Part shown: positions 1 to 64,000 of the stretch, piece by piece
Layout: every line of letters begins with the position of its first letter
Numbering within the stretch: the first letter of the stretch is position 1
Assembly: GCA_022826825.1 (NCBI GenBank)
Contig: JAJDUD010000064.1
Location: 62,001 to 126,000 of the forward strand
From: Acidobacteriota bacterium
GTDB taxonomy: Bacteria; Acidobacteriota; Vicinamibacteria; Marinacidobacterales; Marinacidobacteraceae
Direction of reading: 5' to 3'
Length of the DNA stretch: 64,000 bases
The notes under the pieces: model-generated
Databases searched by the model: none
Told to the model about the DNA's origin: nothing
Seen by the model: only the letters and a program-made list of their open reading frames with translations
Made by a program: the position numbers and the translations under genes

Positions 1-1
1 G

Positions 2-1612
2 CGGCTCGATCTGGCCACCGGGCAGTGGTCGGACGCGCCGCCCCTCGAACTCGGAGTCCACAAGAACCTCCGGAACGTGGCCACCACCGTGTCCTGGTAC
101 CGCACCGACTGGGGCGGGGACCACGATTTCAAGGCCGGCTTCGAGATCGGGCAGATCCGGGCCTTCGGCAACCAGGGCGGCGGCGTGGCCCGGAACACCT
201 ACCCGGCCGACCACCGCCTCCATTTCTTCGAGGGCGAGCCCTCGGAGGTCATCCTCTGGGCGTCCGGGGCGGTGGCGGCGACCGGGCCGCAACGGTCCGC
301 GTTCCTCCAGGACTCCTGGGCGGTGAACAACCAGTTGCGCCTGAACCTCGGCGCCCGCTGGGACTGGCAGGCGAACTCCCTCGACCAGGTCACGGCGCCC
401 GCCAGCGCCTACCTCGATCCCGTCTCGCAGGAGGGCACCGGGAACCTCATCGTCTGGAACACGATCTCGCCCCGCCTCGGGATGGTCTTCGACCTGACCG
501 GCGACGCCCGCACGCTCTTCAAGGCGAGCTACGGGCGCTACTACTGGGTGCTCTGGCTCGACCGGGTGCAGCTCGCCAGCGTGGCCGGCGACCGGAACCG
601 GAAACACGAGTGGAACGACCTGAACGGCGACCGGAACTTCACGATCGACGAGGCCGGCGCGGTGCTCAGCGTGTTCGACGCCGGCGCGAACCCGGTGACC
701 ATCGACGGGAACCTCGATCCGACCTACACCGACGAGTTCACGGTGGGGCTGACCCGTGAGGTGGCGGCGAACGTCTCGGCGAGCGCCACCATCATGTGGC
801 GGCGGGACCGCGACATCACCCAGATCACGAACACCGGCATCTCGGCGGCCGACTACACCGCGGTGACGGGAACGGACCCGGGGCCCGACGGCGCGCTCGG
901 CACCGGTGACGACGGCGGCGGGATCACGTTCTACGAGCTCGACGCCTCGAAGACCGGGCTCTCACCCAACTTCCTCACCACCCGTCCGGGCTTCGAACAC
1001 GAGTACCGCGGCTTCGAGTTCAACCTGCACCGCCGCCTGGCGTCCAACTGGCAGTTCATGGGGTCGATCACCATCGGCGAGCAGTCGGAGAACTACGGTC
1101 CCGGCGCTTACGACAACGTGGACCGCGCGGTGCCCGACGACCGCGGGCGCCTGGGCCGCCAGCCGCAGTTCCCCCTCAACAATCCCGAACTCGTGGACGG
1201 CACCCGGGTCGCGAACTCGACGCCCTACCTGGTGAAGGTCCTCGGGACCTACCAGGCCGACTTCGGGCTGACCCTGAGCGGCTTCTACCAGTACATCAGC
1301 GGCAACAACTTCACCCGGACGGTCAACGCGCAGGCCGCGCTCGGCCGCCGGCTCAACCAGGGCAACGTGCAGGCGTTCGCCGGCGAGCGGAACGGCGAGA
1401 ACTGGGACGCCGCCAACGTGCTGGACCTCAGGGCCGCCTACGACCTGGGACTCGGCGACATGGGCACGGTGTCGCTCCAGTTCGACGTGTTCAACGCGCT
1501 GAACATCAACACGATCACGAATACCCAGAGCCTCTCCGGCGGGGCCTTCGGGCGCGTGCTGGCGTTCGTGCCGCCGCGGATCTTCCGCCTCGGCGCGAAA
1601 CTGCGCTTCTGA
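2..1612 (+). CDS. TonB-dependent outer-membrane receptor, Oar-like, 5'-truncated by window edge
   Basis: The frame is open from the first bases of the window to a TGA, giving 536 visible residues without an N-terminus. The sequence is rich in alternating hydrophobic/polar beta strands with aromatic and Arg girdles, and it ends in a C-terminal aromatic strand (RIFRLGAKLRF), as expected of an outer-membrane beta-barrel recognised by the BAM machinery. Asp/Gly-rich loops such as DLNGDRNFTIDEAG and DPGPDGALGTGDDGG look like calcium-binding extracellular loops, which are common in large Oar-like TonB receptors. The plug and any carboxypeptidase-like N-terminal domain must lie to the left of the window. 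The substrate cannot be read from the sequence. Barrel identity is confident; the Oar-like assignment is a resemblance only. Confidence 0.8.
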   Translation, partial: RLDLATGQWSDAPPLELGVHKNLRNVATTVSWYRTDWGGDHDFKAGFEIGQIRAFGNQGGGVARNTYPADHRLHFFEGEPSEVILWASGAVAATGPQRSAFLQDSWAVNNQLRLNLGARWDWQANSLDQVTAPASAYLDPVSQEGTGNLIVWNTISPRLGMVFDLTGDARTLFKASYGRYYWVLWLDRVQLASVAGDRNRKHEWNDLNGDRNFTIDEAGAVLSVFDAGANPVTIDGNLDPTYTDEFTVGLTREVAANVSASATIMWRRDRDITQITNTGISAADYTAVTGTDPGPDGALGTGDDGGGITFYELDASKTGLSPNFLTTRPGFEHEYRGFEFNLHRRLASNWQFMGSITIGEQSENYGPGAYDNVDRAVPDDRGRLGRQPQFPLNNPELVDGTRVANSTPYLVKVLGTYQADFGLTLSGFYQYISGNNFTRTVNAQAALGRRLNQGNVQAFAGERNGENWDAANVLDLRAAYDLGLGDMGTVSLQFDVFNALNINTITNTQSLSGGAFGRVLAFVPPRIFRLGAKLRF

Positions 1613-1634
1613 TCGTCTGATCTGATTCCCCCGG

Positions 1635-1665
1635 CCGGGGCGGCGCCTCCGGGGCGCCGCCCCGG
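1635..1665 (+). terminator. Strong GC hairpin between receptor and M24 peptidase gene
   Basis: A 13-bp stem with a 5-nt loop (arms 1635-1647 and 1653-1665) lies just after the receptor stop. There is no U-run, and the next gene starts 24 nt later, so it may be a weak terminator or a structure shielding the downstream ribosome binding site. Confidence 0.4.
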
Positions 1666-1688
1666 CACTCTCCTGCGAGGTGAACTCC

Positions 1689-3083
1689 GTGCGCTTGACC
1701 GCCATCCTCCTGTCCGGCCTGCTGGCCGCCCATTGCACCCCGGCGCCGTCCCCGCCGCCGGACGCGCCGGACGACTCCGGCTACGGGGTCCCCGGGGCTC
1801 TCGAGCGGGCTCGGATCAAGACCGCGATCGTCGAGGAAAAGCTGCGCACCGCGCTCCTCCCCGCGATGCGGACCCACGGCATCGACATGTGGATCGTGCT
1901 CGACCGCGAAAACCACCCGGACCCGCTCCACGAGGAGATCGGCGGCGGGTTCGCCGGGGTGCGCTCCGCCTACATCTTCTTCGACTCGGGGGGCGCGGAG
2001 CCCGAGAAGATCTACCTCGGCTCCCACGTCCAGCCGAAAGACTCGGTGATCGAGCAGCTCTACGACGAGAAGGTGTACTACGGCTACAGCGCCGAGGGAA
2101 TCACGCCCTACCTCCGGGACGCCGTCCGCAGCCGCGATCCCGAGCGCATCGGGATCAACACGTCGAGGACGCTTCCGGAGGCCGACGGCCTCACGGTGGC
2201 CTTCCGGGAGGTCCTGGTGGAGGCCATCGGCAGCCCGTATTCCGACCGCCTCGTGTCGGCGGAACTCCTGATCCGGGACTTCCGCAACCTGCGGACGCCG
2301 CTCGAGCGGGATCTCTTCCGGCAGCTCACCGAATGGACCGCGCGCTGGGAGACGGAAGGGCTGACCGGGCCGCACGTCGTTCCGGGCGAGACCACCGCTC
2401 TCGACATCGCCGGGTGGTTCGAGGACCAGGCCATGGCGCTGGGCATGGGGAGCTTCCAGACCGTGCGGGTGGTCCGGGAGGGCGACCTGCTGCCGCGCCA
2501 CGACCCGGACATCGCCCTCCAGCCCGGCGACATCGTGGCGGTGGACGCCGGACTCTTCTACCTCCAGTTCGAGAGCGACATGAAGCGGACCGCCTACGTG
2601 CTCGGGCCCGGGGAGACCGAGCCGCCCGAGAGCATCCGGAACGCCTGGGCGGAGGCCGTCCAGACTTCGCGCCTCTACTCGAGCAAGATGCTCCCCGGCG
2701 CTATCGGGCATGAGGTTTACGAGGCGATCATGGCGGAGGCGGAGCGCGACGGTTACGTCCGGGACACGCGTACCGACCCGAGTGTCGGGAACGTCGGTCC
2801 CGAACACGAGATCGCGCTCTACGGGCACTCGATCGGCAACGACCTGCACGACATCGGCGCCCGCGTCGCCCCCGACCTGCCCTTCGCCTACGGGGACCGG
2901 GTGCGGTTCCCGCTCGTGGAAGGCGAGTTCGTCGCCATGGAGTTCCACGTCGGGGTGCCCATCCCGGAATGGAACGGGAAGAAATGGTCGGCCCGCTACG
3001 AGGAGATCGCGGTGGTGGGGAGCGAGGGACTCGAGGGGTTCATCCCCTTCCAGACGGAACTCCTGCTCATCCATTCCCGATAG
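1689..3083 (+). CDS. M24-family metallopeptidase (Xaa-Pro aminopeptidase-like), exported
   Basis: About 464 residues. The GTG at 1689 is preferred over the GTG at 1680 because GAGGTG lies about 6 nt upstream of it. The N-terminus is a hydrophobic leader ending in LLAAHC, a lipobox-like Cys with an unusual His at -1. An N-terminal creatinase-like domain is followed by a pita-bread M24 domain. All five dinuclear metal ligands are visible: Asp about 286 (VDAG), Asp 297 (SDMKRT), His 380 (GHSIGND), Glu 418 (MEFHVG) and Glu about 438 (RYEE). It probably cleaves Xaa-Pro or related peptides outside the cytoplasm. Two closely similar genes lie at 3899-5371 and 5320-6747 on the other strand; all share a block beginning HGIDMWIV.DREN. 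The exact substrate is not deducible. Confidence 0.88.
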   Translation: MRLTAILLSGLLAAHCTPAPSPPPDAPDDSGYGVPGALERARIKTAIVEEKLRTALLPAMRTHGIDMWIVLDRENHPDPLHEEIGGGFAGVRSAYIFFDSGGAEPEKIYLGSHVQPKDSVIEQLYDEKVYYGYSAEGITPYLRDAVRSRDPERIGINTSRTLPEADGLTVAFREVLVEAIGSPYSDRLVSAELLIRDFRNLRTPLERDLFRQLTEWTARWETEGLTGPHVVPGETTALDIAGWFEDQAMALGMGSFQTVRVVREGDLLPRHDPDIALQPGDIVAVDAGLFYLQFESDMKRTAYVLGPGETEPPESIRNAWAEAVQTSRLYSSKMLPGAIGHEVYEAIMAEAERDGYVRDTRTDPSVGNVGPEHEIALYGHSIGNDLHDIGARVAPDLPFAYGDRVRFPLVEGEFVAMEFHVGVPIPEWNGKKWSARYEEIAVVGSEGLEGFIPFQTELLLIHSR

Positions 3084-3096
3084 CGCGGACGGCTGG

Positions 3097-3155
3097 GAGC
3101 GCCGGCCTCCGGCCGGCTGTGCCGACCGGAGGTCGGCGTTCCAAGCCGGTGCGCC
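3097..3155. repeat. REP-like double hairpin, family B, between convergent genes
   Basis: Two adjacent hairpins (GCCGGCC/GGCCGGC and GCCGACC/GGTCGGC) are followed by the constant tail GGCGTTCCAAGCCGG. The same tail recurs at 8131, 13898, 31461 and 37196 with different stems. It sits between convergent genes and may double as a bidirectional terminator. Confidence 0.7.
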
Positions 3156-3186
3156 ATCATGACGATCGGCGGACCGCCACGGAGCC

Positions 3187-3888
3187 CTACGCGCCGAGCT
3201 GCGTCGCCAGGTCCAGGAAATCCCTGGCGTTGACATCGAACGAGTCCTCGTACGAGAGGTCGATCCGGCGGTTCGGCCACTCCTGCGGCCGCGGCACGAA
3301 GGCCGTGCGCAAGCCCGCGTCGGCCGCCGCCCTCAGGTCGTACTTGTGCGCCGCGACCATCATGACCTCGCCCGGCGACAGCCCGAGCAGGCCGGCGGCC
3401 TTCAGATAGACCTCCCGGTCCGGCTTGTAGTGGCCGATCAGCTCCGAGGAGAGCACGAGGTCCCAGGGAAGCCCGGCGCGCTTGGCCATGTTCACGAGCA
3501 GTCCCACGTTCCCGTTCGACAGGGTGGCCACCGTGAACTTCGCTTTCAGTCTCACAAGGCCCGGCACCGCGTCGGGCCACGGGTCGAGCCGGTGCCAGAC
3601 GCGGTTGAAGTCGTCTTTCTCGGATTCGCCGAGGCCCTCGACCCCGAATCGCTCCAGCACGTCCTCCAGGTTCATCCGGTGCAGCTCGTCCATGCTCTTC
3701 CAGGGAAGCTCCCCCTGCCGCACGCGGTCGATGGCGGGGCGGTAGCCGTCCCGCCACGCTTCCGCGAAGCCGGCCCAATCGACGTGCAGGCCCCTGGCGC
3801 GGCCCAGGGCCTCGCCTTCCCGGATCACGGTGGAGCGCCAGTCCACCACGGTGCCGAAGACGTCGAAAACCAGTGCCCGGACGCCCAC
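3187..3888 (-). CDS. Haloacid dehalogenase type II-like HAD hydrolase
   Basis: About 233 residues from a GTG at 3888. This start is chosen because motif I begins almost immediately (ALVFDVFGTVVDW); longer in-frame starts would run back into the M24 gene. HAD motifs appear in order: nucleophile Asp in FDVFGT, Ser in TLSNGN, Lys in HYKPDREVY, and the acidic region in VAAHKYDLRAA. The pattern matches L-2-haloacid dehalogenase / type II HAD enzymes, which are soluble and cytoplasmic, acting on 2-haloacids or on small phosphoesters. It starts 11 bp after the stop of the M24 gene at 3899-5371, so it is likely the last gene of a three-gene minus-strand operon. The true substrate is unknown. Confidence 0.82.
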   Translation of the reverse strand: MGVRALVFDVFGTVVDWRSTVIREGEALGRARGLHVDWAGFAEAWRDGYRPAIDRVRQGELPWKSMDELHRMNLEDVLERFGVEGLGESEKDDFNRVWHRLDPWPDAVPGLVRLKAKFTVATLSNGNVGLLVNMAKRAGLPWDLVLSSELIGHYKPDREVYLKAAGLLGLSPGEVMMVAAHKYDLRAAADAGLRTAFVPRPQEWPNRRIDLSYEDSFDVNARDFLDLATQLGA

Positions 3889-3898
3889 GGGCCCAACC

Positions 3899-5371
3899 TT
3901 ATTCGCTTCCGAAGCCGACCAGGCCACCCTCCGGGGCCACCAGCAGCAGGCGTTCCTGGCGCGGGATGAGCCAGTTCACCCCGGCCGCCGCCTGCTGGGC
4001 GTTCTCCTCGAACCGCGAGTACCAGGTGGTTCCGCCCCACTCGGGGATCGGGGTGCTCAGGTGGAACTCCACCGAGACGTACTCGCCCTCGACCAGCGGG
4101 AACCGCACCCGTTGCCCGTAGGCGAGCGGGATGTCCTGGGCCACCCGGGCCCCGATGTCGTGGGAGTTGTTCCCCACCGAGTGTCCGTAAACGCCGATCT
4201 CCGGCCGGGTGTCGGTGGCGGCGACGCCGCCGGCGTCCGGCCCCACCACCTGGTAGCCGCGGTCCTCGACGCGCACCAGGATGGCGGACCAGACCTCGGT
4301 GCCGGTCCGGCCGGGGATCATCTCCTCGACGTAGATGTCGGCGACCCCGAGCGTCTCCTGCCAGGCGTCCCGGATGCTCTGCGGCGGTTCGGTCTCCCCT
4401 TCGCCGAGGATGTAGATGGTGCGCTTCATGTCGATCTCGAGGCCGAGATAGCGGAGTCCGCTGTCGATGCCGACGATGTCGCCCGACTCGAGCGGGTGGT
4501 CGCTCGCGAGTGGCAGTTGCTCGCCCTCGCGGATGACCCGGGCCACGTTGGACCCGCTCTCGCCGACCTCGAGTCCGATCTCGCGAGCCCGCTGCTCCAT
4601 GAACCAGTAGAGATCGGCCGCGGTGGTCTCGCCGGGAACGACGGTGTCGAACGCCTCCTTCATCCAGCGGTCGGACCACTCGAGGACCTGGGTGAAGGCC
4701 TCGGTCTCCTCGGGAATCTTGTGCAGCCGGAAGTCGCGCACCAGCAGCTCCGCCGAAACGATCCGCGACGAGTACTCGGGCCCGATGGCGTTCTCGAGGT
4801 ACTCGAACAGCCCCAGGGTGAGCCCGTCGGCTTCCGGAAGCGTGTAGGAGCGGTTGATTCCGATCCGCTGCGGATCACGCTCGGTGATCGCGTCCCGGAG
4901 GAGCGGCGCCACCCCGTCGGGGTGGTATCCGTAGTAGGTCGTCCCGTCGAAGAGGTGCGGGACGATCGCGGTGTCGGGCTGCTCGTGGGAGCCCAGGAAG
5001 AGCTTCTCGATGCCCTCCTCCTCCCCCCGGTCGAAGAAGAGGTACACCCCGCGGACCCCCGGATACCCCCCGCCCACCTCGTCGTGGAGCGGGTCCTTGT
5101 TGTTCTCCCGGTCCATGACGATCCACATGTCGATCCCGTGGTTCCTCATGGCCGGGGGCAGCGCCTCGTCGAGCTTTTTCTCCACGATGACGCGCCTCAG
5201 CTCCCACTGCTCCCGCTCCGAAGGGACCCCGTAGGGATCGGGGGGAGCCGCCGGCGGCGCGGGCGGAGCGCAGCCCGCGAGTGCGAGCAGGACGCCCGAC
5301 AAGAGCGCCGGGAATGGGGTCAGTTCGCCGGCTCGATCAGGAACAACTCCTTCTGGGTTGGAATCAGCCAT
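3899..5371 (-). CDS. M24-family metallopeptidase, predicted lipoprotein
   Basis: About 490 residues from the ATG at 5371, which has GAGGGAG 5 nt upstream and overlaps the preceding M24 gene by 52 bp. The N-terminus carries about 20 polar residues before a hydrophobic segment ending in the lipobox LALAGC, so the real start could be a few codons further in at a non-ATG codon. The M24 domain keeps all metal ligands: Asp in GIDSGL, Asp in EIDMKRT, His in GHSVGNN, Glu in VEFHLS and Glu in RFEEN. It probably acts as a lipid-anchored Xaa-Pro-type aminopeptidase in the periplasm. It is co-transcribed with the M24 gene upstream and the HAD gene downstream. Confidence 0.86.
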   Translation of the reverse strand: MADSNPEGVVPDRAGELTPFPALLSGVLLALAGCAPPAPPAAPPDPYGVPSEREQWELRRVIVEKKLDEALPPAMRNHGIDMWIVMDRENNKDPLHDEVGGGYPGVRGVYLFFDRGEEEGIEKLFLGSHEQPDTAIVPHLFDGTTYYGYHPDGVAPLLRDAITERDPQRIGINRSYTLPEADGLTLGLFEYLENAIGPEYSSRIVSAELLVRDFRLHKIPEETEAFTQVLEWSDRWMKEAFDTVVPGETTAADLYWFMEQRAREIGLEVGESGSNVARVIREGEQLPLASDHPLESGDIVGIDSGLRYLGLEIDMKRTIYILGEGETEPPQSIRDAWQETLGVADIYVEEMIPGRTGTEVWSAILVRVEDRGYQVVGPDAGGVAATDTRPEIGVYGHSVGNNSHDIGARVAQDIPLAYGQRVRFPLVEGEYVSVEFHLSTPIPEWGGTTWYSRFEENAQQAAAGVNWLIPRQERLLLVAPEGGLVGFGSE

Positions 5372-6747
5372 TTCACTCCCTCCTCGGTGATCTGGGCGGT
5401 CTCCTCGAAGCGCGCGTACCAGGTCTTGCCGTCCCATTCGGGCACCGGGATGCTCACGTGGAACTCGATGGAGACCCACTCGTTCGCCTGGAGCGGAAAC
5501 CGCACCCGGTCTCCGTAGGCGAACGGGATGTCGTCCGCGATGCGGGCGCCGATGTCGTGCGCCACGTTGCCGACCGAGTGGCCGTAGACCCCGACCTCCG
5601 GCTCGGTGGTGGTGACCGCGTCGCCCCCGGCGTCGGGCCCGACGGCCCGGTAGCCGCGGCTTGCCATCTCGGCATTGATGGCGGACCAGGTCTCGGAGCC
5701 GACGGCGCCCGGCACCATCTGGCTCGCGTAGAAGTCCCCGATCTCATGGGTGGTGCGCCAGACCTCCTGGAGGCTCTCCGGCATCTCCGTCTCGCCGGGC
5801 TTCAGGATGTAGGCAGTGCGCTTGATGTCGATTGCGTAGTGGAGGTAGTGCAGCCCGCCGTCGATCCCGACGATGTCGCCGGGCTCGAGCGGAATGTCCG
5901 GATCGTGGATCGGAAGCAGGTCTCCCTCCCGCACCACCCGGACGGTGCCCCAGCCGGTGAGTCCCAGGTCGAGCGCCCGGTCGTACAGCCACCAGGAGAC
6001 GTCCTCGGCGGTGGTGACGCCGGTGGTGACGTTCCCGGTGGAGAGCGCCTCCTCCATCCAGCGCGCGGTCCACTCCAGGAGCTGCGTGTAGATGACGGTT
6101 TCGGCGGGAGTGCGCTGGAGCCGGAAGTCGCGCACCAGCAGTTCGGCCGAGACGATGCGGCTCGCGTACTCGGGGCCGATGGCGTCCACCAGGAAGTTCC
6201 TCAGGCCCACCGTCAGCCCGTCCGCCTCGGGCAGCGTGTGCGAGGTGTTGACCCCGATCGTCTGCGGGTCCCGGTCCTCGATCGCCTTCTGGAGGTGCGG
6301 GGTCAGCCCCTCCGGGCTGTAGCCGTAGTAGATGGTCTCGTCGTAGATCTGGGCGATGACCGAGTTGGCCGGCTGCTCGTGCGAGCTGTAGTAGAGCTTC
6401 TCGACGGTGTCCGAGCCGTCGTCGTGGAAGATGAAGGCGCCGCGCACCCCCGCGAACCCGCCCCCGAGTTCGACGTGGAGCGGCTCCTCGTTGTTCTCCC
6501 GGTCCAGCACGATCCACATGTCGATCCCGTGGTTGCGCATCGCGGGCAAGAGCGCCGTCTGCAGCTTCTCGGCGATGGCGTTGCGCTGGATCGCGAACCG
6601 CTCCTTGGAATCGGGGATGCCGTAGTCGGACGCGCCCATCCCCAGGGAAGCCGGGTCGCCCATTTCCATCCTGCACCCGCCGGACGCGAGCAGGAGAAGC
6701 GCTGCGCAGCCCGCGCCGAAGAGCGCCGTCTTCCTCGTCTTCCTCAT
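5320..6747 (-). CDS. M24-family metallopeptidase, lipoprotein
   Basis: 475 residues from the ATG at 6747, chosen because GGAGGG lies 7 nt upstream and the protein then begins with a clean signal (MRKTRK, hydrophobic core, LASGGC lipobox). A creatinase_N-like first half is followed by the M24 domain with all metal ligands: Asp in GIDGGL, Asp in AIDIKRT, His in GHSVGNV, Glu in IEFHVS and Glu in RFEET. It is first in a minus-strand operon with a second M24 gene and a HAD gene. A 50-bp divergent region separates it from the Smr gene, so promoters for both directions must be there. It is likely a paralogue produced by local duplication. Confidence 0.88.
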   Translation of the reverse strand: MRKTRKTALFGAGCAALLLLASGGCRMEMGDPASLGMGASDYGIPDSKERFAIQRNAIAEKLQTALLPAMRNHGIDMWIVLDRENNEEPLHVELGGGFAGVRGAFIFHDDGSDTVEKLYYSSHEQPANSVIAQIYDETIYYGYSPEGLTPHLQKAIEDRDPQTIGVNTSHTLPEADGLTVGLRNFLVDAIGPEYASRIVSAELLVRDFRLQRTPAETVIYTQLLEWTARWMEEALSTGNVTTGVTTAEDVSWWLYDRALDLGLTGWGTVRVVREGDLLPIHDPDIPLEPGDIVGIDGGLHYLHYAIDIKRTAYILKPGETEMPESLQEVWRTTHEIGDFYASQMVPGAVGSETWSAINAEMASRGYRAVGPDAGGDAVTTTEPEVGVYGHSVGNVAHDIGARIADDIPFAYGDRVRFPLQANEWVSIEFHVSIPVPEWDGKTWYARFEETAQITEEGVKWLIPTQKELFLIEPAN

Positions 6748-6797
6748 GGCGGTACCCTCCCTCGAAACCGAGCCGGTCGCCTTTTCGGAGTCTATGC

Positions 6798-7289
6798 GTG
6801 CCTGACCCATCGCGGAAACGCAAGCCGCCCGCCCTGGAATTCCCCGAGGCGGAGGAAGCGACCGAACGCGACCGGGCGGAGTTCGCCGAGGCGGTCGCCG
6901 AAACGCCGCCGGAACTCGTGGTCGCCGTCCGGGATCTGCCGGTGACGGCGCCGCTTCCTTCCTCGTTCACCCTGCTCCGGGACCTCCAGAGCGGCAGGCG
7001 CCGGGTGCGGGACGACTGCGCCATTTCGCTGCGCCAGAAGACCCGGGACGAAGCGCGCCGTCTGCTCGAGAACTTCCTTCGCGCCCGGCAGCTCCGGGGC
7101 GACCGCTTCGTGCGCGTGATCCACGGCAAGGGCTATCGCTCCGAAGGCGGCCGGCCCGTGCTCGCGCGGCGCGTGCCCGAATGGCTCGCCGAATGGAAGC
7201 CGGAACTCGTGGCCACCTGGGGCGAGGCGCGCCGCGAGGACGGCGGGGGCGGGGCGCTCTACGTCGTGCTCGCCGATACGCCGGGCTGA
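6798..7289 (+). CDS. Smr-domain protein
   Basis: 163 residues from a GTG with GGAG about 8 nt upstream. The N-terminal 60 residues are charged and Pro-rich. From about residue 85 a typical Smr (MutS2 C-terminal-like) domain follows, with Arg-rich helix EARRLLENFLRARQ and the signature RVIHGKGYRSEGG...PVLARRVPEWL. Stand-alone Smr proteins are nucleases or RNA-binding proteins acting on branched nucleic acids or stalled ribosomes; which applies here is unknown. The stop codon overlaps the ATG of the methyltransferase gene by one base, so the two are translationally coupled. Confidence 0.85.
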   Translation: MPDPSRKRKPPALEFPEAEEATERDRAEFAEAVAETPPELVVAVRDLPVTAPLPSSFTLLRDLQSGRRRVRDDCAISLRQKTRDEARRLLENFLRARQLRGDRFVRVIHGKGYRSEGGRPVLARRVPEWLAEWKPELVATWGEARREDGGGGALYVVLADTPG

Positions 7290-8104
7290 TGCGCAGGGCC
7301 GGTGGGCGCCGGGCCGCGGGCGCCGATTGGGACCCGGCCCAGTACGACAGGTTTCGCGACTACCGGCTGCGGCCGGCGCTGGAGCTTCTGGGCCGGGTTC
7401 CGATCACCGAAGCGTCACTCGTCTACGACCTCGGATGCGGCGCCGGAACCGTCACCCGGATCGTCGCGGGACGGTTCCCCGGCGCCCACGTGACCGGACT
7501 GGACAGCTCTCCGGAGATGCTGGCGAAGGCTCGCGCGGAACCGAACCGCATCGAGTGGATCCACGGCGACATTGCGGACTGGGAACCCGAGCAGCCACCG
7601 GATCTCATCTTCTCCAATGCCGCGCTCCATTGGCTCGAGGATCACCCCGGGCTGTTTCCCCGGCTGATCGGCTATCTCGCGCCGGGCGGCTGCCTCGCGG
7701 TGCAGATGCCCCTCAGCCACGCGCAGCCGTCCCACACGCTGATGTGCGAGACCCTGGCGAACGGCGGCGTGGACGGTTCGCCGCTGGGTGACGAAGCGGT
7801 GGCGGCTGCCGCCGCCCGCGACTGGGTACTCGATGCGAGCGCGTATTACGAGCTGCTGGCCGCGCACGCCTCGGAGCTGGACATCTGGGAGACCGTGTAC
7901 CTCCACCGGCTCGAAGGCGAGGACGCCGTCCTCGAATGGGTCAGGGCGACCGGGCTCCGGCCGGTCCTGAACGGGCTGACCGGGGCGGACCTCGCGCGCT
8001 TCCTGGAGGTGTACCGGGACCGGCTGCGCGAGGCGTATCCCTGCAGAACGGACGGAACCACCGTGTACCCCTTCCCACGTCTCTTCCTGGTGGCAACGCG
8101 GTAG
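7289..8104 (+). CDS. tam: Trans-aconitate methyltransferase-like SAM methyltransferase
   Basis: 271 residues, starting at the ATG in a TGATG overlap with the Smr gene. The class I SAM-methyltransferase fold is clear: motif I VYDLGCGAGTVT (about residues 48-59), acidic motif II in VTGLDSSPEML, motif IV region in DLIFSNAALHWLED and a post-motif PGGCLAVQM. The phrase SNAALHWL and the overall length fit the Tam / trans-aconitate 2-methyltransferase family, which monomethylates trans-aconitate or related carboxylates in the cytosol. The neighbouring genes do not help with substrate. The alternative is a general small-acid methyltransferase of the same family. Confidence 0.75.
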   Translation: MRRAGGRRAAGADWDPAQYDRFRDYRLRPALELLGRVPITEASLVYDLGCGAGTVTRIVAGRFPGAHVTGLDSSPEMLAKARAEPNRIEWIHGDIADWEPEQPPDLIFSNAALHWLEDHPGLFPRLIGYLAPGGCLAVQMPLSHAQPSHTLMCETLANGGVDGSPLGDEAVAAAAARDWVLDASAYYELLAAHASELDIWETVYLHRLEGEDAVLEWVRATGLRPVLNGLTGADLARFLEVYRDRLREAYPCRTDGTTVYPFPRLFLVATR

Positions 8105-8113
8105 GGAACGCGC

Positions 8114-8200
8114 GGGTCGGCCGACCGCCGTGATGGCGCCGCCGGCTTGGAACGCCGACCTCTGGTCGGCACGCGCTGCGCGACTGCGCAGCGCACGGCG
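8114..8200. repeat. REP-like double hairpin, family B, with extended flank
   Basis: The segment has GGCTTGGAACGCCG, a hairpin GCCGACC-tct-GGTCGGC and a second hairpin GCTGCGC-gac-TGCGCAGC. Its left flank (GTCGGCCGA.CGCCGTGATGGCGCCGCC) is the same motif that forms the arms of the long inverted repeat at 8328-8498. Confidence 0.65.
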
Positions 8201-8327
8201 GGGCGCCGACCTGCGGGGTGGTTCTCTCTCGGTGCAACCGGGCGGAGGGGGCGCTCCCGGACCTCTGTCGCCCGAGACGACTAGCAGCGCGTCGCCCGCG
8301 GACCTTCGGCCCGCTGTGCCGACCGGA

Positions 8328-8498
8328 GGCCAGTTGCTGCAAAAATGCAATCCCGCGCGTCGGCCAAGCGCCGTGATGACGCCGCCGGGGGGGGGGGCGG
8401 CGCCCGGGGCGTGCCCCCGGGCGGGCGGCGTCCCAAGCCGGCGGCGCCACCAGGGCGCTCGGCCGACCCGCCGGACTGCATTTTCACAGCAACTGGCC
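8328..8498. repeat. 59-bp imperfect inverted repeat around a G-rich spacer
   Basis: Arms 8328-8386 and 8440-8498 are reverse complements with about nine mismatches. The spacer contains a run of eleven G (8387-8397) and a family B tail. The structure could fold as a long cruciform or RNA hairpin, and looks like two family B elements arranged tail to tail. Confidence 0.7.
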
Positions 8499-8606
8499 GC
8501 CGGCGGCGAATTCTCTCGCTGGGGGACGCTCCGCGCGGTCGCGGCCGTGTTCCACTCGATCCCGGGGTCGGACATTCAGGCCTGGTGCGAGTGCTACAGC
8601 CTGCTC

Positions 8607-8636
8607 TTCAACCTGGGCTACGGGGGCGCGTATAGT
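8607..8636 (+). promoter_or_regulatory. Possible sigma-70-type promoter before secreted protein gene
   Basis: TTCAAC (8607) and TATAGT (8631) are separated by 18 nt and lie 30 nt upstream of the start codon at 8666. The match is modest and the region is otherwise GC-rich. Confidence 0.3.
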
Positions 8637-8665
8637 CGGTGGCCCCTTCGCCGGGGGGAGTGCCC

Positions 8666-9322
8666 ATGACCGCACGGATCCTCGTTGCCGCCTTGGGCGC
8701 GTTGCTCATGAGCGCCGTGTGGGGCCAGGAAAACAGCGTCCCGCTCGGGACTCATCCATGGAACCCCAGGCTGGAGCGAACGCTGGATGCCGGCGAGGTT
8801 TCCGTTTTCAAGGTTGAGTTACACGAGGGGTTCGAATACGTCATCACCGGGTGGTGTTCCGCCGACTGCGACCTCGCGGTGCTCGATCCAGGCGGGGATA
8901 CGGTCGGGACGGACTACGAGGCTGATTCGTTTCCGGTGGTGGAGGTGGCAGCGGAGCAGTCCGGGTACTTTCGCGTGGAGCTTTCCTGCCCGGCGGAGGA
9001 CTGCACGGCGCGCGTTGACACGGAAGAAACGCGGTCCGGGACGCTCCCGAAGGGCGGTGTAGCCACCATCCCGATTCACCTTGAAACGGGCGCGGAGTAC
9101 ACGCTGACTGGAGTTTGCGACTCCGACTGTTCTGATCTCGACTTCCGGCTTCGGGACCCCGAGGGCGAGCAGGTGGGCGAGGACACGCTAACGGACTCCG
9201 TTCCAGTCCTCGTATTCGAGCCCCGGGAGGACGGTGTCTTCAGCTTGGTGGTCGAAATGATCGAATGTTCGGTCGAGCCCTGCCATTGGCAGGTCCGGGC
9301 TAGTGCTGACCCGAGAGAGTGA
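8666..9322 (+). CDS. Secreted protein with two tandem cysteine-paired beta modules
   Basis: 218 residues from an ATG with a GGGGGGAG ribosome binding site 7 nt upstream. The N-terminal 20 residues are a signal peptide (hydrophobic run then VWGQ). The mature part contains two similar modules of about 90 residues. Each has a G.C..DC motif, a DL...L.DP.G..VG.D block (DLAVLDPGGDTVGTD; LDFRLRDPEGEQVGED), then a G.F...V segment and a second Cys pair. The layout resembles the PPC (bacterial pre-peptidase C-terminal) beta-sandwich, but there is no peptidase domain attached. Function is unknown; it is probably periplasmic or extracellular. Base composition is lower in GC than its neighbours, suggesting an accessory gene. 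Confidence 0.75.
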   Translation: MTARILVAALGALLMSAVWGQENSVPLGTHPWNPRLERTLDAGEVSVFKVELHEGFEYVITGWCSADCDLAVLDPGGDTVGTDYEADSFPVVEVAAEQSGYFRVELSCPAEDCTARVDTEETRSGTLPKGGVATIPIHLETGAEYTLTGVCDSDCSDLDFRLRDPEGEQVGEDTLTDSVPVLVFEPREDGVFSLVVEMIECSVEPCHWQVRASADPRE

Positions 9323-9635
9323 TGGGTAGCGCGCTGGGTGTCTGTCAGGGGTCCTGGTTGGCGTCCGGCAGGTGGAGAGTATGTGGACCACACCGCTCGA
9401 TTGGGCGCCGTGGAGGCAGATTCGCTGTCGAACCCGACGCGCCGCCACCCGTTTCTCGTTCCAGATCGGAAGGGACACGGTTTCCGCGGCTGCCGTGTTG
9501 ATCCGGGTAACCGGCCGGCCCACGAGCTTCTTGGAGCACACAACGTTCGAGTCCGGAATCAGATAGAGCTCCATAACTGCGGCCCGCCCGGGGGCCAAGC
9601 CCCAAACCCAGGCGACGTGCGAAACTCCCGCCGCC
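9323..9635. other. Intergenic gap with no supported gene
   Basis: The stretch of 313 bp has several short open frames in both strands but none has a ribosome binding site or recognisable protein motif. No repeat unit of families A or B is present. I see no clear function. Confidence 0.4.
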
Positions 9636-10859
9636 GTGGTCTTCCGAGCCGTTTTCCTGTTCGCCGCCACCTTGGCGGCTCCGGCCGCCGCCGCTGAACC
9701 GGCGGAAGAACTCGCGGCCGCCGAAACGGCGGGGTCGCAACTGCTCTTCGACTACGACTTCGACGAGGCGCTCGAGCACTACGCGCGGGTCAGCGAGCGC
9801 TACCCGGAACACCCCACCGGCCCCTACAACCTCGCCACCACGATCTGGACGCGGCTCGCGCAGCGCAGCAACGGGATGCGCGGGTCGAGCCTCCGCAACG
9901 ACCGCTTCTTCTCCCAGCAGGGCCGGCCGGACGCCACGCCGGAGGAGGAGGCCGCCTTCCGCGGGCACCTCGAGGAGGCGTACCGGCGGGGCCGCGCGCT
10001 CCTGGAACGCGATCCCGGCGACGTGGAGGCGCTCTACTACCTCGGCGCCAGCGAGGCGCTCGAGTCGGGCTGGTCGGTGATCGTGGACGGGGCATGGTTC
10101 CGCGCCGCCCGCCAGATCCGGCGCGGGGTGGGCCGCCACCGGCGGGTCCAGGAACTCGATCCCGGCTTCCGGGACGCCTACGCGGTGCCGGGCGCCTACG
10201 ACTACGGGATCGAGACCCTGCCGCGGCCGCTCCGCTGGCTCGCCTTCCTGTTCGGGATGCGCGGCGATCGGGAGGCCGGCCTCGAGGCGGTGCGGATCAC
10301 CGCGGACGAGGGCCGGCGGGCGCGCTGGGGCGCGCTGTGGACCTGGGCGCTGCTGATGCAGCGCGAGGAGCGGGAGGACGAGGCGCTCGCGGCGATCCGG
10401 CGGCTGAACACCCGGTTCCCGAAGAACCCGGACTTCGTGCTCGACGAGGTCAGCATCCTGACCGCGCTCGGCGATTTCGAGGCCGCGCGCGAGCTGGCCG
10501 AACGGGTGCTGGAACGCCGCGGGGCGGGCTTCGGGAACTACCGGCTGGCGCTCCCGGGGCTCGTCGAGGCCCGGCTCGGGGAGGCGCTGCTGTTCGCCGA
10601 GCGCTGGGAGGAGGCGGAGGCGGTGTTCAGCCGCGGCCTCGCCGCCGGACCGAACCCCGAGGTGCGCGCGATCCTGCACTTCCGGCGGGGGAACGCCCGC
10701 GACGGCGCGGGGAAGCGGGGGACCGCGCTTACCGACTACGGGCGGGTCGTCCGGGGGGACGCCGACCAGGTGCTCGGCGAGTGGGCGGAGGAGCTGCGCC
10801 GGGCGCCTTGGCCGGAGGCGGCGCCGGAGGGTTCGCGTCCGGCGCGGCGGGCCGAGTAG
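9636..10859 (+). CDS. Exported TPR-repeat protein
   Basis: 407 residues from a GTG; no strong ribosome binding site is visible, so the start is provisional, but it gives a plausible signal peptide (FRAVFLFAATLAAPAAAAEP). The remainder is alpha-helical with tetratricopeptide-like repeats, for example FDEALEHYARVSERYPEHPTGPYNLATT near residues 37-64, DPGDVEALYYLGASEALESG, EREDEALAAIRRLNTRFPKNPDFVLDEVSIL, and RWEEAEAVFSRGLAAGPNPEVRAI. TPR proteins scaffold protein complexes; here it would act in the periplasm. No enzymatic motif is present. It stands alone, with an orphan gene 68 bp downstream. Confidence 0.72.
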   Translation: MVFRAVFLFAATLAAPAAAAEPAEELAAAETAGSQLLFDYDFDEALEHYARVSERYPEHPTGPYNLATTIWTRLAQRSNGMRGSSLRNDRFFSQQGRPDATPEEEAAFRGHLEEAYRRGRALLERDPGDVEALYYLGASEALESGWSVIVDGAWFRAARQIRRGVGRHRRVQELDPGFRDAYAVPGAYDYGIETLPRPLRWLAFLFGMRGDREAGLEAVRITADEGRRARWGALWTWALLMQREEREDEALAAIRRLNTRFPKNPDFVLDEVSILTALGDFEAARELAERVLERRGAGFGNYRLALPGLVEARLGEALLFAERWEEAEAVFSRGLAAGPNPEVRAILHFRRGNARDGAGKRGTALTDYGRVVRGDADQVLGEWAEELRRAPWPEAAPEGSRPARRAE

Positions 10860-10927
10860 GGGGTGAACAGCGGGTCCGCGGCCGTCCGCGGCAGTAACAT
10901 GGACGGGCGCACGTCGGGCCCGGACTC

Positions 10928-11356
10928 ATGCTGATCAAGGAGCAATCCCTCGCTGAGGAGGCGGAAGCCGACCGCGGCTTCGATTCCCCTTCGCTCGACC
11001 TCACCGTCCAACTCGATTCGATGCGGAACCTGAAGGACGGCTGGCTGGAGGGTGGCGGTGTGGCGCCGAGCGCGAGCGGCCTTGACTGGCTTGCCGGAGC
11101 GTTGGCGCGCCATTACCCGGAAGGTTCTCCTCGGCCGTATCTCTATCCGACGGAAGACGGCGGAGTGCAGGCCGAGTGGTCCCTTGCCGCCTGGCGTGCT
11201 TCGCTGGAGATCGACCTGAATTCCCACCGTGGCAACTGGTTTGCCCTGAACCTTGAGACAGACAACGCCGAGGAGCGGCAGCTCCGATGCGACGAGACGT
11301 CGGACTGGCAGTGGCTGGTCCGGCGGATTCACGACATGTCTCGGGGTCTCGGGTGA
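10928..11356 (+). CDS. Conserved-looking small protein of unknown function
   Basis: 142 residues from the ATG at 10928. I do not recognise a characterised family. The central part (LKDGWLEGGGVAPS...LDWLAGAL.RHYP...PRPYLYPTEDGGVQAEWSLAAWRASLEIDL) has a strong Trp/Pro/Asp pattern typical of a compact soluble domain, with a basic-acidic C-terminus. There is no signal peptide or membrane segment. GC content is lower than the surrounding metabolic genes, and it sits beside two other orphan genes on the opposite strand, which suggests an accessory island with possible toxin-antitoxin or defence genes. That role is inference from context only. Confidence 0.6.
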   Translation: MLIKEQSLAEEAEADRGFDSPSLDLTVQLDSMRNLKDGWLEGGGVAPSASGLDWLAGALARHYPEGSPRPYLYPTEDGGVQAEWSLAAWRASLEIDLNSHRGNWFALNLETDNAEERQLRCDETSDWQWLVRRIHDMSRGLG

Positions 11357-11434
11357 CGGGCGAAACACCACTTTGGCGACGAACCTTGGGACGCCTTCCG
11401 GTTCACAGGGGTGCACTCCGGGCACCCGACCTGA

Positions 11435-11686
11435 CTACAGCTGCGGGATCCTGGCTTTGGCTTCCGGGAGCTTGCCGAAAAACCGGAAGAGTTTCTTCAC
11501 GTGGAAAAGTGCGATCTCCGGGTTTGTGCGGCCATGCGCCCCTTTGGGCAGGGCCACGAAGGCTCTGTCCCTGAGGGCAGGGCAGTAGATGTGAATCCCG
11601 TGTTCCTTTTCCTTCATCTCCCAGTCCGGGAGAAGCTCATCCATCCACCTTGTGAGGCTGTTCCAGCGGATCTGGCCGGAACTCAC
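11435..11686 (-). CDS. Small protein, second gene of a toxin-antitoxin-like pair
   Basis: 83 residues from a GTG with GGGGAT upstream; it begins 19 bp after the stop of the 161-residue gene and is surely co-transcribed with it. It is basic and carries IRWNSLTRWMDELLPDW, then EHGIHIYCPALRDRAFVALPKG and a C-terminal Lys/Arg helix. The size, basic charge and pairing with an upstream partner are like toxins of small type II modules (HicA-like geometry), but no HicA catalytic His motif (G.H....) is present. The function is unknown; toxin is a hypothesis. Confidence 0.5.
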   Translation of the reverse strand: MSSGQIRWNSLTRWMDELLPDWEMKEKEHGIHIYCPALRDRAFVALPKGAHGRTNPEIALFHVKKLFRFFGKLPEAKARIPQL

Positions 11687-11705
11687 CGCCAGATCCCCGC
11701 GGCCG

Positions 11706-12191
11706 TCAGGCCGCCATTGCCGGCGGTGGGGCGGCGGCGGCCTTCGGCTCGGGATTCAACGCGGGGGAAGACTTTGAGGGTTGCAGGCGCTCTACGGCGA
11801 TCTCCGCCGGCAGTGCCTCGGTTTCACGCCTGAGGTCCGCGCACTCGGCAGGGGTCGCCCCTGCTCGGATTTCGCTACGGGCACTCTCCCACTCCGCCAC
11901 ACTCTCGTCGTCAGTCGCCGCGATGAAGTCCTGCGCCGCCGTCTTGAACTCGCGGAACGTGTTGGCGTCTTTGGCCAGGTCGAACAGGGTGGCGGCCAAC
12001 CCCGACTTGAAATCCAGGTACGCGGAGTTCACGTCTTCCCCGCCGGCGGCGAGTCCGCCGGGGTTGACACCATAGATGCACGTTGAGCCGTACTCCTCGA
12101 CACAGGTGATCCGGCCCCGGATGCGGACGTCAGCCACGAATCCCTGTCCGTACACCGGGGTCCGGAACTGGAAGTAGAGAGGAACCGTCAT
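11706..12191 (-). CDS. Unknown protein, first gene of a toxin-antitoxin-like pair
   Basis: 161 residues. An N-terminal beta-rich part (GFVADVRIRGRITCVEEYGSTCIYGVNPGGLAAGG) is followed by helices containing SAYLDFKSGLAATLFDLAKDANTFREFKTAAQDFIAATDDE and a long Pro/Ala-rich tail ending PPPAMAA. The early domain layout (beta strands, then helix with repeated hydrophobics) recalls small antitoxins such as HicB, but similarity is only structural in feel. It overlaps nothing and is followed after 19 bp by a small basic protein gene. It has no signal peptide. Divergent from gcvT with a 111-bp shared upstream region. Confidence 0.55.
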   Translation of the reverse strand: MTVPLYFQFRTPVYGQGFVADVRIRGRITCVEEYGSTCIYGVNPGGLAAGGEDVNSAYLDFKSGLAATLFDLAKDANTFREFKTAAQDFIAATDDESVAEWESARSEIRAGATPAECADLRRETEALPAEIAVERLQPSKSSPALNPEPKAAAAPPPAMAA

Positions 12192-12192
12192 C

Positions 12193-12219
12193 GAGTCGCT
12201 GTTTGGGGAGTCGCTGTTT
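12193..12219. promoter_or_regulatory. Direct repeat in divergent region upstream of gcvT
   Basis: The 12-mer GAGTCGCTGTTT occurs at 12193 and 12208, 15 bp apart, between the minus-strand orphan pair and gcvT. It could be a regulator site, or a local duplication. No glycine riboswitch-like motif was seen. Confidence 0.3.
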
Positions 12220-12302
12220 ACCCGATTGTATTGCGCGAGTCAAAGCCGTTCCGTCGTAATGGAAGCGCTCGGCCGGGGTCACCGATTCCTATAATCGTCC
12301 GG

Positions 12303-13439
12303 ATGTCGCTCCGCCGGACCCCGCTCCACGCTCTCCACCAGGAACTCGGCGGCAGGCTCGTGCCGTTCGCCGGCTGGGAGATGCCGGTGCAGTTCGGGGG
12401 GGTGGTCTCGGAGCACCTCGCGGTGCGGCGGCAGGCGGGGCTCTTCGACGTGAGCCACATGGGCGAGTTGCGGGTCACCGGCCCGGATGCGCTGCCGCTC
12501 CTCCAGCGGCTGACCCCGAACGACGTCGCGCGGCTCGTGCCGGGGCGGGCGCAGTACTCGGCGCTCACCACCGACTCGGGCGGCTTCGTGGACGACATCA
12601 TCGTCTACCGGCGGGGGGAGGAGTCCTTCCTGGTGGTCACGAACGCCGCGAACACCCCCCGGGACCTCGCGTGGATCCGCGAGCGGGGCGGGACGGCCGC
12701 GGAGTGCGTGGAGGACCTGAGCGACGAGACGGCGCTGCTCGCGCTCCAGGGACCCCGCGCGCAGGCGATCCTGCAGACGCTGACCGGCCTGGACCTGGCG
12801 ACGATCCGTTACTACCGGTTCGCCGAAGGGGAGGTCGCGGGCGTCCCGGGAACCGTCGCCCGGATGGGCTACACCGGGGAGGACGGCTTCGAGATCATGG
12901 TCCCGGCCGACCGGGCCGAGGGGCTGGCGCGGCGCCTTCTCGACGCCGGCGCGCCGGAGGGGCTCGTCCCCACCGGGCTCGGGGCCCGGGACACCCTGCG
13001 GCTCGAGGCCAAGATGGCGCTCCACGGGAACGACATCGACGAGGACCACTCCGTCGAGGAGGCGGACCTCGGCTGGATCGTGAAGCCCGACAAGGGCGAC
13101 TTCATCGGCCGCGACGTCCTGGTGGCCCAGCGCGAGAACGGCGTCACCCGCAAGCTCGTCGGCTTCGAACTGCGGGACCGGGGGGTGCCGCGCCACGGGT
13201 ATCCCCTCGTGGTGAACGGCGAGCCCTTCGGCGAGGTGACGAGCGGGGGGCACGCCCCCTTCCTGAAGAAGAGCCTCGGGCTCGCCTACCTGCCAACGGA
13301 CGCCTGCCAGCCGGGCCAGGCGTTCGAGGTGGTGATCCGGGGACGCCCGGTCCCCGCCGAAGTGGTGCCCACGCCGTTCTACGTGCGGCCCGGCAAGAAA
13401 AAGAAGAAGAAGAAACGCGCAGCGGCGGCTGCCACCTGA
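12303..13439 (+). CDS. gcvT: Aminomethyltransferase, glycine cleavage T protein
   Basis: 378 residues from the ATG at 12303; the longer frame upstream reads non-conserved sequence. T protein transfers the methylene unit from aminomethyl-lipoyl H protein to tetrahydrofolate, releasing ammonia. The N-terminal GCV_T domain opens with RRTPLHALHQELGGRLVPF and FDVSHMGELRVTG, contains the folate-site region ANTPRDLAWI and ALQGPRAQ, and the YTGEDGFEI segment. The C-terminal barrel domain spans about 285-360. Unusual: the protein ends in a run of six to seven Lys then Ala (KKKKKKRAAAAAT), an extension absent from typical T proteins. It is followed 26 bp later by gcvH. Confidence 0.95.
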   Translation: MSLRRTPLHALHQELGGRLVPFAGWEMPVQFGGVVSEHLAVRRQAGLFDVSHMGELRVTGPDALPLLQRLTPNDVARLVPGRAQYSALTTDSGGFVDDIIVYRRGEESFLVVTNAANTPRDLAWIRERGGTAAECVEDLSDETALLALQGPRAQAILQTLTGLDLATIRYYRFAEGEVAGVPGTVARMGYTGEDGFEIMVPADRAEGLARRLLDAGAPEGLVPTGLGARDTLRLEAKMALHGNDIDEDHSVEEADLGWIVKPDKGDFIGRDVLVAQRENGVTRKLVGFELRDRGVPRHGYPLVVNGEPFGEVTSGGHAPFLKKSLGLAYLPTDACQPGQAFEVVIRGRPVPAEVVPTPFYVRPGKKKKKKKRAAAAAT

Positions 13440-13465
13440 CCCAGGAAAACTCTCCCGGAGAACCG

Positions 13466-13858
13466 ATGATCCCCGACGATCTCTACTACAGCAAAGAGCA
13501 CGAATGGCTGCGCCTCGAAGGGGACGGCTCCGCGACGATCGGCATCACCGACCACGCCCAGCAGGAACTCGGGGACATCGTCTACGTCGAACTCCCCGAG
13601 CCGGACGCCGCGCTCGAGGCCGACGACGTGATGGGCAGCGTGGAGTCCGTGAAGGCGGTTTCGGAGATCTTCTGCCCGGTGGCGGGCACGGTGACCGAGG
13701 TCAACGGGTCCCTCGAGGACGCTCCCGAGGTGGTCAACTCGGACCCCTACGGGGACGGCTGGCTGATCCGGCTGACGCTGGACGACCCGGCGTCGGTGGC
13801 GGGGACGATGCTGTCGGCGGGGCAATACGAAGCGCACGTCGCGAGCGAGGCTGACTGA
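13466..13858 (+). CDS. gcvH: Glycine cleavage system H protein
   Basis: 130 residues from an ATG with a CGGAG ribosome binding site. The lipoyl-carrier domain is complete: KEHEWLRLEGDGSATIGITDHAQQ at the N-terminus, and the lipoylation Lys63 in GSVESVKAVSE. It shuttles the aminomethyl group between P, T and L proteins in the cytosol. It lies directly after gcvT and before gcvP, with a REP-like repeat between H and P. The gene for L protein (lipoamide dehydrogenase) is not in this window. Confidence 0.96.
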   Translation: MIPDDLYYSKEHEWLRLEGDGSATIGITDHAQQELGDIVYVELPEPDAALEADDVMGSVESVKAVSEIFCPVAGTVTEVNGSLEDAPEVVNSDPYGDGWLIRLTLDDPASVAGTMLSAGQYEAHVASEAD

Positions 13859-13897
13859 GCGGGCCGGGAGGGCCATCCGGACCTGGGGCCCGCGCGC

Positions 13898-13956
13898 TCT
13901 GCGGCCCTGCGGGCCGCGTGCCGACCGGAGGTCGGCGTTCCCCGCCGGGGGCGCCG
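13898..13956. repeat. REP-like double hairpin, family B, between gcvH and gcvP
   Basis: Stem GCGGCCC-tgc-GGGCCGC, then CGTGCCGACC-gga-GGTCGGCGTTCC. It occupies much of the 261-bp gap before gcvP. Nothing else recognisable is there. Confidence 0.65.
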
Positions 13957-14119
13957 TCCGCGCTTTTTGCCGGTCGGTTCCGGCGCCTCCCACGGTTAGA
14001 ATCCGGGGTCCGACCGGGTGGGGGGACCTGGCGGGGCGACAGCCGGTGACCAGCCCTGCCGGTCGGAGTTTCCGGCGCCGTTCCGGCACGTGCCGACCCC
14101 CCACAGCTCCCGAGTTCCC

Positions 14120-17086
<2,967 letters not shown>

Positions 17087-17146
17087 CCCCATCCACCGGG
17101 CGCCTGGCATCGCCCGAACCGCGAACACCCCTCAAGGCATCCCGAG

Positions 17147-18514
17147 TTGACGAAGAAACGAAGCCTGCGCGCCTGCGCCGCCCAGATCAGCCCCGTCTTC
17201 ATGGACAAGAAGGCGAGCGTCGAGAAGTACGCGGAGACGATCCGCGAGGCCGGCCGGCAGGGCGTGGACCTCATCGTGACGCCGGAGACCGGGATCCCGG
17301 TCTATCCCTACTGGCGCAACAACTTCGGCTACACCGATCCCGAGTCGGCGCGGCGCTGGAAGGAGACGGTGGTCCGCTTCTACGACGAGGCGGTGCGCAT
17401 CCCGGGGCCGGAGACCGAGGAACTCGGCCGCGCCGTGAAGGCCGCCGGGCTCACCGCGGTCATCGGCCTGAACGAGCAGGACGACCGGCCGGGTTCGCGC
17501 ACCCTCTACAACACGATGCTGTTCATCGGCCCCGACGGGGAGGTCATGGGCCGCCACCGGAAGCTGATGCCCACCCACCAGGAACGGATCTTCTGGGGGC
17601 GCGGCGACGCGAGCGACCTCCGGGTCTTCGAGACGCCGTTCGGGCGGCTCGGCGGGCTGATCTGCTTCGAGAACCACATGACGCTGCTGAAGGCGGCGAT
17701 GGCGGTGAAGGGCGAGGAGGTGCACGCCGCGTGCTGGCCGGGCTACTGGGCCTACGGGGGGCCGGGGAAGACCGTCCGCGACATGACGGGGACTCTGCAT
17801 CCGCTCCACCACTCGGATCAGGACGCCGCGGTGCGCGAGTACGCGTTCGAGACCCAGACCTTCGTGGTCTCGGCGTCGCTGTTCCTGACCGAGGACGACG
17901 TGCCCGACGACTTCCCCTACAAGGAGACGACGAACTGGAAGTGGGCGATGGGCGGCAGCGCCATCGCCACCCCGTTCGGGACCTACGCCGCGGAGCCGCT
18001 CTTCGGCCAGGAGGGGCTGGTGATCGCCGATCTCGACCTCGCCGACCGGATCGTGGCCAAGAACGTCTTCGACTGCATGGGCCACTACGCCCGCTGGGAC
18101 GTGGCGCAGTTGCGCCTCAAGCGCCAGGCGGTCGGCCCGGAGCCGGCGGCGGCCGAGCTGGCGGCGCCGCGCGCCGCGCGGGTGGTGGAAGTCCCGGCCG
18201 CGCCGGCGGGCCCGCCGGCCGTCGAGGCAGGGGAGCAGCCGCCGCCGGGCGTGCTGCCGAAGGCGATCATGGGCGCGGTCCCGGAGGGTCTGGCGAAGCC
18301 GCTGCTCGAGGCGCTCTCCGAGAAGTTCGGGCCGGGCTCGGTCGCCGCCGCGCGCGCCGAGCTCGACGCCGACGACCTCGAGGAACTGGCCCGCTCGCAC
18401 GGCCTCTCGCACGACGAGGTGGTGTCGTTCATCCACGACTTCATCGACCTCATCCGCCGGCGGAGCGAGTTCGTCGTTCCGGATCTGGTCGTCGAAGAAC
18501 CGGCCGATGCGTGA
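17147..18514 (+). CDS. Nitrilase/carbon-nitrogen hydrolase with C-terminal extension
   Basis: 455 residues from a TTG with AAGG 9 nt upstream. A branch-1 nitrilase domain covers about residues 8-325 with the catalytic triad Glu47 (TPETGIP), Lys139 (HRKLMPT) and Cys173 (LICFENHM). Such enzymes hydrolyse organic nitriles to acids plus ammonia. The following part is unusual: a Pro/Ala linker (about 330-370) and an 85-residue helical segment (VLPKAIMGAVPEGLAKPLLEALSEKF...FIHDFIDLIRRRSEF) not found in ordinary nitrilases. It sits 60 bp after gcvP and 34 bp before a membrane-protein gene, so it may be part of the same transcript. The role of the extension is unknown. Confidence 0.85.
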   Translation: MTKKRSLRACAAQISPVFMDKKASVEKYAETIREAGRQGVDLIVTPETGIPVYPYWRNNFGYTDPESARRWKETVVRFYDEAVRIPGPETEELGRAVKAAGLTAVIGLNEQDDRPGSRTLYNTMLFIGPDGEVMGRHRKLMPTHQERIFWGRGDASDLRVFETPFGRLGGLICFENHMTLLKAAMAVKGEEVHAACWPGYWAYGGPGKTVRDMTGTLHPLHHSDQDAAVREYAFETQTFVVSASLFLTEDDVPDDFPYKETTNWKWAMGGSAIATPFGTYAAEPLFGQEGLVIADLDLADRIVAKNVFDCMGHYARWDVAQLRLKRQAVGPEPAAAELAAPRAARVVEVPAAPAGPPAVEAGEQPPPGVLPKAIMGAVPEGLAKPLLEALSEKFGPGSVAAARAELDADDLEELARSHGLSHDEVVSFIHDFIDLIRRRSEFVVPDLVVEEPADA

Positions 18515-18548
18515 TCGGGGCCGAGGCCTCGCGTAATCCCCTCCGTTC

Positions 18549-19049
18549 ATGGCGCTCGGTCTGCTGACCGTCCACCTGGCGGGCCTCGCCTTCTTCGCCT
18601 ACACCTGCTTCGGGGTGGGCGACGGGACGCTGGCCTTCCACATCGGGGCCGGTCTCATCGCGGTGATGCTGGTGGTGTTCGCCCACACCATGAGCTACTT
18701 CTACCTGGTCGCCATGACCAGCATGATGCGGAAGGCGCTGGCCGGCGAGAGCGGTCCGCCGGTGCTGGTGGACGACCCGCGGGGGCCGGAGCTGCTGGCG
18801 CGGAGCCGGCGGCTCAAGGCGAGCGCCATGCCCTGGGCGATGGGCGGCATGATCCTCCCGATGGCCGCCTTCATCCTGGGAGGCGGCGCCCACACCCGGG
18901 CCTTCCCGCCCGTCATCCACACCGCCGCCGGCTACCTGGTCTTCGTCTTCGCGATCCTGGCGACGGTGATGGTGGGGCTGGCGCTGCTCCGCCAGAACCG
19001 CATCGTGGAGTCCTTCCAGGCCGCGGGGGGCGACCCCGCCACCACGTGA
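18549..19049 (+). CDS. Four-helix integral membrane protein of unknown function
   Basis: 166 residues from the ATG at 18549, with no convincing ribosome binding site. Four hydrophobic segments are visible: residues about 3-24, 30-60 (HIGAGLIAVMLVVFAHTMSYFYLVAMTSMM), 95-117 and 122-147 (HTAAGYLVFVFAILATVMVGLALL). His and Met are placed in the membrane segments (H31, H45, H122), which would suit heme or metal binding, but no family was recognised. It follows the nitrilase gene by 34 bp and is probably co-transcribed with it. Confidence 0.6.
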   Translation: MALGLLTVHLAGLAFFAYTCFGVGDGTLAFHIGAGLIAVMLVVFAHTMSYFYLVAMTSMMRKALAGESGPPVLVDDPRGPELLARSRRLKASAMPWAMGGMILPMAAFILGGGAHTRAFPPVIHTAAGYLVFVFAILATVMVGLALLRQNRIVESFQAAGGDPATT

Positions 19050-19119
19050 ACCACGCGCGGCAGCGCAGCACCAACCACCCCCACCACAACCCTCCCCCGT
19101 ACCAGGCGCGTGCGGCAGC

Positions 19120-19164
19120 GGAGCACCGGTCTCCGACCGGCATCGCGGCCCGCGGGGCCGCGAA
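19120..19164. repeat. REP-like double hairpin, family A, single unit
   Basis: Minus orientation: GGAGCACCGGTCTCCGACCGG followed by CATCG and stem CGCGGCCC-gc-GGGGCCGCG. The 30-bp flank before it also resembles the sequence at 25700-25745. The rest of 19050-19399 holds more of this repeat type and the hairpin at 19304. Confidence 0.6.
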
Positions 19165-19303
19165 CCCGCACACCCCCGACCAGCATCGCGCAGCGGCTCC
19201 CCCCGCGCCATGCGCACCAGGTTGCCGCGCCGGCAGCCGCGCGCCTACAATCTCCGGTGCCGTCGGTCCCGCCTATCTACCCTTTGGGGCTGGCGGCCTA
19301 CCC

Positions 19304-19325
19304 GAGGGCCCCTGCGGGGGCCCTC
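19304..19325. terminator. Perfect 9-bp hairpin ahead of the NYN gene
   Basis: GAGGGCCCC and GGGGCCCTC flank a 4-nt loop (TGCG). The downstream bases are TATTACTACC, not a U-run. It could terminate transcription from the membrane-protein gene or be an attenuator. Confidence 0.35.
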
Positions 19326-19399
19326 TATTACTACCTTTGCCTTACCAATAGCTTCCCGTAGGGAAGGTGTCCGAGCTCGCCTCGCACAAGGGGGATCCC

Positions 19400-20518
19400 A
19401 TGTCTCGCGTCGGAGTGTTCGTCGATGCCGGATACCTTTTCGCCCAAGGCTCCATTGCACTGACCGGCGCGAAACAGGAGCGGCGTCACGCGGACCTGAA
19501 GCAGAACCAACTGTTGGGTCTGCTCCAGTCCGTGGCATTCCAACAGTCCGAAGGCCGCGAGCTGCTTCGCATCTACTGGTACGACGGATTGCACCGCACG
19601 GGCCCGACGGCTCAGCAACAGAACATGGCCGGAGCAGACAACGTGAAACTGCGCCTGGGCCTGATCAACGAGTACGGACAGCAGAAGGGGGTTGACTCGC
19701 TGATCGTGACCGACCTCGTCGAGCTGTCACGAAACAGGGCGATCTCCCACGCCCTGCTGCTCGCCGGAGACGAGGACGTGCGCATCGGGGTGGAGATCGC
19801 GCAGAGCCTGGGAGTTCGGGTGCATCTGCTCGGGATCGAGCCGAGTCGCGGTTCGCAGGCGAAGACGCTCTTGTCGGAAGTCGATACCAAGAGGGAGTGG
19901 AGCGCGGAGACCGTCGGGGGGTTCCTGACCTTCGCCGGATTTCCGAGCTCCAGCGCGGCCGCCGAACCCGCCGCCGAGGGCGGTCGGCTACTCGAACCTG
20001 ATCCAGAGTCCATCTTCCGGCGGGTCATCGCTGAACTGATCGAGGAATGCATGGGCGACGAACTCGCGGCCTGCCGGGATGCGCTGCGCCGTTCGGACCA
20101 GGTACCCCAGCCGTACGACGGAAGGCTGCTGGCGACTTGTCGGACACACTTGGGTCGAGACCTCACCGGACCTGAGCGGTCGCGGCTCCGGCGGATGTTT
20201 CAGGCGTCTGCCGAGGAGTCGGTAGCGCAGGAGTCTGGCGCCGGTCCGGCGTCGCCGGCCGACGCCGCCACGGCCGAGATGCCCGTCACGCAAGCGCTTG
20301 CAGCACGGGTCGAGGAAAGCGTGAGTGAACTCACCGAAGGTCAGATCCGGGAGTTTCACGAGTTCTGGCGCCATTCGATCGGTGTCCCCTCGGACCATGA
20401 CCGCCTCCTGCTGGCTTCGTGTCGCGAGAAGATCGGCCGGGACCTGACCCCGGAGGAGCGCCGCTTCCTGCGGAAGAGGTTTCAGGAAGCAGTCGAGGAA
20501 CGATTCGGCAGTAGCTGA
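19400..20518 (+). CDS. NYN-domain (PIN-like) protein with duplicated C-terminal module
   Basis: 372 residues from the ATG at 19400 with AGGGGG upstream; a GTG at 19367 is a possible longer start. The N-terminal NYN fold shows the acidic signatures: Asp9 in VFVDAGYLF and Asp124/Asp126 in LLAGDEDVRIGVEIAQSLGVRV. NYN proteins are PIN-like RNA nucleases. After a linker, the C-terminal half holds two similar modules at about 215-272 and 311-372 (DGRLLATCRTHLGRDLTGPE and DRLLLASCREKIGRDLTPEE). These may be RNA-binding modules like LOTUS/HTH domains in some NYN proteins, but I cannot assign them. The gene is monocistronic and lower in GC. Confidence 0.78.
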   Translation: MSRVGVFVDAGYLFAQGSIALTGAKQERRHADLKQNQLLGLLQSVAFQQSEGRELLRIYWYDGLHRTGPTAQQQNMAGADNVKLRLGLINEYGQQKGVDSLIVTDLVELSRNRAISHALLLAGDEDVRIGVEIAQSLGVRVHLLGIEPSRGSQAKTLLSEVDTKREWSAETVGGFLTFAGFPSSSAAAEPAAEGGRLLEPDPESIFRRVIAELIEECMGDELAACRDALRRSDQVPQPYDGRLLATCRTHLGRDLTGPERSRLRRMFQASAEESVAQESGAGPASPADAATAEMPVTQALAARVEESVSELTEGQIREFHEFWRHSIGVPSDHDRLLLASCREKIGRDLTPEERRFLRKRFQEAVEERFGSS

Positions 20519-20613
20519 GCGCGGTGGTGGCCGCCGCGTACGCGGTGATTGCGGTCCGGCTGGATGACGCTTCCACCGACGTTCCGCCGTTGTACGATCC
20601 TTCCCGAGCGCCT

Positions 20614-21450
20614 ATGTCCCGAACCCTCATCGCCCTCGTCCTGCTCCTCCCGGCCCTCGCCGCTGCCCAGGAGGTCATCCCGGCGCCCGACGACGCCACC
20701 ACCGGCCCCGATACCGTGTTCGTCCAGGAGCTGACCTGGACCGAGGTCGCGGCGCGGGTCCGCGCCGGCACCCGCTCGGTGATCGTGCCCACCGGCGGCA
20801 CCGAGCAGAACGGGCCCCACATGGTGCTCGGCAAGCACAACTTCATCATCCGGGAGGCGTCCGAGCGGATCGCCCGCGAACTCGGGAACACCCTGGTGGC
20901 CCCGGTGGTCGCCTACGTGCCCGAGGGCGGCATCGACCCCCCGACCGGCCACATGCGCTACGCCGGCGCGATCACCCTGCCGCAGGAGCACTTCGAGGCG
21001 CTCCTCGAGTACACCGCGCGCGGCTTCGCGCTCCACGGCTTCGAGAACGTCATCTTCATCGGGGACAGCGGCGGGAACCAGCGGGGCATGGCGGCGGTCG
21101 CCGAGAAGCTGAACGGGGAGTGGGAGTCGGCCGGCAACCCCTCCCGGGTCCTCTACGTCCCGGAGTACTACCGGGGGAACGGCTTCCGGGACTGGCTGCT
21201 CGAGCAGGGGATCCCCGAGGACGCCATCGGGCGCCACGCCGGGGTGACGGACACCTCGCAGCTCTGGTACGTCGCGCCCGAGCAGATCCGCCCCGACAAG
21301 CGGGTCCGGGACGGCGGTTTCGAGGGCAGCGGGGTGAGCGGCGACCCCACGCTGGCCTCGCGCGAGCTCGGCGAGAAGGGGATCGAGCTCAAGGTCGAGA
21401 CCACGGTTCGGCGGGTGCGGGAGATGCTCGCCGCGCGCTCCGGCGAATGA
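20614..21450 (+). CDS. Creatininase-family amidohydrolase-like protein, exported
   Basis: 278 residues from the ATG at 20614, which begins a signal peptide (RTLIALVLLLPALAAAQ). The creatininase fold is seen in VPTGGTEQNGPHMVLGKHN, with the metal-ligand Glu and His; the usual Asp of the LGTD motif is His here, a replacement known in some members of this family. GYGE-type loops are replaced by IFIGDSGGNQRGM. Substrate is unknown: family members open small cyclic amides or act on peptides of natural products. It is first in a five-gene operon; its stop overlaps the ATG of the aminotransferase (ATGA). Confidence 0.8.
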   Translation: MSRTLIALVLLLPALAAAQEVIPAPDDATTGPDTVFVQELTWTEVAARVRAGTRSVIVPTGGTEQNGPHMVLGKHNFIIREASERIARELGNTLVAPVVAYVPEGGIDPPTGHMRYAGAITLPQEHFEALLEYTARGFALHGFENVIFIGDSGGNQRGMAAVAEKLNGEWESAGNPSRVLYVPEYYRGNGFRDWLLEQGIPEDAIGRHAGVTDTSQLWYVAPEQIRPDKRVRDGGFEGSGVSGDPTLASRELGEKGIELKVETTVRRVREMLAARSGE

Positions 21451-22628
21451 CGCCGGTCCCCGCCGTCGCCACGATCCCGTCCCAGCGGCACCTCTTCGAC
21501 ATGCCGCGGGAGGTCGCCTACCTGAACTGCGCCTACATGTCGCCGCTCCTCCACCGCGTGGTGGAGGCGGGGACCGCCGGTCTCCGGCGGAAGGCGCGGC
21601 CCTGGGAGATCGAGGTGGACCACTTCTTCGACGACTCGGAGGCGCTCCGCGCCGCCTGGGCGGAGCTGCTGGGCGCCGGCCCGGACTCGGTCGCGATCAC
21701 CCCGTCGGCCGGCTACGGGATCTCGCTGGCCGCCAACCACGTCGCGCTCGGTGAGGGGCGGCGCGTCCTGCTCGCCGCCGAGCAGTTCCCCTCGAACGTC
21801 TACCCCTGGACCGCCAAGGCGCGGCGCGCCGGCGGCGAGGTCCGCTTCGTCCCGCGTCCGGAGGACGGGGACTGGACCCGCGCGGTGTTCGCCGAACTCG
21901 ACGAGCGGGTGGACGTCGTGGCCCTGCCGCACGTGCACTGGACCGACGGCGGGACCTTCGACCTCGCCCGGATCGGCGCCCGCGCCCGGGAGGCGGGCGC
22001 GGCGCTGGTGGTGGACGCCACCCAGTCGCTCGGGGCGCTGCCCTTCGACGTGGGCGCCATCCGGCCGGACTTCGTGGCCGGCGCCGGCTACAAGTGGCTG
22101 ATGGGGCCGTATTCGCTCGGCTACCTGTACGTCGCGCCGCATCTCGAGGACGTCGCACCCGTCGAACACAACTGGATCCAGAAGGCCAACGCCCGCGACT
22201 TCGCGCGTCTCGTGGACTACACCGAGGACTGGCAGCCCGGCGCCCGCCGCCTCGACTGCGGGGAGCGCTCCAACTTCGCGCTGGTCCCGGCGGCGCTGGC
22301 CGCCGCCCGGCAGGTGCTGGAATGGGGCCCGGCGAACATCCTCCGGACCATCGCGCCGACGACCCGCGTTCTCGCCGCCGCGGCAGCCGAACTCGGGTGC
22401 AGCACCGGCCACGACCTGCACCGGTCGCCCCATTACCTGGCGCTCGGGCTGCCCTCGGGAAGCGGCCCGGACGACCTCGCCAGGGTGCGCGCCACGCTCT
22501 CCGAACGGCGGGTGTTCGTGAGCATCCGCGGGGACACCATCCGGGTGACCCCGCACCTCTACAACGACGTGGACGATGTCGAGGCGTTCGTCGCCGCGCT
22601 CGCGTTCGCGCTTTGGGGCAAGCGATGA
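21447..22628 (+). CDS. Class V aminotransferase-family PLP enzyme
   Basis: 393 residues. The ATG lies in an ATGA overlap with the preceding stop. Fold type I PLP features are present: LNCAYMSPLLHRVVEAG at the start, SAGYGISLAANHVAL, an Asp in LVVDATQSLGALP that would hold the pyridine nitrogen, and the Schiff-base Lys216 in AGAGYKWLMGPYSLGYLYV. It resembles cysteine-desulfurase/kynureninase-type proteins but without a recognised Cys loop, so it is likely a lyase or transaminase on a small amino acid. It is coupled to creatininase-like and thyA genes, which does not make the substrate obvious. Confidence 0.8.
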   Translation: MTPVPAVATIPSQRHLFDMPREVAYLNCAYMSPLLHRVVEAGTAGLRRKARPWEIEVDHFFDDSEALRAAWAELLGAGPDSVAITPSAGYGISLAANHVALGEGRRVLLAAEQFPSNVYPWTAKARRAGGEVRFVPRPEDGDWTRAVFAELDERVDVVALPHVHWTDGGTFDLARIGARAREAGAALVVDATQSLGALPFDVGAIRPDFVAGAGYKWLMGPYSLGYLYVAPHLEDVAPVEHNWIQKANARDFARLVDYTEDWQPGARRLDCGERSNFALVPAALAAARQVLEWGPANILRTIAPTTRVLAAAAAELGCSTGHDLHRSPHYLALGLPSGSGPDDLARVRATLSERRVFVSIRGDTIRVTPHLYNDVDDVEAFVAALAFALWGKR

Positions 22629-23491
22629 AGGTCTACCTCGACACCGTCCGCCGGGTGCTCGAGACCGGGACGCGCCGGCCGAACCGCACCGGGGTGGACA
22701 CCGTCTCCACCTTCAACGTGAACTCGGTGATCCCGATGGACGGGGGGTTCCCGCTGCTCACCACCAAGAAGATCAGTTGGAAGAACATCGTCGTCGAGAA
22801 CCTCTGGTTCCTGTCCGGCGAACCCACCATCGCGCTGCTCAAGAAGCACAAGTGCCGGTTCTGGGACCCGTGGGCCGACGAGCACGGCGCGGTGCCGAGC
22901 CCCTACGGGAATCTCTGGCGTGCCCATCCGGGGTCTCAGGGGACGGCCGACCAGGTCCGCTGGGTGCTCGACGAGATCCGGCGGAACCCGACCTCGCGGC
23001 GGCTGGTGATCAGCGCCTGGTCGCCGGAGAATGCGCACGCGAGCTCGCTCCCGCCCTGCCACTTCGCCTTCGTGTTCAACGTGCAGTACGACGCGGCGGG
23101 CGAGCCGCGGCTCAACCTCCACCTCACGCAGCGGAGCTGCGACGTGGCGCTCGGGCTGCCCTACAACATCGCGGGCTACGCGCTGCTGCTGCACCTGTTT
23201 TCGCGCTGGTCCGGGCTCAAGCCCGGGGTGATGGGCCACACGCTGGTGGACGCCCACATCTACACGAAGAAGGCCGACGGCTCGATGGCCGAGTACGACC
23301 ACGTGCCCGGGCTCCGGGAGCAGCTCGCCCGGGAGCCCCGCCCGCTGCCGACGCTCACGCTCTCGGACACCGTGTCCACGCTCGACGGGACGATGTCCCT
23401 GCTGGACAAGGACACCGCCGAGATCATGTCCCACTTCCAGCTCGACGGGTACGACCCCCACCCGGGCATCCGGTTCGCGGTCGCGGTATGA
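22625..23491 (+). CDS. thyA: Thymidylate synthase
   Basis: 288 residues from an ATG overlapping the upstream stop. It makes dTMP from dUMP with methylene-tetrahydrofolate, in the cytosol. Diagnostic features are present: Arg in GTRRPNRTGVDT, FPLLTTKKISWKNI, catalytic Cys145 in LPPCHFAFVFNV, RSCDVALGLPYNIAGYALL and the C-terminal GYDPHPGIRFAVAV. The length matches ThyA. Its stop overlaps the start of the DHFR gene, a well-known pairing because ThyA oxidises the folate that DHFR re-reduces. Confidence 0.97.
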   Translation: MKVYLDTVRRVLETGTRRPNRTGVDTVSTFNVNSVIPMDGGFPLLTTKKISWKNIVVENLWFLSGEPTIALLKKHKCRFWDPWADEHGAVPSPYGNLWRAHPGSQGTADQVRWVLDEIRRNPTSRRLVISAWSPENAHASSLPPCHFAFVFNVQYDAAGEPRLNLHLTQRSCDVALGLPYNIAGYALLLHLFSRWSGLKPGVMGHTLVDAHIYTKKADGSMAEYDHVPGLREQLAREPRPLPTLTLSDTVSTLDGTMSLLDKDTAEIMSHFQLDGYDPHPGIRFAVAV

Positions 23492-24012
23492 GTGGAGGCT
23501 GGCGCGAGGATCCCGAGGCGCTTCCCCCGGCCCCCTTCCGCGCGAGCATGGCGGCGGTTTCGCCGGAGGGGATCATCGGCGTCGACGGCGGGATCCCCTG
23601 GGACTACCCGGGCGACCGGAAGCGGCTCTGGCGGCTGACGAAGGACACCACCATCATCCTGGGCCGGCTGACCTGGGACTCGCTGCCGCGGCGGCCGATG
23701 CGGCGGCGCCGGAACATCGTGATCAGCTCGCGCCCGGTGGAGGGCGCGGAGTCGTTCGGCGCGCTTCCGGAAGCCCTTGCCGCCTGCGAGGGGGAGACCG
23801 TCTGGTTCCTCGGCGGGGCCCGCATCTACGAGGAGGCGATGGACCACGCCGACTTCCTCGACCTGACCTACGTACCGGACCGCGTCCGGGTCCGCCCGGG
23901 GCAGCACGCGGTCCATTTCCCGAAGATCGACGAGACCCGCTGGCTGGCGGGTCCCGCGCACCCCGACCCCGATGAACCGGGCGTCGTGCGGCGCCGGTTC
24001 ACGAGGCGCTGA
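23488..24012 (+). CDS. folA: Dihydrofolate reductase
   Basis: 174 residues from the ATG in the ATGA overlap with thyA. It reduces dihydrofolate to tetrahydrofolate with NADPH. Family motifs: MAAVSPEGIIGVDGGIPWDYPGD with the acidic residue after the Pro, TIILGRLTWDSLPRRPM, RNIVISSRP, and VWFLGGARIYEEAM. The N-terminus is about 18 residues longer than usual before the first strand. It is followed 13 bp later by ridA. Confidence 0.95.
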   Translation: MSGGWREDPEALPPAPFRASMAAVSPEGIIGVDGGIPWDYPGDRKRLWRLTKDTTIILGRLTWDSLPRRPMRRRRNIVISSRPVEGAESFGALPEALAACEGETVWFLGGARIYEEAMDHADFLDLTYVPDRVRVRPGQHAVHFPKIDETRWLAGPAHPDPDEPGVVRRRFTRR

Positions 24013-24025
24013 ACGGAGACAAGCA

Positions 24026-24412
24026 ATGAGCGACGCAATCACGCTGATCGCCGGCGAGGGCCTGCCGAAGCCGGCCGGCCCCTACAGCCCCGCCGCCAAG
24101 GTGGGCAACCTGGTGTTCGTGTCCGGTCAGGTGGGGGTGGACCCCGCGACCGGTTTCGCGCCCCACGGGGTGGCGGCCCAGACCGAGCAGGTGTTCCGGA
24201 ACATCGCGTCCATCCTGGAGGCGGCGGGCTCGAGCCTGGACAAGGTGGTCCGCTGCGGGGTCTTCGTCGCCGACATGGATGAGTTCGGGGCGATGAACGA
24301 GGTCTACGAGCGGGTGTTCGCCGGACACCAGCCGGCCCGCTCCACCATCCAGCCCCAGCGCCTCCCGGGCAAGGGGTTCGTGGTGGAGATCGACGCCATC
24401 GCGGTCTGTTAG
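24026..24412 (+). CDS. ridA: RidA family enamine/imine deaminase
   Basis: 128 residues from an ATG with CGGAG upstream. RidA hydrolyses reactive enamines/imines such as 2-aminoacrylate from PLP enzymes; the class V PLP protein in the same operon makes this sensible. Conserved features: GPYSPAAKVGNLVFVSGQVGVDP, QTEQVFRNIASILEAAG, the active-site Arg in PARSTIQ, and the Glu in VVEIDAIAV. The gene ends the five-gene operon (20614-24412). Confidence 0.95.
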   Translation: MSDAITLIAGEGLPKPAGPYSPAAKVGNLVFVSGQVGVDPATGFAPHGVAAQTEQVFRNIASILEAAGSSLDKVVRCGVFVADMDEFGAMNEVYERVFAGHQPARSTIQPQRLPGKGFVVEIDAIAVC

Positions 24413-24421
24413 GGAGGCGCC

Positions 24422-24613
24422 AGGAGCGCCGCTCTTCAGAGCGGCATCGCGGCCGCAGGCCGCGAGACTCCCCCAACCAAACGCGCCCGGTGGACTGGAC
24501 GTGAGCGGAGACGGCCTTGCGCTACCCCCGTTTGTGTCCGGCGCCAGGCGGCGGAATAGCCCGGGGAGTTTCGCCCGCTGAGCGGGCGATGCCGGCTGGA
24601 GGCCGGCGCTCCT
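24422..24613. repeat. REPIN-like element, family A, copy 1 (192 bp)
   Basis: It consists of a left unit in minus orientation, about 90 bp of spacer, and a right unit in plus orientation, each unit a double hairpin. Left unit: stem GCCGCTCT...AGAGCGGC; right unit: GCCGGC-tgga-GGCCGGC. A second copy, nearly identical except for the stems, lies at 25438-25630, on the other side of the RAYT gene. Confidence 0.8.
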
Positions 24614-24624
24614 GACGCCCGTCG

Positions 24625-25356
24625 CTACTCCGCGGACGACTCCCGTTTCGCCCATCCTGCGGACGACCAGGGCCAATCCTGCGGCCGCTCACAGAGTCCG
24701 GCCTTCACCGGGTTGTTTCGGATGTATGCGGCCGCCTGGTCCTGGTGCCTCTGGTTCCGGATGATGCGGTCGTAGTAGTCCCGCATCCAGAACGGCCCTC
24801 TACGGCCGAGGATGTCGTTCGCCCGGCGGGCGGTGTACGTCTTCCAGCTCTTGACGATTTCCGCCAGCGGGAAGCCCTCGCATTGGATCAGCAACACATG
24901 GACATGGTTCGGCATGACGCACCATTCCCGGAGCAGATAGCGCTCCCCGTCGAACCTCAGGAGCGCGCCGCACACCAAAGCTGCGATCTCGGGTCGCCGC
25001 AGATGGCATTCCCCCCAACCCGCGTCTTCGCAGTGGGCTACGCGACGGTGAAGTTCTTGATGGCGCGCGTCCTCGCTTTGCCACTCCTGACTCAGACGGA
25101 TCTCTTCTCTCCAGCGCGCCGTCAGCCCGTCCGGGACGCTGTCCGCAAGACGGAAAGTGATGCCCTGCGCCATGCCGGCCGTATCGATGTGGGGCAGGTA
25201 GCCCCGGGAGTAGACCGCCCGATGCCTTCGTCGGCGGACGCGTCCTTCCGACGCGGCGGATGACCAGGATCGGGCCCAGCGGCCTGCTGCCCGGGCAGGG
25301 ACGCGTGTTCCTTTATGCCTCAGCCGTGGTCTGACTTTGATCGGAACGGCGCGCAT
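24625..25356 (-). CDS. REP-associated tyrosine transposase (RAYT, Y1 family)
   Basis: 243 residues from the ATG at 25356, with a very strong AAGGAGGT ribosome binding site. The HUH nuclease signature is seen in CVMPNHVHVLLIQ, with the catalytic Tyr most likely in RDYYDRIIRNQRHQ; the C-terminal AYIRNNPVKAGLCERPQDWPWSS is typical of RAYTs. These proteins nick single-stranded REP hairpins and mobilise REPIN elements. The gene is flanked at 12 bp and 82 bp by ~193-bp REPIN copies, so protein and substrate are together. The N-terminal ~45 residues are Arg-rich and not part of the conserved domain. Confidence 0.9.
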   Translation of the reverse strand: MRAVPIKVRPRLRHKGTRVPARAAGRWARSWSSAASEGRVRRRRHRAVYSRGYLPHIDTAGMAQGITFRLADSVPDGLTARWREEIRLSQEWQSEDARHQELHRRVAHCEDAGWGECHLRRPEIAALVCGALLRFDGERYLLREWCVMPNHVHVLLIQCEGFPLAEIVKSWKTYTARRANDILGRRGPFWMRDYYDRIIRNQRHQDQAAAYIRNNPVKAGLCERPQDWPWSSAGWAKRESSAE

Positions 25357-25437
25357 CAACACCTCCTTGCCCTGGCGGGCGCCGGATGGTAGCGCCGAGA
25401 GCCGGTGTTGGACGGCGCTGCCATCCGGTGGACGTGA

Positions 25438-25630
25438 AGGAGCGCCGCTCTTCAGAGCGGCATCGCGGCCGCAGGCCGCGAAACTCCCCCAATCAAACGC
25501 GCCCAGTGGACTGGACGTGAGCGGAGACGGCCTTGCGCTACCCCCGTTTGTGTCCGGCGCCAGGCGGCGGAATAGCCCAGGGAGTTTCGCCCGCTGCGCG
25601 GGCGATGCCGGTGTGAACACCGGCGCTCCT
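25438..25630. repeat. REPIN-like element, family A, copy 2 (193 bp)
   Basis: Same organisation and nearly the same spacer as 24422-24613, so the two make a direct repeat around the RAYT gene. The right unit here has stem GCCGGTGT-ga-ACACCGGC in place of GCCGGC/GCCGGC in copy 1: the stem changes on both arms. Confidence 0.8.
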
Positions 25631-25700
25631 GCGCGGGCGATGCCGGTGTGAACACCGGCGCTCCTGCGCGGGCGATGCCGGTCGGAGACCGGCAGCTCCG
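25596..25700. repeat. Three tandem 35-bp family A hairpin units
   Basis: Units begin at 25596, 25631 and 25666. The first two are identical; the third has stem GCCGGT-cgga-GACCGGC. They extend copy 2 to the right and lie just before the M16 gene stop. Confidence 0.75.
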
Positions 25701-25744
25701 CTGCCGTGCGTGGTTGGTGCGGGGGAGGGTTGTGGTGTTGTCCG

Positions 25745-27247
25745 CTACTGCGCCTCCGGGACCACTTCCAGGGTCAGGGGGTCGCGTTCGGGGAGGTGGG
25801 TGACCTCGCCGTTCAGGATGTCCGCCATGGTGGCGCGGCCCTCGGGGTCGCCGGGGGCGATGTCCTCCCAGATGCCGACGACCAGCATGATCATCCGGTC
25901 CGGCTGGAGGTACTTCTGCGCGGCCGCGGTCACGTCGTCCGCGGTCACCGCCTCGATCCCCTCCCGCCAGCGGATCCAGTAGCCGTGGTCGCGGCCCAGG
26001 AACGCGTCGTTCGCGAAGATGCCCGCCCGGGCCCGGGCGCTCTCGAAGCGGCGCGGGAAGCTGTCCACCAGCGACCGCTTCGCGAGTTCGAGCTCCTCCG
26101 CCGAGACCGCCTCGTCGCGCATCCGGCGGACCTCCTCGAGCGCGATCGCGGCGGCCAGCGCCACCGTCTCGCTCTTCGACTGGTAGCCCAGCGAATAGGC
26201 GCTCGGCCCCAGCGGGTTGAAGCCGAAGCGGCCGCCGGCGCCGTAGGCGAGCCCCTCGTCGGAGCGGATCCGCTGCATCAGCCGGGAGGTAAACCCGCTC
26301 GCGCCCAGGATGTGGTCCATGACCTGGATGGCGGCGCGCTCGGGGTTTTCCCAGTCGTCCCAGCGGGGCGCGAGGTTGCCGATCCGCACCTTGCCCTGCG
26401 GGATGTCCTTCTCGACGTGGTAGATGCCGGGCGCCGGGCTCCCGGTCTCGTGGGGCGGCGGCCAGGGAACGTCCGCCGCGTCGTCCGCCGCGGGCCAGGC
26501 CGCGAGCCGCGCCTCGAGCTCCGCCAGGATCTCCGCGGTGTCCACGTCGCCCGAAATCGACCAGACCATGTGCTCCGGCCGCCAGTGCCGGCGGTGGAAC
26601 TCCTCGAGGTCGCCGGGGGTGATGGCGTCGAGGTGGGCCACGGTCATCTGCCGGCCGAGGTAGGTGTCCGGCCCGTAGAGCAGCATGGACCACTCCCGCG
26701 ACAGCAGGCTGTCGCCGTCGTCGTTCCGCTGCTTCAGGTCCTCCCGCACGTTCTCCTGCCGCACCGAGAACCGCTCCTCGTCGAACCGCGGCCGCATGAG
26801 CACGTCGAAGAAGAGGTCGAGACTCTCCTCGAACGCCGTCGTGATGGTGCGGAGCGAGGCGCGCGCCTCGGTGTCCCGCGAGGAAGTCGAGATCTGGGCG
26901 GCGAGGAACTCGATCCGCTCGTCCAGTTCATCGGGGCCGCGGTCTCCGGCGCCGCCCTCGCGCATCATCCGCGCGGTCAGCGACGAGAGCCCCACGCGGT
27001 CCGCGGGGTCGAGGAACCCGCCGATCCGCAGCGTCACCCCCATGCGGATCAGCGGCAGGGTGTGGTCCTCGACGATGACCACCGGGACGCCGCTGCTGAG
27101 CGTGTGGTGGTAGTCGCCGCCGTCGGGGGTCTCGAAGACGAAGTCCGGGAAGACCAGTTCTTCGGGCCGGTCGGGAATGTCCTGCGCGGCTGCGGGAAGC
27201 GCCAGCGCCAGGAGGGCGACGGGAATCAAGGCTGTCCGTCCGTTCAT
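25745..27247 (-). CDS. M16-family peptidase, predicted non-catalytic subunit, exported
   Basis: 500 residues from the ATG at 27247, overlapping the stop of the upstream M16 gene. A signal peptide (ALIPVALLALALPAAAQ) begins the protein. It has the M16 fold but the usual zinc motif HxxEH is replaced by GLSSLTARMMREGG, so it should lack peptidase activity. The second half carries IRSDEGLAYGAGG, typical of the M16 C-terminal domain in partner subunits. M16 peptidases often work as a heterodimer of active and inactive chains, and the adjacent gene supplies the active one. Confidence 0.85.
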   Translation of the reverse strand: MNGRTALIPVALLALALPAAAQDIPDRPEELVFPDFVFETPDGGDYHHTLSSGVPVVIVEDHTLPLIRMGVTLRIGGFLDPADRVGLSSLTARMMREGGAGDRGPDELDERIEFLAAQISTSSRDTEARASLRTITTAFEESLDLFFDVLMRPRFDEERFSVRQENVREDLKQRNDDGDSLLSREWSMLLYGPDTYLGRQMTVAHLDAITPGDLEEFHRRHWRPEHMVWSISGDVDTAEILAELEARLAAWPAADDAADVPWPPPHETGSPAPGIYHVEKDIPQGKVRIGNLAPRWDDWENPERAAIQVMDHILGASGFTSRLMQRIRSDEGLAYGAGGRFGFNPLGPSAYSLGYQSKSETVALAAAIALEEVRRMRDEAVSAEELELAKRSLVDSFPRRFESARARAGIFANDAFLGRDHGYWIRWREGIEAVTADDVTAAAQKYLQPDRMIMLVVGIWEDIAPGDPEGRATMADILNGEVTHLPERDPLTLEVVPEAQ

Positions 27248-29004
27248 CGTGCGTCCTCCCCTTCCTCCGGAAGTTCGGCGATCCGGCCCCGGATCACCTG
27301 CTCCACGTAGCGAAGCGCCCCCTGCATCTGCGGCGGGGCCTGGCCCATCATCTGGCCGAACTGGGCGAGCATGCCCTCGAGGGCGGCCCGGTCGGTGGAC
27401 GACCGGATCTGCCGGATCTGGGCCATGACCTGCTGCTGGACCGGCCCGGGCAGGTCCGCGAGCTCCGCCGGGACCTCCTCGGCGGCGGTGCCGGCCTTCC
27501 GGGTGTAGTGCGCGACCGCCCGGTTGGTGGGAACCAGGTACTCCGCGGCGACCCGCTTGATGTCTTCCTCGGTCACCGTGAGCGTCCGGTCCGCCCAGGT
27601 GTTGATGTACTCCCAGTCGCCGAGCGAGTCGTAGACCAGGAGCTGGACCAGCAGGAAGAAGCCGCCGTCGAGCCGCTCCCAGGCGGCCGCCGAGACCTGG
27701 TTCTTGACCTTCTGGATCTCCTCGGCGGGGATGGGCTCCTCGATGAGCCGCCGCAGTTCGCGCTCGATGGCGGCCTCGAGCTGGCCCGGGGTCGCGTCCC
27801 CCTTCGCCTCGGCGGTGAACTCGATAAGTCCCGCCCACTTGCGGTTCTGCTGGAACGCCGCCGCCGAACTCGCGATCTCGTCCCCGAGCACCATGGCCTT
27901 GTAGAACCGCCCGGTGCGCCCGTTCAGCAGGCCGGCGAGCACGTCGAGCGGGTACTGGTCGCGGTGCCGGAAGGGCACCGTGTGGTAGCGGATCGCGACC
28001 TGCGGCTGGCAGTCGCAGGAGGCGTCGAGCCGCTTCTCGGCGTTCTGCTCCATCTCCAGGGTGACCACGTCGGGGGCCTCGGGGCCCGGCTCGAGCCGGC
28101 CGAAGTACTTCTCGGCCAGCGCCTTCGCCTCCCCGACGTCGAAGTTGCCGACGAGCACCCCGGTGAGGTTCCCGGGGGCGTAGTAGGTGTCGTAGAACTC
28201 CTCGGCCTGGGCCAGGGTGAAGACCCTCAGGTCCGACGGCCAGCCGATGACCGGCCACGAGTAGGGGTGCGACTGCCAGAACATGGCCTCGAACGCCTCG
28301 TCGAACTCGCCGGTGGGCGTGGACTCGGTGCGGAGCCGCCGCTCCTCGTGAACCACGTCGCGCTCGGCGTAGAACTCGCGGAAGACGGGGCGCAGGAGCC
28401 GCTCCGATTCCATCCAGAACCAGAGTTCCAGCCGGTTCTGGGGCACGGTGATGAAGTAGACCGTCTGGTCGTGGGAGGTGAAGGCGTTCATCCCGGTGGC
28501 GCCCGCCTCGGTGTAGATGCGGTCGAACTCGTCCTTGACCATGAGCGTCCGCTGTTCCTCGACGAGGGCGTCGAACTCCTCCCGGAGCGCCACGAACTCC
28601 TCGGGCAGGTCCTCCTGGCCGAAGGGGTCGTCGATCTCGCCGAGGCGGGCCGCTTCCCGGCGGTCCCGGTAGATCGCCCGGATCTTCTCCTGGACGGCCT
28701 CCTGCTCCTCGATGATGGCCTGGTCCCGCTCGGCGTCGGTGGTGCCGACGGTGGGGGTGCCCTTGAACATCATGTGCTCGAAGAAGTGGCTCATCCCGGT
28801 GATCCCGGGACGTTCGTTGGCGGAGCCGACGTGGGCCGCCCAGCCGGCGGACACGGTGGTCATCTCGGGGCGGACGACGGCCAGAAAGCGCATCCCGTTC
28901 GCGAGGATGAACTCCTCCACGGGGACCGCCGCCTGGGCGAACAGCGAAGCGGGCGCCGCCAGCGCTGCGGCGAGCGCGGCGAGCCGCAAGGTCGGGTGTT
29001 TCAT
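27244..29004 (-). CDS. M16-family zinc metallopeptidase, catalytic subunit, exported
   Basis: 586 residues from the ATG at 29004, with a signal peptide (RLAALAAALAAPASLFAQA). The inverted zinc motif HFFEH (His73, Glu76, His77) is intact; a downstream Glu in YAERDVVHEERRL is likely the third ligand. Between them is a long charged, helical insertion (about 88-160) and the M16 C-terminal domain occupies roughly 330-480. The C-terminus (about 500-586) is Gln/Met-rich. With the inactive subunit gene it forms a coupled pair that degrades peptides in the periplasm or at the surface. Direction is divergent from the GGT gene. Confidence 0.88.
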   Translation of the reverse strand: MKHPTLRLAALAAALAAPASLFAQAAVPVEEFILANGMRFLAVVRPEMTTVSAGWAAHVGSANERPGITGMSHFFEHMMFKGTPTVGTTDAERDQAIIEEQEAVQEKIRAIYRDRREAARLGEIDDPFGQEDLPEEFVALREEFDALVEEQRTLMVKDEFDRIYTEAGATGMNAFTSHDQTVYFITVPQNRLELWFWMESERLLRPVFREFYAERDVVHEERRLRTESTPTGEFDEAFEAMFWQSHPYSWPVIGWPSDLRVFTLAQAEEFYDTYYAPGNLTGVLVGNFDVGEAKALAEKYFGRLEPGPEAPDVVTLEMEQNAEKRLDASCDCQPQVAIRYHTVPFRHRDQYPLDVLAGLLNGRTGRFYKAMVLGDEIASSAAAFQQNRKWAGLIEFTAEAKGDATPGQLEAAIERELRRLIEEPIPAEEIQKVKNQVSAAAWERLDGGFFLLVQLLVYDSLGDWEYINTWADRTLTVTEEDIKRVAAEYLVPTNRAVAHYTRKAGTAAEEVPAELADLPGPVQQQVMAQIRQIRSSTDRAALEGMLAQFGQMMGQAPPQMQGALRYVEQVIRGRIAELPEEGEDAR

Positions 29005-29109
29005 AGGCCGGGATGGTAGCGGCGGGGCGGTATCCCGCCGGGGTCGAGACGGTTTCAGACTGCTACGATATTCGGCTCGCCCCGGTTCTCCGGGCGCGGG
29101 GGAATCGTC

Positions 29110-30858
29110 ATGAACGTGCTGTTGAGGAACCCTGGCCGCTGCCGCGTCCCGGCGGCGGTCCTGCCGGCGGTCCTGGTCCTGGCGCCGCTGGCCGCGAGCT
29201 TCGCGGGAGCGGAGAGCGCCGCGATCCGCGCCCGCCAGGGCATGGTGGTCTCGCAGAGCGCGATCGCTTCCGAGGTGGGCGCTCAGGTTCTGCGCGACGG
29301 CGGAAACGCGGTGGACGCCGCGGTGGCGACCGCTTTCGCACTCGCGGTGACCCATCCGACCGCCGGGAACATCGGGGGCGGCGGGTTCCTGGTCTGGCGG
29401 CCCGCGAGCGGCGGGCCGCTCGCCTACGACTTCCGCGAGAAGGCCCCCGCCGCGGCGCATCCCGAGATGTGGCTCGACGAGAACGGCGAGTACAGCTTCC
29501 AGATCCACCACCTGAGCCACAAGGCGGTCGGGGTCCCGGGGACGGTGGCGGGTCTCCGCCTCGCCTGGGAAGAGCAGGGGACGATGCCGTGGGAGCGGCT
29601 GGTGCGGCCCGCGGTCGAGCTGGCCCGGGACGGTTTCCGGGTCTCGCACGGCCTCGCCGGCTCGCTGGCGCGGGTGCTCGAGCGGATGGCGCCCTATCCG
29701 GCCTCGGTGGCGCAGTTCTCGAAGGAGGGGACCCCGTACGCACCCGGCGAGGTCCTCCGCCAGCCGGACCTGGCGGGCAGCCTGGACCGGATCCTCGAGA
29801 ACGGGGCGGCGGGCTTTTACGAGGGGAGGACCGCCGAACTGCTGGCCGAGGAGATGGCGGCCAACGGCGGCCTCATCACCCTCGAGGACCTGAAGAACTA
29901 CCGCGCGGTGGTCCGGGAGCCGATCCGGGGCGAGTACCGCGGCTACGAGATCCTCTCGATGCCCCCGCCGAGCTCGGGGGGGACGGCGCTCGTGCAGATG
30001 CTGAACATCCTCGAGGGCTACGACCTCGCCCGGAACGGCTTCGGCTCGGCGGCGAACATGCACGTGATGGCGGAGGCGATGCGGCGGGCCTACTCGGACC
30101 GCGCGCTGCACCTCGGCGATCCGGACTTCAACCCCGGGATCCCCATCGCCCGCCTGACCTCGAAGGACTACGCCGAGGAACTGCGCGCCACCATCGACGA
30201 GGAGCGGGCCTCGGTCTCCTCGCCCGAGAGCTTCGAGTGGACCACGGAGAGCAGCGAGACCACCCACTTCTCGGTGGTGGACAAGGACCGCAACGCGGTC
30301 TCCCTCACCTACACGCTGGAGTTCGGCTACGGCTCGGGGATCGTGGTGCCCGGGGCCGGCTTCCTGCTGAACAACGAGATGGGGGACTTCAACGGGGCCC
30401 CGGGGCTCACCAACGAGCGGGGGCTGATCGGCACCGATCCGAACCTCGCGGAGCCGAACAAGCGGATGCTGTCCAGCATGAGCCCGACGATCGTGGCGAA
30501 GGACGGCGAGCTCTTCATGGTCACCGGGACGCCGGGCGGGCGGACGATCATCAACACGGTGATGCAGACGATCCTGAACGTGGTGGACCACGGGATGAAC
30601 GCCCAGGAAGCGGTGGACGCCGGCCGGATGCACCACCAGTGGCTCCCGGACCAGATCCGCTACGAGAAGCAGATGTTCTCGCCGGACACGCTCTCGATCC
30701 TCGAGGCCAAGGGGCACCGGCTGAGCGAGACCGAGGCGCAGGGCGCCGCCGAGGTGATCGTGGTCCTTCGTGAGGAGGGCGTGCTCGAAGGCGGCGTGGA
30801 CCAGCGCCGGGCCGACGGCGGGGCCGCGGTCCACGACGAGGAACCGTCCGGGAACTGA
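29110..30858 (+). CDS. ggt: Gamma-glutamyltransferase
   Basis: 582 residues from the ATG at 29110, with a signal peptide (AVLPAVLVLAPLAASFAGAES). The N-terminal nucleophile family signature is complete: GNAVDAAVATAFALAVTHPTAGNIGGGGF in the large subunit, and the cleavage/nucleophile Thr384 in SSETTHFSVVDKDRNAVSLT. Later PPSSGGTAL, LLNNEMGDF and MSPTIV...TGTPGG match the substrate site. The precursor cuts itself before Thr384. It hydrolyses glutathione and gamma-glutamyl peptides in the periplasm. The next gene begins 28 bp downstream and is probably in the same transcript. Confidence 0.95.
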   Translation: MNVLLRNPGRCRVPAAVLPAVLVLAPLAASFAGAESAAIRARQGMVVSQSAIASEVGAQVLRDGGNAVDAAVATAFALAVTHPTAGNIGGGGFLVWRPASGGPLAYDFREKAPAAAHPEMWLDENGEYSFQIHHLSHKAVGVPGTVAGLRLAWEEQGTMPWERLVRPAVELARDGFRVSHGLAGSLARVLERMAPYPASVAQFSKEGTPYAPGEVLRQPDLAGSLDRILENGAAGFYEGRTAELLAEEMAANGGLITLEDLKNYRAVVREPIRGEYRGYEILSMPPPSSGGTALVQMLNILEGYDLARNGFGSAANMHVMAEAMRRAYSDRALHLGDPDFNPGIPIARLTSKDYAEELRATIDEERASVSSPESFEWTTESSETTHFSVVDKDRNAVSLTYTLEFGYGSGIVVPGAGFLLNNEMGDFNGAPGLTNERGLIGTDPNLAEPNKRMLSSMSPTIVAKDGELFMVTGTPGGRTIINTVMQTILNVVDHGMNAQEAVDAGRMHHQWLPDQIRYEKQMFSPDTLSILEAKGHRLSETEAQGAAEVIVVLREEGVLEGGVDQRRADGGAAVHDEEPSGN

Positions 30859-30886
30859 CTCCCGCAACCGGGAAGGAGGAACAGCG

Positions 30887-31429
30887 ATGTCCTCAGGCAA
30901 GCGCTTCACAGCGGCACTGATCGCCGCCGCCTTTGCAATTCCGGCCGCCGGCGCGGCCCAGGAACCGGATTTCTCCGGGGTCTACAACTTCGTGGAGATC
31001 TCCGACCGGCTCTCGACCTCCGGCCAGATCTCCCTCGACGACATCGAGGCGGTGGACGCCGCCGGCTTCGACGTGGTGGTGAACCTCGCGCCCGCCCGCT
31101 GGGAGCGGAACTTCGAGGAGGGCTTCCGGGTGACGCAGGCGGGGATGACCTACATCCAGATCCCGGTGGACTGGCAGGACCCCTCGCTCCGGGACCTCGA
31201 GCTGTTCTTCGACGTGATGGAGGCGAACGAGGACCGGAACGTCTTCGTCCACTGCTTCGCCAACATGCGGGTCTCGGTCTTCGTGTACCTCTACCGCACG
31301 CTCCGGAAGGGGATGTCCGAGGAGGAGGCCTGGCAGGACGTCCTCAAGGTCTGGGACCCGGAGAACAACCCGTCCACGCCCCAGTGGCCCCGCTTCATCG
31401 CGGCCGCCCAGGAGAAGCACGGGGGCTAG
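30887..31429 (+). CDS. Dual-specificity phosphatase-like protein with shortened P-loop, exported
   Basis: 180 residues from an ATG with a strong AAGGAGGA site. A signal peptide (ALIAAAFAIPAAGAAQ) is followed by a DSP-type fold: FVEISDRLSTSGQISLDDIEAVDAAGFDVVVNLAP, a helix region, and the would-be P-loop FVHCFANMRVS. Functional phosphatases have HCx5R; here only four residues lie between Cys and Arg (CFANMR), so the loop is one short and activity is doubtful. The C-terminus ends in WDPENNPSTPQWPRFIAAAQ. It may bind phosphate groups rather than hydrolyse them. It follows ggt closely. Confidence 0.75.
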   Translation: MSSGKRFTAALIAAAFAIPAAGAAQEPDFSGVYNFVEISDRLSTSGQISLDDIEAVDAAGFDVVVNLAPARWERNFEEGFRVTQAGMTYIQIPVDWQDPSLRDLELFFDVMEANEDRNVFVHCFANMRVSVFVYLYRTLRKGMSEEEAWQDVLKVWDPENNPSTPQWPRFIAAAQEKHGG

Positions 31430-31460
31430 GCAGGGGACGCCGGATCGCTGATCCGCGCGG

Positions 31461-31523
31461 TGGCACCTCCGGCTTGGAACGCCGGCCTCCGGCCGGCACC
31501 CGCTGGGCGCAGCCCAGCGGAAC
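31461..31523. repeat. REP-like double hairpin, family B
   Basis: GGCTTGGAACGCCGGCC-tcc-GGCCGGC followed by stem CGCTGGGC-gca-GCCCAGCG. The gap 31524-31800 that follows is unusual for this genome in its lower GC and has no supportable gene; there are short open frames only. Confidence 0.65.
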
Positions 31524-31800
31524 CGCACCCCCCGATATGCCTCCATCGCGCGGCTCGAAGGGTGCTAACCTGCACTCACCAAATGCAAAACGGCGCCTGG
31601 CTGCGTCCCTGATCGAAGCTGGGTCGCGACTTTCGGGTCACGGCTCACACGCTGCCAGGCGTCAACACATTTCCGGCTGAGTGAGCAGGGGGTGTATTTC
31701 GTGGTGCGCGGTTGCGGAAAGACGGCGTTGATGATGGACGGCGCTTTCGTCACGAAACGGTTCCAAAAGGAGAACGCAGGCTTCCCCGACGTTGCGCAAA

Positions 31801-31993
31801 GGGAACGCCGGTGTTCACACCGGCATCGCCCGCGCAGCGGTCGAAACTCCCTCAGCCAATCCGCCCGATGGCGTAGCGCAAACGGCGATGGCGTAACGCC
31901 GTTCCTGTTCGGGCCCGGGTGCTGAGGGTGCATGGCGGCGTGAGTTTCGCTGCGCTGTGGCGCAGCGATGCCGCTCTGAAGAGCGGCGCTCCT
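31801..31993. repeat. REPIN-like element, family A, copy 3 (193 bp) with a divergent spacer
   Basis: Left unit in minus orientation (stem GCCGGTGT...ACACCGGC), right unit in plus orientation (stems CGCTGCGC...GCGCAGCG and GCCGCTCT-ga-AGAGCGGC). Total length equals copies 1 and 2, although the central ~90 bp differs. Together with the flanking bases it fills most of the gap before the esterase gene. Confidence 0.75.
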
Positions 31994-32056
31994 TGCCCGC
32001 TTCCGTGTTGACACAATCCGGAGTCACACCGGACGACCCGGTGGAGGGGGCGCACC

Positions 32057-33796
32057 ATGCGCATCGGCAAGCCATTCACCGCGGCCCGTCCGCTCGTTCT
32101 CATCGTCACGCTGGCCGCTCTCGGCTGCGCGGGCCCCGGCGGCCCCACGTTCTCGGTGACGTTCCCGGCCGACCGGAGCGCCGAGCCGCTCGACGGCCGG
32201 CTCGTCCTCATGCTCTCCCGGGACGACGCCGCGGAGCCGCGCTTCCAGATCGTGGACGGCCCGGACAGCCAACTGGCGTTCGGCGTGGACGTCGACGGCT
32301 GGGCGCCCGGCGAGGCGGTCACCGTGGACGGCGGGGCCTTCGGCTACCCGATCCGCAGCCTGGCCGACATCCCCGCTGGCGAGTACCGGGTGCAGGCGCT
32401 CCTGAACCGCTACCAGACCTACGAGCGCGCCGACGGCCACGTCGTGAAGCTGCCGCCGGACCGGGGCGAGGGGCAGGTGTGGAACCGCAAGCCCGGCAAC
32501 CTCTACTCCACCCCGCAGCCGGTCTCTCTCGGCCCGGGCAGCCCCACCTCGATCGACGTCGTGCTCGACCAGGAGATCCCCCCGCTGCCGATGCCTCCGG
32601 AGTCGGACTACGTGAAACACGTCCGGATCCAGAGCGACCTCCTCACCGAGTTCTGGGGCACGCCCACCGAACTCGGGGCCTGGGTGCTCATCCCGCACGG
32701 CTTCGACGACCACCCCGACGCGCGCTACCCGATCGCCATCCACCACGGTCACTTCCCCTACACCTTCGGGGGCTGGCGGGAGGAGCCGCCGGAGCCCGAC
32801 CTCGAGTGCGAGTACTCGGCGCGGTTCGACCTCGACTGCTACAACCGGATCCAGCAGGAACACGCCTGGCAGCTCCACCAGGACTGGACGGGCGACGACT
32901 TCCCCCGGATGCTGGTGGTGGAGATCCAGCACCCGAACCCCTACTACGACGACTCCTACGCGGTGAACTCGGAGAACCTCGGCCCCTACGGCGACGCCAT
33001 CACCTACGAACTCGTCCCCGAGATCGAACGCCGCTACCGCGGGATCGGGGAGGGGTGGTCGCGCTTCCTCTACGGCGGCTCCACGGGGGGCTGGGAGTCC
33101 ATGGCCGCGCAGGTGCTCTACCCCGACGACTACAACGGGGCGTGGGTCGCCTGTCCGGACCCCATCGACTTCCGCGCGTTCACCGTGGTCAACCTCTACG
33201 AGGACCGAAACGCCTACTACCTCGACAGCCCCTTCAAGCGGACCGCCCGCCCCGGGCGGCGCGACGGGAAGGGACACGTTGCGTCGACGCTCGAGGAGAT
33301 GAACCACCGGGAGCTGGTCCTCGGAACCCGCACCCGCTCGGGCCAGCAGTGGGACGTGTGGGAGGCGGTCTATTCACCGGTCGGCGAGGACGGGTATCCG
33401 CGCCGCATCTGGGACAAGGTCACCGGCGAGATCGACCCGGAGGTGGCCGCCCACTGGCGGGAGAACTACGACCTCAGCCACATCCTGCAGCGCGACTGGG
33501 AGACGCTGGGGCCCCGGCTCGCCGGCAAGCTGCACATCTACGTGGGCGACATGGACAACTACTACCTGAACAACGCGGTCGAACTCACCGAGGCGTTTCT
33601 GGAGTCCACCACGGATCCTCCCTACGGCGGGGAAGTGGACTACGGGGACGGCGACGAGCACTGCTGGAACGGCGACCACACCCGCGGGAACGGGTTCTCC
33701 CGGTTGCGCTACATCCAGATGTTCGCGCCGCGGATCGTGGAGCGGATCGAGGCGAGCGCGCCGCGGGGGGCGGACACGTCGAGCTGGCGTCACTGA
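32057..33796 (+). CDS. Esterase-like alpha/beta-hydrolase lipoprotein
   Basis: 579 residues from the ATG at 32057 with GGAGGGGG upstream. A lipobox LAALGC at about residue 24 predicts a lipoprotein. A beta-rich N-terminal part (20-180, ending SIDVVLDQEIPPLPMP) precedes an alpha/beta-hydrolase domain, in which PIAIHHGHFPY and the nucleophile elbow GGSTGGW (Ser342) are visible; a catalytic His in the C-terminal GDEHCWNGDHTRGNGF region is plausible. It resembles the secreted esterase D / putative esterase group. Possible substrates are carbohydrate esters or other small esters. It ends with SSWRH, a sequence repeated at 35066-35143. Confidence 0.8.
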   Translation: MRIGKPFTAARPLVLIVTLAALGCAGPGGPTFSVTFPADRSAEPLDGRLVLMLSRDDAAEPRFQIVDGPDSQLAFGVDVDGWAPGEAVTVDGGAFGYPIRSLADIPAGEYRVQALLNRYQTYERADGHVVKLPPDRGEGQVWNRKPGNLYSTPQPVSLGPGSPTSIDVVLDQEIPPLPMPPESDYVKHVRIQSDLLTEFWGTPTELGAWVLIPHGFDDHPDARYPIAIHHGHFPYTFGGWREEPPEPDLECEYSARFDLDCYNRIQQEHAWQLHQDWTGDDFPRMLVVEIQHPNPYYDDSYAVNSENLGPYGDAITYELVPEIERRYRGIGEGWSRFLYGGSTGGWESMAAQVLYPDDYNGAWVACPDPIDFRAFTVVNLYEDRNAYYLDSPFKRTARPGRRDGKGHVASTLEEMNHRELVLGTRTRSGQQWDVWEAVYSPVGEDGYPRRIWDKVTGEIDPEVAAHWRENYDLSHILQRDWETLGPRLAGKLHIYVGDMDNYYLNNAVELTEAFLESTTDPPYGGEVDYGDGDEHCWNGDHTRGNGFSRLRYIQMFAPRIVERIEASAPRGADTSSWRH

Positions 33797-33877
33797 CGGG
33801 AACAAGCGTTCGGTGAGGTCCGGCGCGGCGTCCGCCGGACCCGGGGCGTGGGAGTGCGGCGCTCCCGTCTTGCCTCG

Positions 33878-35047
33878 ATGGCGACAGTTTCTGGCGTCAC
33901 TTGGAGCGAAAGTGGGGAGCGCATCAGGGAGCTGTACGCCACGAAGCACAAGGCACAGGGGACCGGCCGCAAGATCGGCCGCCGGCAGTTTGTTCAGGTG
34001 GGCGCCGCGGGTACTGCCGGGCTCTGTGCGGCGGCGGCAGGAGCGGCGGCCGTCCCCTCGTCAGGCCCGAGGCACCCCGAGGGACGCCGGTGGTTATTGG
34101 ACAAATTCTGGATGGCGCGGGCCACTCCGGATCAGGTCGTTGCGGCTCTGGAGGGGGGCGCAAGCGTCGCCATCCGGGACAACCGCCGGCAGACTCCCCT
34201 TCACCACGCGGCGCGACACAACCCGGATCCGCAGATAGCGGCTCTCCTCCTCGCGCGGGGAGCGGATGTCAGCGCCCGGGACGACCGCTCGCGCACTCCC
34301 CTCCACGACGCGGCGCGGCATAACCGCAATCCGGATGTGGTCGCTCTCCTCCTCGACCGGGGCGCTTCGATGCATGACCGCGATGGCAATACGAGGACTC
34401 CCCTTCACAGCGCCGTAAGGCGATGCGGGAACCAGGAGGTCGTGGCTCTCCTCCTTGATCGGGGTGCTGACGTGAACGCGTGGTCGAACCGCGCGAGGAC
34501 ACCCCTCCACCGCGCCATCCGCAAGAACCAACGGCGCGGAGTTCTCGAACTCCTTCTCGGCCGGGGCGCCGACCTCAATGCCCGGGATGACCGCGACCGA
34601 ACTCCCCTGCTCACCGCGGCGTTGCGCTCGAATGCCGACCATCTCGGGCTGCTCCTGGATTGGGGCGCCGACATCCAGGACCGCGACGACTCCGGCGACA
34701 CCGCCCTGCATCTCGCAGCTTGGGATGCCTCCAGTGTGGAACTGTTGGTCAAACGCGGCGCGGATGTCAGTGTCCGGAACAACAATGGCGTAACTCCTCT
34801 TCACCGGGCGGCAGAGTCGCCGCACAATCGGGCCAGTCTGGCTCTCCTGCTTGACCGAGGCGCCAATATCGATGCTCGCGACCGCGAGGCGCGGACCGCT
34901 CTCCATTGGGCGGCTGCGGCTTCCTGGTCCGACGCCGATGGACTGGCGCTGCTTCTCGACCGTGGAGCCGACGCCTCGCTCCGCGACGCCAAGGGGTTGT
35001 CCGCCGCCCATCTCATTGACGAGGGATGGAAGTGGCGTCGTGACTGA
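33878..35047 (+). CDS. Ankyrin-repeat protein with Tat-type signal
   Basis: About 389 residues from the ATG at 33878; no ribosome binding site clearly decides the start. The segment RKIGRRQFVQVGAAGTAGLCAAAA is a twin-Arg signal (RRxF about residues 35-38, with hydrophobic core), so it is probably exported folded. About eight 33-residue ankyrin repeats follow, such as TPLHHAARHNPDPQIAALLL, TPLHDAARHNRNPDVVALLL, TPLHSAVRRCGNQEVVALLL, TPLHRAIRKNQRRGVLELLL. They form a binding surface for proteins. A short copy of the 3' end of the upstream esterase gene lies just downstream of this gene, so it was probably inserted beside a duplication. Confidence 0.78.
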   Translation: MATVSGVTWSESGERIRELYATKHKAQGTGRKIGRRQFVQVGAAGTAGLCAAAAGAAAVPSSGPRHPEGRRWLLDKFWMARATPDQVVAALEGGASVAIRDNRRQTPLHHAARHNPDPQIAALLLARGADVSARDDRSRTPLHDAARHNRNPDVVALLLDRGASMHDRDGNTRTPLHSAVRRCGNQEVVALLLDRGADVNAWSNRARTPLHRAIRKNQRRGVLELLLGRGADLNARDDRDRTPLLTAALRSNADHLGLLLDWGADIQDRDDSGDTALHLAAWDASSVELLVKRGADVSVRNNNGVTPLHRAAESPHNRASLALLLDRGANIDARDREARTALHWAAAASWSDADGLALLLDRGADASLRDAKGLSAAHLIDEGWKWRRD

Positions 35048-35065
35048 CTTCGAATTCCGGGACGC

Positions 35066-35143
35066 GTGTTCGCGCCGCGCATCGGAGAGCGGATCCTGGA
35101 AAGTGCGCCGCGGGGAGCGGATGCGTCGAGCTGGCGTCACTGA
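35066..35143 (+). pseudogene. Fragment of a second esterase gene copy (C-terminus only)
   Basis: The 26 codons read VFAPRIGERILESAPRGADASSWRH then stop, against FAPRIVERIEASAPRGADTSSWRH at the end of the esterase gene at 32057-33796. About 20 of 24 residues match, including the stop. No start or body is present, so the rest of the copy was deleted or replaced by the ankyrin gene. Confidence 0.8.
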
Positions 35144-35227
35144 GGAGAGGACGCGGGAAGGGGTGCAGCATTCGCCAAGGGTGGCGGGGCACGAGGGAGA
35201 GCAGTGGTGCGTGCGCACAATCTGAAG

Positions 35228-35246
35228 GTCAAATGTTCAATTTGAC
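35228..35246. promoter_or_regulatory. Inverted repeat upstream of ATPase gene
   Basis: GTCAAAT and ATTTGAC, 7 bp each, separated by GTTCA, in an AT-rich patch about 165 bp upstream of the ATPase start. It could be an operator. The region 35144-35411 has no gene. Confidence 0.4.
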
Positions 35247-35371
35247 TGACAATTGAAGAAAGTCCGCCTCGTCAACCAGAGGGGGCCACGGCCCAATGCG
35301 GAGCCGGATCGGCTGAAAGACAACGAGTTACGCCGCCGAGGCGCCTCAGAATGGGTCGGTTGCGCAGATTG

Positions 35372-35390
35372 AAGTTATAACTTGCAAGTT
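35372..35390. promoter_or_regulatory. Two overlapping perfect 12-bp palindromes before ATPase gene
   Basis: AAGTTATAACTT (35372-35383) and AACTTGCAAGTT (35379-35390) are both perfect palindromes sharing five bases. They lie about 22 bp before the start codon, next to a TACTAT -10-like hexamer, so a repressor binding here would block transcription. Autoregulation, as in toxin-antitoxin or defence genes, is a possibility only. Confidence 0.45.
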
Positions 35391-35411
35391 GTGCTACTAT
35401 CAGGTCGTCGG

Positions 35412-37136
35412 ATGCCTCCCATGATTCCGCGCGACATTGCTCCCGTTCTGAAGGATCTGTTTCAACGCTACCCCTTCGTCACCGTCACCGGACCCCGCCA
35501 GTCGGGAAAGACCACGCTCTGCCGCGAGACGTTTCCCCACCTGACGTACATCAATCTGGAGGCGCCCGACGGGCGCGACTTCGCCGAACGCGATCCCCGG
35601 GGTCTGCTCAACCAAATCGGATCGGGCGCGATCCTGGACGAGATTCAACGAGTGCCCGGCTTCCTGTCATACCTCCAGGTGTGGGCGGATGAACGGCGAG
35701 AGAACAGCCTCTGCGTGCTGACCGGCAGTGAGCAGTTCAAGCTGTCCGATGCCATCAGCCAGTCCCTCGCGGGCCGCACCGCGCCGCTTCGCCTGTTGCC
35801 GTTCTCGCTTGCCGAGCGGCGCCGCGCGAGACCGCACGAGAGCGTGGACGAACTGCTCCATCGCGGCTTCTATCCCAGGATTCTCGATCAGGACCTGGAG
35901 CCGCGACAGGCGTACGAGGCCTACTTCGAGACCTATGTGGAGCGTGACCTGCGGCAACTCGCCGAGATCCGCAATCTCTCGAGTTTTCGCCGTTTCGTCC
36001 GCCTGTGTGCGGGAAGGGTGGGGCAGCTCGTGAACCTGTCTTCCCTCGGCGCGGACGCCGGCGTCTCCCACACGACGGCGCGTGAATGGCTCACGCTGCT
36101 GGAGGCGAGCTACATCGCCTTCGTCTTGCCGCCGTACTTCGCGAACATTCGAAAGCGCCTGGTCAAGTCACCCAAGATCTATTTCTACGACGTTGGCCTC
36201 GCGTCCTACCTCCTCGGGATCGAACATCCGGAACAGATTGCGAACCACCCGCTCCGGGGGCCGCTCTTCGAGAACATGGTCATCGTGGAGGCCCTGAAGT
36301 TCGGCTTCAACCGAGGTCGTTCGCCGAACCTGTCTTTCTTCCGCGACAGCCGGGGTCTGGAATGCGACCTCCTGATGGAGACCGGCCACGGAACCGCGGC
36401 GATCGAAATCAAGTCGGGAGCAACGATCACCTCGGACGCCTTCGGGGCGCTCGGTCAGGTCGGTGAACTGATCCCGAACGTATCCATGAAGGCCATCGTC
36501 CACGCCGGGGCGGAGCGCCAGTCCCGGAGCGCGGGAGAGGCGGCGCCGTTCAGCGAGTTCGAGGGGTTGCTGGACCGCTTTGACACGGAGCAGCGGGTGG
36601 CGGCGTTTGTACAGGCGCGTGTCGGCGGCGCTCAGGCGGCGTCCGCGGTGCAGATGCTGGACACTGTCTTCCGCGTCGAGATTCGTCCTGTAATCGACGC
36701 CCTGGAACAATCGCTGAAGACCTTGGCGCCGTTGTTCCGTCGCACCGGGGCAGTTTCCCGCGTGACTGGGGACCGACACGAATCCATCGGTGCTCATCTC
36801 CTCGAACCCGGCCACTGGAGCCTCACCAAGGAGCAGTACATTGTCGGGCCGGGCTTTGTGTTGGACGATGCCAAAGCCGTTGAACTCGGGCAAGCGTTCC
36901 GGTTTGAGGGATACACCGGGAAAGGGAATCAGAACTTCGATCTGACGGTCTCGGTCGTCTGGAAGCTCGGTGGCGGCGCATTCCAGAGGGAAATCACCGT
37001 GAATGACGAGCGGGATTTGGAGCACTTGTCGGCCCGTTTCGAGATGCTCGACGGTCCCTCCGCCAACCCGGATCGGATGTGCGCTGAGGTACTGAGAGCG
37101 GCATTCGCCGAAATCGAGCGCCAGTCTGGAGGGTGA
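35412..37136 (+). CDS. AAA ATPase with DUF4143 domain and extra C-terminal domain
   Basis: 574 residues from the ATG at 35412 (the ATG at 35421 is also possible). A P-loop is seen at residues 27-35 (GPRQSGKTT), Walker B in GAILDEIQRVPGF, and later a PD-(D/E)xK-like nuclease motif within DUF4143 (ECDLLMETG...AIEIKSG, ending about residue 334). Proteins of this type (about 390 residues) are common accessory genes of uncertain function. Here a further ~190 residues follow, with no family I recognise (MLDTVFRVEIRPVIDALEQSLK, LSARFEMLDGPSAN). Lower GC than its neighbours; upstream palindromes may mark an operator. Confidence 0.8.
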   Translation: MPPMIPRDIAPVLKDLFQRYPFVTVTGPRQSGKTTLCRETFPHLTYINLEAPDGRDFAERDPRGLLNQIGSGAILDEIQRVPGFLSYLQVWADERRENSLCVLTGSEQFKLSDAISQSLAGRTAPLRLLPFSLAERRRARPHESVDELLHRGFYPRILDQDLEPRQAYEAYFETYVERDLRQLAEIRNLSSFRRFVRLCAGRVGQLVNLSSLGADAGVSHTTAREWLTLLEASYIAFVLPPYFANIRKRLVKSPKIYFYDVGLASYLLGIEHPEQIANHPLRGPLFENMVIVEALKFGFNRGRSPNLSFFRDSRGLECDLLMETGHGTAAIEIKSGATITSDAFGALGQVGELIPNVSMKAIVHAGAERQSRSAGEAAPFSEFEGLLDRFDTEQRVAAFVQARVGGAQAASAVQMLDTVFRVEIRPVIDALEQSLKTLAPLFRRTGAVSRVTGDRHESIGAHLLEPGHWSLTKEQYIVGPGFVLDDAKAVELGQAFRFEGYTGKGNQNFDLTVSVVWKLGGGAFQREITVNDERDLEHLSARFEMLDGPSANPDRMCAEVLRAAFAEIERQSGG

Positions 37137-37195
37137 GAGGAGGGTCCGGAATCCGGCAGGCAGCGTCGTGCGGGCTGAAAGGGGGTAGGTCGCCT

Positions 37196-37242
37196 GCGGG
37201 CCTGCGGCCCGCGTGCCGGCCGGAGGCCGGCGTTCCAAGCCG
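37196..37242. repeat. REP-like double hairpin, family B
   Basis: GCGGGCC-tgc-GGCCCGC, then GTGCCGGCC-gga-GGCCGGCGTTCCAAGCC. The 255-bp gap between the ATPase and arg genes holds this unit and a family A unit directly after it. Confidence 0.65.
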
Positions 37243-37273
37243 CTTCTGCCGTGAGGGTGTTTGGGTTGAGGCG

Positions 37274-37321
37274 TTTTCGACCGCCTCTCGGCGGTCGATG
37301 CCGGTCGGAGACCGGCGCTCC
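37274..37321. repeat. REP-like double hairpin, family A, single unit
   Basis: Plus orientation: GACCGCC-tctc-GGCGGTC, then GATGCCGGT-cgga-GACCGGCGCTCC. The stem GACCGCC/GGCGGTC is different from copies in the other gaps, yet pairs fully. Confidence 0.7.
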
Positions 37322-37391
37322 GCTGCCGCCTGCGCTTGACGCGTTGTGGCGTTGGTGGCTGCCGCGCGGTTGGCGCGGGCGAACGTTGTCC

Positions 37392-38333
37392 CTACGTTCC
37401 GCTTCTCAGGGTTCGCTCGGCGTCCGACAGTCCCGCGAGATCCGGGACCACGAGGGTGCCGCAGCCCTCGGGGGTGAAGACCTCGAGCAGCAGGCTGTCC
37501 GGCGTCCCCGCCGGCAGGAGGTGGGCGCGGGACACCCCGGCTTCGAGCGCCTTCCGGATGCAGAGGGCCTTCGGGAGCATCCCGGTGCGGATCGCCCCGG
37601 ACTCCTTCATTGTTTCGAGACCCGCGAGGTCGAGGAAGGACACGACGCTCTGCGGGTCCTCCGGATCGGCCAGCAGTCCCGGCGCCTCGCCCAGCAGGAT
37701 CAGCTTCTCGGCGCCGAGCGCCACCGCGAGCGCCGAGGCCACCGTGTCCGCGTTGATGTTCAGCAGCGTCCCGGCCTCGTCCGCGGAAATCGGGCTCACC
37801 ACCGGGAGCGCGCCGATGCCGAGCAGCCGCTCCAGCAGCCCGCCGTCCACCCCGTCGATGTCGCCGACGTAGCCGTAGTCCACCGTCTCCTCCGCGGCCC
37901 CCTCCTTCACCTTCACCGGCGGCCGCCGGTGCGCCCGGATGAGCCCGGCGTCCACCCCGGAGATGCCGATCGCGGGGAGGTCGAAGTCCCGGCAGGCGGC
38001 GAGGATGCGGGTGTTGATCTCCCCGTTCAGCACCATGGTGGTGACCCGGAGCGCCTCGGAATCGGTGACCCGGCGCCCGCCCACGAAACGCGTGCGGACC
38101 CCGAGCTTCTGCGAGAGCTCGGTGGATTGCGGGCCGCCGCCGTGGACCAGCACTACCCGGACGCCGAGTTCGAAGAGCAGCGCCACCTGCTCCACGAGGT
38201 CGCGGATGCTCGCTTCCGCTGCGACCGCCGCGCCCCCGGTCTTGATGACGAAGGTCTTCCCGCCGAAGCGCTTCAGGTAGGGCGCCGCGTGCCGGAGCGC
38301 CCGGATCCGGATCTGGTTTTCCCTGATGCTCAT
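37392..38333 (-). CDS. argB: Acetylglutamate kinase
   Basis: 313 residues from the ATG at 38333, overlapping the upstream stop. It phosphorylates N-acetylglutamate, the second step of arginine synthesis. The amino-acid kinase fold shows FVIKTGGAA, VVLVHGGGPQ, GRRVTDSEAL and NINADTVASALA; the phosphate-binding and substrate sites are intact. N-terminal extension (RALRHAAPYLKRFGG) resembles the arginine-inhibited class helix, suggesting feedback control. It is last in the argR-argC-argD-argF'-argB operon. Confidence 0.95.
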   Translation of the reverse strand: MSIRENQIRIRALRHAAPYLKRFGGKTFVIKTGGAAVAAEASIRDLVEQVALLFELGVRVVLVHGGGPQSTELSQKLGVRTRFVGGRRVTDSEALRVTTMVLNGEINTRILAACRDFDLPAIGISGVDAGLIRAHRRPPVKVKEGAAEETVDYGYVGDIDGVDGGLLERLLGIGALPVVSPISADEAGTLLNINADTVASALAVALGAEKLILLGEAPGLLADPEDPQSVVSFLDLAGLETMKESGAIRTGMLPKALCIRKALEAGVSRAHLLPAGTPDSLLLEVFTPEGCGTLVVPDLAGLSDAERTLRSGT

Positions 38334-39328
38334 GACAGCATCCGGTGGAGCGCCGCCATCTGCGCCCACATGCGGTTCCCGGCCTGCCGGACCACGGCGC
38401 TGCGCGGCCCGTCGAGCACCGCTCCCGCCACCACGACGCCCCGGCGCACGGGCAGGCAGTGGAAGAACCGGCAATCGTCCCGCGCGCCGGCGAACCACCC
38501 CTCGTCCACGGTCCAGCCGGAGAGCCCGGCGCGCAGCGCCAGGTCCGCCTCGGGGACGCCGTAGTACCGCGTCGAGGCCCACGATTTCGCATACAGCGCG
38601 TGGGCTCCCGCCATCGCCTCGGCGGGGTCGTCGCTCTCCCGCACCGATCCCCCGGACGCGGCGGCGAGCCGGCCCGCCTGCGCCATCACGCTCTCGGGAA
38701 GCTCGTAGCCCTCGGGCCGCAGCACGGTCACGTCCATGCCCCGCAGGGCGGCCATCCGCAGGGTGTCGGAGGCCACCGCGAGGGGCAGGGGATGGGGATG
38801 GTTGGCCCACGACAGCACGAAGCGGCCGCCCGCCGCCGGAATCCCGAGATCGTCGAGGGTCCGCCAGTCGGCCAGCGACTGGCAGGGATGGCGCATCGCC
38901 GACTCCATGTTGAGGAAGGGCTTGTCGCAGAGTTGCCGGATCAACTCGAAGCGTTCGTCGGCGAGGTCCTCGGCGAGATGGCGCTGCGCGGCGAACGCCC
39001 GCACCCCGAGCGCGTCCCCGTAGGAGGCGAGCACCGGCACCGCCTCGGCGATGTTCTCGGCGGTCGTGCCCGTCATCACGGCATCCGGATCGAACTCCAG
39101 CTTGTGGATGAACCGGTCCGGCGCGATCACGAACGAGCCGCCGCCGAGCCGCGCCATCCCCGCCTGGAAGGACGCCTGGGTCCGGAGGGAGGGATTCAGG
39201 AACAGCAGCGCGAGCACCTTCCCCTCGAGCGCCCGCGGTTCGGGCCGTTCGCGGAGGCGGGCGGCGAGAGAGACGAGTTCGCGGATCCCGGCGGCCCCCA
39301 GGTCCTCCAGCTTGTGGATCTCGCGCAT
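38330..39328 (-). CDS. argF': N-acetylornithine (or N-succinylornithine) carbamoyltransferase
   Basis: 332 residues from the ATG at 39328. Aspartate/ornithine carbamoyltransferase fold: carbamoyl-phosphate loop FLNPSLRTQASF, HPCQSLADWRT, and the C-terminal FFHCLPVRRGVVVAGAV. The HCLPVRR motif, the PSLRT loop and the length of 332 rather than about 310 residues point to the N-acyl-ornithine type (as in Xanthomonas or Bacteroides), in which carbamoylation precedes deacylation. It is flanked by argD and argB in a tightly packed operon. The choice between acetyl and succinyl substrate cannot be made here. Confidence 0.85.
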   Translation of the reverse strand: MREIHKLEDLGAAGIRELVSLAARLRERPEPRALEGKVLALLFLNPSLRTQASFQAGMARLGGGSFVIAPDRFIHKLEFDPDAVMTGTTAENIAEAVPVLASYGDALGVRAFAAQRHLAEDLADERFELIRQLCDKPFLNMESAMRHPCQSLADWRTLDDLGIPAAGGRFVLSWANHPHPLPLAVASDTLRMAALRGMDVTVLRPEGYELPESVMAQAGRLAAASGGSVRESDDPAEAMAGAHALYAKSWASTRYYGVPEADLALRAGLSGWTVDEGWFAGARDDCRFFHCLPVRRGVVVAGAVLDGPRSAVVRQAGNRMWAQMAALHRMLS

Positions 39329-39339
39329 CGCCGGCCGTC

Positions 39340-40485
39340 CTACGCGGGAATGTCCGAAAGCGCCGCGACCAGCGCGTCCACGTGCCCGTCCTCGAGCACC
39401 AGCGGCGGCATCAGGCGGAGCGCCGCCGGATCCGTCGAGGTGCCGGAGAAGATCCCCCGCTCGAGGAGCGCGTTCCGCACCTCCTTCGCCGGCCGGGAAC
39501 AGACGAGGCCGAGCAGGAAGCCCCGGCCCTGGATGCGCTGCACCGGACCGACGACCGCCTCCGCCCGAATGCGGTCGGAGAGCCGCCGCACCCGCGCGAG
39601 GAGGTCCTCCTCGCGGATCACCCGGATGACGGTGGCGATCAGCGCGCTGGCGACCGGTCCGCCCCCGAAGGTGGTCCCGAAGGACCCCATCGGCAGCCCG
39701 CCCGCGAGTTCCTCGCTCGCGAGCACCGCCCCCGCCGGGAAACCGCCGGCGAGCGCCTTGGCGGTGGTCAGCAGGTCGGGGCGCACCCCGGACCACTCGC
39801 AGGCGAAGGGCTTGCCGCTGCGGCCCATCCCGCACTGCACCTCGTCGAAGACGAGCAGCGCGCCGGCGGCGTCGCAGGCCTCCCGCGCGGCCCCGAGGAA
39901 GCCGTCCGAGAGGTCCACCGCGCCCGCCATCCCGAGGACCGGCTCCATGATCACCGCCGCGACCCGGGAATCCACCGCGGCGGCGAGTGCCTCCGGATCC
40001 TCCCGGGGCACCGTCCGCACCCGGAAGGGGGCCTCGGGGAAGGCGTACCACTTCGCGGAGCCGTCGGTGACCGCCGAGGCGGCCGCCGTGCGGCCGTGGA
40101 ACCCGCCGGTGAGCGCCACCACGGTGTCCCGGCCGGGCCGGCTGCGGAACGCCAGCCGCAGCGCGTTCTCGTTCGCCTCGGCGCCGCTGCTCACGAAGAA
40201 CGCGCGGTCGAGCCCTTGGGGGGCGAAGTCCACGAGCGCTTCGCCGGCGGCGGCGCGTTCGGGACTCGGGATCGCGGTGGTCTGGAAGAAGAGCCGCGCC
40301 GCCACCTCTTCCAGGCATTCGAGGATGGCCGGATGTCGGTAGCCGAGCCCCGCGACCGCATGGCCGCCGTAGAAGTCGATCAGCTCCCGGCCGTCCGCGG
40401 TCCTGAGGACGACGCCTTCGCCCGAGACCACTTCCAGCGGCAGTTGGGGGTAGACGGGGAACAGCGCCGGGGACTCTGCGGACAT
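39340..40485 (-). CDS. argD: Acetylornithine aminotransferase
   Basis: 381 residues from the ATG at 40485. Class III PLP aminotransferase: FYGGHAVAGLGYRHPAIL, FVSSGAEANENALRLA, TGGFHGRTAAASAVT, VFDEVQCGMGRSGK and the PLP Lys in TTAKALAGGFPAGAVL. In the arginine pathway it transaminates N-acetylglutamate semialdehyde. It lies 11 bp after argF' and 5 bp before the argC stop in reading order, so is co-transcribed. Confidence 0.93.
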   Translation of the reverse strand: MSAESPALFPVYPQLPLEVVSGEGVVLRTADGRELIDFYGGHAVAGLGYRHPAILECLEEVAARLFFQTTAIPSPERAAAGEALVDFAPQGLDRAFFVSSGAEANENALRLAFRSRPGRDTVVALTGGFHGRTAAASAVTDGSAKWYAFPEAPFRVRTVPREDPEALAAAVDSRVAAVIMEPVLGMAGAVDLSDGFLGAAREACDAAGALLVFDEVQCGMGRSGKPFACEWSGVRPDLLTTAKALAGGFPAGAVLASEELAGGLPMGSFGTTFGGGPVASALIATVIRVIREEDLLARVRRLSDRIRAEAVVGPVQRIQGRGFLLGLVCSRPAKEVRNALLERGIFSGTSTDPAALRLMPPLVLEDGHVDALVAALSDIPA

Positions 40486-40490
40486 GTTCG

Positions 40491-41585
40491 CTACAACCAG
40501 GCCGGGGTGGGGACCGTGAGTCCCGTCTCTTCGGGGAACCCGAGCAGGCGGTTCATCCACTGGACGCCGCCGCTCGCCGCCCCCTTGCCGAGGTTGTCGA
40601 GGGCGGCGAAGGCGACGACGGTCTCGCCGTCGGTGGCGGCGCCCACCACGGTGGTGGCCGAGCCGACGGTTTCCTTGAGCCGCGGCGCGGCGGCGACGCG
40701 GACCAGTGGCGCCCCGGCGTAGAAGTCGCGGAACACCCCGTCGAGGTCGTCGCCCGTGAGCGGGGAACGGCTCCTCGCGAAGACCGTGGCGTGGATGCCG
40801 CGCGCGAACGGTCCGGAATGCGGAACGAAGCGGACCCGCGCCGGGGGCTCCCCCGGGGCCGCCAGCAGGTCTTCCATTTCGGGCGCGTGCCGGTGGCGGA
40901 GGGGCTTGTAGGCGAAGAGGTTGGCGTGCCGGAGCGGATGGTGGGTCGTCTCCTTCGGCATGCCCCCCGACCCGGTGCTGCCGGTGACCGCGGAGACGTG
41001 GAGATCGGGCTCCACGAGCCCCGCGCGCCGGAGCGGGGCGGCGGCGAGGGCCGCCGCGGTGGCGAAGCATCCCGGATGGGCGACGCGCCCGGGACCGGCG
41101 CCGGCGTCGTCCGCGGTCAGCTCGGTCAGTCCGCAGGTGAACTCCCGGAGCAGGTCCGGGGCGGGATGGGGAATGCCGTAGATCGCCTGGTAGCGGGCCG
41201 GGTCGGAGTGGCGGAAGTCGGCCGAGAGGTCCACCACCGGAAGCTCGCAGCCGACCGCGTCCGCCGCCTCGATCAGGGCGGCGACCTGCGGAGCGGAGGC
41301 CTTGTGGGGGGCCGCCGAGAACGCGGCGAGGCCCGAGTGCTCCCCGGCGGCGCGTTCGAGGGCCTGGGGAAGCTCCGCCGGCGCCACGAAGGCGTCGCCC
41401 GCGAGCGCGGCCCCCAGGTTAGGGAAGGACTCCGCGATCGGAAGCCCGGCGTGACTCGCCGACACGGCCGCCGCGAGTTGGATCTCGGGGTGTCCGGCGA
41501 TCCAGCGGAGCAGTTCGCCGGCCACGTAGCCCGAAGCCCCGAGCACCAGCGCTCCGACCGGGAGCTGTCCGTTCTCCTGCATCAT
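40491..41585 (-). CDS. argC: N-acetyl-gamma-glutamyl-phosphate reductase
   Basis: 364 residues; the ATG at 41585 overlaps the argR stop, with GGGAGGA upstream. It makes the semialdehyde with NADPH. The Rossmann start GALVLGASGYVAGELLRWI, active-site Cys in AHPGCFATAAALA, TGSTGSGGMPKETTHHPLR and NLGKGAASGGVQWMNRLLG are visible. The length is near the usual for ArgC (about 345) with small insertions. Confidence 0.94.
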   Translation of the reverse strand: MMQENGQLPVGALVLGASGYVAGELLRWIAGHPEIQLAAAVSASHAGLPIAESFPNLGAALAGDAFVAPAELPQALERAAGEHSGLAAFSAAPHKASAPQVAALIEAADAVGCELPVVDLSADFRHSDPARYQAIYGIPHPAPDLLREFTCGLTELTADDAGAGPGRVAHPGCFATAAALAAAPLRRAGLVEPDLHVSAVTGSTGSGGMPKETTHHPLRHANLFAYKPLRHRHAPEMEDLLAAPGEPPARVRFVPHSGPFARGIHATVFARSRSPLTGDDLDGVFRDFYAGAPLVRVAAAPRLKETVGSATTVVGAATDGETVVAFAALDNLGKGAASGGVQWMNRLLGFPEETGLTVPTPAWL

Positions 41586-42055
41586 TCGAGTCCTCCCGGG
41601 CCCTCGGGGCTGACGGCGGCGCGCAGCCGGTCCAGGATGCCCCGCTGTCCCGCCTCGGTGGTGCTCGCGACGAAGATCGTGTCGTCGCCCCCCACCGATC
41701 CGGCGACCTCCGGCCACGCCGCGGTGTCGATGGCGTGCGCGACGCGCTGGGCGCCGCCCGGAAGGGTGCGCACCACCACCAGGTGCGGTCCGGCGGGGGA
41801 GAAACTCTCGATCAGCGCCGCGAGCCCGGGAAGCTGGGACCGCCGCTCCGGAGCGATCCGGTAGCGGCCCCCGACCTTCTGGGCCCCGATGTCCCGGAGG
41901 TCCCGGCTGATGCAGGACTGGGTCACCGAGTGCCCCTGCGCCTCGAGATGGGCGACGAGTTCCGCCTGGGTCCGGGCCCGTGCTTCGAGCAGCATGGCGC
42001 GCAGGAGGGTCCGGCGCTCGGCCGCCTCGTCGGGGCGGATGGCGTTCGTTTTCAT
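41582..42055 (-). CDS. argR: Arginine repressor
   Basis: 157 residues from the ATG at 42055. The N-terminal winged helix (RTLLRAMLLEARARTQAELVAHLEAQGHSVTQSCISRDLRDIG) and the C-terminal oligomerisation/arginine-binding domain (VVVRTLPGGAQRVAHAIDTAAWPEVAGSVGGDDTIFVAS) fit ArgR. It controls the downstream argC-argD-argF'-argB genes in response to arginine, and autoregulation is expected because it leads the operon. Confidence 0.92.
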   Translation of the reverse strand: MKTNAIRPDEAAERRTLLRAMLLEARARTQAELVAHLEAQGHSVTQSCISRDLRDIGAQKVGGRYRIAPERRSQLPGLAALIESFSPAGPHLVVVRTLPGGAQRVAHAIDTAAWPEVAGSVGGDDTIFVASTTEAGQRGILDRLRAAVSPEGPGGLE

Positions 42056-42085
42056 ATTATGTGCAAAATATACCATATCAACGAG
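42050..42085 (-). promoter_or_regulatory. AT-rich segment before argR, possible ARG box
   Basis: Reading in the operon direction, GATATGGTATATTTTGCACA then TAATATGAA is by far the AT-richest stretch near argR. It has a weak dyad around the TATA/TATG parts, as ArgR operators have, but the match to a consensus is poor. Confidence 0.35.
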
Positions 42086-42321
42086 CGCCAGCGATCCATG
42101 CCGCGCGCGGGTCGGGCTGCGCCCCGTTTTTCAAATGCCCTGAGGAAGCGAATAATCTCTCCCCTATGGGTGGGCATCGTCCGGATGCCGCGTCGGAGCG
42201 TCATCCCAGGCTGACAGTTTCAGGATTCGCGGAGTCGGTTGCGCCGGGGGCGCGCCACCTGGGGGACGCGCGCGGAACGGCGCTCAGGTCACTTTCTCCA
42301 CAGGCTGCTGCCGGGTAGTCC

Positions 42322-44058
42322 ATGACCAAGGCGCTTCTGGTCTATCCCGCACAACCGCCGACCTATTGGGGCGGCAACTACGCCCTGGAGATGGTGGACA
42401 TCAAGTCGGCGTTCCCACCCCTGGGTCTGCTCACCATTGCCGCCATGTTTCCGCCGGAATACGAGCTGCGGGTCGTCGACATGAACGTGGCTCCGCTCAC
42501 GGACTCCGATCTGGAATGGGCCGACCTGGTCTTCACCTCCACCATGATCGTCCAGCGGGTTTCCTTGCAGACGGTCATCGAGCGCTGCAACCGCGCCGGC
42601 GTCCCGGTGATTGCCGGAGGCCCGCATCCCACCACGTTCCACGACGAGATCCCCGGCGTCGACCACTTCGTGCTGGACGAAGTGGAGGAGATCTTTCCGG
42701 GATTCCTGCACGACCTGGAGAACGGGACCGCCGGGGCGATCTACCGGGAGCCAAGGAAACCCGACGTCACCCTGACACCCGTTCCCCGCTTCGACCTGAT
42801 CGACCTCGACAACTACTACTCGATGGGACTTCAGTTCTCCCGGGGATGCCCCTTCAACTGCGAGTTCTGCGACATCACCAAGCTCTACGGCCGGGTGCCG
42901 CGGACCAAGTCACCGGCCCAGCTGGTGACCGAGTTCGAGGCGCTGTACCGGTTGGGCTGGCGGGGACCCCTTTTCCTGGTCGACGACAACTTCATCGGCA
43001 ACAAGCGGGAAGCGATGGAGCTGCTGCCCGTCATCGCCGAGTGGCAAAAGGCTCACGGATACCCGTTTTCCCTTACCACGGAGGCGAGCGTCAACCTGGC
43101 CCACCTGGACGGGCTGATGGATGCCATGGTCGCGTCCGGATTCGACACCGTGTTCCTCGGCATCGAGACGCCCAATCCCAAGGCGCTGATCAAGACGAAG
43201 AAACAGCAAAACACCTCGAGGAGCGACGAGAACTTCCTGTTCAACGCGGTTCGCAAGATCCAGCGGAAAGGCATACAGGTCCAGGGCGGGTTCATTCTGG
43301 GACTCGACAGCGACGACGAGACGGTGTTCGACGCGCAGATCGAGTTCATTCAGCGGGCGGGAATCCCGGTCGCGCCGATCTACCTGTTGACGGCGCTCCG
43401 CGGCACCGACATGTACGAGCGGCTGCAATCGGAGAACCGGCTATTGGACGCGGCGATCGGCACCACCGCGATGACGCTCAACTTCAAGCCCGAGCTGGAC
43501 CCGGAGGTGTTGCTCGACGGGTTTCGGCGGGTAACCGCCACGCTCTACGACGCCACCCTCGAGAACTACTTCCAGCGCTGTCTGAACCTGTTCGAGCACC
43601 TCGAACCGGTGCCCCACCTGTTGAAGCCGATGGGGAGGAACGCCGTCGTCGTCGCCACCATGCGCCTGCGCCGGGAGCTTTCGAAGGAGCAGATTCCGGC
43701 CTTTTCACGGTTCATTGCCAGAGTCTCCCGCGACTCTCCCCGCCTGCTCCCCCTGGCGCTACGCCTGGCCGGCCTGGGCTACCACTTCGAAAAGATCACC
43801 CGACAGCAGGTCGCGATCCACGACTTCAAGGTGTTTCTGGAGGCTGAGCTGGATCTGTTCCGGGAGGCCGCTCTGGACCGCACGGAGCGCTCGGAGACCA
43901 TCCGCGACCGTCTGCAGGCGCTCTTCGCGCGTGCCGAGAGGCGTTACCGGGAGATACCCGGCGATCTTCGCCACGACGAAGACGGAGTCGACTTCGCTCT
44001 CGAGTCCTTCCGGTCCTCGGTGAGCGCTCAGGCGGAGCGTCCGTCCCGTTTCCGGTGA
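42322..44058 (+). CDS. B12-binding radical SAM protein, DUF4070 type
   Basis: 578 residues from the ATG at 42322. The N-terminal cobalamin-binding-like domain (1-150) is followed by a radical SAM domain with the CxxxCxxC cluster at Cys176, Cys180 and Cys183 (SRGCPFNCEFCDITKLYGR) and VDDNFIGNKR, TEASVNLA and GIETPNPKALIKTKKQQN. The C-terminal DUF4070 region (from about 400) is consistent. Relatives modify lipids or peptides, but the substrate here is unknown, and there is no partner gene in the same operon: the terminator at 44099 closes the unit. Confidence 0.9.
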   Translation: MTKALLVYPAQPPTYWGGNYALEMVDIKSAFPPLGLLTIAAMFPPEYELRVVDMNVAPLTDSDLEWADLVFTSTMIVQRVSLQTVIERCNRAGVPVIAGGPHPTTFHDEIPGVDHFVLDEVEEIFPGFLHDLENGTAGAIYREPRKPDVTLTPVPRFDLIDLDNYYSMGLQFSRGCPFNCEFCDITKLYGRVPRTKSPAQLVTEFEALYRLGWRGPLFLVDDNFIGNKREAMELLPVIAEWQKAHGYPFSLTTEASVNLAHLDGLMDAMVASGFDTVFLGIETPNPKALIKTKKQQNTSRSDENFLFNAVRKIQRKGIQVQGGFILGLDSDDETVFDAQIEFIQRAGIPVAPIYLLTALRGTDMYERLQSENRLLDAAIGTTAMTLNFKPELDPEVLLDGFRRVTATLYDATLENYFQRCLNLFEHLEPVPHLLKPMGRNAVVVATMRLRRELSKEQIPAFSRFIARVSRDSPRLLPLALRLAGLGYHFEKITRQQVAIHDFKVFLEAELDLFREAALDRTERSETIRDRLQALFARAERRYREIPGDLRHDEDGVDFALESFRSSVSAQAERPSRFR

Positions 44059-44098
44059 ACGGGGCTAACCCACTTTCACACTTTCCCCCGAAATCGCG

Positions 44099-44130
44099 GG
44101 CAGCGAAGCGAGTTCGCTGCCGTCAGTTTT
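44099..44130 (+). terminator. Rho-independent terminator between radical SAM gene and TonB receptor gene
   Basis: A perfect 9-bp stem (GGCAGCGAA/TTCGCTGCC) with a 5-nt loop is followed by GTCAGTTTT. It lies between convergent genes and is the clearest terminator in the window. Confidence 0.6.
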
Positions 44131-44141
44131 CCTGGTCCGCG

Positions 44142-44180
44142 TGGCGCGCCGGTCTGGAACGCCGGTCTCCAGGTCCCCGC
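44142..44180. repeat. Degenerate family B repeat
   Basis: GGTCTGGAACGCCGGTCTCC is similar to the family B core (GGCTTGGAACGCCG...), but the right arm (AGGTCCCCG) is decayed so the hairpin is incomplete. Confidence 0.4.
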
Positions 44181-44202
44181 AGGTGAGCCGGGCGGGCGCT
44201 CC

Positions 44203-46527
44203 TCAGAACCGGTAGCGGATCTGGCCCATCACCTGGCGGCGCAACACGTCGCCGAAGATGTGGTTCTGGATCTCCTGGTTCAGGAGGTTCAGCACCTGGA
44301 CGGACGGCTGGATGCGGCCATCGAACAGGCGGACGCGTGCGGTGGCGTTCACCATGGTGAACGCCTCGGTCCAGCCGTGGTACTGCGCGGTCAGCACGTC
44401 GGTCCAGTAGGCGCGATCGGTGTAATTCAGGGACGCCCCGAACGTCCAGGGGCCGGAGGTGGCGTCGAACCCGGCATTCAGCCGGTGGGCGGCGGGGATG
44501 CTGATCGCTTCGCCGTCGAAGCCCTTCGCTTCGGGTTCCGCCTGCCACGAATAGTTGACGTAGCCGCCGACCCCTCCCCGCCGGCCGTTCAGGCCTACCT
44601 CGACCCCGGAATCGCGGATGGACTCGCGGTTCACCCAGCCGAGCGCCCGAGGAATCTCGAGGCCGGTGGTCGTGCCCAGCGCGTCGATCAGGAGCGCCGG
44701 ATTCGCCGCGATGGCGGCGACCGGCCGCGGGAGCGTTCCCGGAGGCAGGCGCCGGGCGAGCGCGGCGACGAACTGCTGCACCCCGGCGAAGGCCTGGTTC
44801 CACCCCGGCGGCGGATTCCGGGTGGACCAGAGCCCGGTGGTGGTCGAGTCGATGACGTCGCGGCGCTCGTTGACGTAGACGGACGCGCTCGCACCGATCC
44901 AGTCGTTCAGCGCGCCGGCCCAGCCCGCCTCGTAGGCGAACAGGCGTTCGGCGGCCAGATCCGGGTTGCCGACCAGGCGAATCGGGCTGAAGAAACCGAC
45001 CGGCGCCGGCAGCAGATTCGCCGGCACCCTCGGGAGCAGGTTCTGCAGGAAGGGACGCAGATCGAACCGCAGCGTGTTCCCCACGCCGAAGTCCGCGTAG
45101 GAACTGCGGAGCGACGGCGACCGGAACGCCTGGTTGTAGGACACCCGGAAGGCGTGGTCGGGTGCGGGTTTGAAGATGAGCGTCGTTCGCGGTGACAGCA
45201 CGAACTCGTCCAGCACGCTCACCCGGTCGGCGCGCACCCCGGCGATCAAGCGCCAGCGGTCGCCGAGGAAGATCTCGTCGTTCAGGTAGAACCCCTGCTC
45301 GTTCCGGTCCTCCGCCCCGGGGGCGAGGTCCATGTCCGCGCGGATCATCCGCAGGTTGCCGCCGTAGGAGAGGACGTGCCGGCCGCCCAGCACGCGGGTG
45401 TCCTTCAGGCTGAAGTCGTAGGTGTCCTGGTCGCTCTGGACGTTCAGGAACTGTCCGGGCGCGTTCCGGACGAGCAGCGCCCGGGTGTCCATGCGGGAGG
45501 AGTTCACGAAGGCCCCGATCTCCAGCGCTTCCCGCTGGTACTGCACGCGTCCCCAGGCGATGCGGGAGCCCGGCTCGAAGCCGAACGGGCCGAGCGCGCT
45601 GTAGAAGACGCCCTCGTTCCCGCCGTAGCCGCCGGACAGCTTCACGGTGGCGTTTCCGTCCGGGGTGTCCCAATCCGCCCGGAAATCCACCTTCGGGGTC
45701 CGGGCGTCCACCCCTTCGACCGGCGGATAGGAGGCGCCGGACCCGTTCGGGATCTCGCCGAAGGGGCGCGCGAACGCGTCCGAGCGGCTGAAGCTGACGC
45801 TGAACCGGTAGGCGAAGGTGTCAGAGACCGCTTGCGCGTGGGTCAGGGCCCCGGAGAAGGTGTTGCCGGCGTCCATGGGGTTTCCGCTGACGTTCCGGTC
45901 GAAGGTACCGAACCGGAGATCGAGGGTCGTTCCCGGGGTGTCGCGGGGCGCTCGGGAGATCAGGTTGATCACCCCGGTCATGGCGTTCGCCCCCCAGACC
46001 GCGGAGGCGGGGCCGTTCACCACCTCGATCCGTTCCAGGCTGTCGAGGTCCGTCGACAGCATGCTCCAGGCGACGGACCCGTACTCCTGTTGCACCGGCC
46101 TGCCGTCCACCAGGACGAGCTGGTGGCGGGCCCCGGTGACGGAGGAGGAGCGGCTCGTCACGGTGTACGACGTGCTCGTCATCCGGCTCACGTTCACCCC
46201 GGGGGCCTGACGGAGGAGTTGCGAGTAGTCCGCGCCGGGCTGGGCCTCGAGCTGTTCCGCCCCGATCACGGTCACCGCGGCGGGCGCGTTCACGATCTCC
46301 TGTTCGACGCGTGACGCCGATACCACGACCTGGTCGGCGAAGCGCAGCGCGACCGGCTGATCCTCGGTCTCTTCCGATTCCTGTTCCGCCGTCTGCTGCT
46401 GCTCCTGCCGTTCGTTGCCTTCGTGCCCGATGGCGCCGGGCGCCGGGATCGCCGAACCGATGAGTACCAGGGGAAGGGCGGCCGGGAGCACCCACCGGGC
46501 TCCCGTCAGGCTGCGTTGGTGTTCCAT
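44203..46527 (-). CDS. TonB-dependent outer-membrane receptor
   Basis: 774 residues from the ATG at 46527 with AAGGAGGT upstream. It has a signal peptide, an acidic Gln/Glu-rich stretch, then a TonB-box-like ADQVVVSASR, a plug domain (NAPAAVTVIGAEQLEAQPG...LLRQAPGVNV, VLVDGRPVQQEYGS, RIEVVNGPASAVWGANAMTGVINL), and a 22-strand type barrel ending in MGQIRYRF. It brings a scarce ligand, often an iron chelate or cobalamin, across the outer membrane. It is last in an operon with MFP and RND genes (38 bp after the second RND), an unusual combination. Confidence 0.88.
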   Translation of the reverse strand: MEHQRSLTGARWVLPAALPLVLIGSAIPAPGAIGHEGNERQEQQQTAEQESEETEDQPVALRFADQVVVSASRVEQEIVNAPAAVTVIGAEQLEAQPGADYSQLLRQAPGVNVSRMTSTSYTVTSRSSSVTGARHQLVLVDGRPVQQEYGSVAWSMLSTDLDSLERIEVVNGPASAVWGANAMTGVINLISRAPRDTPGTTLDLRFGTFDRNVSGNPMDAGNTFSGALTHAQAVSDTFAYRFSVSFSRSDAFARPFGEIPNGSGASYPPVEGVDARTPKVDFRADWDTPDGNATVKLSGGYGGNEGVFYSALGPFGFEPGSRIAWGRVQYQREALEIGAFVNSSRMDTRALLVRNAPGQFLNVQSDQDTYDFSLKDTRVLGGRHVLSYGGNLRMIRADMDLAPGAEDRNEQGFYLNDEIFLGDRWRLIAGVRADRVSVLDEFVLSPRTTLIFKPAPDHAFRVSYNQAFRSPSLRSSYADFGVGNTLRFDLRPFLQNLLPRVPANLLPAPVGFFSPIRLVGNPDLAAERLFAYEAGWAGALNDWIGASASVYVNERRDVIDSTTTGLWSTRNPPPGWNQAFAGVQQFVAALARRLPPGTLPRPVAAIAANPALLIDALGTTTGLEIPRALGWVNRESIRDSGVEVGLNGRRGGVGGYVNYSWQAEPEAKGFDGEAISIPAAHRLNAGFDATSGPWTFGASLNYTDRAYWTDVLTAQYHGWTEAFTMVNATARVRLFDGRIQPSVQVLNLLNQEIQNHIFGDVLRRQVMGQIRYRF

Positions 46528-46565
46528 GAGTACCTCCTTGAAACATTGTGGAGATCGAGTGCGGA

Positions 46566-49500
46566 TCACCTCGAGATGACCCGGTCACCTCCGGCCCCCG
46601 GGTGCGCGGCTGCCGGGGGCCCCGGATGCCAGCCGGATCCCGCCCCCGCCGTCAGGCGATAGATCGCGGGCACCAGCAGCAGGGTGACGAGCGTCGCGAA
46701 CGCTACCCCGAACGAGAGCGAAACCGCCATCGGGATGAGCACCTGCGCCTGCACGCTCCCTTCGATCATCAGGGGCGCCAGCCCTCCGCAGGTGGTCACC
46801 GAAGTGAGGATGACGGGCCGGAAACGGAGCGGTCCGGCGGCGAGCGCCGCTTCCCGGACCGACGCCCCGCCGGCGCGGCTCCGGTTGATGAAGTCGAGGA
46901 GTACCAGGGCGTCGTTCACGACGATTCCGGTGAGCGGCACCATCCCGATGAAGCTGGTGAGGGACAGGGGAAGGCCCACGACCTGGTGACCGAAGACGGC
47001 CCCGGCGAGCCCGAAGGGTACGGCGGCCATGATCACGAAGGGCTGGGCCCACGACGACAGCGGGACGGCGAGCAGGACGTACACGAGGATCAGGGCCAGG
47101 ACCAGGTGTCCGCGGAGCGCCGCCATGGTCTCCTGCTGATCGCCGGCGCTTCCCACGACTTCGAATCCGAGTCCGGGAAAACGCTCCCGGACGGCGGGGA
47201 TCATCCGGGCCTCGGCTTCGGCGATCAGTCCGCCGGGGGAGGCCCGCTCCGGATCCACGCTCGCGCTGACCGTCACGGTGCGCTGATCGTCCAGCCAGCG
47301 GATGACCGACGGGCCCCGCTCCTGCGAGATCTCCGCCACCTGGCCGATCGCGACCGCCTCGCCGTCCGCCCGCCGGACCCGCATCCCGGTGACGGCGTCG
47401 AGGCTCCGCCGGCTCGACTCGGGGTAGCGCAGGAGCACCCGGATCTCGTCGTTCCCCCGCTGGATGCGCTGGATCTCCTCGCCGTGGAACGCCTGCCGCA
47501 ACTGCCTGCCGAAGTCCGCGGCGCCGATCCCCGTCGCGGGACCCCCGGAACGGACCCGGGCGACGAGTTCGGGCGCCTCGCCCTCGAGGTCGTCCGAGAC
47601 CGAGATGACCCCCGGGAACTCCCGTATCAACGCCGCGAGCGCCGCCGCCGCCGCCCGGAGCTCCTCGAGCGCGTCCCCGCGAATCCGGATCGACAGGTCG
47701 CTGCCCTGTCCGATGACCGAGGTGAGCACGGTGGCCTGGCCTCCGTGCGGGAGGGAGCCGGCGAGCGCGCGGAGTCGGTCGGCAATCCGGCGGGGGGGGA
47801 CCTCGGCCCGTTCCTCCGCGGGCGCCAACTCCCAGATGAGCTGGCCGATCCGGGCGTCCGCGCGGACTGTCGCTCCCCCGAGCTCGCCGCCGACCCCCAC
47901 CGGAAACCGCTGCCCCACCATCACGGCGAGGTTTTCGTGCGGATCGATGCCGTGTTCGGCCTCGAAGTCCCGCCGCACGCGCCCGATCGCGGCCTCGAGT
48001 TCGTCCACGACCTCGGCAGTGGCCGCCGTGGTCGAGCCCGGCGGCAGCGAAACCTGAACCCGCACCGCGTCGGAATCGAAGGGAGGCGCCGGCTCCACCG
48101 GGATCCAGCGGCCCCGCACGAGACCGAGCGCCAGCGCGAGCGACACCACGCCGAGGGCCACGGTCGCCCCGGGGTTGTCGATGGACCAGCGGAGCGCGGG
48201 CCGGTAGAGCGATTCCACCGTCCAGTCGAGCGCCGCCTGGATCCGGCCCCGGATGCGCGCGAGGCGCCGGCTCGGGCGAACGGCGAGCCCGCCGTGGGCC
48301 AGGTGATGGGGCAGGATCCAGGCGGCGTCCAGCATCGAGAACGCGAGCACCGGGATCACGATGCGGGGAAGCGTTCCCATGAGTTCGCCCCAGACGCCGG
48401 GAAGCCCGAGGAGCGGCGAGAACGCCGCCATGGTGGTCAACACCCCGAACGACGCCGGAAAGAGGACCTGCCGGACGCCGCGGATCGCCGCTTCCGAAGC
48501 TCCCGTCCGTCTCGTGGCGATGTGCCGGTGCACGTTCTCGCCGACCACGATGGCGTCGTCCACCACGATCCCGAGGGTGACGATGAAGCCGAACATGCTC
48601 ACCATGTTCAACGTCACGCCGAGTCCCGGCATCAGCAGGAAGGCGCCGAAGAACGCCACCGGCAGCCCCGCCGCGGTCCAGACCGCGACGCGGGTGGAGA
48701 GCGTGAAGAAGAGGACCAGGAAGATGAGCGCCAGACCCTGCAGACCGTTCCGGACGAGCACTTCCATGCGGCTGTCGAAGAGCCGCCAGGCGTCGGCCCA
48801 GGGGGTCAGGGTGAGCGGGGGCGGCAGCCGCCGGGAGGTCTCCCGGACCTGCGCCTGGACCGCCGTCACCGTCTCGAGCAGCCGCGCGTCCGGGGCCAGC
48901 ATCACCTCGAGGAACACCGCCGGTTCCCCGTTCATCCGCGCCGCCCGCTGGACATCGGTGAAGCCGTCGGTCACGGTCGCCACGTCCCCGAGCGCCACGA
49001 AGCCGCCCCCCGGGGTGCTGATGAGCGGAATCCGGGCGAACGCCGCCGCGGTCCCGGCTTCCGCCTCGGTCCTGAGGCGCACTTCGCTGACGCCGGTGCG
49101 GACCGATCCCGCCGGAATGTCCGTCGAAGCGCGGCGGATCGCCGCCGCCACCTGATCGAAGGTGAGCCCGAATCGGGACAGCACGTCCTCCGACACCTCG
49201 ATGGAGATCTCGTAGTCCCGGCCGCTCGCCGTTTCGACGGCCGCGACGCCCGGCACGCGGGAGAGGTCCTCCCGGACCCGGTGCGCCGCCTCGGTGAGCG
49301 CGCGCTCGTCCGCCCGACCGTGCACCGCGACCCGCAGCAGCAGGCGCCTCGTGGAACTCTCGCCGATGACCGGATCCTCGGCGTCGGCGGGCAGGCTGGT
49401 GATCGACTCGACGCGTTCCCGCACCTCGTCGCCGACGCTCTGGAAATCGGCCCAGTACTCCAGCTCGACCGTAAGCGTGCCGACCCCGTCGCGCGCGGTT

Positions 49501-49784
49501 CCGGAGATCTCCCGGATCCCCCCGACGTCCCGCAGCACCTCCTCCATGGGCTTGAGCACGCTCGCTTCGATGACGGAGGCGCCGGCCCCCGGCCAGGCGG
49601 TCCTGACGGTCAGGGTCGAAGGGCTCGTCTCCGGCACCAGTTCCTGCGGGACGCCGCCGATCGTGAGGATGCCGGCCAGCGAGATCGCGAACAGGAGCAG
49701 GTTCGCGGCGACCCGGTTCCTGACGAACCAGGCGATCACGCCCCGCGAGGGCGGCCCGCCGGCCGGCGTGGCTTCCTGCGACAC
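46566..49784 (-). CDS. RND efflux pump subunit, second of two
   Basis: 1072 residues from a GTG with GAGAGGT upstream. Twelve transmembrane helices in two halves and two periplasmic porter loops are expected; visible are the first helix (VAANLLLFAISLAGILTIGG), VDDAIVVGENVHRHIA in TM4 with the paired Asp of the proton relay, and VNDALVLLDFINRSRAGG in TM10. It is similar in overall form to the preceding pump but not a close copy. It likely forms a pump with MFP and the other RND protein. The substrate is not deducible. Confidence 0.9.
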   Translation of the reverse strand: MSQEATPAGGPPSRGVIAWFVRNRVAANLLLFAISLAGILTIGGVPQELVPETSPSTLTVRTAWPGAGASVIEASVLKPMEEVLRDVGGIREISGTARDGVGTLTVELEYWADFQSVGDEVRERVESITSLPADAEDPVIGESSTRRLLLRVAVHGRADERALTEAAHRVREDLSRVPGVAAVETASGRDYEISIEVSEDVLSRFGLTFDQVAAAIRRASTDIPAGSVRTGVSEVRLRTEAEAGTAAAFARIPLISTPGGGFVALGDVATVTDGFTDVQRAARMNGEPAVFLEVMLAPDARLLETVTAVQAQVRETSRRLPPPLTLTPWADAWRLFDSRMEVLVRNGLQGLALIFLVLFFTLSTRVAVWTAAGLPVAFFGAFLLMPGLGVTLNMVSMFGFIVTLGIVVDDAIVVGENVHRHIATRRTGASEAAIRGVRQVLFPASFGVLTTMAAFSPLLGLPGVWGELMGTLPRIVIPVLAFSMLDAAWILPHHLAHGGLAVRPSRRLARIRGRIQAALDWTVESLYRPALRWSIDNPGATVALGVVSLALALGLVRGRWIPVEPAPPFDSDAVRVQVSLPPGSTTAATAEVVDELEAAIGRVRRDFEAEHGIDPHENLAVMVGQRFPVGVGGELGGATVRADARIGQLIWELAPAEERAEVPPRRIADRLRALAGSLPHGGQATVLTSVIGQGSDLSIRIRGDALEELRAAAAALAALIREFPGVISVSDDLEGEAPELVARVRSGGPATGIGAADFGRQLRQAFHGEEIQRIQRGNDEIRVLLRYPESSRRSLDAVTGMRVRRADGEAVAIGQVAEISQERGPSVIRWLDDQRTVTVSASVDPERASPGGLIAEAEARMIPAVRERFPGLGFEVVGSAGDQQETMAALRGHLVLALILVYVLLAVPLSSWAQPFVIMAAVPFGLAGAVFGHQVVGLPLSLTSFIGMVPLTGIVVNDALVLLDFINRSRAGGASVREAALAAGPLRFRPVILTSVTTCGGLAPLMIEGSVQAQVLIPMAVSLSFGVAFATLVTLLLVPAIYRLTAGAGSGWHPGPPAAAHPGAGGDRVISR

Positions 49785-49887
49785 CCGGACCTCTCGACCT
49801 ACCGGATCGCCGGCCGCGCGGAACCGACCAACCGCGCGGCCGGCGTCCCGGGCCCGACGAGACGGCCGGGCCCGGCCGTCTCGCGGA

Positions 49888-52800
49888 TCACACTTCGGCT
49901 TCTTCCGCGCCGCCGGAGTCCAGCTTCAGCATCTCGGCGACGATCAGGACCGCCGGAATGAAGAACAGCAGCCCGATGCTCGCGAAGGCGAGTCCCGCCG
50001 TCAGGCTGATGATCATCGGAACGGTGTACTGCACGGTCTCGCTCTTGTCGTAGAGCAGCGGCAGGAGACCGACGATCGTCGTGGCGCTCGTGATCACGAT
50101 GGGACGCGCGCGATCCCGGGCGGCGGCGGAGATCGCGGCGATGACCGGGAAGTCCGGGTTCTCCCGCCGCATTCCGTTGTACCGGTCCATCAGGAGCAGC
50201 GTGTCGTTCACCACGACCCCGGAGACGGCGACCAGGCCGAAGACGGAGACGTAGTTCAGTTCGTAGCCGAGCACGAAATGCCCCAGCACGGCGCCCACGC
50301 CGGCCATCGGCAGGCCGGCGAGCGCCAGGAAGGGCTGCGCGAGGTTGCGCATCTGGGACGCCAGCAGCCCGAAGACCGCGAGCATGGCGAGCGGGAACGT
50401 CCAGGCGAGCGTCCCGGCGGTAAGCCTGCTCTGGCGGGTCGATCCGGCCGCGTGGACCTCGAGCCCCGGGTGGCGCTCGACGAGTGCCGGGAGGATCTCC
50501 CTGCTCACCGCGCGCTGTACCCGGAGGCCGGCCCCGACCTCCGGGTCGTAGAAGGCGGTTACGGTGGCGGTGCGACGCCCGTCGAGTCGCGTCAGCGTGG
50601 CGTAGTCCTGGATCTCGGTGATCCGAGCGACCGTGGACAGGGGCGCGTCCTTTCCCGGGCCCAGGGAGATGCGCTCGTCCAGCAGGTCCCGCAGACTGCG
50701 GCGGCGTTCCGCCGGATAGCGGACGACGACCCGGATTTCGTCCGGCCCACGCTGGATCCGCTGGGCCTCGGCGCCGAAGAATGCGTCCCGGAGCTGGTTG
50801 GCGAGACGCCGGGGGGTCAGTCCGGCCATGAAACCGGTTTCGCTCAACTGGATGTCGTAACGCCGGGCTCCGGGAGCGAGCGTGTCGTGGACCTCCCGCG
50901 TGGCCTCGATGTCCAGCGCGGCATCCCGCAACTCGTCCACCGCTCGGGCGACGACCTCCAGATCGTCGTGCGCCAGGGTGTAGGAGACGCTCGGAGAGAA
51001 CATGTCCGCGCTGGTCACGAAGTGGACCCGCTCCGCGCCCCGGATCTCCCCCAGCCGGTCCCGCCACAGCCTCAGGAAGTCCACTTCATCCAGTGGGCGC
51101 GGCGACGGAGCGAACTTGACCTCCACCGTGGCCAGGTGGGTCCCTTTCGGGTAGTTCCGGGTCCCCACCATCGCTTGCCGGGGCAGCCGCTGGCCGACGA
51201 GCACCGCGATGGATTCAAGCTGGCCGCCGCCGACCGCCTCATTCGCGGCCCGGGCCGCCCCGGCGAGCTGATCCGCCGCCGCTGCGGTGGTCCGGGCCGG
51301 GGTTCCCGCGGGCATGGTGATTTCCGCCGCCAGGCGGTCGGAGCCCAGGCTGGCGGGGAACGGATTGAGGGGAACCGCCTCGACGACGACGAGCACCAGC
51401 GCCAGCACCACCGCTGCGGCCACTGCGGCGATCACCACGAACGGCGCGCGCACGGCCCGGGCGATGGCCCGCACCAGCTTGCCCTGAATGAGCTCGTCGA
51501 AACCGCCGCGCGTCCGCGCCTGGATTTCGGCCAGGGGCGAGAGACTCCAGCGCCGGTCTCCCGCGAGATGTCCGGGAAGGACGAAGAACGCCTCGACCAG
51601 CGAGAACAGCAGGACCAGGATGAGTGCGATCGGCACCACCCGGAACATCTGTCCCAGCGCGCCCTCGAGCGGGAGCAGGGCCGCGAAGGCCACCATGGTG
51701 GTGAGTCCTCCCACCACCACCGGCCCCCCGACCGACCGCAACCCGGCAATGGAGGCCGCCGCGCCGCGGTGTCCCCGCTCCCGCTGCTTGGCGATGGCCT
51801 CGCCCACCACGATCGCATCGTCCACCACGATGCCGGTCACCACGAAGAAGGCGAACACGGTGAGAACGTTGAGGGTGAGGCCGAAGGCGTCGAACAGCAG
51901 GAACGAGCCCACGAAGGACACGGGGATACCCACCGCGACCCACAGCGACATCCGCAGGTCGAAGATCAGCAGCAGCGCGACGAAAACGAGGACGGCTCCG
52001 AAGAGCCCGTTGCGGGCCATCCGGGAGAGCCGGAAGTCGATGATCCGGGTCTCGTCGTCCCACAGCGCGATGTCTGCGCCGGACGGCGGGGCATAGCCGT
52101 CGAGGAAACTCTTGACCTCCTCCGCGACCTCCTGAGGGGGCTGTCCGGCCCCCGCATGAACGCGAACGAACACGGCCGGCCGGCCGTCGATCCTGGCGGA
52201 CACCTCCGCTTCGTCGAAGCCGTCCCGGACCGTCGCCACGTCCCGGGTCCGGACGAGCGAGCCGTCCGGGCGGGCGAGCAGGACGATGTCCCGGAACTCG
52301 TCCGCGGTCTCGCGTTTCGCGAGGGTGCTGATGACCACGTCGCCCGCATCCGTCCGCACCTCGCCCCCGGTCGCGTTCACGGACGACCCGCGAATGCGGC
52401 TCACCACTCCGGCGATGGTGAGTCCGTAGCGCCTCAGGGCCTCCTCACTCAGCTCGATCTGGATCTCGCGGTCGCGCACCCCGGCCAGGGACACGAAGGA
52501 CACCGAGGGCAGCGCGAGGAGGTCCGCCCGGAGCGCCTCGCCGGCTCCGCGTAGCCCGTCCTCGTCGAGTTCCGTCGAGGTCAACGCAAAGGTCAGGACC
52601 GACCGGATCACTTCGGTCCGCACGATTTCGGGTTGATCGGCCCGCGCCGGCGGGAAGTTCTCGATGCGCTCGACCGCCGTCCGCGTGGCGTTCAGCACGT
52701 CCACGGCGTCCGCGAAGGGCTTCAGTTCCAGCGTGACCTGGCTCCGCCCCTCGCTCGAGGTCGCGATCACGCGCTCCACGCCGACGATGCCGGAGACCGC

Positions 52801-53073
52801 CTCCTCGATTCGTGCGGTGACGTCCGCCTCGACCTCCGCCGGGGTCGCGCCCCGGAAGGGCACCGCAACCGTGATCGAGCGCGGGTCGTAGTGCGGCGCG
52901 CGCTCGACGGTGAGCCGCGACGCGGCGAACAGGCCGCCGCCCAGGAGCAACAGCATGAGGAGGTTGGCGGCGACGTGGTTCCCCGCGAACCAGGCGACCG
53001 GTCCCCGGGGGGTGTCCGGACGGGATCCGGAGGGGGGCATTCGCCCTTCGCCCTGTTGGTTCATGGTGTCCAT
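49888..53073 (-). CDS. RND efflux pump subunit, first of two
   Basis: 1061 residues from the ATG at 53073 (a second ATG at 53064 is also possible); GAGGT lies 8 nt upstream. TM1 VAANLLMLLLLGGGLFAASRL, TM4 VDDAIVVGEAIAKQRERG and TM10 VNDTLLLMDRYNGMRRE mark an HAE/HME-type RND transporter with proton-relay residues. It follows the MFP gene by 24 bp. Two different RND pumps in one operon may act as a heteromeric pump, as known for MdtBC. Confidence 0.9.
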   Translation of the reverse strand: MDTMNQQGEGRMPPSGSRPDTPRGPVAWFAGNHVAANLLMLLLLGGGLFAASRLTVERAPHYDPRSITVAVPFRGATPAEVEADVTARIEEAVSGIVGVERVIATSSEGRSQVTLELKPFADAVDVLNATRTAVERIENFPPARADQPEIVRTEVIRSVLTFALTSTELDEDGLRGAGEALRADLLALPSVSFVSLAGVRDREIQIELSEEALRRYGLTIAGVVSRIRGSSVNATGGEVRTDAGDVVISTLAKRETADEFRDIVLLARPDGSLVRTRDVATVRDGFDEAEVSARIDGRPAVFVRVHAGAGQPPQEVAEEVKSFLDGYAPPSGADIALWDDETRIIDFRLSRMARNGLFGAVLVFVALLLIFDLRMSLWVAVGIPVSFVGSFLLFDAFGLTLNVLTVFAFFVVTGIVVDDAIVVGEAIAKQRERGHRGAAASIAGLRSVGGPVVVGGLTTMVAFAALLPLEGALGQMFRVVPIALILVLLFSLVEAFFVLPGHLAGDRRWSLSPLAEIQARTRGGFDELIQGKLVRAIARAVRAPFVVIAAVAAAVVLALVLVVVEAVPLNPFPASLGSDRLAAEITMPAGTPARTTAAAADQLAGAARAANEAVGGGQLESIAVLVGQRLPRQAMVGTRNYPKGTHLATVEVKFAPSPRPLDEVDFLRLWRDRLGEIRGAERVHFVTSADMFSPSVSYTLAHDDLEVVARAVDELRDAALDIEATREVHDTLAPGARRYDIQLSETGFMAGLTPRRLANQLRDAFFGAEAQRIQRGPDEIRVVVRYPAERRRSLRDLLDERISLGPGKDAPLSTVARITEIQDYATLTRLDGRRTATVTAFYDPEVGAGLRVQRAVSREILPALVERHPGLEVHAAGSTRQSRLTAGTLAWTFPLAMLAVFGLLASQMRNLAQPFLALAGLPMAGVGAVLGHFVLGYELNYVSVFGLVAVSGVVVNDTLLLMDRYNGMRRENPDFPVIAAISAAARDRARPIVITSATTIVGLLPLLYDKSETVQYTVPMIISLTAGLAFASIGLLFFIPAVLIVAEMLKLDSGGAEEAEV

Positions 53074-53097
53074 CCCGGTGACCTCGGGTCGGCGCGC

Positions 53098-54231
53098 CTA
53101 CTCGGCGACCCGGACGGCGAGTCCGGGCCGCGCTCCGACGACCCGGCCCACCACGACGCCCTGACGGGGATCGAACGCTTCGACCAGCCAGCCGGCTTGG
53201 GTCCTTCCGAGCGTTTGTGGAGTGACGGACTGCAGGGCGCCCCCGTCCACCACCCAGACGCTCCCCCCGGGCTGTTCGGCCGCCTCGGGAAGCGCGAAGA
53301 CATCCGAGAGAACCGGCCCTCCGAGGCCGACGATGGCGAACGTGCCGGGCCGGGGAAGGTTGCGGGCGTTCCCGCGAAACGCCAGGAACAGGGTGACGAG
53401 CCGGCTCTCCCGATCCACCACGGCCGCGACCCGATCCACCGACGCCGCGAACTCCCGTCCTCCGGCGCGTACCGTGGCGCGGCGGCCGACGATCGGCTCG
53501 AGGCTGGTCAGTTCTTCCTGTGAGATCTGGGCCTCCACCTGAAGCGCTCCGTCCTGGTACACCAGTCCGAGCGGCGTATCCCGCCCCACGACCTGACCGA
53601 CGGTGGCCCGCGCGCTCGCGACCTGCCCGTCGAAGGGAACCGAGATCTCGGTGCGGGAGAGAACGATCTCCGCCTGCTCCACCCCCTTTAGCGCGCGGTC
53701 CAGGTCGGCCTGCTTCTCGGCGATCTTGGCCGTCCGGGCGACGAGTGGCGGCGGCTCCTCTCCGGGATGGTCCCGGTGGAACTCCTGGACCGCGGCCTCC
53801 GCTTTGTGCTCCTGCCGCAGCAGGCGCGCCTCCGCGTAGCGCACCCGCGCCCGGGCGGCCTCAAGGCGGTTCGTGGCGTCGCGCTGATCGATCCGGACCA
53901 GCGTCTCCCCGGCCGCGAAGGAGCCGCCGTTCCGGAGGGCGGGAGCCACGTAGACCACTTCGCCGCGGTTGTGGCTGAACAGCCGCACCCCGTCCAGAAT
54001 GGTGACCGCGCCCGTGGTGCGCACGTTCTGCGCGGCCTCGCCCGGCGCCGGCTGGATGACGGTGACGGTCGGGACCCCCGGCTCGGCAAGCCTCAGGTCG
54101 TCCGTGTGCGCCTGCCCCCGGGGAGCGCGGGCGAACCAGATGGCCACGAGTACGCCAACGACGATGACGACGATCTGCAGGGTTCCGCGCCAACCCCCGC
54201 GTTCGGCTGTGGCGCCGCCTTCTTCGAGCAT
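53098..54231 (-). CDS. Membrane-fusion (HlyD/AcrA-like) efflux adaptor
   Basis: 377 residues from the ATG at 54231, with GGGAGGT before it. An N-terminal membrane anchor (LQIVVIVVGVLVAIWFA) is followed by the usual hairpin with a helical coiled-coil (about 110-200: RLEAARARVRYAEARLLRQEHKAEAAVQEF ... KQADLDRALKGVEQAE), lipoyl halves around it (GEVVYVAPALRNGGSFAAGETLVRI; ISVPFDGQVASARATVGQVV) and a beta-barrel domain. It is first in the operon and links the inner-membrane RND proteins to an outer-membrane channel, which is not encoded here. Confidence 0.88.
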   Translation of the reverse strand: MLEEGGATAERGGWRGTLQIVVIVVGVLVAIWFARAPRGQAHTDDLRLAEPGVPTVTVIQPAPGEAAQNVRTTGAVTILDGVRLFSHNRGEVVYVAPALRNGGSFAAGETLVRIDQRDATNRLEAARARVRYAEARLLRQEHKAEAAVQEFHRDHPGEEPPPLVARTAKIAEKQADLDRALKGVEQAEIVLSRTEISVPFDGQVASARATVGQVVGRDTPLGLVYQDGALQVEAQISQEELTSLEPIVGRRATVRAGGREFAASVDRVAAVVDRESRLVTLFLAFRGNARNLPRPGTFAIVGLGGPVLSDVFALPEAAEQPGGSVWVVDGGALQSVTPQTLGRTQAGWLVEAFDPRQGVVVGRVVGARPGLAVRVAE

Positions 54232-54886
54232 CGTGACCTCCCGTTCCGGGGAGCGGCAGCGCCGGGTGAACTCCGGTCCATGACGGGGCCCGGATACCGA
54301 CGCCTCCCCAATAGGCCGATTGTCCCTCAATTGGGACTGCCTTCACCACGTGAAAACTCCAGGTGTCACGAGTCTCCGCGGTTGACCGTGATGTAGCGGC
54401 GTTGCTGGAGAGCCGACCGGCGAGCTGCCGGGCCAGGTGCTCCAGGGCCCCGGTTCCGGGGAACGGTGGGCCGCTCCGCTCACGAAACCGTAGGGCTCCA
54501 CCTTCTTCGAAACCGAGGTGCTCACCGGGTGAAACGAGGCCGCGCGCGTCGTGCCCACCTGTGTTGGGCGCCACTCCGGAGGCTTGATTCCCCGGACGGT
54601 GTCCGGCAAGATAACTCCGGTGGGTCCGGTGTGAACCAGGGGGTCGAGGTGATCGTGAGCGTTGCCGGAGGCGGCACGGCATCCCCTGAACCTCGCCGTT
54701 CCTGGAACCTGCGCGCAGCCGTTCAGGAGGGACTCCGCTGATCGCGCAAGGCTTCCCGGCGGCATCCTCCGTCGCCTCCTTCCCTGCGAGGTGCGGCCAA
54801 CGCCGGACTCGTCGCGGGCGGCGTCTTCATTCTGATCCGAGCCTTGCGCGTTCTGCCCGGCCCCGCGCCTCCCGTTAGAGCACACG
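54232..54886. other. 655-bp divergent intergenic region between efflux operon and PKS
   Basis: The gap separates two large, divergent transcription units and must hold their promoters. Short open frames are present but none with recognisable motifs. The only distinctive sequence is the dyad at 54322-54337. Confidence 0.5.
54322..54337. promoter_or_regulatory. Dyad GTCCC-N6-GGGAC in the divergent region
   Basis: GTCCCTCAATTGGGAC is a 5-bp inverted repeat about an AATT core, 91 bp before the MFP start and 550 bp before the PKS start. It might be an operator of the efflux operon. The regulator is not in this window. Confidence 0.4.
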
Positions 54887-57800
54887 ATGGATGATCCGAG
54901 GTCCGACGATGCCGTCGCCATCGTCGGATATTCCCACCGCCTGCCAGGCGGCCTCCGTACCGACGACGATTTCTGGCGACTCCTGAGCGAACGGGAAACC
55001 GTCCGGGAGCCCGTCACCGGCCGCTACGGGCGGGGCTACCGGCCGATCGGAGAGTTCTCGGGGCCGGGCCGCTTCGCGAGCGCCTACGAAGGCCTGATCC
55101 GCGACGAGGGGGAGAAGCTCTTCGATCGCGGTCTGTTCGGCATGTCGCACCACGAAATGCTGTCGGCCGATCCGCACGTACGGATGCTGTTGACCTGTAC
55201 CTGGGAGGCCTGTGAACAGGCCGGATGGGACCTGCTGTCGTTGCGGAACAGCCGAACCGGCGTCTTCGTCGGAGCACAGGTTCCGGCAACCTCGAACTGG
55301 CGCCGGCCGCTGGGCGCAACCGAGTTTTCCATCGCCAGCATCAGCGTGGCCATGCTGGCCAACCGCATCTCCTATCACTTCAACCTGATGGGACCCTCGC
55401 TCGCCTGCTGCACCGCATGTTCCGCCAGCCTGACCGCGCTGCATACCGCGTTGAACGCACTGCGCTCCGGCGACTGCGAACAGGCTTTCGTGGCGTCGGC
55501 CAACTACCTGGGCTCCGCGCGGCTCAGCACCGGCTTCAACGCGCTGGGGGTCATCAGCCCGGATGGGCGATGCCACTCCTTCGACGCGGAGGCGAACGGC
55601 TACATGCGTTCGGAAGGAGCCTTCGTTTTCGCGATCAAACCGCTGGCGGCGGCCGAACGGGACGGCGACCCCATCCACGCCGTGGTGGAGGCCACCGCGA
55701 TCAATGCCGCAGGCGCCGCCGACGGTGCTCCGGGCCTTGCGGCGGGGCGCTACATCACGGCGCCGACCCGACATGCGCAGGTGGACCTGATGCGCGCGGC
55801 CTGCGCCCGCGCCGGCCGGGAGCCGCGGGAGTTCGACTACGTCGAAGCCCATGCGACCGGCACGGTGGTCGGCGACCGCATCGAGGGCAACGCCATCGCC
55901 GAAGCGTTCGGTGACGGGCGGGACGCGCCGCTCCGGGTGGCAAGCGTCAAGAGCAACGTGGGGCACATGGAAGCGGCGGCGTTCACGGCGGCCCTCCACA
56001 AGGTCGTGCTGATGATGCGGCGGCGGACCTTCGCGCCGGTGTCGAAGAACTACGTGGTCGCGAATCCGGACATCGACTTCGACAGTTGCCCGATGCTGGT
56101 GCAGACGGCCTGCGATCCGTTCCCGGACCGCCCGGTGCTGGTCGGCATCAACTCCTTTGGCTTCGGCGGCTCCAACGGGCACTGCGTGGTCCGCGAATAT
56201 CGTCCCGAGTCCCGGCGGATCTGGTCGGTGCCGCTCGCGGGCAAGGCCGGTTTCATGGTCCCGCTGTCGGCGCGGACGTCCGGCGCTCTGGAAAAGAGCG
56301 CCCGAGCGCTGCGCGAGACGCTCGAGCGCCGGGAGATGGACCTGTACACCCTCGCCGGCAATCTCAGCCGCCGCCGCACCCATTTCGCCACCCGGACCTC
56401 GTTCGCCGTCCGCACCCGGGACGAGCTGATCGAAGCGCTGCGGGGTTTCGAGCGGGATCCAACCCCCATCGCCACGGCCGATCCCGAACAGCGCCGGATC
56501 GCCATGGTGTTTTCCGGACAGGGCACGCAGTGGGCCGGTTGCGGGCGCGCGCTGTACGACGCCGATCCCGTCTTCCGGCGGGTCGTCGATGTCATCGAGG
56601 ACCATTGGCGGGAGCACTCGGCCCGTTCGTTGCGCGAGGCCTGTTTCTCCGCCCCGCAGGAAGCGCTCAACGAAGTCCAGCTCGCCCAGCCCGTCATCTT
56701 CATGCTCCAGTGCGCGCTCGTGGAGCTGTTCAAGACCTGGGGCGTCTATCCCGAGTGCGTGGTCGGACACAGCTCCGGCGAGGTGGCGGCCGCCTATGCC
56801 AGCGGAGCGCTCTCCCTGGAGGAGGCAACGCGCCTGGTGTTCCATCGCGCCACCCTCCAGCAGCGCACGGCCGGCTCCGGCCGCATGCTGGCGATCGGCC
56901 TGGACCGGCCGGGCGTCGAGGCGTTGCTCGAGTCGCTGGGAGTGGGCCGGCAACCCGCAACGGACGCCGCTCTGCGCGTCGAGATCGCTTGCGAGAACGC
57001 CCCCGCCAGTACCGTCATCTGCGGCCGGGAAGCCGCCGTGCGCTCCGTCATGGAAGGACTGGACGGGCGCAACGTGCAGCATCGGCTGATTCCCGGGAAC
57101 ATCGCGTTCCACTCCAGCGCCATGGATCCGATCCGGGAGGACGCCCTCGCGGCGCTGCGCTTCCTGGACGAAGGCGCGTTCGACGCCGACGTACCCATGG
57201 TTTCCTCGGTGACCGGGGTCGCGGCGCAGGCGCTGGACGCCGCCTACTGGTGGTCGAACATCCGTCGGCCGGTGCGATTCGCGCAGGCGATGGAGACCAT
57301 CGTGCGGAACCACCGGCCCGACGTCATCCTGGAAATCGCGCCGCACAGCGCCCTGCAACCCACGATCGCGCAGTGTCTCGAAGGCGATGCCGGGCGTTCG
57401 GTCTGCATTCCGACGCTGATGCGTGACACCGATGCGAGCCGCGGCTTCCACGAGGCCCTCGGAGCGCTGTTCCGGGCGGGTGTCCACCTGGACTTCGCCG
57501 CGCAGTATCCCCGTCCCGAGCCGATCGGCCACCTGCTGCCCGGGTATCCGCGCGACGACCAGTCGGCGTCCGACGACATGAGCGACGACGAGATGTTCCT
57601 CGAGCTGGGGGAGTACGCCCACGGCCCGCTGATCGGCCACCGGGTGCCGTGCGAGCACCCGCTGTTCGAAGCGCGGCTTTCCGAGTCGGATTTCCCCTGG
57701 TTGGCGGAGCACCGCGTGCACCACGCCTCGATCATGCCGGCGGCCGGCTACATCGAGTTGCTCCTGCAGGCGTTCGAGGGCGTTCCCCTGCATGTGGAGA

Positions 57801-60800
57801 CGCTCGAGTTCCTGCAGCCGTGTCCCATCCCCAAGACGCCGGTGCGGCTCCAGACGGAGCTGTTTCCCGTGGCCAACGCGCCGGACGAGTTCACCTTCAC
57901 CATCTCGTCCCGATCGTATGAACCGGATGCCCGCAGCGAACTGCACTCGCGCGGAACCCTGCGCCTCGTAACCGGCGACCACCCGGTGAACGCGCCGCCG
58001 CGCCTCGCGGACATCGACACGACCGGCTTCGAGCCCTACTACTTCGTGGGCGAAAGCGACTTCTACGAGCGCATCGACGCGAGCCTGGGCGAGACCTTCC
58101 AGTACGGCCCCTGTTTCCGCACCATCAAGCGCGTCCTGTGGGAGGGCACGACGGCCGACTATCTGTTCGACGTCGAGATGGACGAGCGGTTGTGGACGAC
58201 GGGCCGCGACGAGGGATACGTCGCGAACCCCGCGCTGCTCGACGGCGGACTCCAGATCTTCCTCTATCACCTGCTAAGGGCGACGGACATCTTCGCCATG
58301 CCGAGGCGCGCCCAGGGAGTGACCTTCCTGCGCCCGCCGACCGGGCCACGGCTGACGCGTTACGTGAAGAAGGAAAAGGACTGGGCGGACGTCAACGAAC
58401 TGGGACAGTTCACCGAGCGGCGCGGGGAGCGCTCCGGGGGCAGCATCCGCTTCTATGACTCCGACACGGGCGATCTGGTGGCGTGCATCGACGCCTACGT
58501 CTCGTTCAACTCGAACCCGCGCTGGAACGACCTGCCCCGCAGCAAGCACGTCGTCTCCTGGCAGCCCAAGTTCGTTGCTGCCGAACCGCCTCTGACGCAG
58601 GTTCGGCCGGACGGCGAGTTCGAGCCCTCGGCCCTGGTCGCCGCGCTGGAACGGCCCGGAAGCGATCGCCGCGCCTGCCACGTCATCGAGTTCGCGGGCG
58701 GCCGCCCGCCGGAGGAAACCATCCTGAACCAGTGCCTGGACTCCCTGGACGGCGACCCCACGCACACCGAGTTCTGGGTGATCGGCGAGACGGAGGAGCA
58801 CACCCGGGCCCACTACGAGGCCTTCCAGGGCCGGGAGACCGCCCTGCGCTTCGTTTCCCTGGATCTCGCCGCGGAGCCGGCGGCGGATCTCGACACGGGT
58901 CTCCTGCGGCCGCACGCCGCCGAGATGCTGTGGCTGCACGAGGACGCCGCGGCGTTCGGGCCGGAGCAGTGGCGCCTGTTGCGGCGGCTCGCGGTCCCCG
59001 GCGGTCTGGCGCTGGTGGTTCATGGCGACGGCAGGACCGTGGAGGCGGACGGCGCCTGGACCACGGTGCACGCCGGCCGGCGCTCGACCCTGCTGCGGGC
59101 GCGGGACGCCGTCCCGGACCCCCAGGACCCGCGTCCGTTGCCCGGACCCCGGTGGGTCATCGGCGCGCCGGACAGCCCGGCCGCGGAGTGGCTGGCCCGG
59201 CTCGGCGACGCTGAGGCGATCTCCATTCCGTACGGGGAACTGGAGGACGATCGTGTCGGTACCCTCGCGGAGTGGCCCGCGGCGGCCGACCTGCGGGCGA
59301 TCGACATCTTCTGCGGCGCCGATCCCGAGGACCCGACCGGGCAGGCGCTCGTGACGCGCCTGATGGCCTTGTTCAAGGCGCTGATCCCCTTCCGCGTGGA
59401 GAACGCGCGGGGCCCCTGCCGCGTGACCCTGGTGACGCGCCGCGCCGTGATGGATGTGGCGGAACCGCGGGCGAGCGCGGTCTGGGGAGCCATCCGCAGT
59501 CTCGGGCATGAGATCGCCGCCGACTTCGGTACGGAGGCCGCGATGGATCTGCGGCTCGTGGATGTGGGCGGCGCCGAGGACCTGACGGCGTTGCGGTGGC
59601 TCGGCGAGTGCGACCTGCGGGAGCGGGAGTTGGCGATCCGCAGCAACCGGGTGTGGGCGCCGCGCCTCCTCCCCGTCCGCGAGCGTTCTCCGCTCGTCGC
59701 CGCGGGCGAGGAGTCCACCTACCGGCTGACGCTCGACAATCCGGGCCAGATCGGCGGGCTGCAGATGAAGACCTACGAGCCCGCCTCCCTCGGACCGCGC
59801 GACGTGGAGATCGAGATTGCCGCAGCGGCTCTCAATTTCCGCGACGTCATGGTGACGCTGGGGATGCTGCCGGCGCTCTCCTATGAACGCTCTGCCCTGG
59901 GCCGTACGGTGGGGATGGAAGCGAGCGGGGTCGTGCGCCGCGTGGGGAGCGGGGTGCGCACCTGCCGTGTTGGTGACGAGGTGGCCTTCACCCAGGGCGG
60001 CTGTATCGCCAACCGCGTGGTGGTCCGGGACTACCTGGTGTTCCCGAAACCCCGGGCGCTGAGCCTGGAGGAAGCCGCTTCGGCGCTCTCCGTTTACGTC
60101 ACGGCGTACTACTCCCTCCTGCATCTCGCCCGCCTGCGCGCGGGCCAGCGGGTGTTGATCCACTCGGCCATGGGAGGCGTCGGCCAGGCGGCGATCGCCC
60201 TGGCCAAACACGCGGGCGCCGAGATCTACGCCACGGCGGGAAGCGAGAGCAAGCGCGAACAACTGCTCGCTCTCGGTGTGCGCGCGGCATTCGATTCCCA
60301 CGGTTTCGATTGGTACGAAGGGGTGATGGAGGCGACCGGCGGCGAGGGCGTCCAGGTGGTCCTGAATTCGCTCGCCGGCCACCACCTCGCGCTCTGCCTG
60401 AAGGCGCTCCAACCCGGAGGGTGGCACTGCGAGATCGGCAAGGTGGACATCTACGCCGACAACGCGCTTCAGCTCAGCGTTTTCCGCAAGAACCTGCGCT
60501 TCGCGGCGATCGATATCGACCGTCTGATGAGCGACGATCCGGAGTTGGCGCGCGAGCTCTCGCAGGAGTGCCTGGACCTGCTGGAGCGGGGCGCCGTGCC
60601 TCCCTTGCCGATGACCAGCTTCGGCTACGGCGACTACGCGTCGGCGCTGCGCCTGATGACCACCGGCCGGCACACCGGAAAGCTGGTGCTCCAGGCCCCG
60701 CGAGATCCGGGCGGCGAACGCTTCCCGATCGTGGATCTGCGCCCGTATCTCGACCCGGAGGCGACGTACCTGGTCACCGGGGCGCTCGGCGGATTCGGCC

Positions 60801-61975
60801 GGCTGCTCCTGCCCTACCTGGCGGCAGCCGGGGCGCGCCACGTCACGCTGATGGACCGCGATCCGGAGCGCGGCCGCAGCGACGACTGGGTCCGCAAGAC
60901 GAGCGCTCTGTGGTACCTCACCGAAGCGATCGAGATCGACATCGTTTCGGGGGACGTCGCCCTCGAGGAGGACGTCCGGCGGTGTGTCCAGGCGTTGCAG
61001 CGGCCCCTGAAGGGCGTGTTCCACCTCGCGGGCGCCCTCGACGACTGCCTGCTGGCCGACCTGACACCCGAATCGCTCGACAGGGTCTTCGCGCCCAAGG
61101 CGCGGGGCGCCCTCAATCTGCACCGGGCGACGGCCGACTGCCCCCTGGACCACTTCGTGCTGTTCTCCTCCGTCGCCTCGACGTTCGGCAACCTGGGACA
61201 GATCAACTACAGCGCCGCCAACGGATTCCTGGACGGCCTGGCCGCTTTCCGCCGCCGCGCGGGGCTCCCCGCTCTCAGCTACAACCTGGCAGCCGTCGCC
61301 GAGGCCGGAATGGCTTCGCGCAATCTGCACGTCCTGCGGCTCGCCCGGTCGTCGGGCATGCCCCCGGTCAGCGCCGACTTCGCCATCACCAATCTCGACT
61401 ACGCCATGCGGCGGATGGGGGACCGGGAACACCTGATCACGGCCGTCTTCTCCCGGCCGCCGCTGAGCCTGGACTCGCCGGACTACCTGCGGACCGGGCG
61501 CCTGCTGAGCAACCCGGACGCGTTCTCGGTGGAGGTGGGCGGCCAACTCACGCTGGACACGGTGGTCGCCCAGATCGCGGCCAAGGTGGCCGAGCTGTGC
61601 GGACACGAAGAGGGCGGCCCGGAGGAACCGCTGTCCAGCTTCGGGCTTACCTCGATCTCGGTCGCCGAACTGGGAGCCTTCATCCGGATGGAGTTCAACT
61701 TCCAGGTCAGCGCCCTCGAACTGATGACCGAGGCTTCGGCACTCTCGCTGGCGCAGGACATCATCCACGGGAAGCAGGAGGTCGAGGAGAAGCAGGCCGA
61801 CCGGGATGAGACCGGCCTCGACACCGATTCCGCCGCGGGCCCGCAGCGCGCCCGCCGGCGGCCGTCGGCCTTCGCGAGCGCCCTCGAAGACCACTTTCCG
61901 CAGGTGAACCGAGGCGCCTCGGCGCGTGATCCGCATCCCTTGCGATCCGGTCTGCGAAGCCTTGAAGCGCCATGA
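54887..61975 (+). CDS. Type I iterative polyketide synthase, single highly reducing module
   Basis: 2362 residues from the ATG at 54887. Domains in order: KS (about 8-437; Cys178 in CCTACSASL, His in EAHATGT and in KSNVGH), AT (about 537-862; VFSGQGTQ, Ser in GHSSGE, IAFH rather than YASH, which suggests malonyl), DH (about 924-1200; His in EHRVHHASIMP with the motif Gly replaced by His, Asp in LLDGGLQ), a degenerate methyltransferase-like region (about 1260-1400), a structural-KR-like segment, ER (about 1611-1935; GGVGQAA), KR (about 1958-2140; TGALGGFG, NYSAAN) and ACP (about 2210-2290, Ser2256 in GLTSIS). No thioesterase follows; a reductase gene overlaps the stop by ATGA. A lipid-like, highly reduced chain is expected. 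Confidence 0.93.
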   Translation: MDDPRSDDAVAIVGYSHRLPGGLRTDDDFWRLLSERETVREPVTGRYGRGYRPIGEFSGPGRFASAYEGLIRDEGEKLFDRGLFGMSHHEMLSADPHVRMLLTCTWEACEQAGWDLLSLRNSRTGVFVGAQVPATSNWRRPLGATEFSIASISVAMLANRISYHFNLMGPSLACCTACSASLTALHTALNALRSGDCEQAFVASANYLGSARLSTGFNALGVISPDGRCHSFDAEANGYMRSEGAFVFAIKPLAAAERDGDPIHAVVEATAINAAGAADGAPGLAAGRYITAPTRHAQVDLMRAACARAGREPREFDYVEAHATGTVVGDRIEGNAIAEAFGDGRDAPLRVASVKSNVGHMEAAAFTAALHKVVLMMRRRTFAPVSKNYVVANPDIDFDSCPMLVQTACDPFPDRPVLVGINSFGFGGSNGHCVVREYRPESRRIWSVPLAGKAGFMVPLSARTSGALEKSARALRETLERREMDLYTLAGNLSRRRTHFATRTSFAVRTRDELIEALRGFERDPTPIATADPEQRRIAMVFSGQGTQWAGCGRALYDADPVFRRVVDVIEDHWREHSARSLREACFSAPQEALNEVQLAQPVIFMLQCALVELFKTWGVYPECVVGHSSGEVAAAYASGALSLEEATRLVFHRATLQQRTAGSGRMLAIGLDRPGVEALLESLGVGRQPATDAALRVEIACENAPASTVICGREAAVRSVMEGLDGRNVQHRLIPGNIAFHSSAMDPIREDALAALRFLDEGAFDADVPMVSSVTGVAAQALDAAYWWSNIRRPVRFAQAMETIVRNHRPDVILEIAPHSALQPTIAQCLEGDAGRSVCIPTLMRDTDASRGFHEALGALFRAGVHLDFAAQYPRPEPIGHLLPGYPRDDQSASDDMSDDEMFLELGEYAHGPLIGHRVPCEHPLFEARLSESDFPWLAEHRVHHASIMPAAGYIELLLQAFEGVPLHVETLEFLQPCPIPKTPVRLQTELFPVANAPDEFTFTISSRSYEPDARSELHSRGTLRLVTGDHPVNAPPRLADIDTTGFEPYYFVGESDFYERIDASLGETFQYGPCFRTIKRVLWEGTTADYLFDVEMDERLWTTGRDEGYVANPALLDGGLQIFLYHLLRATDIFAMPRRAQGVTFLRPPTGPRLTRYVKKEKDWADVNELGQFTERRGERSGGSIRFYDSDTGDLVACIDAYVSFNSNPRWNDLPRSKHVVSWQPKFVAAEPPLTQVRPDGEFEPSALVAALERPGSDRRACHVIEFAGGRPPEETILNQCLDSLDGDPTHTEFWVIGETEEHTRAHYEAFQGRETALRFVSLDLAAEPAADLDTGLLRPHAAEMLWLHEDAAAFGPEQWRLLRRLAVPGGLALVVHGDGRTVEADGAWTTVHAGRRSTLLRARDAVPDPQDPRPLPGPRWVIGAPDSPAAEWLARLGDAEAISIPYGELEDDRVGTLAEWPAAADLRAIDIFCGADPEDPTGQALVTRLMALFKALIPFRVENARGPCRVTLVTRRAVMDVAEPRASAVWGAIRSLGHEIAADFGTEAAMDLRLVDVGGAEDLTALRWLGECDLRERELAIRSNRVWAPRLLPVRERSPLVAAGEESTYRLTLDNPGQIGGLQMKTYEPASLGPRDVEIEIAAAALNFRDVMVTLGMLPALSYERSALGRTVGMEASGVVRRVGSGVRTCRVGDEVAFTQGGCIANRVVVRDYLVFPKPRALSLEEAASALSVYVTAYYSLLHLARLRAGQRVLIHSAMGGVGQAAIALAKHAGAEIYATAGSESKREQLLALGVRAAFDSHGFDWYEGVMEATGGEGVQVVLNSLAGHHLALCLKALQPGGWHCEIGKVDIYADNALQLSVFRKNLRFAAIDIDRLMSDDPELARELSQECLDLLERGAVPPLPMTSFGYGDYASALRLMTTGRHTGKLVLQAPRDPGGERFPIVDLRPYLDPEATYLVTGALGGFGRLLLPYLAAAGARHVTLMDRDPERGRSDDWVRKTSALWYLTEAIEIDIVSGDVALEEDVRRCVQALQRPLKGVFHLAGALDDCLLADLTPESLDRVFAPKARGALNLHRATADCPLDHFVLFSSVASTFGNLGQINYSAANGFLDGLAAFRRRAGLPALSYNLAAVAEAGMASRNLHVLRLARSSGMPPVSADFAITNLDYAMRRMGDREHLITAVFSRPPLSLDSPDYLRTGRLLSNPDAFSVEVGGQLTLDTVVAQIAAKVAELCGHEEGGPEEPLSSFGLTSISVAELGAFIRMEFNFQVSALELMTEASALSLAQDIIHGKQEVEEKQADRDETGLDTDSAAGPQRARRRPSAFASALEDHFPQVNRGASARDPHPLRSGLRSLEAP

Positions 61976-64000
61976 GTGAGTCCGTCGCCTCCGATCGCAC
62001 GCCACCGCCGCTTCGCGGGACCCTTCCGCCCGCCTGTCAACGGGATGTCGCAACCCTGCGCGGGTTCATCCGGGCGCTCGTCCGTGACGAATCGCCCGCG
62101 GCGGCAGTGTCGCCGGATGATTTCCGCGAGGTCCTGCTGACGGGAGCGACCGGCTTCATCGGGCGATTCTTCCTGCGCGACCTCCTGCAGCGGGATTCCG
62201 GTCTGACGGTGCACTGTCTGGTGCGGACCGACAGCGAGGAGGATGGATGGGAGCGCCTGCGCACCGCCCTCACGGATGCCGGTCTCTGGGACGACACGTT
62301 CGCCTCGCGCATCCGCGTCGTGCCCGGCGACATCGGCGCCGCGCGGCTCGGCCTGAGCGACCCGCATTTCAGCGATCTCTGTCAGCGGATCGATGCCGTT
62401 TACCACCTGGCGGCCGACATCAACCTCACCTCTTCCTATATCGGCGTCCGGAAGCTCAACACGCTCAGTCTGGCAAATGTGGTCGAACTCTGTGTGCGCC
62501 GCCGCTTCAAGCACCTGTTCCATGCCTCGACCATGGCCGTGTTTCCCGAGTATTTCTTTGCCTTCGCGCGCGAGTTCAGGGATCGCGCCATCGGTCATCA
62601 GATGCAGCCGGATCTCGCCAGCATGAAACGCAGGTTTCCGGTCGGATTCATGGGCTACCCGTGGAGCAAGCTGACCGCGGAGCAGGTTCTCCTCTTTGCG
62701 CAGCAGGCCGGAATGCCGCTCGCTATTTTCCGGCTGCCGCAGACGGCCGTGTCGAGCACCGGATACGTCCAGCCGAACGACCTCACGATGAAGATTCTGG
62801 GCGCCGTGCTCGACTGCGAGTCCCTGCCGGACGGATTCACCTTTCGTTCCAACCACGAGGTCGTGGACACGTTGAGTCAGGCCTGCACGGCCATCTCACG
62901 GAACTCCGGGCGCCGGTTCACGATCTACCACTGCTGCAACCCGCAGCTCGACTACTACGAGCTTGAACTCGCCGATTTCGGAGTCTATTTCCCGAGCACC
63001 TCCTACGAGGCCTTCAAGCGCGCCTGCCATGCGCGCGGCGACCAATCGCCCCTCCGCGGGTCCTGGGCGCTGCTCGATCACTTTGGGGAATACTGGTTCA
63101 GCAGGGACAAGCCGGTTGACCGGCTGCCCATTTGCGACCGCGCCTTCCGCGAGGACTGTCCGGACCCGATCCGGTGGCCGGGCGTGCTCACCAAACTCAG
63201 GCGTTCCTACTGGCGGGGACAGGAGAATCGGAAGGACTGGCCGTATCCGGCGTCACACGGCGAGCTGGATTTCGCCCGCCTGATCGAGCGGGCCGAACAC
63301 TACGCCCAGGACTGCGGCGTCCGCTTCGATCAGGCGTATCCGCCGTGGATGCGCCAGAACCTGAAGCAATTGGTGCGGGCTCTTCGGGGATCCGACGCCA
63401 GGCTGTTGGAGAACACGATCGTCGACACCGCTTTCGACCTGAGCCGTCTCCTGGTGATCAACGCGGGCATTACCCGCGAACGGCAGCGGTACCCGGAGAT
63501 CGAGCGGGAGGAAATCAGGCGCCCCGTCTTCATCGTCGGGATCAACCGCACGGGCACGACCTATCTGCACTGTCTGATGTCCCGCGACCCACGGTTCTGG
63601 GCGTTGCGGGGCTACGAGTTCGCGGCGCCGCGGCTGTCGAAGCATCAATACGCCACGATCGGGGGTACTGCGGACGATCCCCGGCGGCTGTGGGTCGAGG
63701 ACATGCTCCGTTCATCCGATGCCGTAGGGCTGTTCGAGGGGGTCCACGACTTCAACGTGGACGAACCGTCGGAGGACTTCCCGATCCTGAGCATGGCTTT
63801 CGCGTCGTGGACGCTCCTTGCCCGATATCGCATCCCGGAGTTCGGAGACTGGCTGTCCACCACCGGTTCGGACAATGCCTACGCCCACCACCGCCGCATC
63901 ATGCAGAACTACACCTGGCAGCGGCGGCAACGCCCACCGGGGCGCCGGCGGCAATGGTTGTTCAAGATGCCCTTCCACCTGATGGAGCTGGAGACCCTGA
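61972..64000 (+). CDS. Thioester reductase fused to sulfotransferase, cut by window edge
   Basis: 676 residues are visible and the frame is open to the right edge. The ATG overlaps the PKS stop (ATGA). The first half is an NAD(P)-dependent thioester-reductase/SDR domain: TGATGFIG at 57-64, HLAADINLTSSY, and a Tyr-xxx-Lys pair in GYPWSK. From about residue 515 a sulfotransferase_3-type domain starts, with the PAPS-binding loop in VFIVGINRTGTTYLH. Reductive release of the PKS-bound chain as aldehyde or alcohol, then sulfation in the same polypeptide, is the obvious hypothesis. The C-terminal catalytic residues of the sulfotransferase lie outside the window or near its edge. Confidence 0.85.
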   Translation, partial: MSESVASDRTPPPLRGTLPPACQRDVATLRGFIRALVRDESPAAAVSPDDFREVLLTGATGFIGRFFLRDLLQRDSGLTVHCLVRTDSEEDGWERLRTALTDAGLWDDTFASRIRVVPGDIGAARLGLSDPHFSDLCQRIDAVYHLAADINLTSSYIGVRKLNTLSLANVVELCVRRRFKHLFHASTMAVFPEYFFAFAREFRDRAIGHQMQPDLASMKRRFPVGFMGYPWSKLTAEQVLLFAQQAGMPLAIFRLPQTAVSSTGYVQPNDLTMKILGAVLDCESLPDGFTFRSNHEVVDTLSQACTAISRNSGRRFTIYHCCNPQLDYYELELADFGVYFPSTSYEAFKRACHARGDQSPLRGSWALLDHFGEYWFSRDKPVDRLPICDRAFREDCPDPIRWPGVLTKLRRSYWRGQENRKDWPYPASHGELDFARLIERAEHYAQDCGVRFDQAYPPWMRQNLKQLVRALRGSDARLLENTIVDTAFDLSRLLVINAGITRERQRYPEIEREEIRRPVFIVGINRTGTTYLHCLMSRDPRFWALRGYEFAAPRLSKHQYATIGGTADDPRRLWVEDMLRSSDAVGLFEGVHDFNVDEPSEDFPILSMAFASWTLLARYRIPEFGDWLSTTGSDNAYAHHRRIMQNYTWQRRQRPPGRRRQWLFKMPFHLMELETL

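Follow-up and report, generated by a model that had tools for sequence, protein, structure and literature searches.

The locus analysed here raises the question of which family of polyketide synthases (PKSs) is represented by a single-module enzyme whose gene runs into that of a fused thioester reductase (R) and sulfotransferase (ST), and of what such a pair would produce. The window, i.e. the whole stretch of 64,000 nucleotides that was analysed (G000:C25:62001-126000), comes from an Acidobacteriota bacterium. The original prediction, made from this sequence, had described at positions 54887-64000 one PKS protein with KS, AT, DH, ER, KR and ACP signatures, coupled by ATGA to a second gene carrying the reductase and the sulfotransferase, and had proposed a sulfated lipid as product. 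Both genes were recovered (Table 1): Pfam matches were obtained for all six PKS domains, the start of the second gene at 61972 overlaps the end of the first by ATGA, and its protein matches NAD_binding_4 and Sulfotransfer_3. The predicted span is right for this pair, hereafter swfA and swfB, but it ends before the end of swfB and omits a third gene, swfC. Extension to the right, as had been proposed, completed swfB to 835 aa, its end lying 479 bases past position 64000 on the same contig, and brought DUF420, DUF2911 and aminotransferase genes 3' of it, which show no obvious connection with lipid biosynthesis.

Table 1. Coordinates of the swf genes, their domains and the intervening cassette (window positions unless otherwise indicated)
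Feature	Position	Strand	Details
swfC	42322..44058	+	578 aa; B12-binding / radical SAM / DUF4070 (HpnP-like)
TonB-dependent receptor, two RND permeases, RND adaptor	44203..54330	-	between swfC and swfA
swfA PKS ORF	54887..61975	+	2362 aa; single module KS-AT-DH-ER-KR-ACP (Pfam)
KS	54908..56209	+	Pfam aa 8-385, C-terminal extension to 503
AT	56507..57484	+	Pfam aa 541-866
DH	57626..58348	+	Pfam aa 914-1154; motifs HRVHHASIMP, DGGLQ
ER	59732..60694	+	ADH_N/ADH_zinc_N aa 1636-1935; LNFRDV, NADPH motif HSAMGGVGQAA
KR	60761..61300	+	Pfam aa 1959-2138; motifs TGALGGFG, INYSAANGF
ACP	61571..61756	+	Pfam aa 2229-2290; phosphopantetheine site GLTSIS
swfB (5' 676 codons)	61972..64000	+	continues to G000:C25:126479; full 835 aa
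SwfB thioester reductase	62131-63072	+	NAD_binding_4, E 6e-47
SwfB PAPS sulfotransferase	from 63523	+	Sulfotransfer_3 aa 518-775, E 3e-32

For SwfA, the main match of each Pfam domain exceeds its curated cut-off, and the catalytic residues are intact according to the motif alignment. As for SwfB, the reductase domain was also recognised by TIGR01746 (aa 54-367), slightly below the cut-off of that model. Its nucleotide motif TGATGFIG and Y-x-x-x-K pair (GYPWSK) are intact, as are the 5' PAPS motif INRTGTT and the 3' motif THREPARFMGS of the sulfotransferase. Other R-ST fusions, for which a search had been suggested, exist as full-length SwfB homologues (58-70% identity over about 830 aa) in Acidobacteriota, Nitrospirota, Latescibacterota and Alphaproteobacteria, the distribution outside Acidobacteriota being drawn from one scan of genome contigs; the nearest relative is found in the Acidobacteriota isolate RHO1_bin_67 (97% identity). 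All ten full-length homologues keep the motifs of both domains, bar minor substitutions, and H592 and H669 are invariant in their alignment. A lack of residues for reduction or PAPS transfer, named beforehand as counter-evidence, does not apply, since these residues are present and conserved. The best solved relatives are MxaA 4u7w and 8v1x for the reductase, and 2zq5 and 2z6v, which we take to be mycobacterial sulfotransferases, for the sulfotransferase; the predicted structure of SwfB itself had a mean pLDDT of 42 and was discarded. By description, a contiguous C-terminal R+ST like that of SwfB also occurs in the coccidian multimodular FASs, which are eukaryotic and multimodular (PMC3908369).

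Genes for an APS kinase, which would provide PAPS, and for a phosphopantetheinyl transferase are present in the host genome. As a side observation, an APS kinase within a 690-aa frame (G000:C40:260952-261398) is separated by some 8 kb from PKS KS domains (C40:269431-274800), where it possibly supplies PAPS near another polyketide cluster. The same genome has some eleven other KS domains of type I PKSs (G000:C25:636-4376, C26, C27, C35, C36, C20 and C40), many of them on short contigs or at contig ends.

Concerning the family, the window pair was compared with swf, known since 2013 and, together with one other PKS family, described as widespread in sponge microbiomes. The published family comprises SwfA (KS-AT-DH-ER-KR-ACP, 2349-2361 aa), SwfB (R+ST, 832-839 aa) and SwfC (B12 radical SAM, 585 aa) (PMC3908369). 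The window has a single-module SwfA with the same domain order and, in the same operon, the R-ST fusion, with 2362 aa for SwfA, 835 aa for SwfB and 578 aa for SwfC. In swf KSs, I or V stands for the second Q of DPQQR and HATGT for HGTGT (PMC3908369); the window KS reads DPHVR, with V for the second Q, and EAHATGT, next to the motifs TACSAS (active site) and KSNVGHM. All four AT signatures published for swf (IAFH, GHSSGE, QCALVEL and FSGQGTQW; PMC3908369), which are of the malonyl type, were found in the window AT. Across the nine SwfA-type proteins that were collected, the published signatures hardly vary; SwfA-type proteins of other loci are 66-82% identical to the window SwfA.

A KS tree was computed from the KSs of the same genome, FabF, WcbR/RkpA-type KSs (Paraburkholderia and Caballeronia capsule loci), other plasmid PKSs and swf-type KSs. 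The eight swf-type KSs (the window and seven others) form one group with 100/100 support, whereas the further KSs of the host genome cluster together (90/99). Identities of the window KS to the swf KSs range from 78 to 91%, the nearest being that of another acidobacterial family (91%), followed by Latescibacteria (86%) and Nitrospira (82%). With swf members identified through their motifs, their domain order and the tree, the loci gathered here serving as tree references, the window pair is, as judged from its sequence, SwfA-SwfB of the published swf family. Because swf-like clusters were previously reported in sponge Acidobacteriota, Nitrospirota and Latescibacterota (PMC9426513), the window cluster adds a new member to an established family. 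The predicted kinship with single-module PKSs of sponge symbionts therefore stands, but not the sup type that had been put forward: sup (sponge symbiont ubiquitous PKS), sponge-associated and mono-modular as the window PKS is, constitutes a separate family (PMC3908369, PMC4245539), set apart from the window PKS by description, and membership in it is unlikely given the swf placement. Nor did the KS fall among enzymes with known, different products, which had been named as grounds for rejection; the swf clade has no known product. On a plasmid of Deinococcus sp. QL22 (L038:7917-22796), adenylation, thioester reductase and aminotransferase genes lie 3' of a single PKS gene, forming an operon for reductive release of a different type.

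The third gene, swfC, was missed by the original prediction and lies 10.8 kb upstream of swfA, outside the swfAB operon. In swf operons, SwfC is a CX3CX2C B12 radical SAM protein, with none in one published locus (PMC3908369). The window protein carries the cysteine motif CPFNCEFC and is 66-73% identical to the products of full-length genes that other loci have between swfA and swfB. When homologues with and without linkage to swf were placed in one tree, it grouped at 100/99 with swf-linked SwfCs from one Latescibacterium and two Alphaproteobacteria; no second SwfC homologue was found in its own genome. Judging from this placement, the window gene is the orthologue of the swf-linked swfC. SwfC-like proteins were found in 71 of the 396 sampled Acidobacteriota genomes, vs. 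five with SwfB-like matches (one of which is a sulfotransferase only, at 31% identity), so SwfC belongs to a broader family, part of which has been recruited into swf. Since SwfC-like enzymes are thus common in Acidobacteriota without swf, the tie of the detached gene to swfAB would be one of descent only. Across 36-64 kb of the window, no B12 riboswitch or other RNA family was detected at gathering threshold.

The AlphaFold model of SwfC (pLDDT 86) has AprD4, MgmA, TsrM, CysS, TokK and OxsB as best matches, and the matches are mostly B12 radical SAM enzymes, several of them methyltransferases. Its B12-binding, radical SAM and DUF4070 domains are also those of HpnP and HpnP-like proteins (PMC10697835); no function is known for HpnP-like proteins beyond the HpnP clade (PMC10697835), and a hopanoid role for SwfC is not indicated. 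Together, the fold matches and the HpnP-like domain set point to methylation as the likeliest activity of SwfC.

We infer from these elements that SwfA works iteratively, assembling a largely saturated acyl chain on its ACP from malonyl units; chain length and the other features of the product are presumed likewise. The SwfB reductase would carry out a four-electron release of the chain, via the aldehyde to the primary alcohol, the sulfotransferase would transfer the sulfate of PAPS onto the released alcohol to give an alkyl sulfate-type lipid, and SwfC, from its separate locus, would most likely add a methyl branch via B12 and radical SAM chemistry. For this scheme as a whole, a probability of roughly 0.6 seems appropriate. 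A terminal primary sulfate was already suggested as swf product in 2013 (PMC3908369), and the alkyl sulfate of the original prediction repeats that unproven proposal. Expression of swfABC in E. coli gave no product (PMC3908369), none is reported for any swf cluster in the literature surveyed, and a search of the literature for an alkyl sulfate from sponges linked to such genes gave nothing usable.

It is also possible, albeit clearly less probable, that the reductase stops at the aldehyde, as many R domains do, and that sulfate is placed on another hydroxyl (a beta-hydroxyl or that of a separate acceptor) or serves as a CurM-type leaving group. The 2013 authors raised alternatives for the R and ST domains, including curacin (PMC3908369), and the PAPS competence of the sulfotransferase is deduced by motif only. 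However, the complete KR/DH/ER set suggests reduced chains, and CurM-type release, in which the sulfotransferase is followed by a thioesterase, needs a domain that the Pfam search found in neither SwfA nor SwfB.

As regards gene order, the published swf loci are A-B-C, A-C-B, or A-B with no C found, whereas in the window swfC stands behind the opposite-strand TonB/RND cassette, which on present evidence is outside the pathway. Among the loci gathered here, L014, L015, L017, L018, L022 and L032 are A-C-B, while L019 and L020 are A-C-C-B with tandem swfC. The tandem genes (L019:6613-10008 and L020:6400-9957) belong to two distinct SwfC subgroups. RHO1_bin_67 shares the split order, in pieces over two contigs: the first ends with argC and the first 355 codons of swfC, and the second (L013, JAPPGX010000088.1) holds the remaining swfC, the TonB receptor, the RND genes, swfA and swfB. 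On this second contig the start of swfA is missing, with an exact join at 5393 linking window positions 52860 and 57364, across which identity shifts from 92% to 98%; a true deletion was not adopted, the evidence being a single short contig with a possibly chimeric join. Among the loci seen, the split swfC is specific to the lineage of the window.

Three states of one chromosomal site were found within another acidobacterial genus. The first (G024) is A-C-B, with swfB cut by the contig end. The second (G050, L030:12524-15011) has swfA-swfB without swfC in between and SwfB broken into two reading frames around residue 640, which could reflect decay or an assembly error. In the third (G322, L033:17827-17841), about 9 kb with swfA and most of swfB are gone relative to G050 (L030:5203-14221), leaving a 275-aa ORF with a sulfotransferase domain. 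The idea that a SwfC homologue on another G050 contig is a relocated swfC was dropped, since this homologue clusters with a G298 paralogue located next to FG-GAP and UnbV_ASPIC/redoxin genes. In G024, SwfA groups with those of the window and G050, but SwfC and SwfB group with those of L022, so that an exchange of swf genes between loci seems to have taken place, the G024 SwfB being partial and the SwfA and SwfB trees having SH-aLRT support only.

This series of intact, C-less and frameshifted, and bare remnant states, together with the long branch of the window swfC (0.26 in the SwfC tree), might suggest that the window cluster too is decaying, with swfC displaced and swfAB heading to loss. 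We consider this unlikely: none of the three window genes is truncated, their motifs are intact, and SwfB and the first 355 swfC codons are 97-98% identical in RHO1_bin_67, vs. 77-92% for the flanking proteins.

A role of SwfC in coupling or rearranging chains in a Tes/Mss-like manner, instead of methylating them, would make the product a two-headed sulfated lipid. Such a role would suit SwfC as a radical SAM enzyme that is linked to a synthase of the lipid type, and Mss homologues are present in the same phyla. It is nevertheless quite improbable, as the SwfC domain set is that of HpnP-like proteins, the top listed fold matches are mostly B12/radical SAM enzymes, and Tes appears neither among the sequence matches nor among the fold matches listed.

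Finally, a WcbR/RkpA-type capsule-lipid synthase, whose chain anchors a surface polysaccharide, shares the single reducing module (L036, L037), is found among the best plasmid-collection matches and was the initial annotation of poribacterium-assigned swf genes, but can hardly be the case here, given that the WcbR KSs form a clade apart (100/98), with DPQQR/HGTGT motifs (PMC3908369) and only about 39% identity to the window KS, and that their capsule gene context and missing R-ST partner contrast with swfAB, beside which no capsule biosynthesis or export, LpxC-like or oxononanoate-synthase-like genes were seen. All four alternatives rank lower than the scheme of a reduced, sulfated and methyl-branched chain.

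While the swf system itself was already known, the detached swfC, the split common to a close relative and the intact, broken and deleted series in a related genus are new. More tentatively, swfC may be a separable, trans-acting module, an HpnP-like lipid enzyme that was recruited into swf and detached again here, in which case the product might be a methyl-branched or radical-modified alkyl sulfate whose modification is swappable. The window copy, its split relative and the one-genus series define a three-gene set for co-expression, namely swfA, swfB and the distant swfC. A swf locus seemingly without swfC may thus carry it elsewhere in the genome, which bears on the choice of expression constructs.

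Follow-up and report, generated by a model that had tools for sequence, protein, structure and literature searches.

SwfB, a predicted thioester reductase-sulfotransferase fusion, in an apparently complete and rearranged swf locus of an Acidobacteriota bacterium

What does a bacterium make with a thioester reductase and a sulfotransferase joined in one polypeptide, and are the two truly one gene? The question is raised by a reading frame at the edge of a 64,000-nucleotide stretch of DNA, here called the window (C25:62001-126000 of a 3.98 Mb Acidobacteriota genome). The gene, swfB, occupies 61972-64479 on the forward strand, with its last 479 bases past the window edge, and is identified from its frame, its Pfam matches and its relatives. 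It opens with an ATG at 61972 that overlaps the stop codon of the upstream synthase gene swfA as ATGA, is stop-free to the window end at 64000, and closes at 64479 in the genome contig, which gives 835 codons. An earlier note on this DNA had reported reductase and sulfotransferase motifs in a single uninterrupted frame, and all of them are present as described: the Rossmann motif TGATGFIG (62140-62163, +; residues 57-64), the catalytic Tyr229-x3-Lys233 of the reductase (62656-62670, +), and the PAPS loop GINRTGTTYLH (63538-63570, +; residues 523-533).

A Pfam search of the complete 835-aa protein finds both activities proposed for the chain, a thioester reductase (R) and a PAPS sulfotransferase (ST). 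PF07993 (NAD_binding_4) matches residues 56-290 with an E-value of 6e-47 (160.4 bits against a cut-off of 20.1), and PF13469 (Sulfotransfer_3) matches residues 518-775 with an E-value of 3e-32 (113.1 bits against a cut-off of 27). The R domain scores under the TIGR01746 cut-off (189.6 against 213.35 bits, E 9.6e-56); its fold agrees with the assignment nonetheless.

The fusion was thought to lack a described pathway, but a protein of the same kind has been in print since 2013, and the family is known from sponge bacteria. Della Sala et al. described swf clusters of sponge symbionts in which SwfA has the order KS-AT-DH-ER-KR-ACP, SwfB consists of R and ST, and SwfC is a B12 radical SAM protein (PMC3908369). 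According to that account, SwfA is about 2350 aa long, SwfB measures 832-839 aa, and swfC is absent from one cluster. SwfA is further characterized there by the signatures HATGT, IAFH, GHSSGE, and QCALVEL, and by a change of the second Q of DPQQR to I or V. The window gene is almost certainly SwfB, an identification made by matching this published description (domain order, size, SwfA motifs, and SwfC). As in the published clusters, R and ST stand in one protein, here of 835 aa, downstream of a single-module synthase with the same motifs, and a B12 radical SAM gene is present.

SwfA (54887-61975, +; 2362 aa) is a single-module type I PKS/FAS with the Pfam domains KS-AT-DH-ER-KR-ACP in order and, from these and its motifs, is read as iterative. 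The signatures HATGT, IAFH, GHSSGE, and QCALVEL are all present, and the DPQQR site reads DPHVR. At 54/80 loci there is a SwfA-like frame, 1500 codons or longer, that contains both H[AG]TGT and GHSxGE, the 80 being the best of at least 218 relatives found in the scan of named genomes described below. Within those 54 frames from the best 80 of at least 218, HATGT is found in 54, IAFH in 54, GHSSGE in 52, and QC[AG]LVEL in 41, while the DPQQR site appears as DP[QH][VI][RK] in 32 and DPQ[ML]R in 6, with neither pattern found in 16. The swfA gene was detected at 73 of the best 80 of at least 218 loci, a lower bound because of contig ends, and at 62 of those 63 that retain 9 kb or more of upstream sequence.

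SwfC (42322-44058, +; 578 aa) contains B12-binding, Radical_SAM, and DUF4070 domains, with its CX3CX2C motif present as CPFNCEFC. It shares 68% identity with a radical SAM protein whose gene is flanked by swfA and swfB in a genome from another class of the same phylum (G024). Among the named NCBIfam models of B12 radical SAM methylases (HpnR, KedN5, and others), 12 matched SwfC at E <=1e-5, all far below their cut-offs (for HpnR, 42.9 against 650). The gene was detected at 53/80 loci of the best 80 of at least 218, a lower bound as many loci are cut by contig ends, and the SwfC step is therefore considered optional. Published swfC genes adjoin swfA/swfB or are absent in the clusters as described, whereas in the window a stretch of about 10.8 kb with a TonB receptor and RND genes separates swfC from swfA, which lies downstream. 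With its predicted swfC, swfA, and swfB, the window locus reads as a complete but rearranged swf cluster.

Relatives bear directly on whether swfB is one gene. Among 193 genomes searched from the same class, five have a strong SwfB match, the window's own included. In a genome of the same genus (G326), the full-length fusion is 97% identical over 835/835 residues, and two more distant genomes also encode full-length fusions (G440, 57% identical; G455, 56%). The remaining genome (G436) has two swfB fragments, one with a stop. Within the genus, swfB is present in 2/8 genomes listed, and some of the others are incomplete. Among 38 genomes from the other class of the phylum there are four matches: G050 (68%) has a frame broken near residue 643, G024 (69%) is cut by a contig end, G300 retains the ST part only, and G062 has only a sulfotransferase. 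The copies in G436 (L058), G050 (L039), and G300 (L057) are likely decaying or broken, and assembly errors are possible there.

A wider scan of named genomes found at least 592 stretches that matched a pattern and at least 218 relatives, of which the best 80 were kept. Both peptide patterns used in the scan lie in the reductase half and so impose no selection for a sulfotransferase, although keeping the best 80 favors long matches. Of these best 80 (of at least 218), 77 span both halves, and 75 of those 77 are free of stops. The other five comprise L067 and L089 with a stop inside the match, L127 with a stop and a cut at residue 757, and L119 and L132, which are cut by contig ends. Four loci, L060, L111, L113, and L132, are very likely the same records as G326, G440, G455, and G024, respectively, and are not independent of them. 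Identity to the reference row in the R half correlates with that in the ST half (r = 0.91 over 74 rows), and the two halves of swfB appear from these alignments to be inherited as one gene.

Frameshift or assembly error in this genome was the obvious way to dismiss the fusion, and damaged copies do exist: the frame broken near residue 643 in G050, the fragments with a stop in G436, and a stop inside the match in 3/80 of the best 80 of at least 218. Such an artifact is nevertheless vanishingly unlikely in the window, where no break was found between the halves of swfB. Both domains lie in one open match in 75/80 of the best 80 of at least 218, and the 97% identical copy in G326 is intact. This copy, together with the 77/80 best relatives that span both halves, excludes chance joining or assembly error, and the fetched homologs do not fit the alternative that the halves are always encoded separately. 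A second sulfotransferase of the genome, in an 846-codon frame at C64:68104-69030, was weighed as a possible second fusion and set aside, with none of the genome's seven PF07993 places on C64. The same two activities occur unfused at L044:8778-18999 (G132), where an NRPS frame with a terminal reductase is followed by an overlapping but separate PF13469 sulfotransferase gene.

The predicted structure of the 97% identical homolog from L060, built on 75 aligned relatives, has a mean pLDDT of 92 and a pTM of 0.88. In this model the R domain spans residues ~17-430 (62020-63261, +) and the ST domain residues ~430-835 (63259-64000, +, with its end outside the window). Using VIA-align, residues 17-430 superpose on the MxaA terminal reductase 4w4t (Z 41.4, rmsd 2.6, 379 aligned, 27% identity), residues 429-821 on Mycobacterium tuberculosis STF1 2zq5 (Z 38.2, 359 aligned, 30% identity), and residues 335-835 on M. 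avium STF9 2z6v (Z 38.8, 380 aligned, 24% identity). The same 4w4t, 2zq5, and 2z6v are the top three Foldseek entries among R and ST structures. For residues 17-430, MxaA (4w4t/4u7w) is the top fold match and also ranks among the best by sequence; unlike SwfB, it is the terminal domain of a PKS-NRPS protein, and its solved chains carry no sulfotransferase. STF1 and STF9 are the nearest solved sulfotransferases to the ST half by both sequence and fold, but the solved structures are of stand-alone proteins (384 and 414 residues) that lack a reductase.

Residues ~330-510 had been taken for a linker. In the model they are assigned to the ends of two ordinary domains, and since the fold matches cover 17-430 and 429-821, the segment comprises the last part of the reductase fold and the first part of the sulfotransferase fold; a linker or an extra domain was accordingly rejected. 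The two folds join directly at about residue 430 of the model, with no free linker. Conservation of the segment in homologs, which the earlier note had proposed to check, is about that of the domain cores: the mean majority fraction is 0.69 for residues 331-379, 0.62 for 380-433, and 0.61 for 434-515, compared with 0.70 and 0.68 for the cores.

Thr57, Gly58, Gly61, Gly64, Tyr229, and Lys233 of the reductase are invariant in 75/75 aligned rows, while position 186 holds Ser in 71 rows and Gly in the other 4. The invariant sulfotransferase residues (75/75 rows) are Gly523, Arg526, Gly528, Thr529, and Thr530 of the PAPS loop, together with His592, Glu601, His640, His669, and Arg690; His533 of the loop is likewise invariant in 75/75. 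Both the R and the ST site look active by this conservation.

Partnership with the synthase is closest in L130:2891-12484, where SwfA and SwfB form one 3197-aa chain with matches to KS, AT, DH, ER, KR, R, and ST. This arrangement suggests that R and ST act on the chain of that synthase. No ACP match was obtained for the L130 protein at E <=1e-5, and the ACP serine motif is visible in its sequence. A second single-chain SwfA-SwfB frame was not found among the best 80 of at least 218 loci. The L130 record is titled Williamsia sp. isolate E01 and has 49% GC; the title may be wrong.

The window's genome contains an APS kinase for PAPS supply and one PPTase-superfamily gene above the cut-off, which is of Sfp-like length and lies on another contig. 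This PPTase is 51% identical over 233 residues to the PPTase encoded behind swfB in G455. The G455 gene (L056:15585-16292; ACPS family, E 4.3e-18) directly follows swfB, and it may encode the activator for which Escherichia coli AcpS was no substitute in 2013.

Reductive release followed by sulfation, first suggested in 2013 (PMC3908369), is the probable function of SwfB. In this route, SwfA would act as one fully reducing module, fed with malonyl-CoA and working iteratively, to leave its ACP carrying an acyl chain that is largely saturated. SwfC, with the domains of a B12-dependent radical SAM enzyme, may methylate or otherwise alter the chain. The R domain of SwfB, whose fold and catalytic residues are in place, would use NADPH to reduce the acyl-ACP to an aldehyde and then to a primary alcohol, a four-electron outcome. 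The ST domain, which has the sulfotransferase fold and the PAPS loop, would transfer the sulfuryl group of PAPS to the hydroxyl of this alcohol, yielding a primary alkyl sulfate. At its weakest step, the route has the amphiphile leaving through the neighboring RND pump. The domains, their order, the motifs, and the partnership with SwfA are observed. The mechanism is favored because of the stable fusion, the joint divergence of its halves, the swfA partnership, the L130 chain, the conserved sites, the APS kinase, and the PPTase. A whole swf cluster, expressed with Svp in E. coli BAP1, is reported to have given no compound common to all transformants yet absent from all controls (PMC3908369), and expression without a new compound counts against every route proposed.

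Two-electron and four-electron reductases look alike in sequence and fold, neither of which names the sulfate acceptor. The main rival to alcohol formation, itself rather unlikely, is that R stops at the aldehyde after two electrons and that ST sulfates a different hydroxyl, either remaining from a reducing cycle that was not completed or supplied by another enzyme, to give a sulfated fatty aldehyde or a derivative. R domains are able to release the aldehyde (PMC2995488), and a review describes the toxadocials as sponge sulfates with a mid-chain aldehyde, citing a proposal that aldehydes bearing hydroxyl or sulfate groups condense to form them (PMC6780655). The fusion of ST to the release domain in 77/80 of the best 80 of at least 218 relatives best fits action on the group that release creates. 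The reductase of MxaA, the nearest solved R fold, is alcohol-forming, which also argues against an aldehyde product.

Sulfation of a separate small molecule, glycan, or lipid, with the fusion serving only co-expression or placement, is improbable. The nearest solved sulfotransferases, the mycobacterial STF1 and STF9, leave room for such a role. Against it stand the direct joining of the folds at ~430, the fact that the two halves diverge together, and the L130 locus, where SwfA and SwfB share one chain. Alcohol formation followed by sulfation of the released chain remains the preferred reading.

CurM of curacin A biosynthesis resembles SwfB in coupling a PAPS sulfotransferase to chain release in a polyketide synthase. 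In the curacin A pathway, as recounted in PMC3908369, a beta-hydroxyacyl-ACP is sulfonated and an elimination follows. A corresponding role for SwfB, in which ST would sulfate the beta-hydroxyl of an ACP-bound chain, the sulfate would be lost to form an alkene, and R would serve only for release, is highly improbable. CurM releases by a thioesterase and loses its sulfate, whereas SwfB has a reductase. No thioesterase is among the seven Pfam families matched by SwfB at E <=0.1, which led to rejection of ST-TE release and upholds the original reading that a reductase takes the place of a thioesterase. The order is R then ST, and because SwfA has KR, DH, and ER matches, a beta-hydroxyl is not its expected end state. 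CurM structures do not appear among the 50 fold matches listed for the model, and no weight is placed on this. Two coccidian protist type I FASs share with SwfB the contiguous R and ST domains, as told in PMC3908369, but there the pair forms the end of multimodular megasynthases.

By record title, the best 80 of at least 218 loci belong to Pseudomonadota (31), Gemmatimonadota (20), Acidobacteriota (15), Nitrospirota (5), Latescibacterota (4), Rhodothermota (2), Chloroflexota (1), and Actinomycetota (1), with one assigned to no phylum. One locus counted under Pseudomonadota (L095) comes from a record titled BD2-11, which we take to be a Gemmatimonadota clade. In a quick tree of 81 rows, the window SwfB groups with Acidobacteriota and Latescibacterota rows, and the phylum labels need 20 changes against a minimum of 7. 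This excess fits transfer between phyla, a reading weakened by binning errors and wrong titles. Loureiro et al. (2022) reported swf-like clusters in Nitrospirota, Latescibacterota, and Acidobacteriota, independent of taxonomy (PMC9426513), and a 2023 paper describes swf orthologs in Ca. Thalassonella (PMC10227082). An early assignment to Poribacteria is withdrawn in a 2014 paper (PMC4245539). The present analysis adds an Acidobacteriota relative with a complete swf locus beside RND genes, records SwfB across eight phyla of named genomes, and contributes one single-chain SwfA-SwfB and a structure model.

The swf family is still of some interest because its role is given as unknown in the 2013 report (PMC3908369) and a literature search found no paper showing a swf product. 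A 2022 paper, citing earlier work, credits SwfA with a role in the synthesis of methyl-branched fatty acids (PMC9864124). A broader picture can be put forward tentatively: swf may make primary alkyl sulfates, perhaps with methyl branches, and may have passed between phyla within sponge microbiomes, with SwfB performing release and sulfation in one protein, RND export in some lineages, and some sponge aliphatic sulfates as its bacterial products. If the release-and-sulfation model is true, surfactant-like alkyl sulfates are the output of a pathway common in sponge microbiomes; antifouling and signaling activities are reported for compounds of this class (PMC6780655). Both the single-chain SwfA-SwfB of L130 and the PPTase beside swfB in G455 give a practical means of getting past the expression failure of 2013.

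The genes between swfC and swfA lie on the opposite strand. They encode a TonB-dependent receptor between swfC and the pump (44203-46569, -; PF00593 and PF07715), two RND permeases that are possible exporters (46566-49784, -, PF00873, E 5.6e-161; 49888-53073, -, PF00873, E 1.4e-129), and the membrane fusion protein of the RND system (53098-54330, -; HlyD_3, E 4.7e-14). A pump of the window's second type occurs at 10/80 of the best 80 of at least 218 loci, a lower bound that includes the window's near-copy L060. PF00873 matches the genome at 17 places; counting two split permeases once each and dropping one match that falls short of the cut-off gives ~14 RND permeases, three of them near other PKS loci. 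Given these figures and the 10/80 count in the best 80 of at least 218, export by this pump is doubtful, and RND export was not supported as a generally conserved part of swf. The three permeases near other PKS loci suggest that the placing of a pump next to swfA may be part of a broader tendency in this genome.

A STAS-domain gene of one type is found near swf at 32/80 of the best 80 of at least 218 loci (a lower bound), with examples at L057:11888-12637 and L039:17094-17780. Anti-anti-sigma-like genes are listed beside one published swf cluster (PMC3908369). The STAS gene was not found in the window or in L008, and the genome's PPTase is on another contig; neither was retained as a local part of the locus. 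The three other PKS loci with an RND permease within ~15 kb are C25:102-8391, C27:56211-85438, and C40:262698-276133. At the last of these, an APS kinase, an RND permease, and PKS genes stand together at a contig end (C40:260952-276133; L142).
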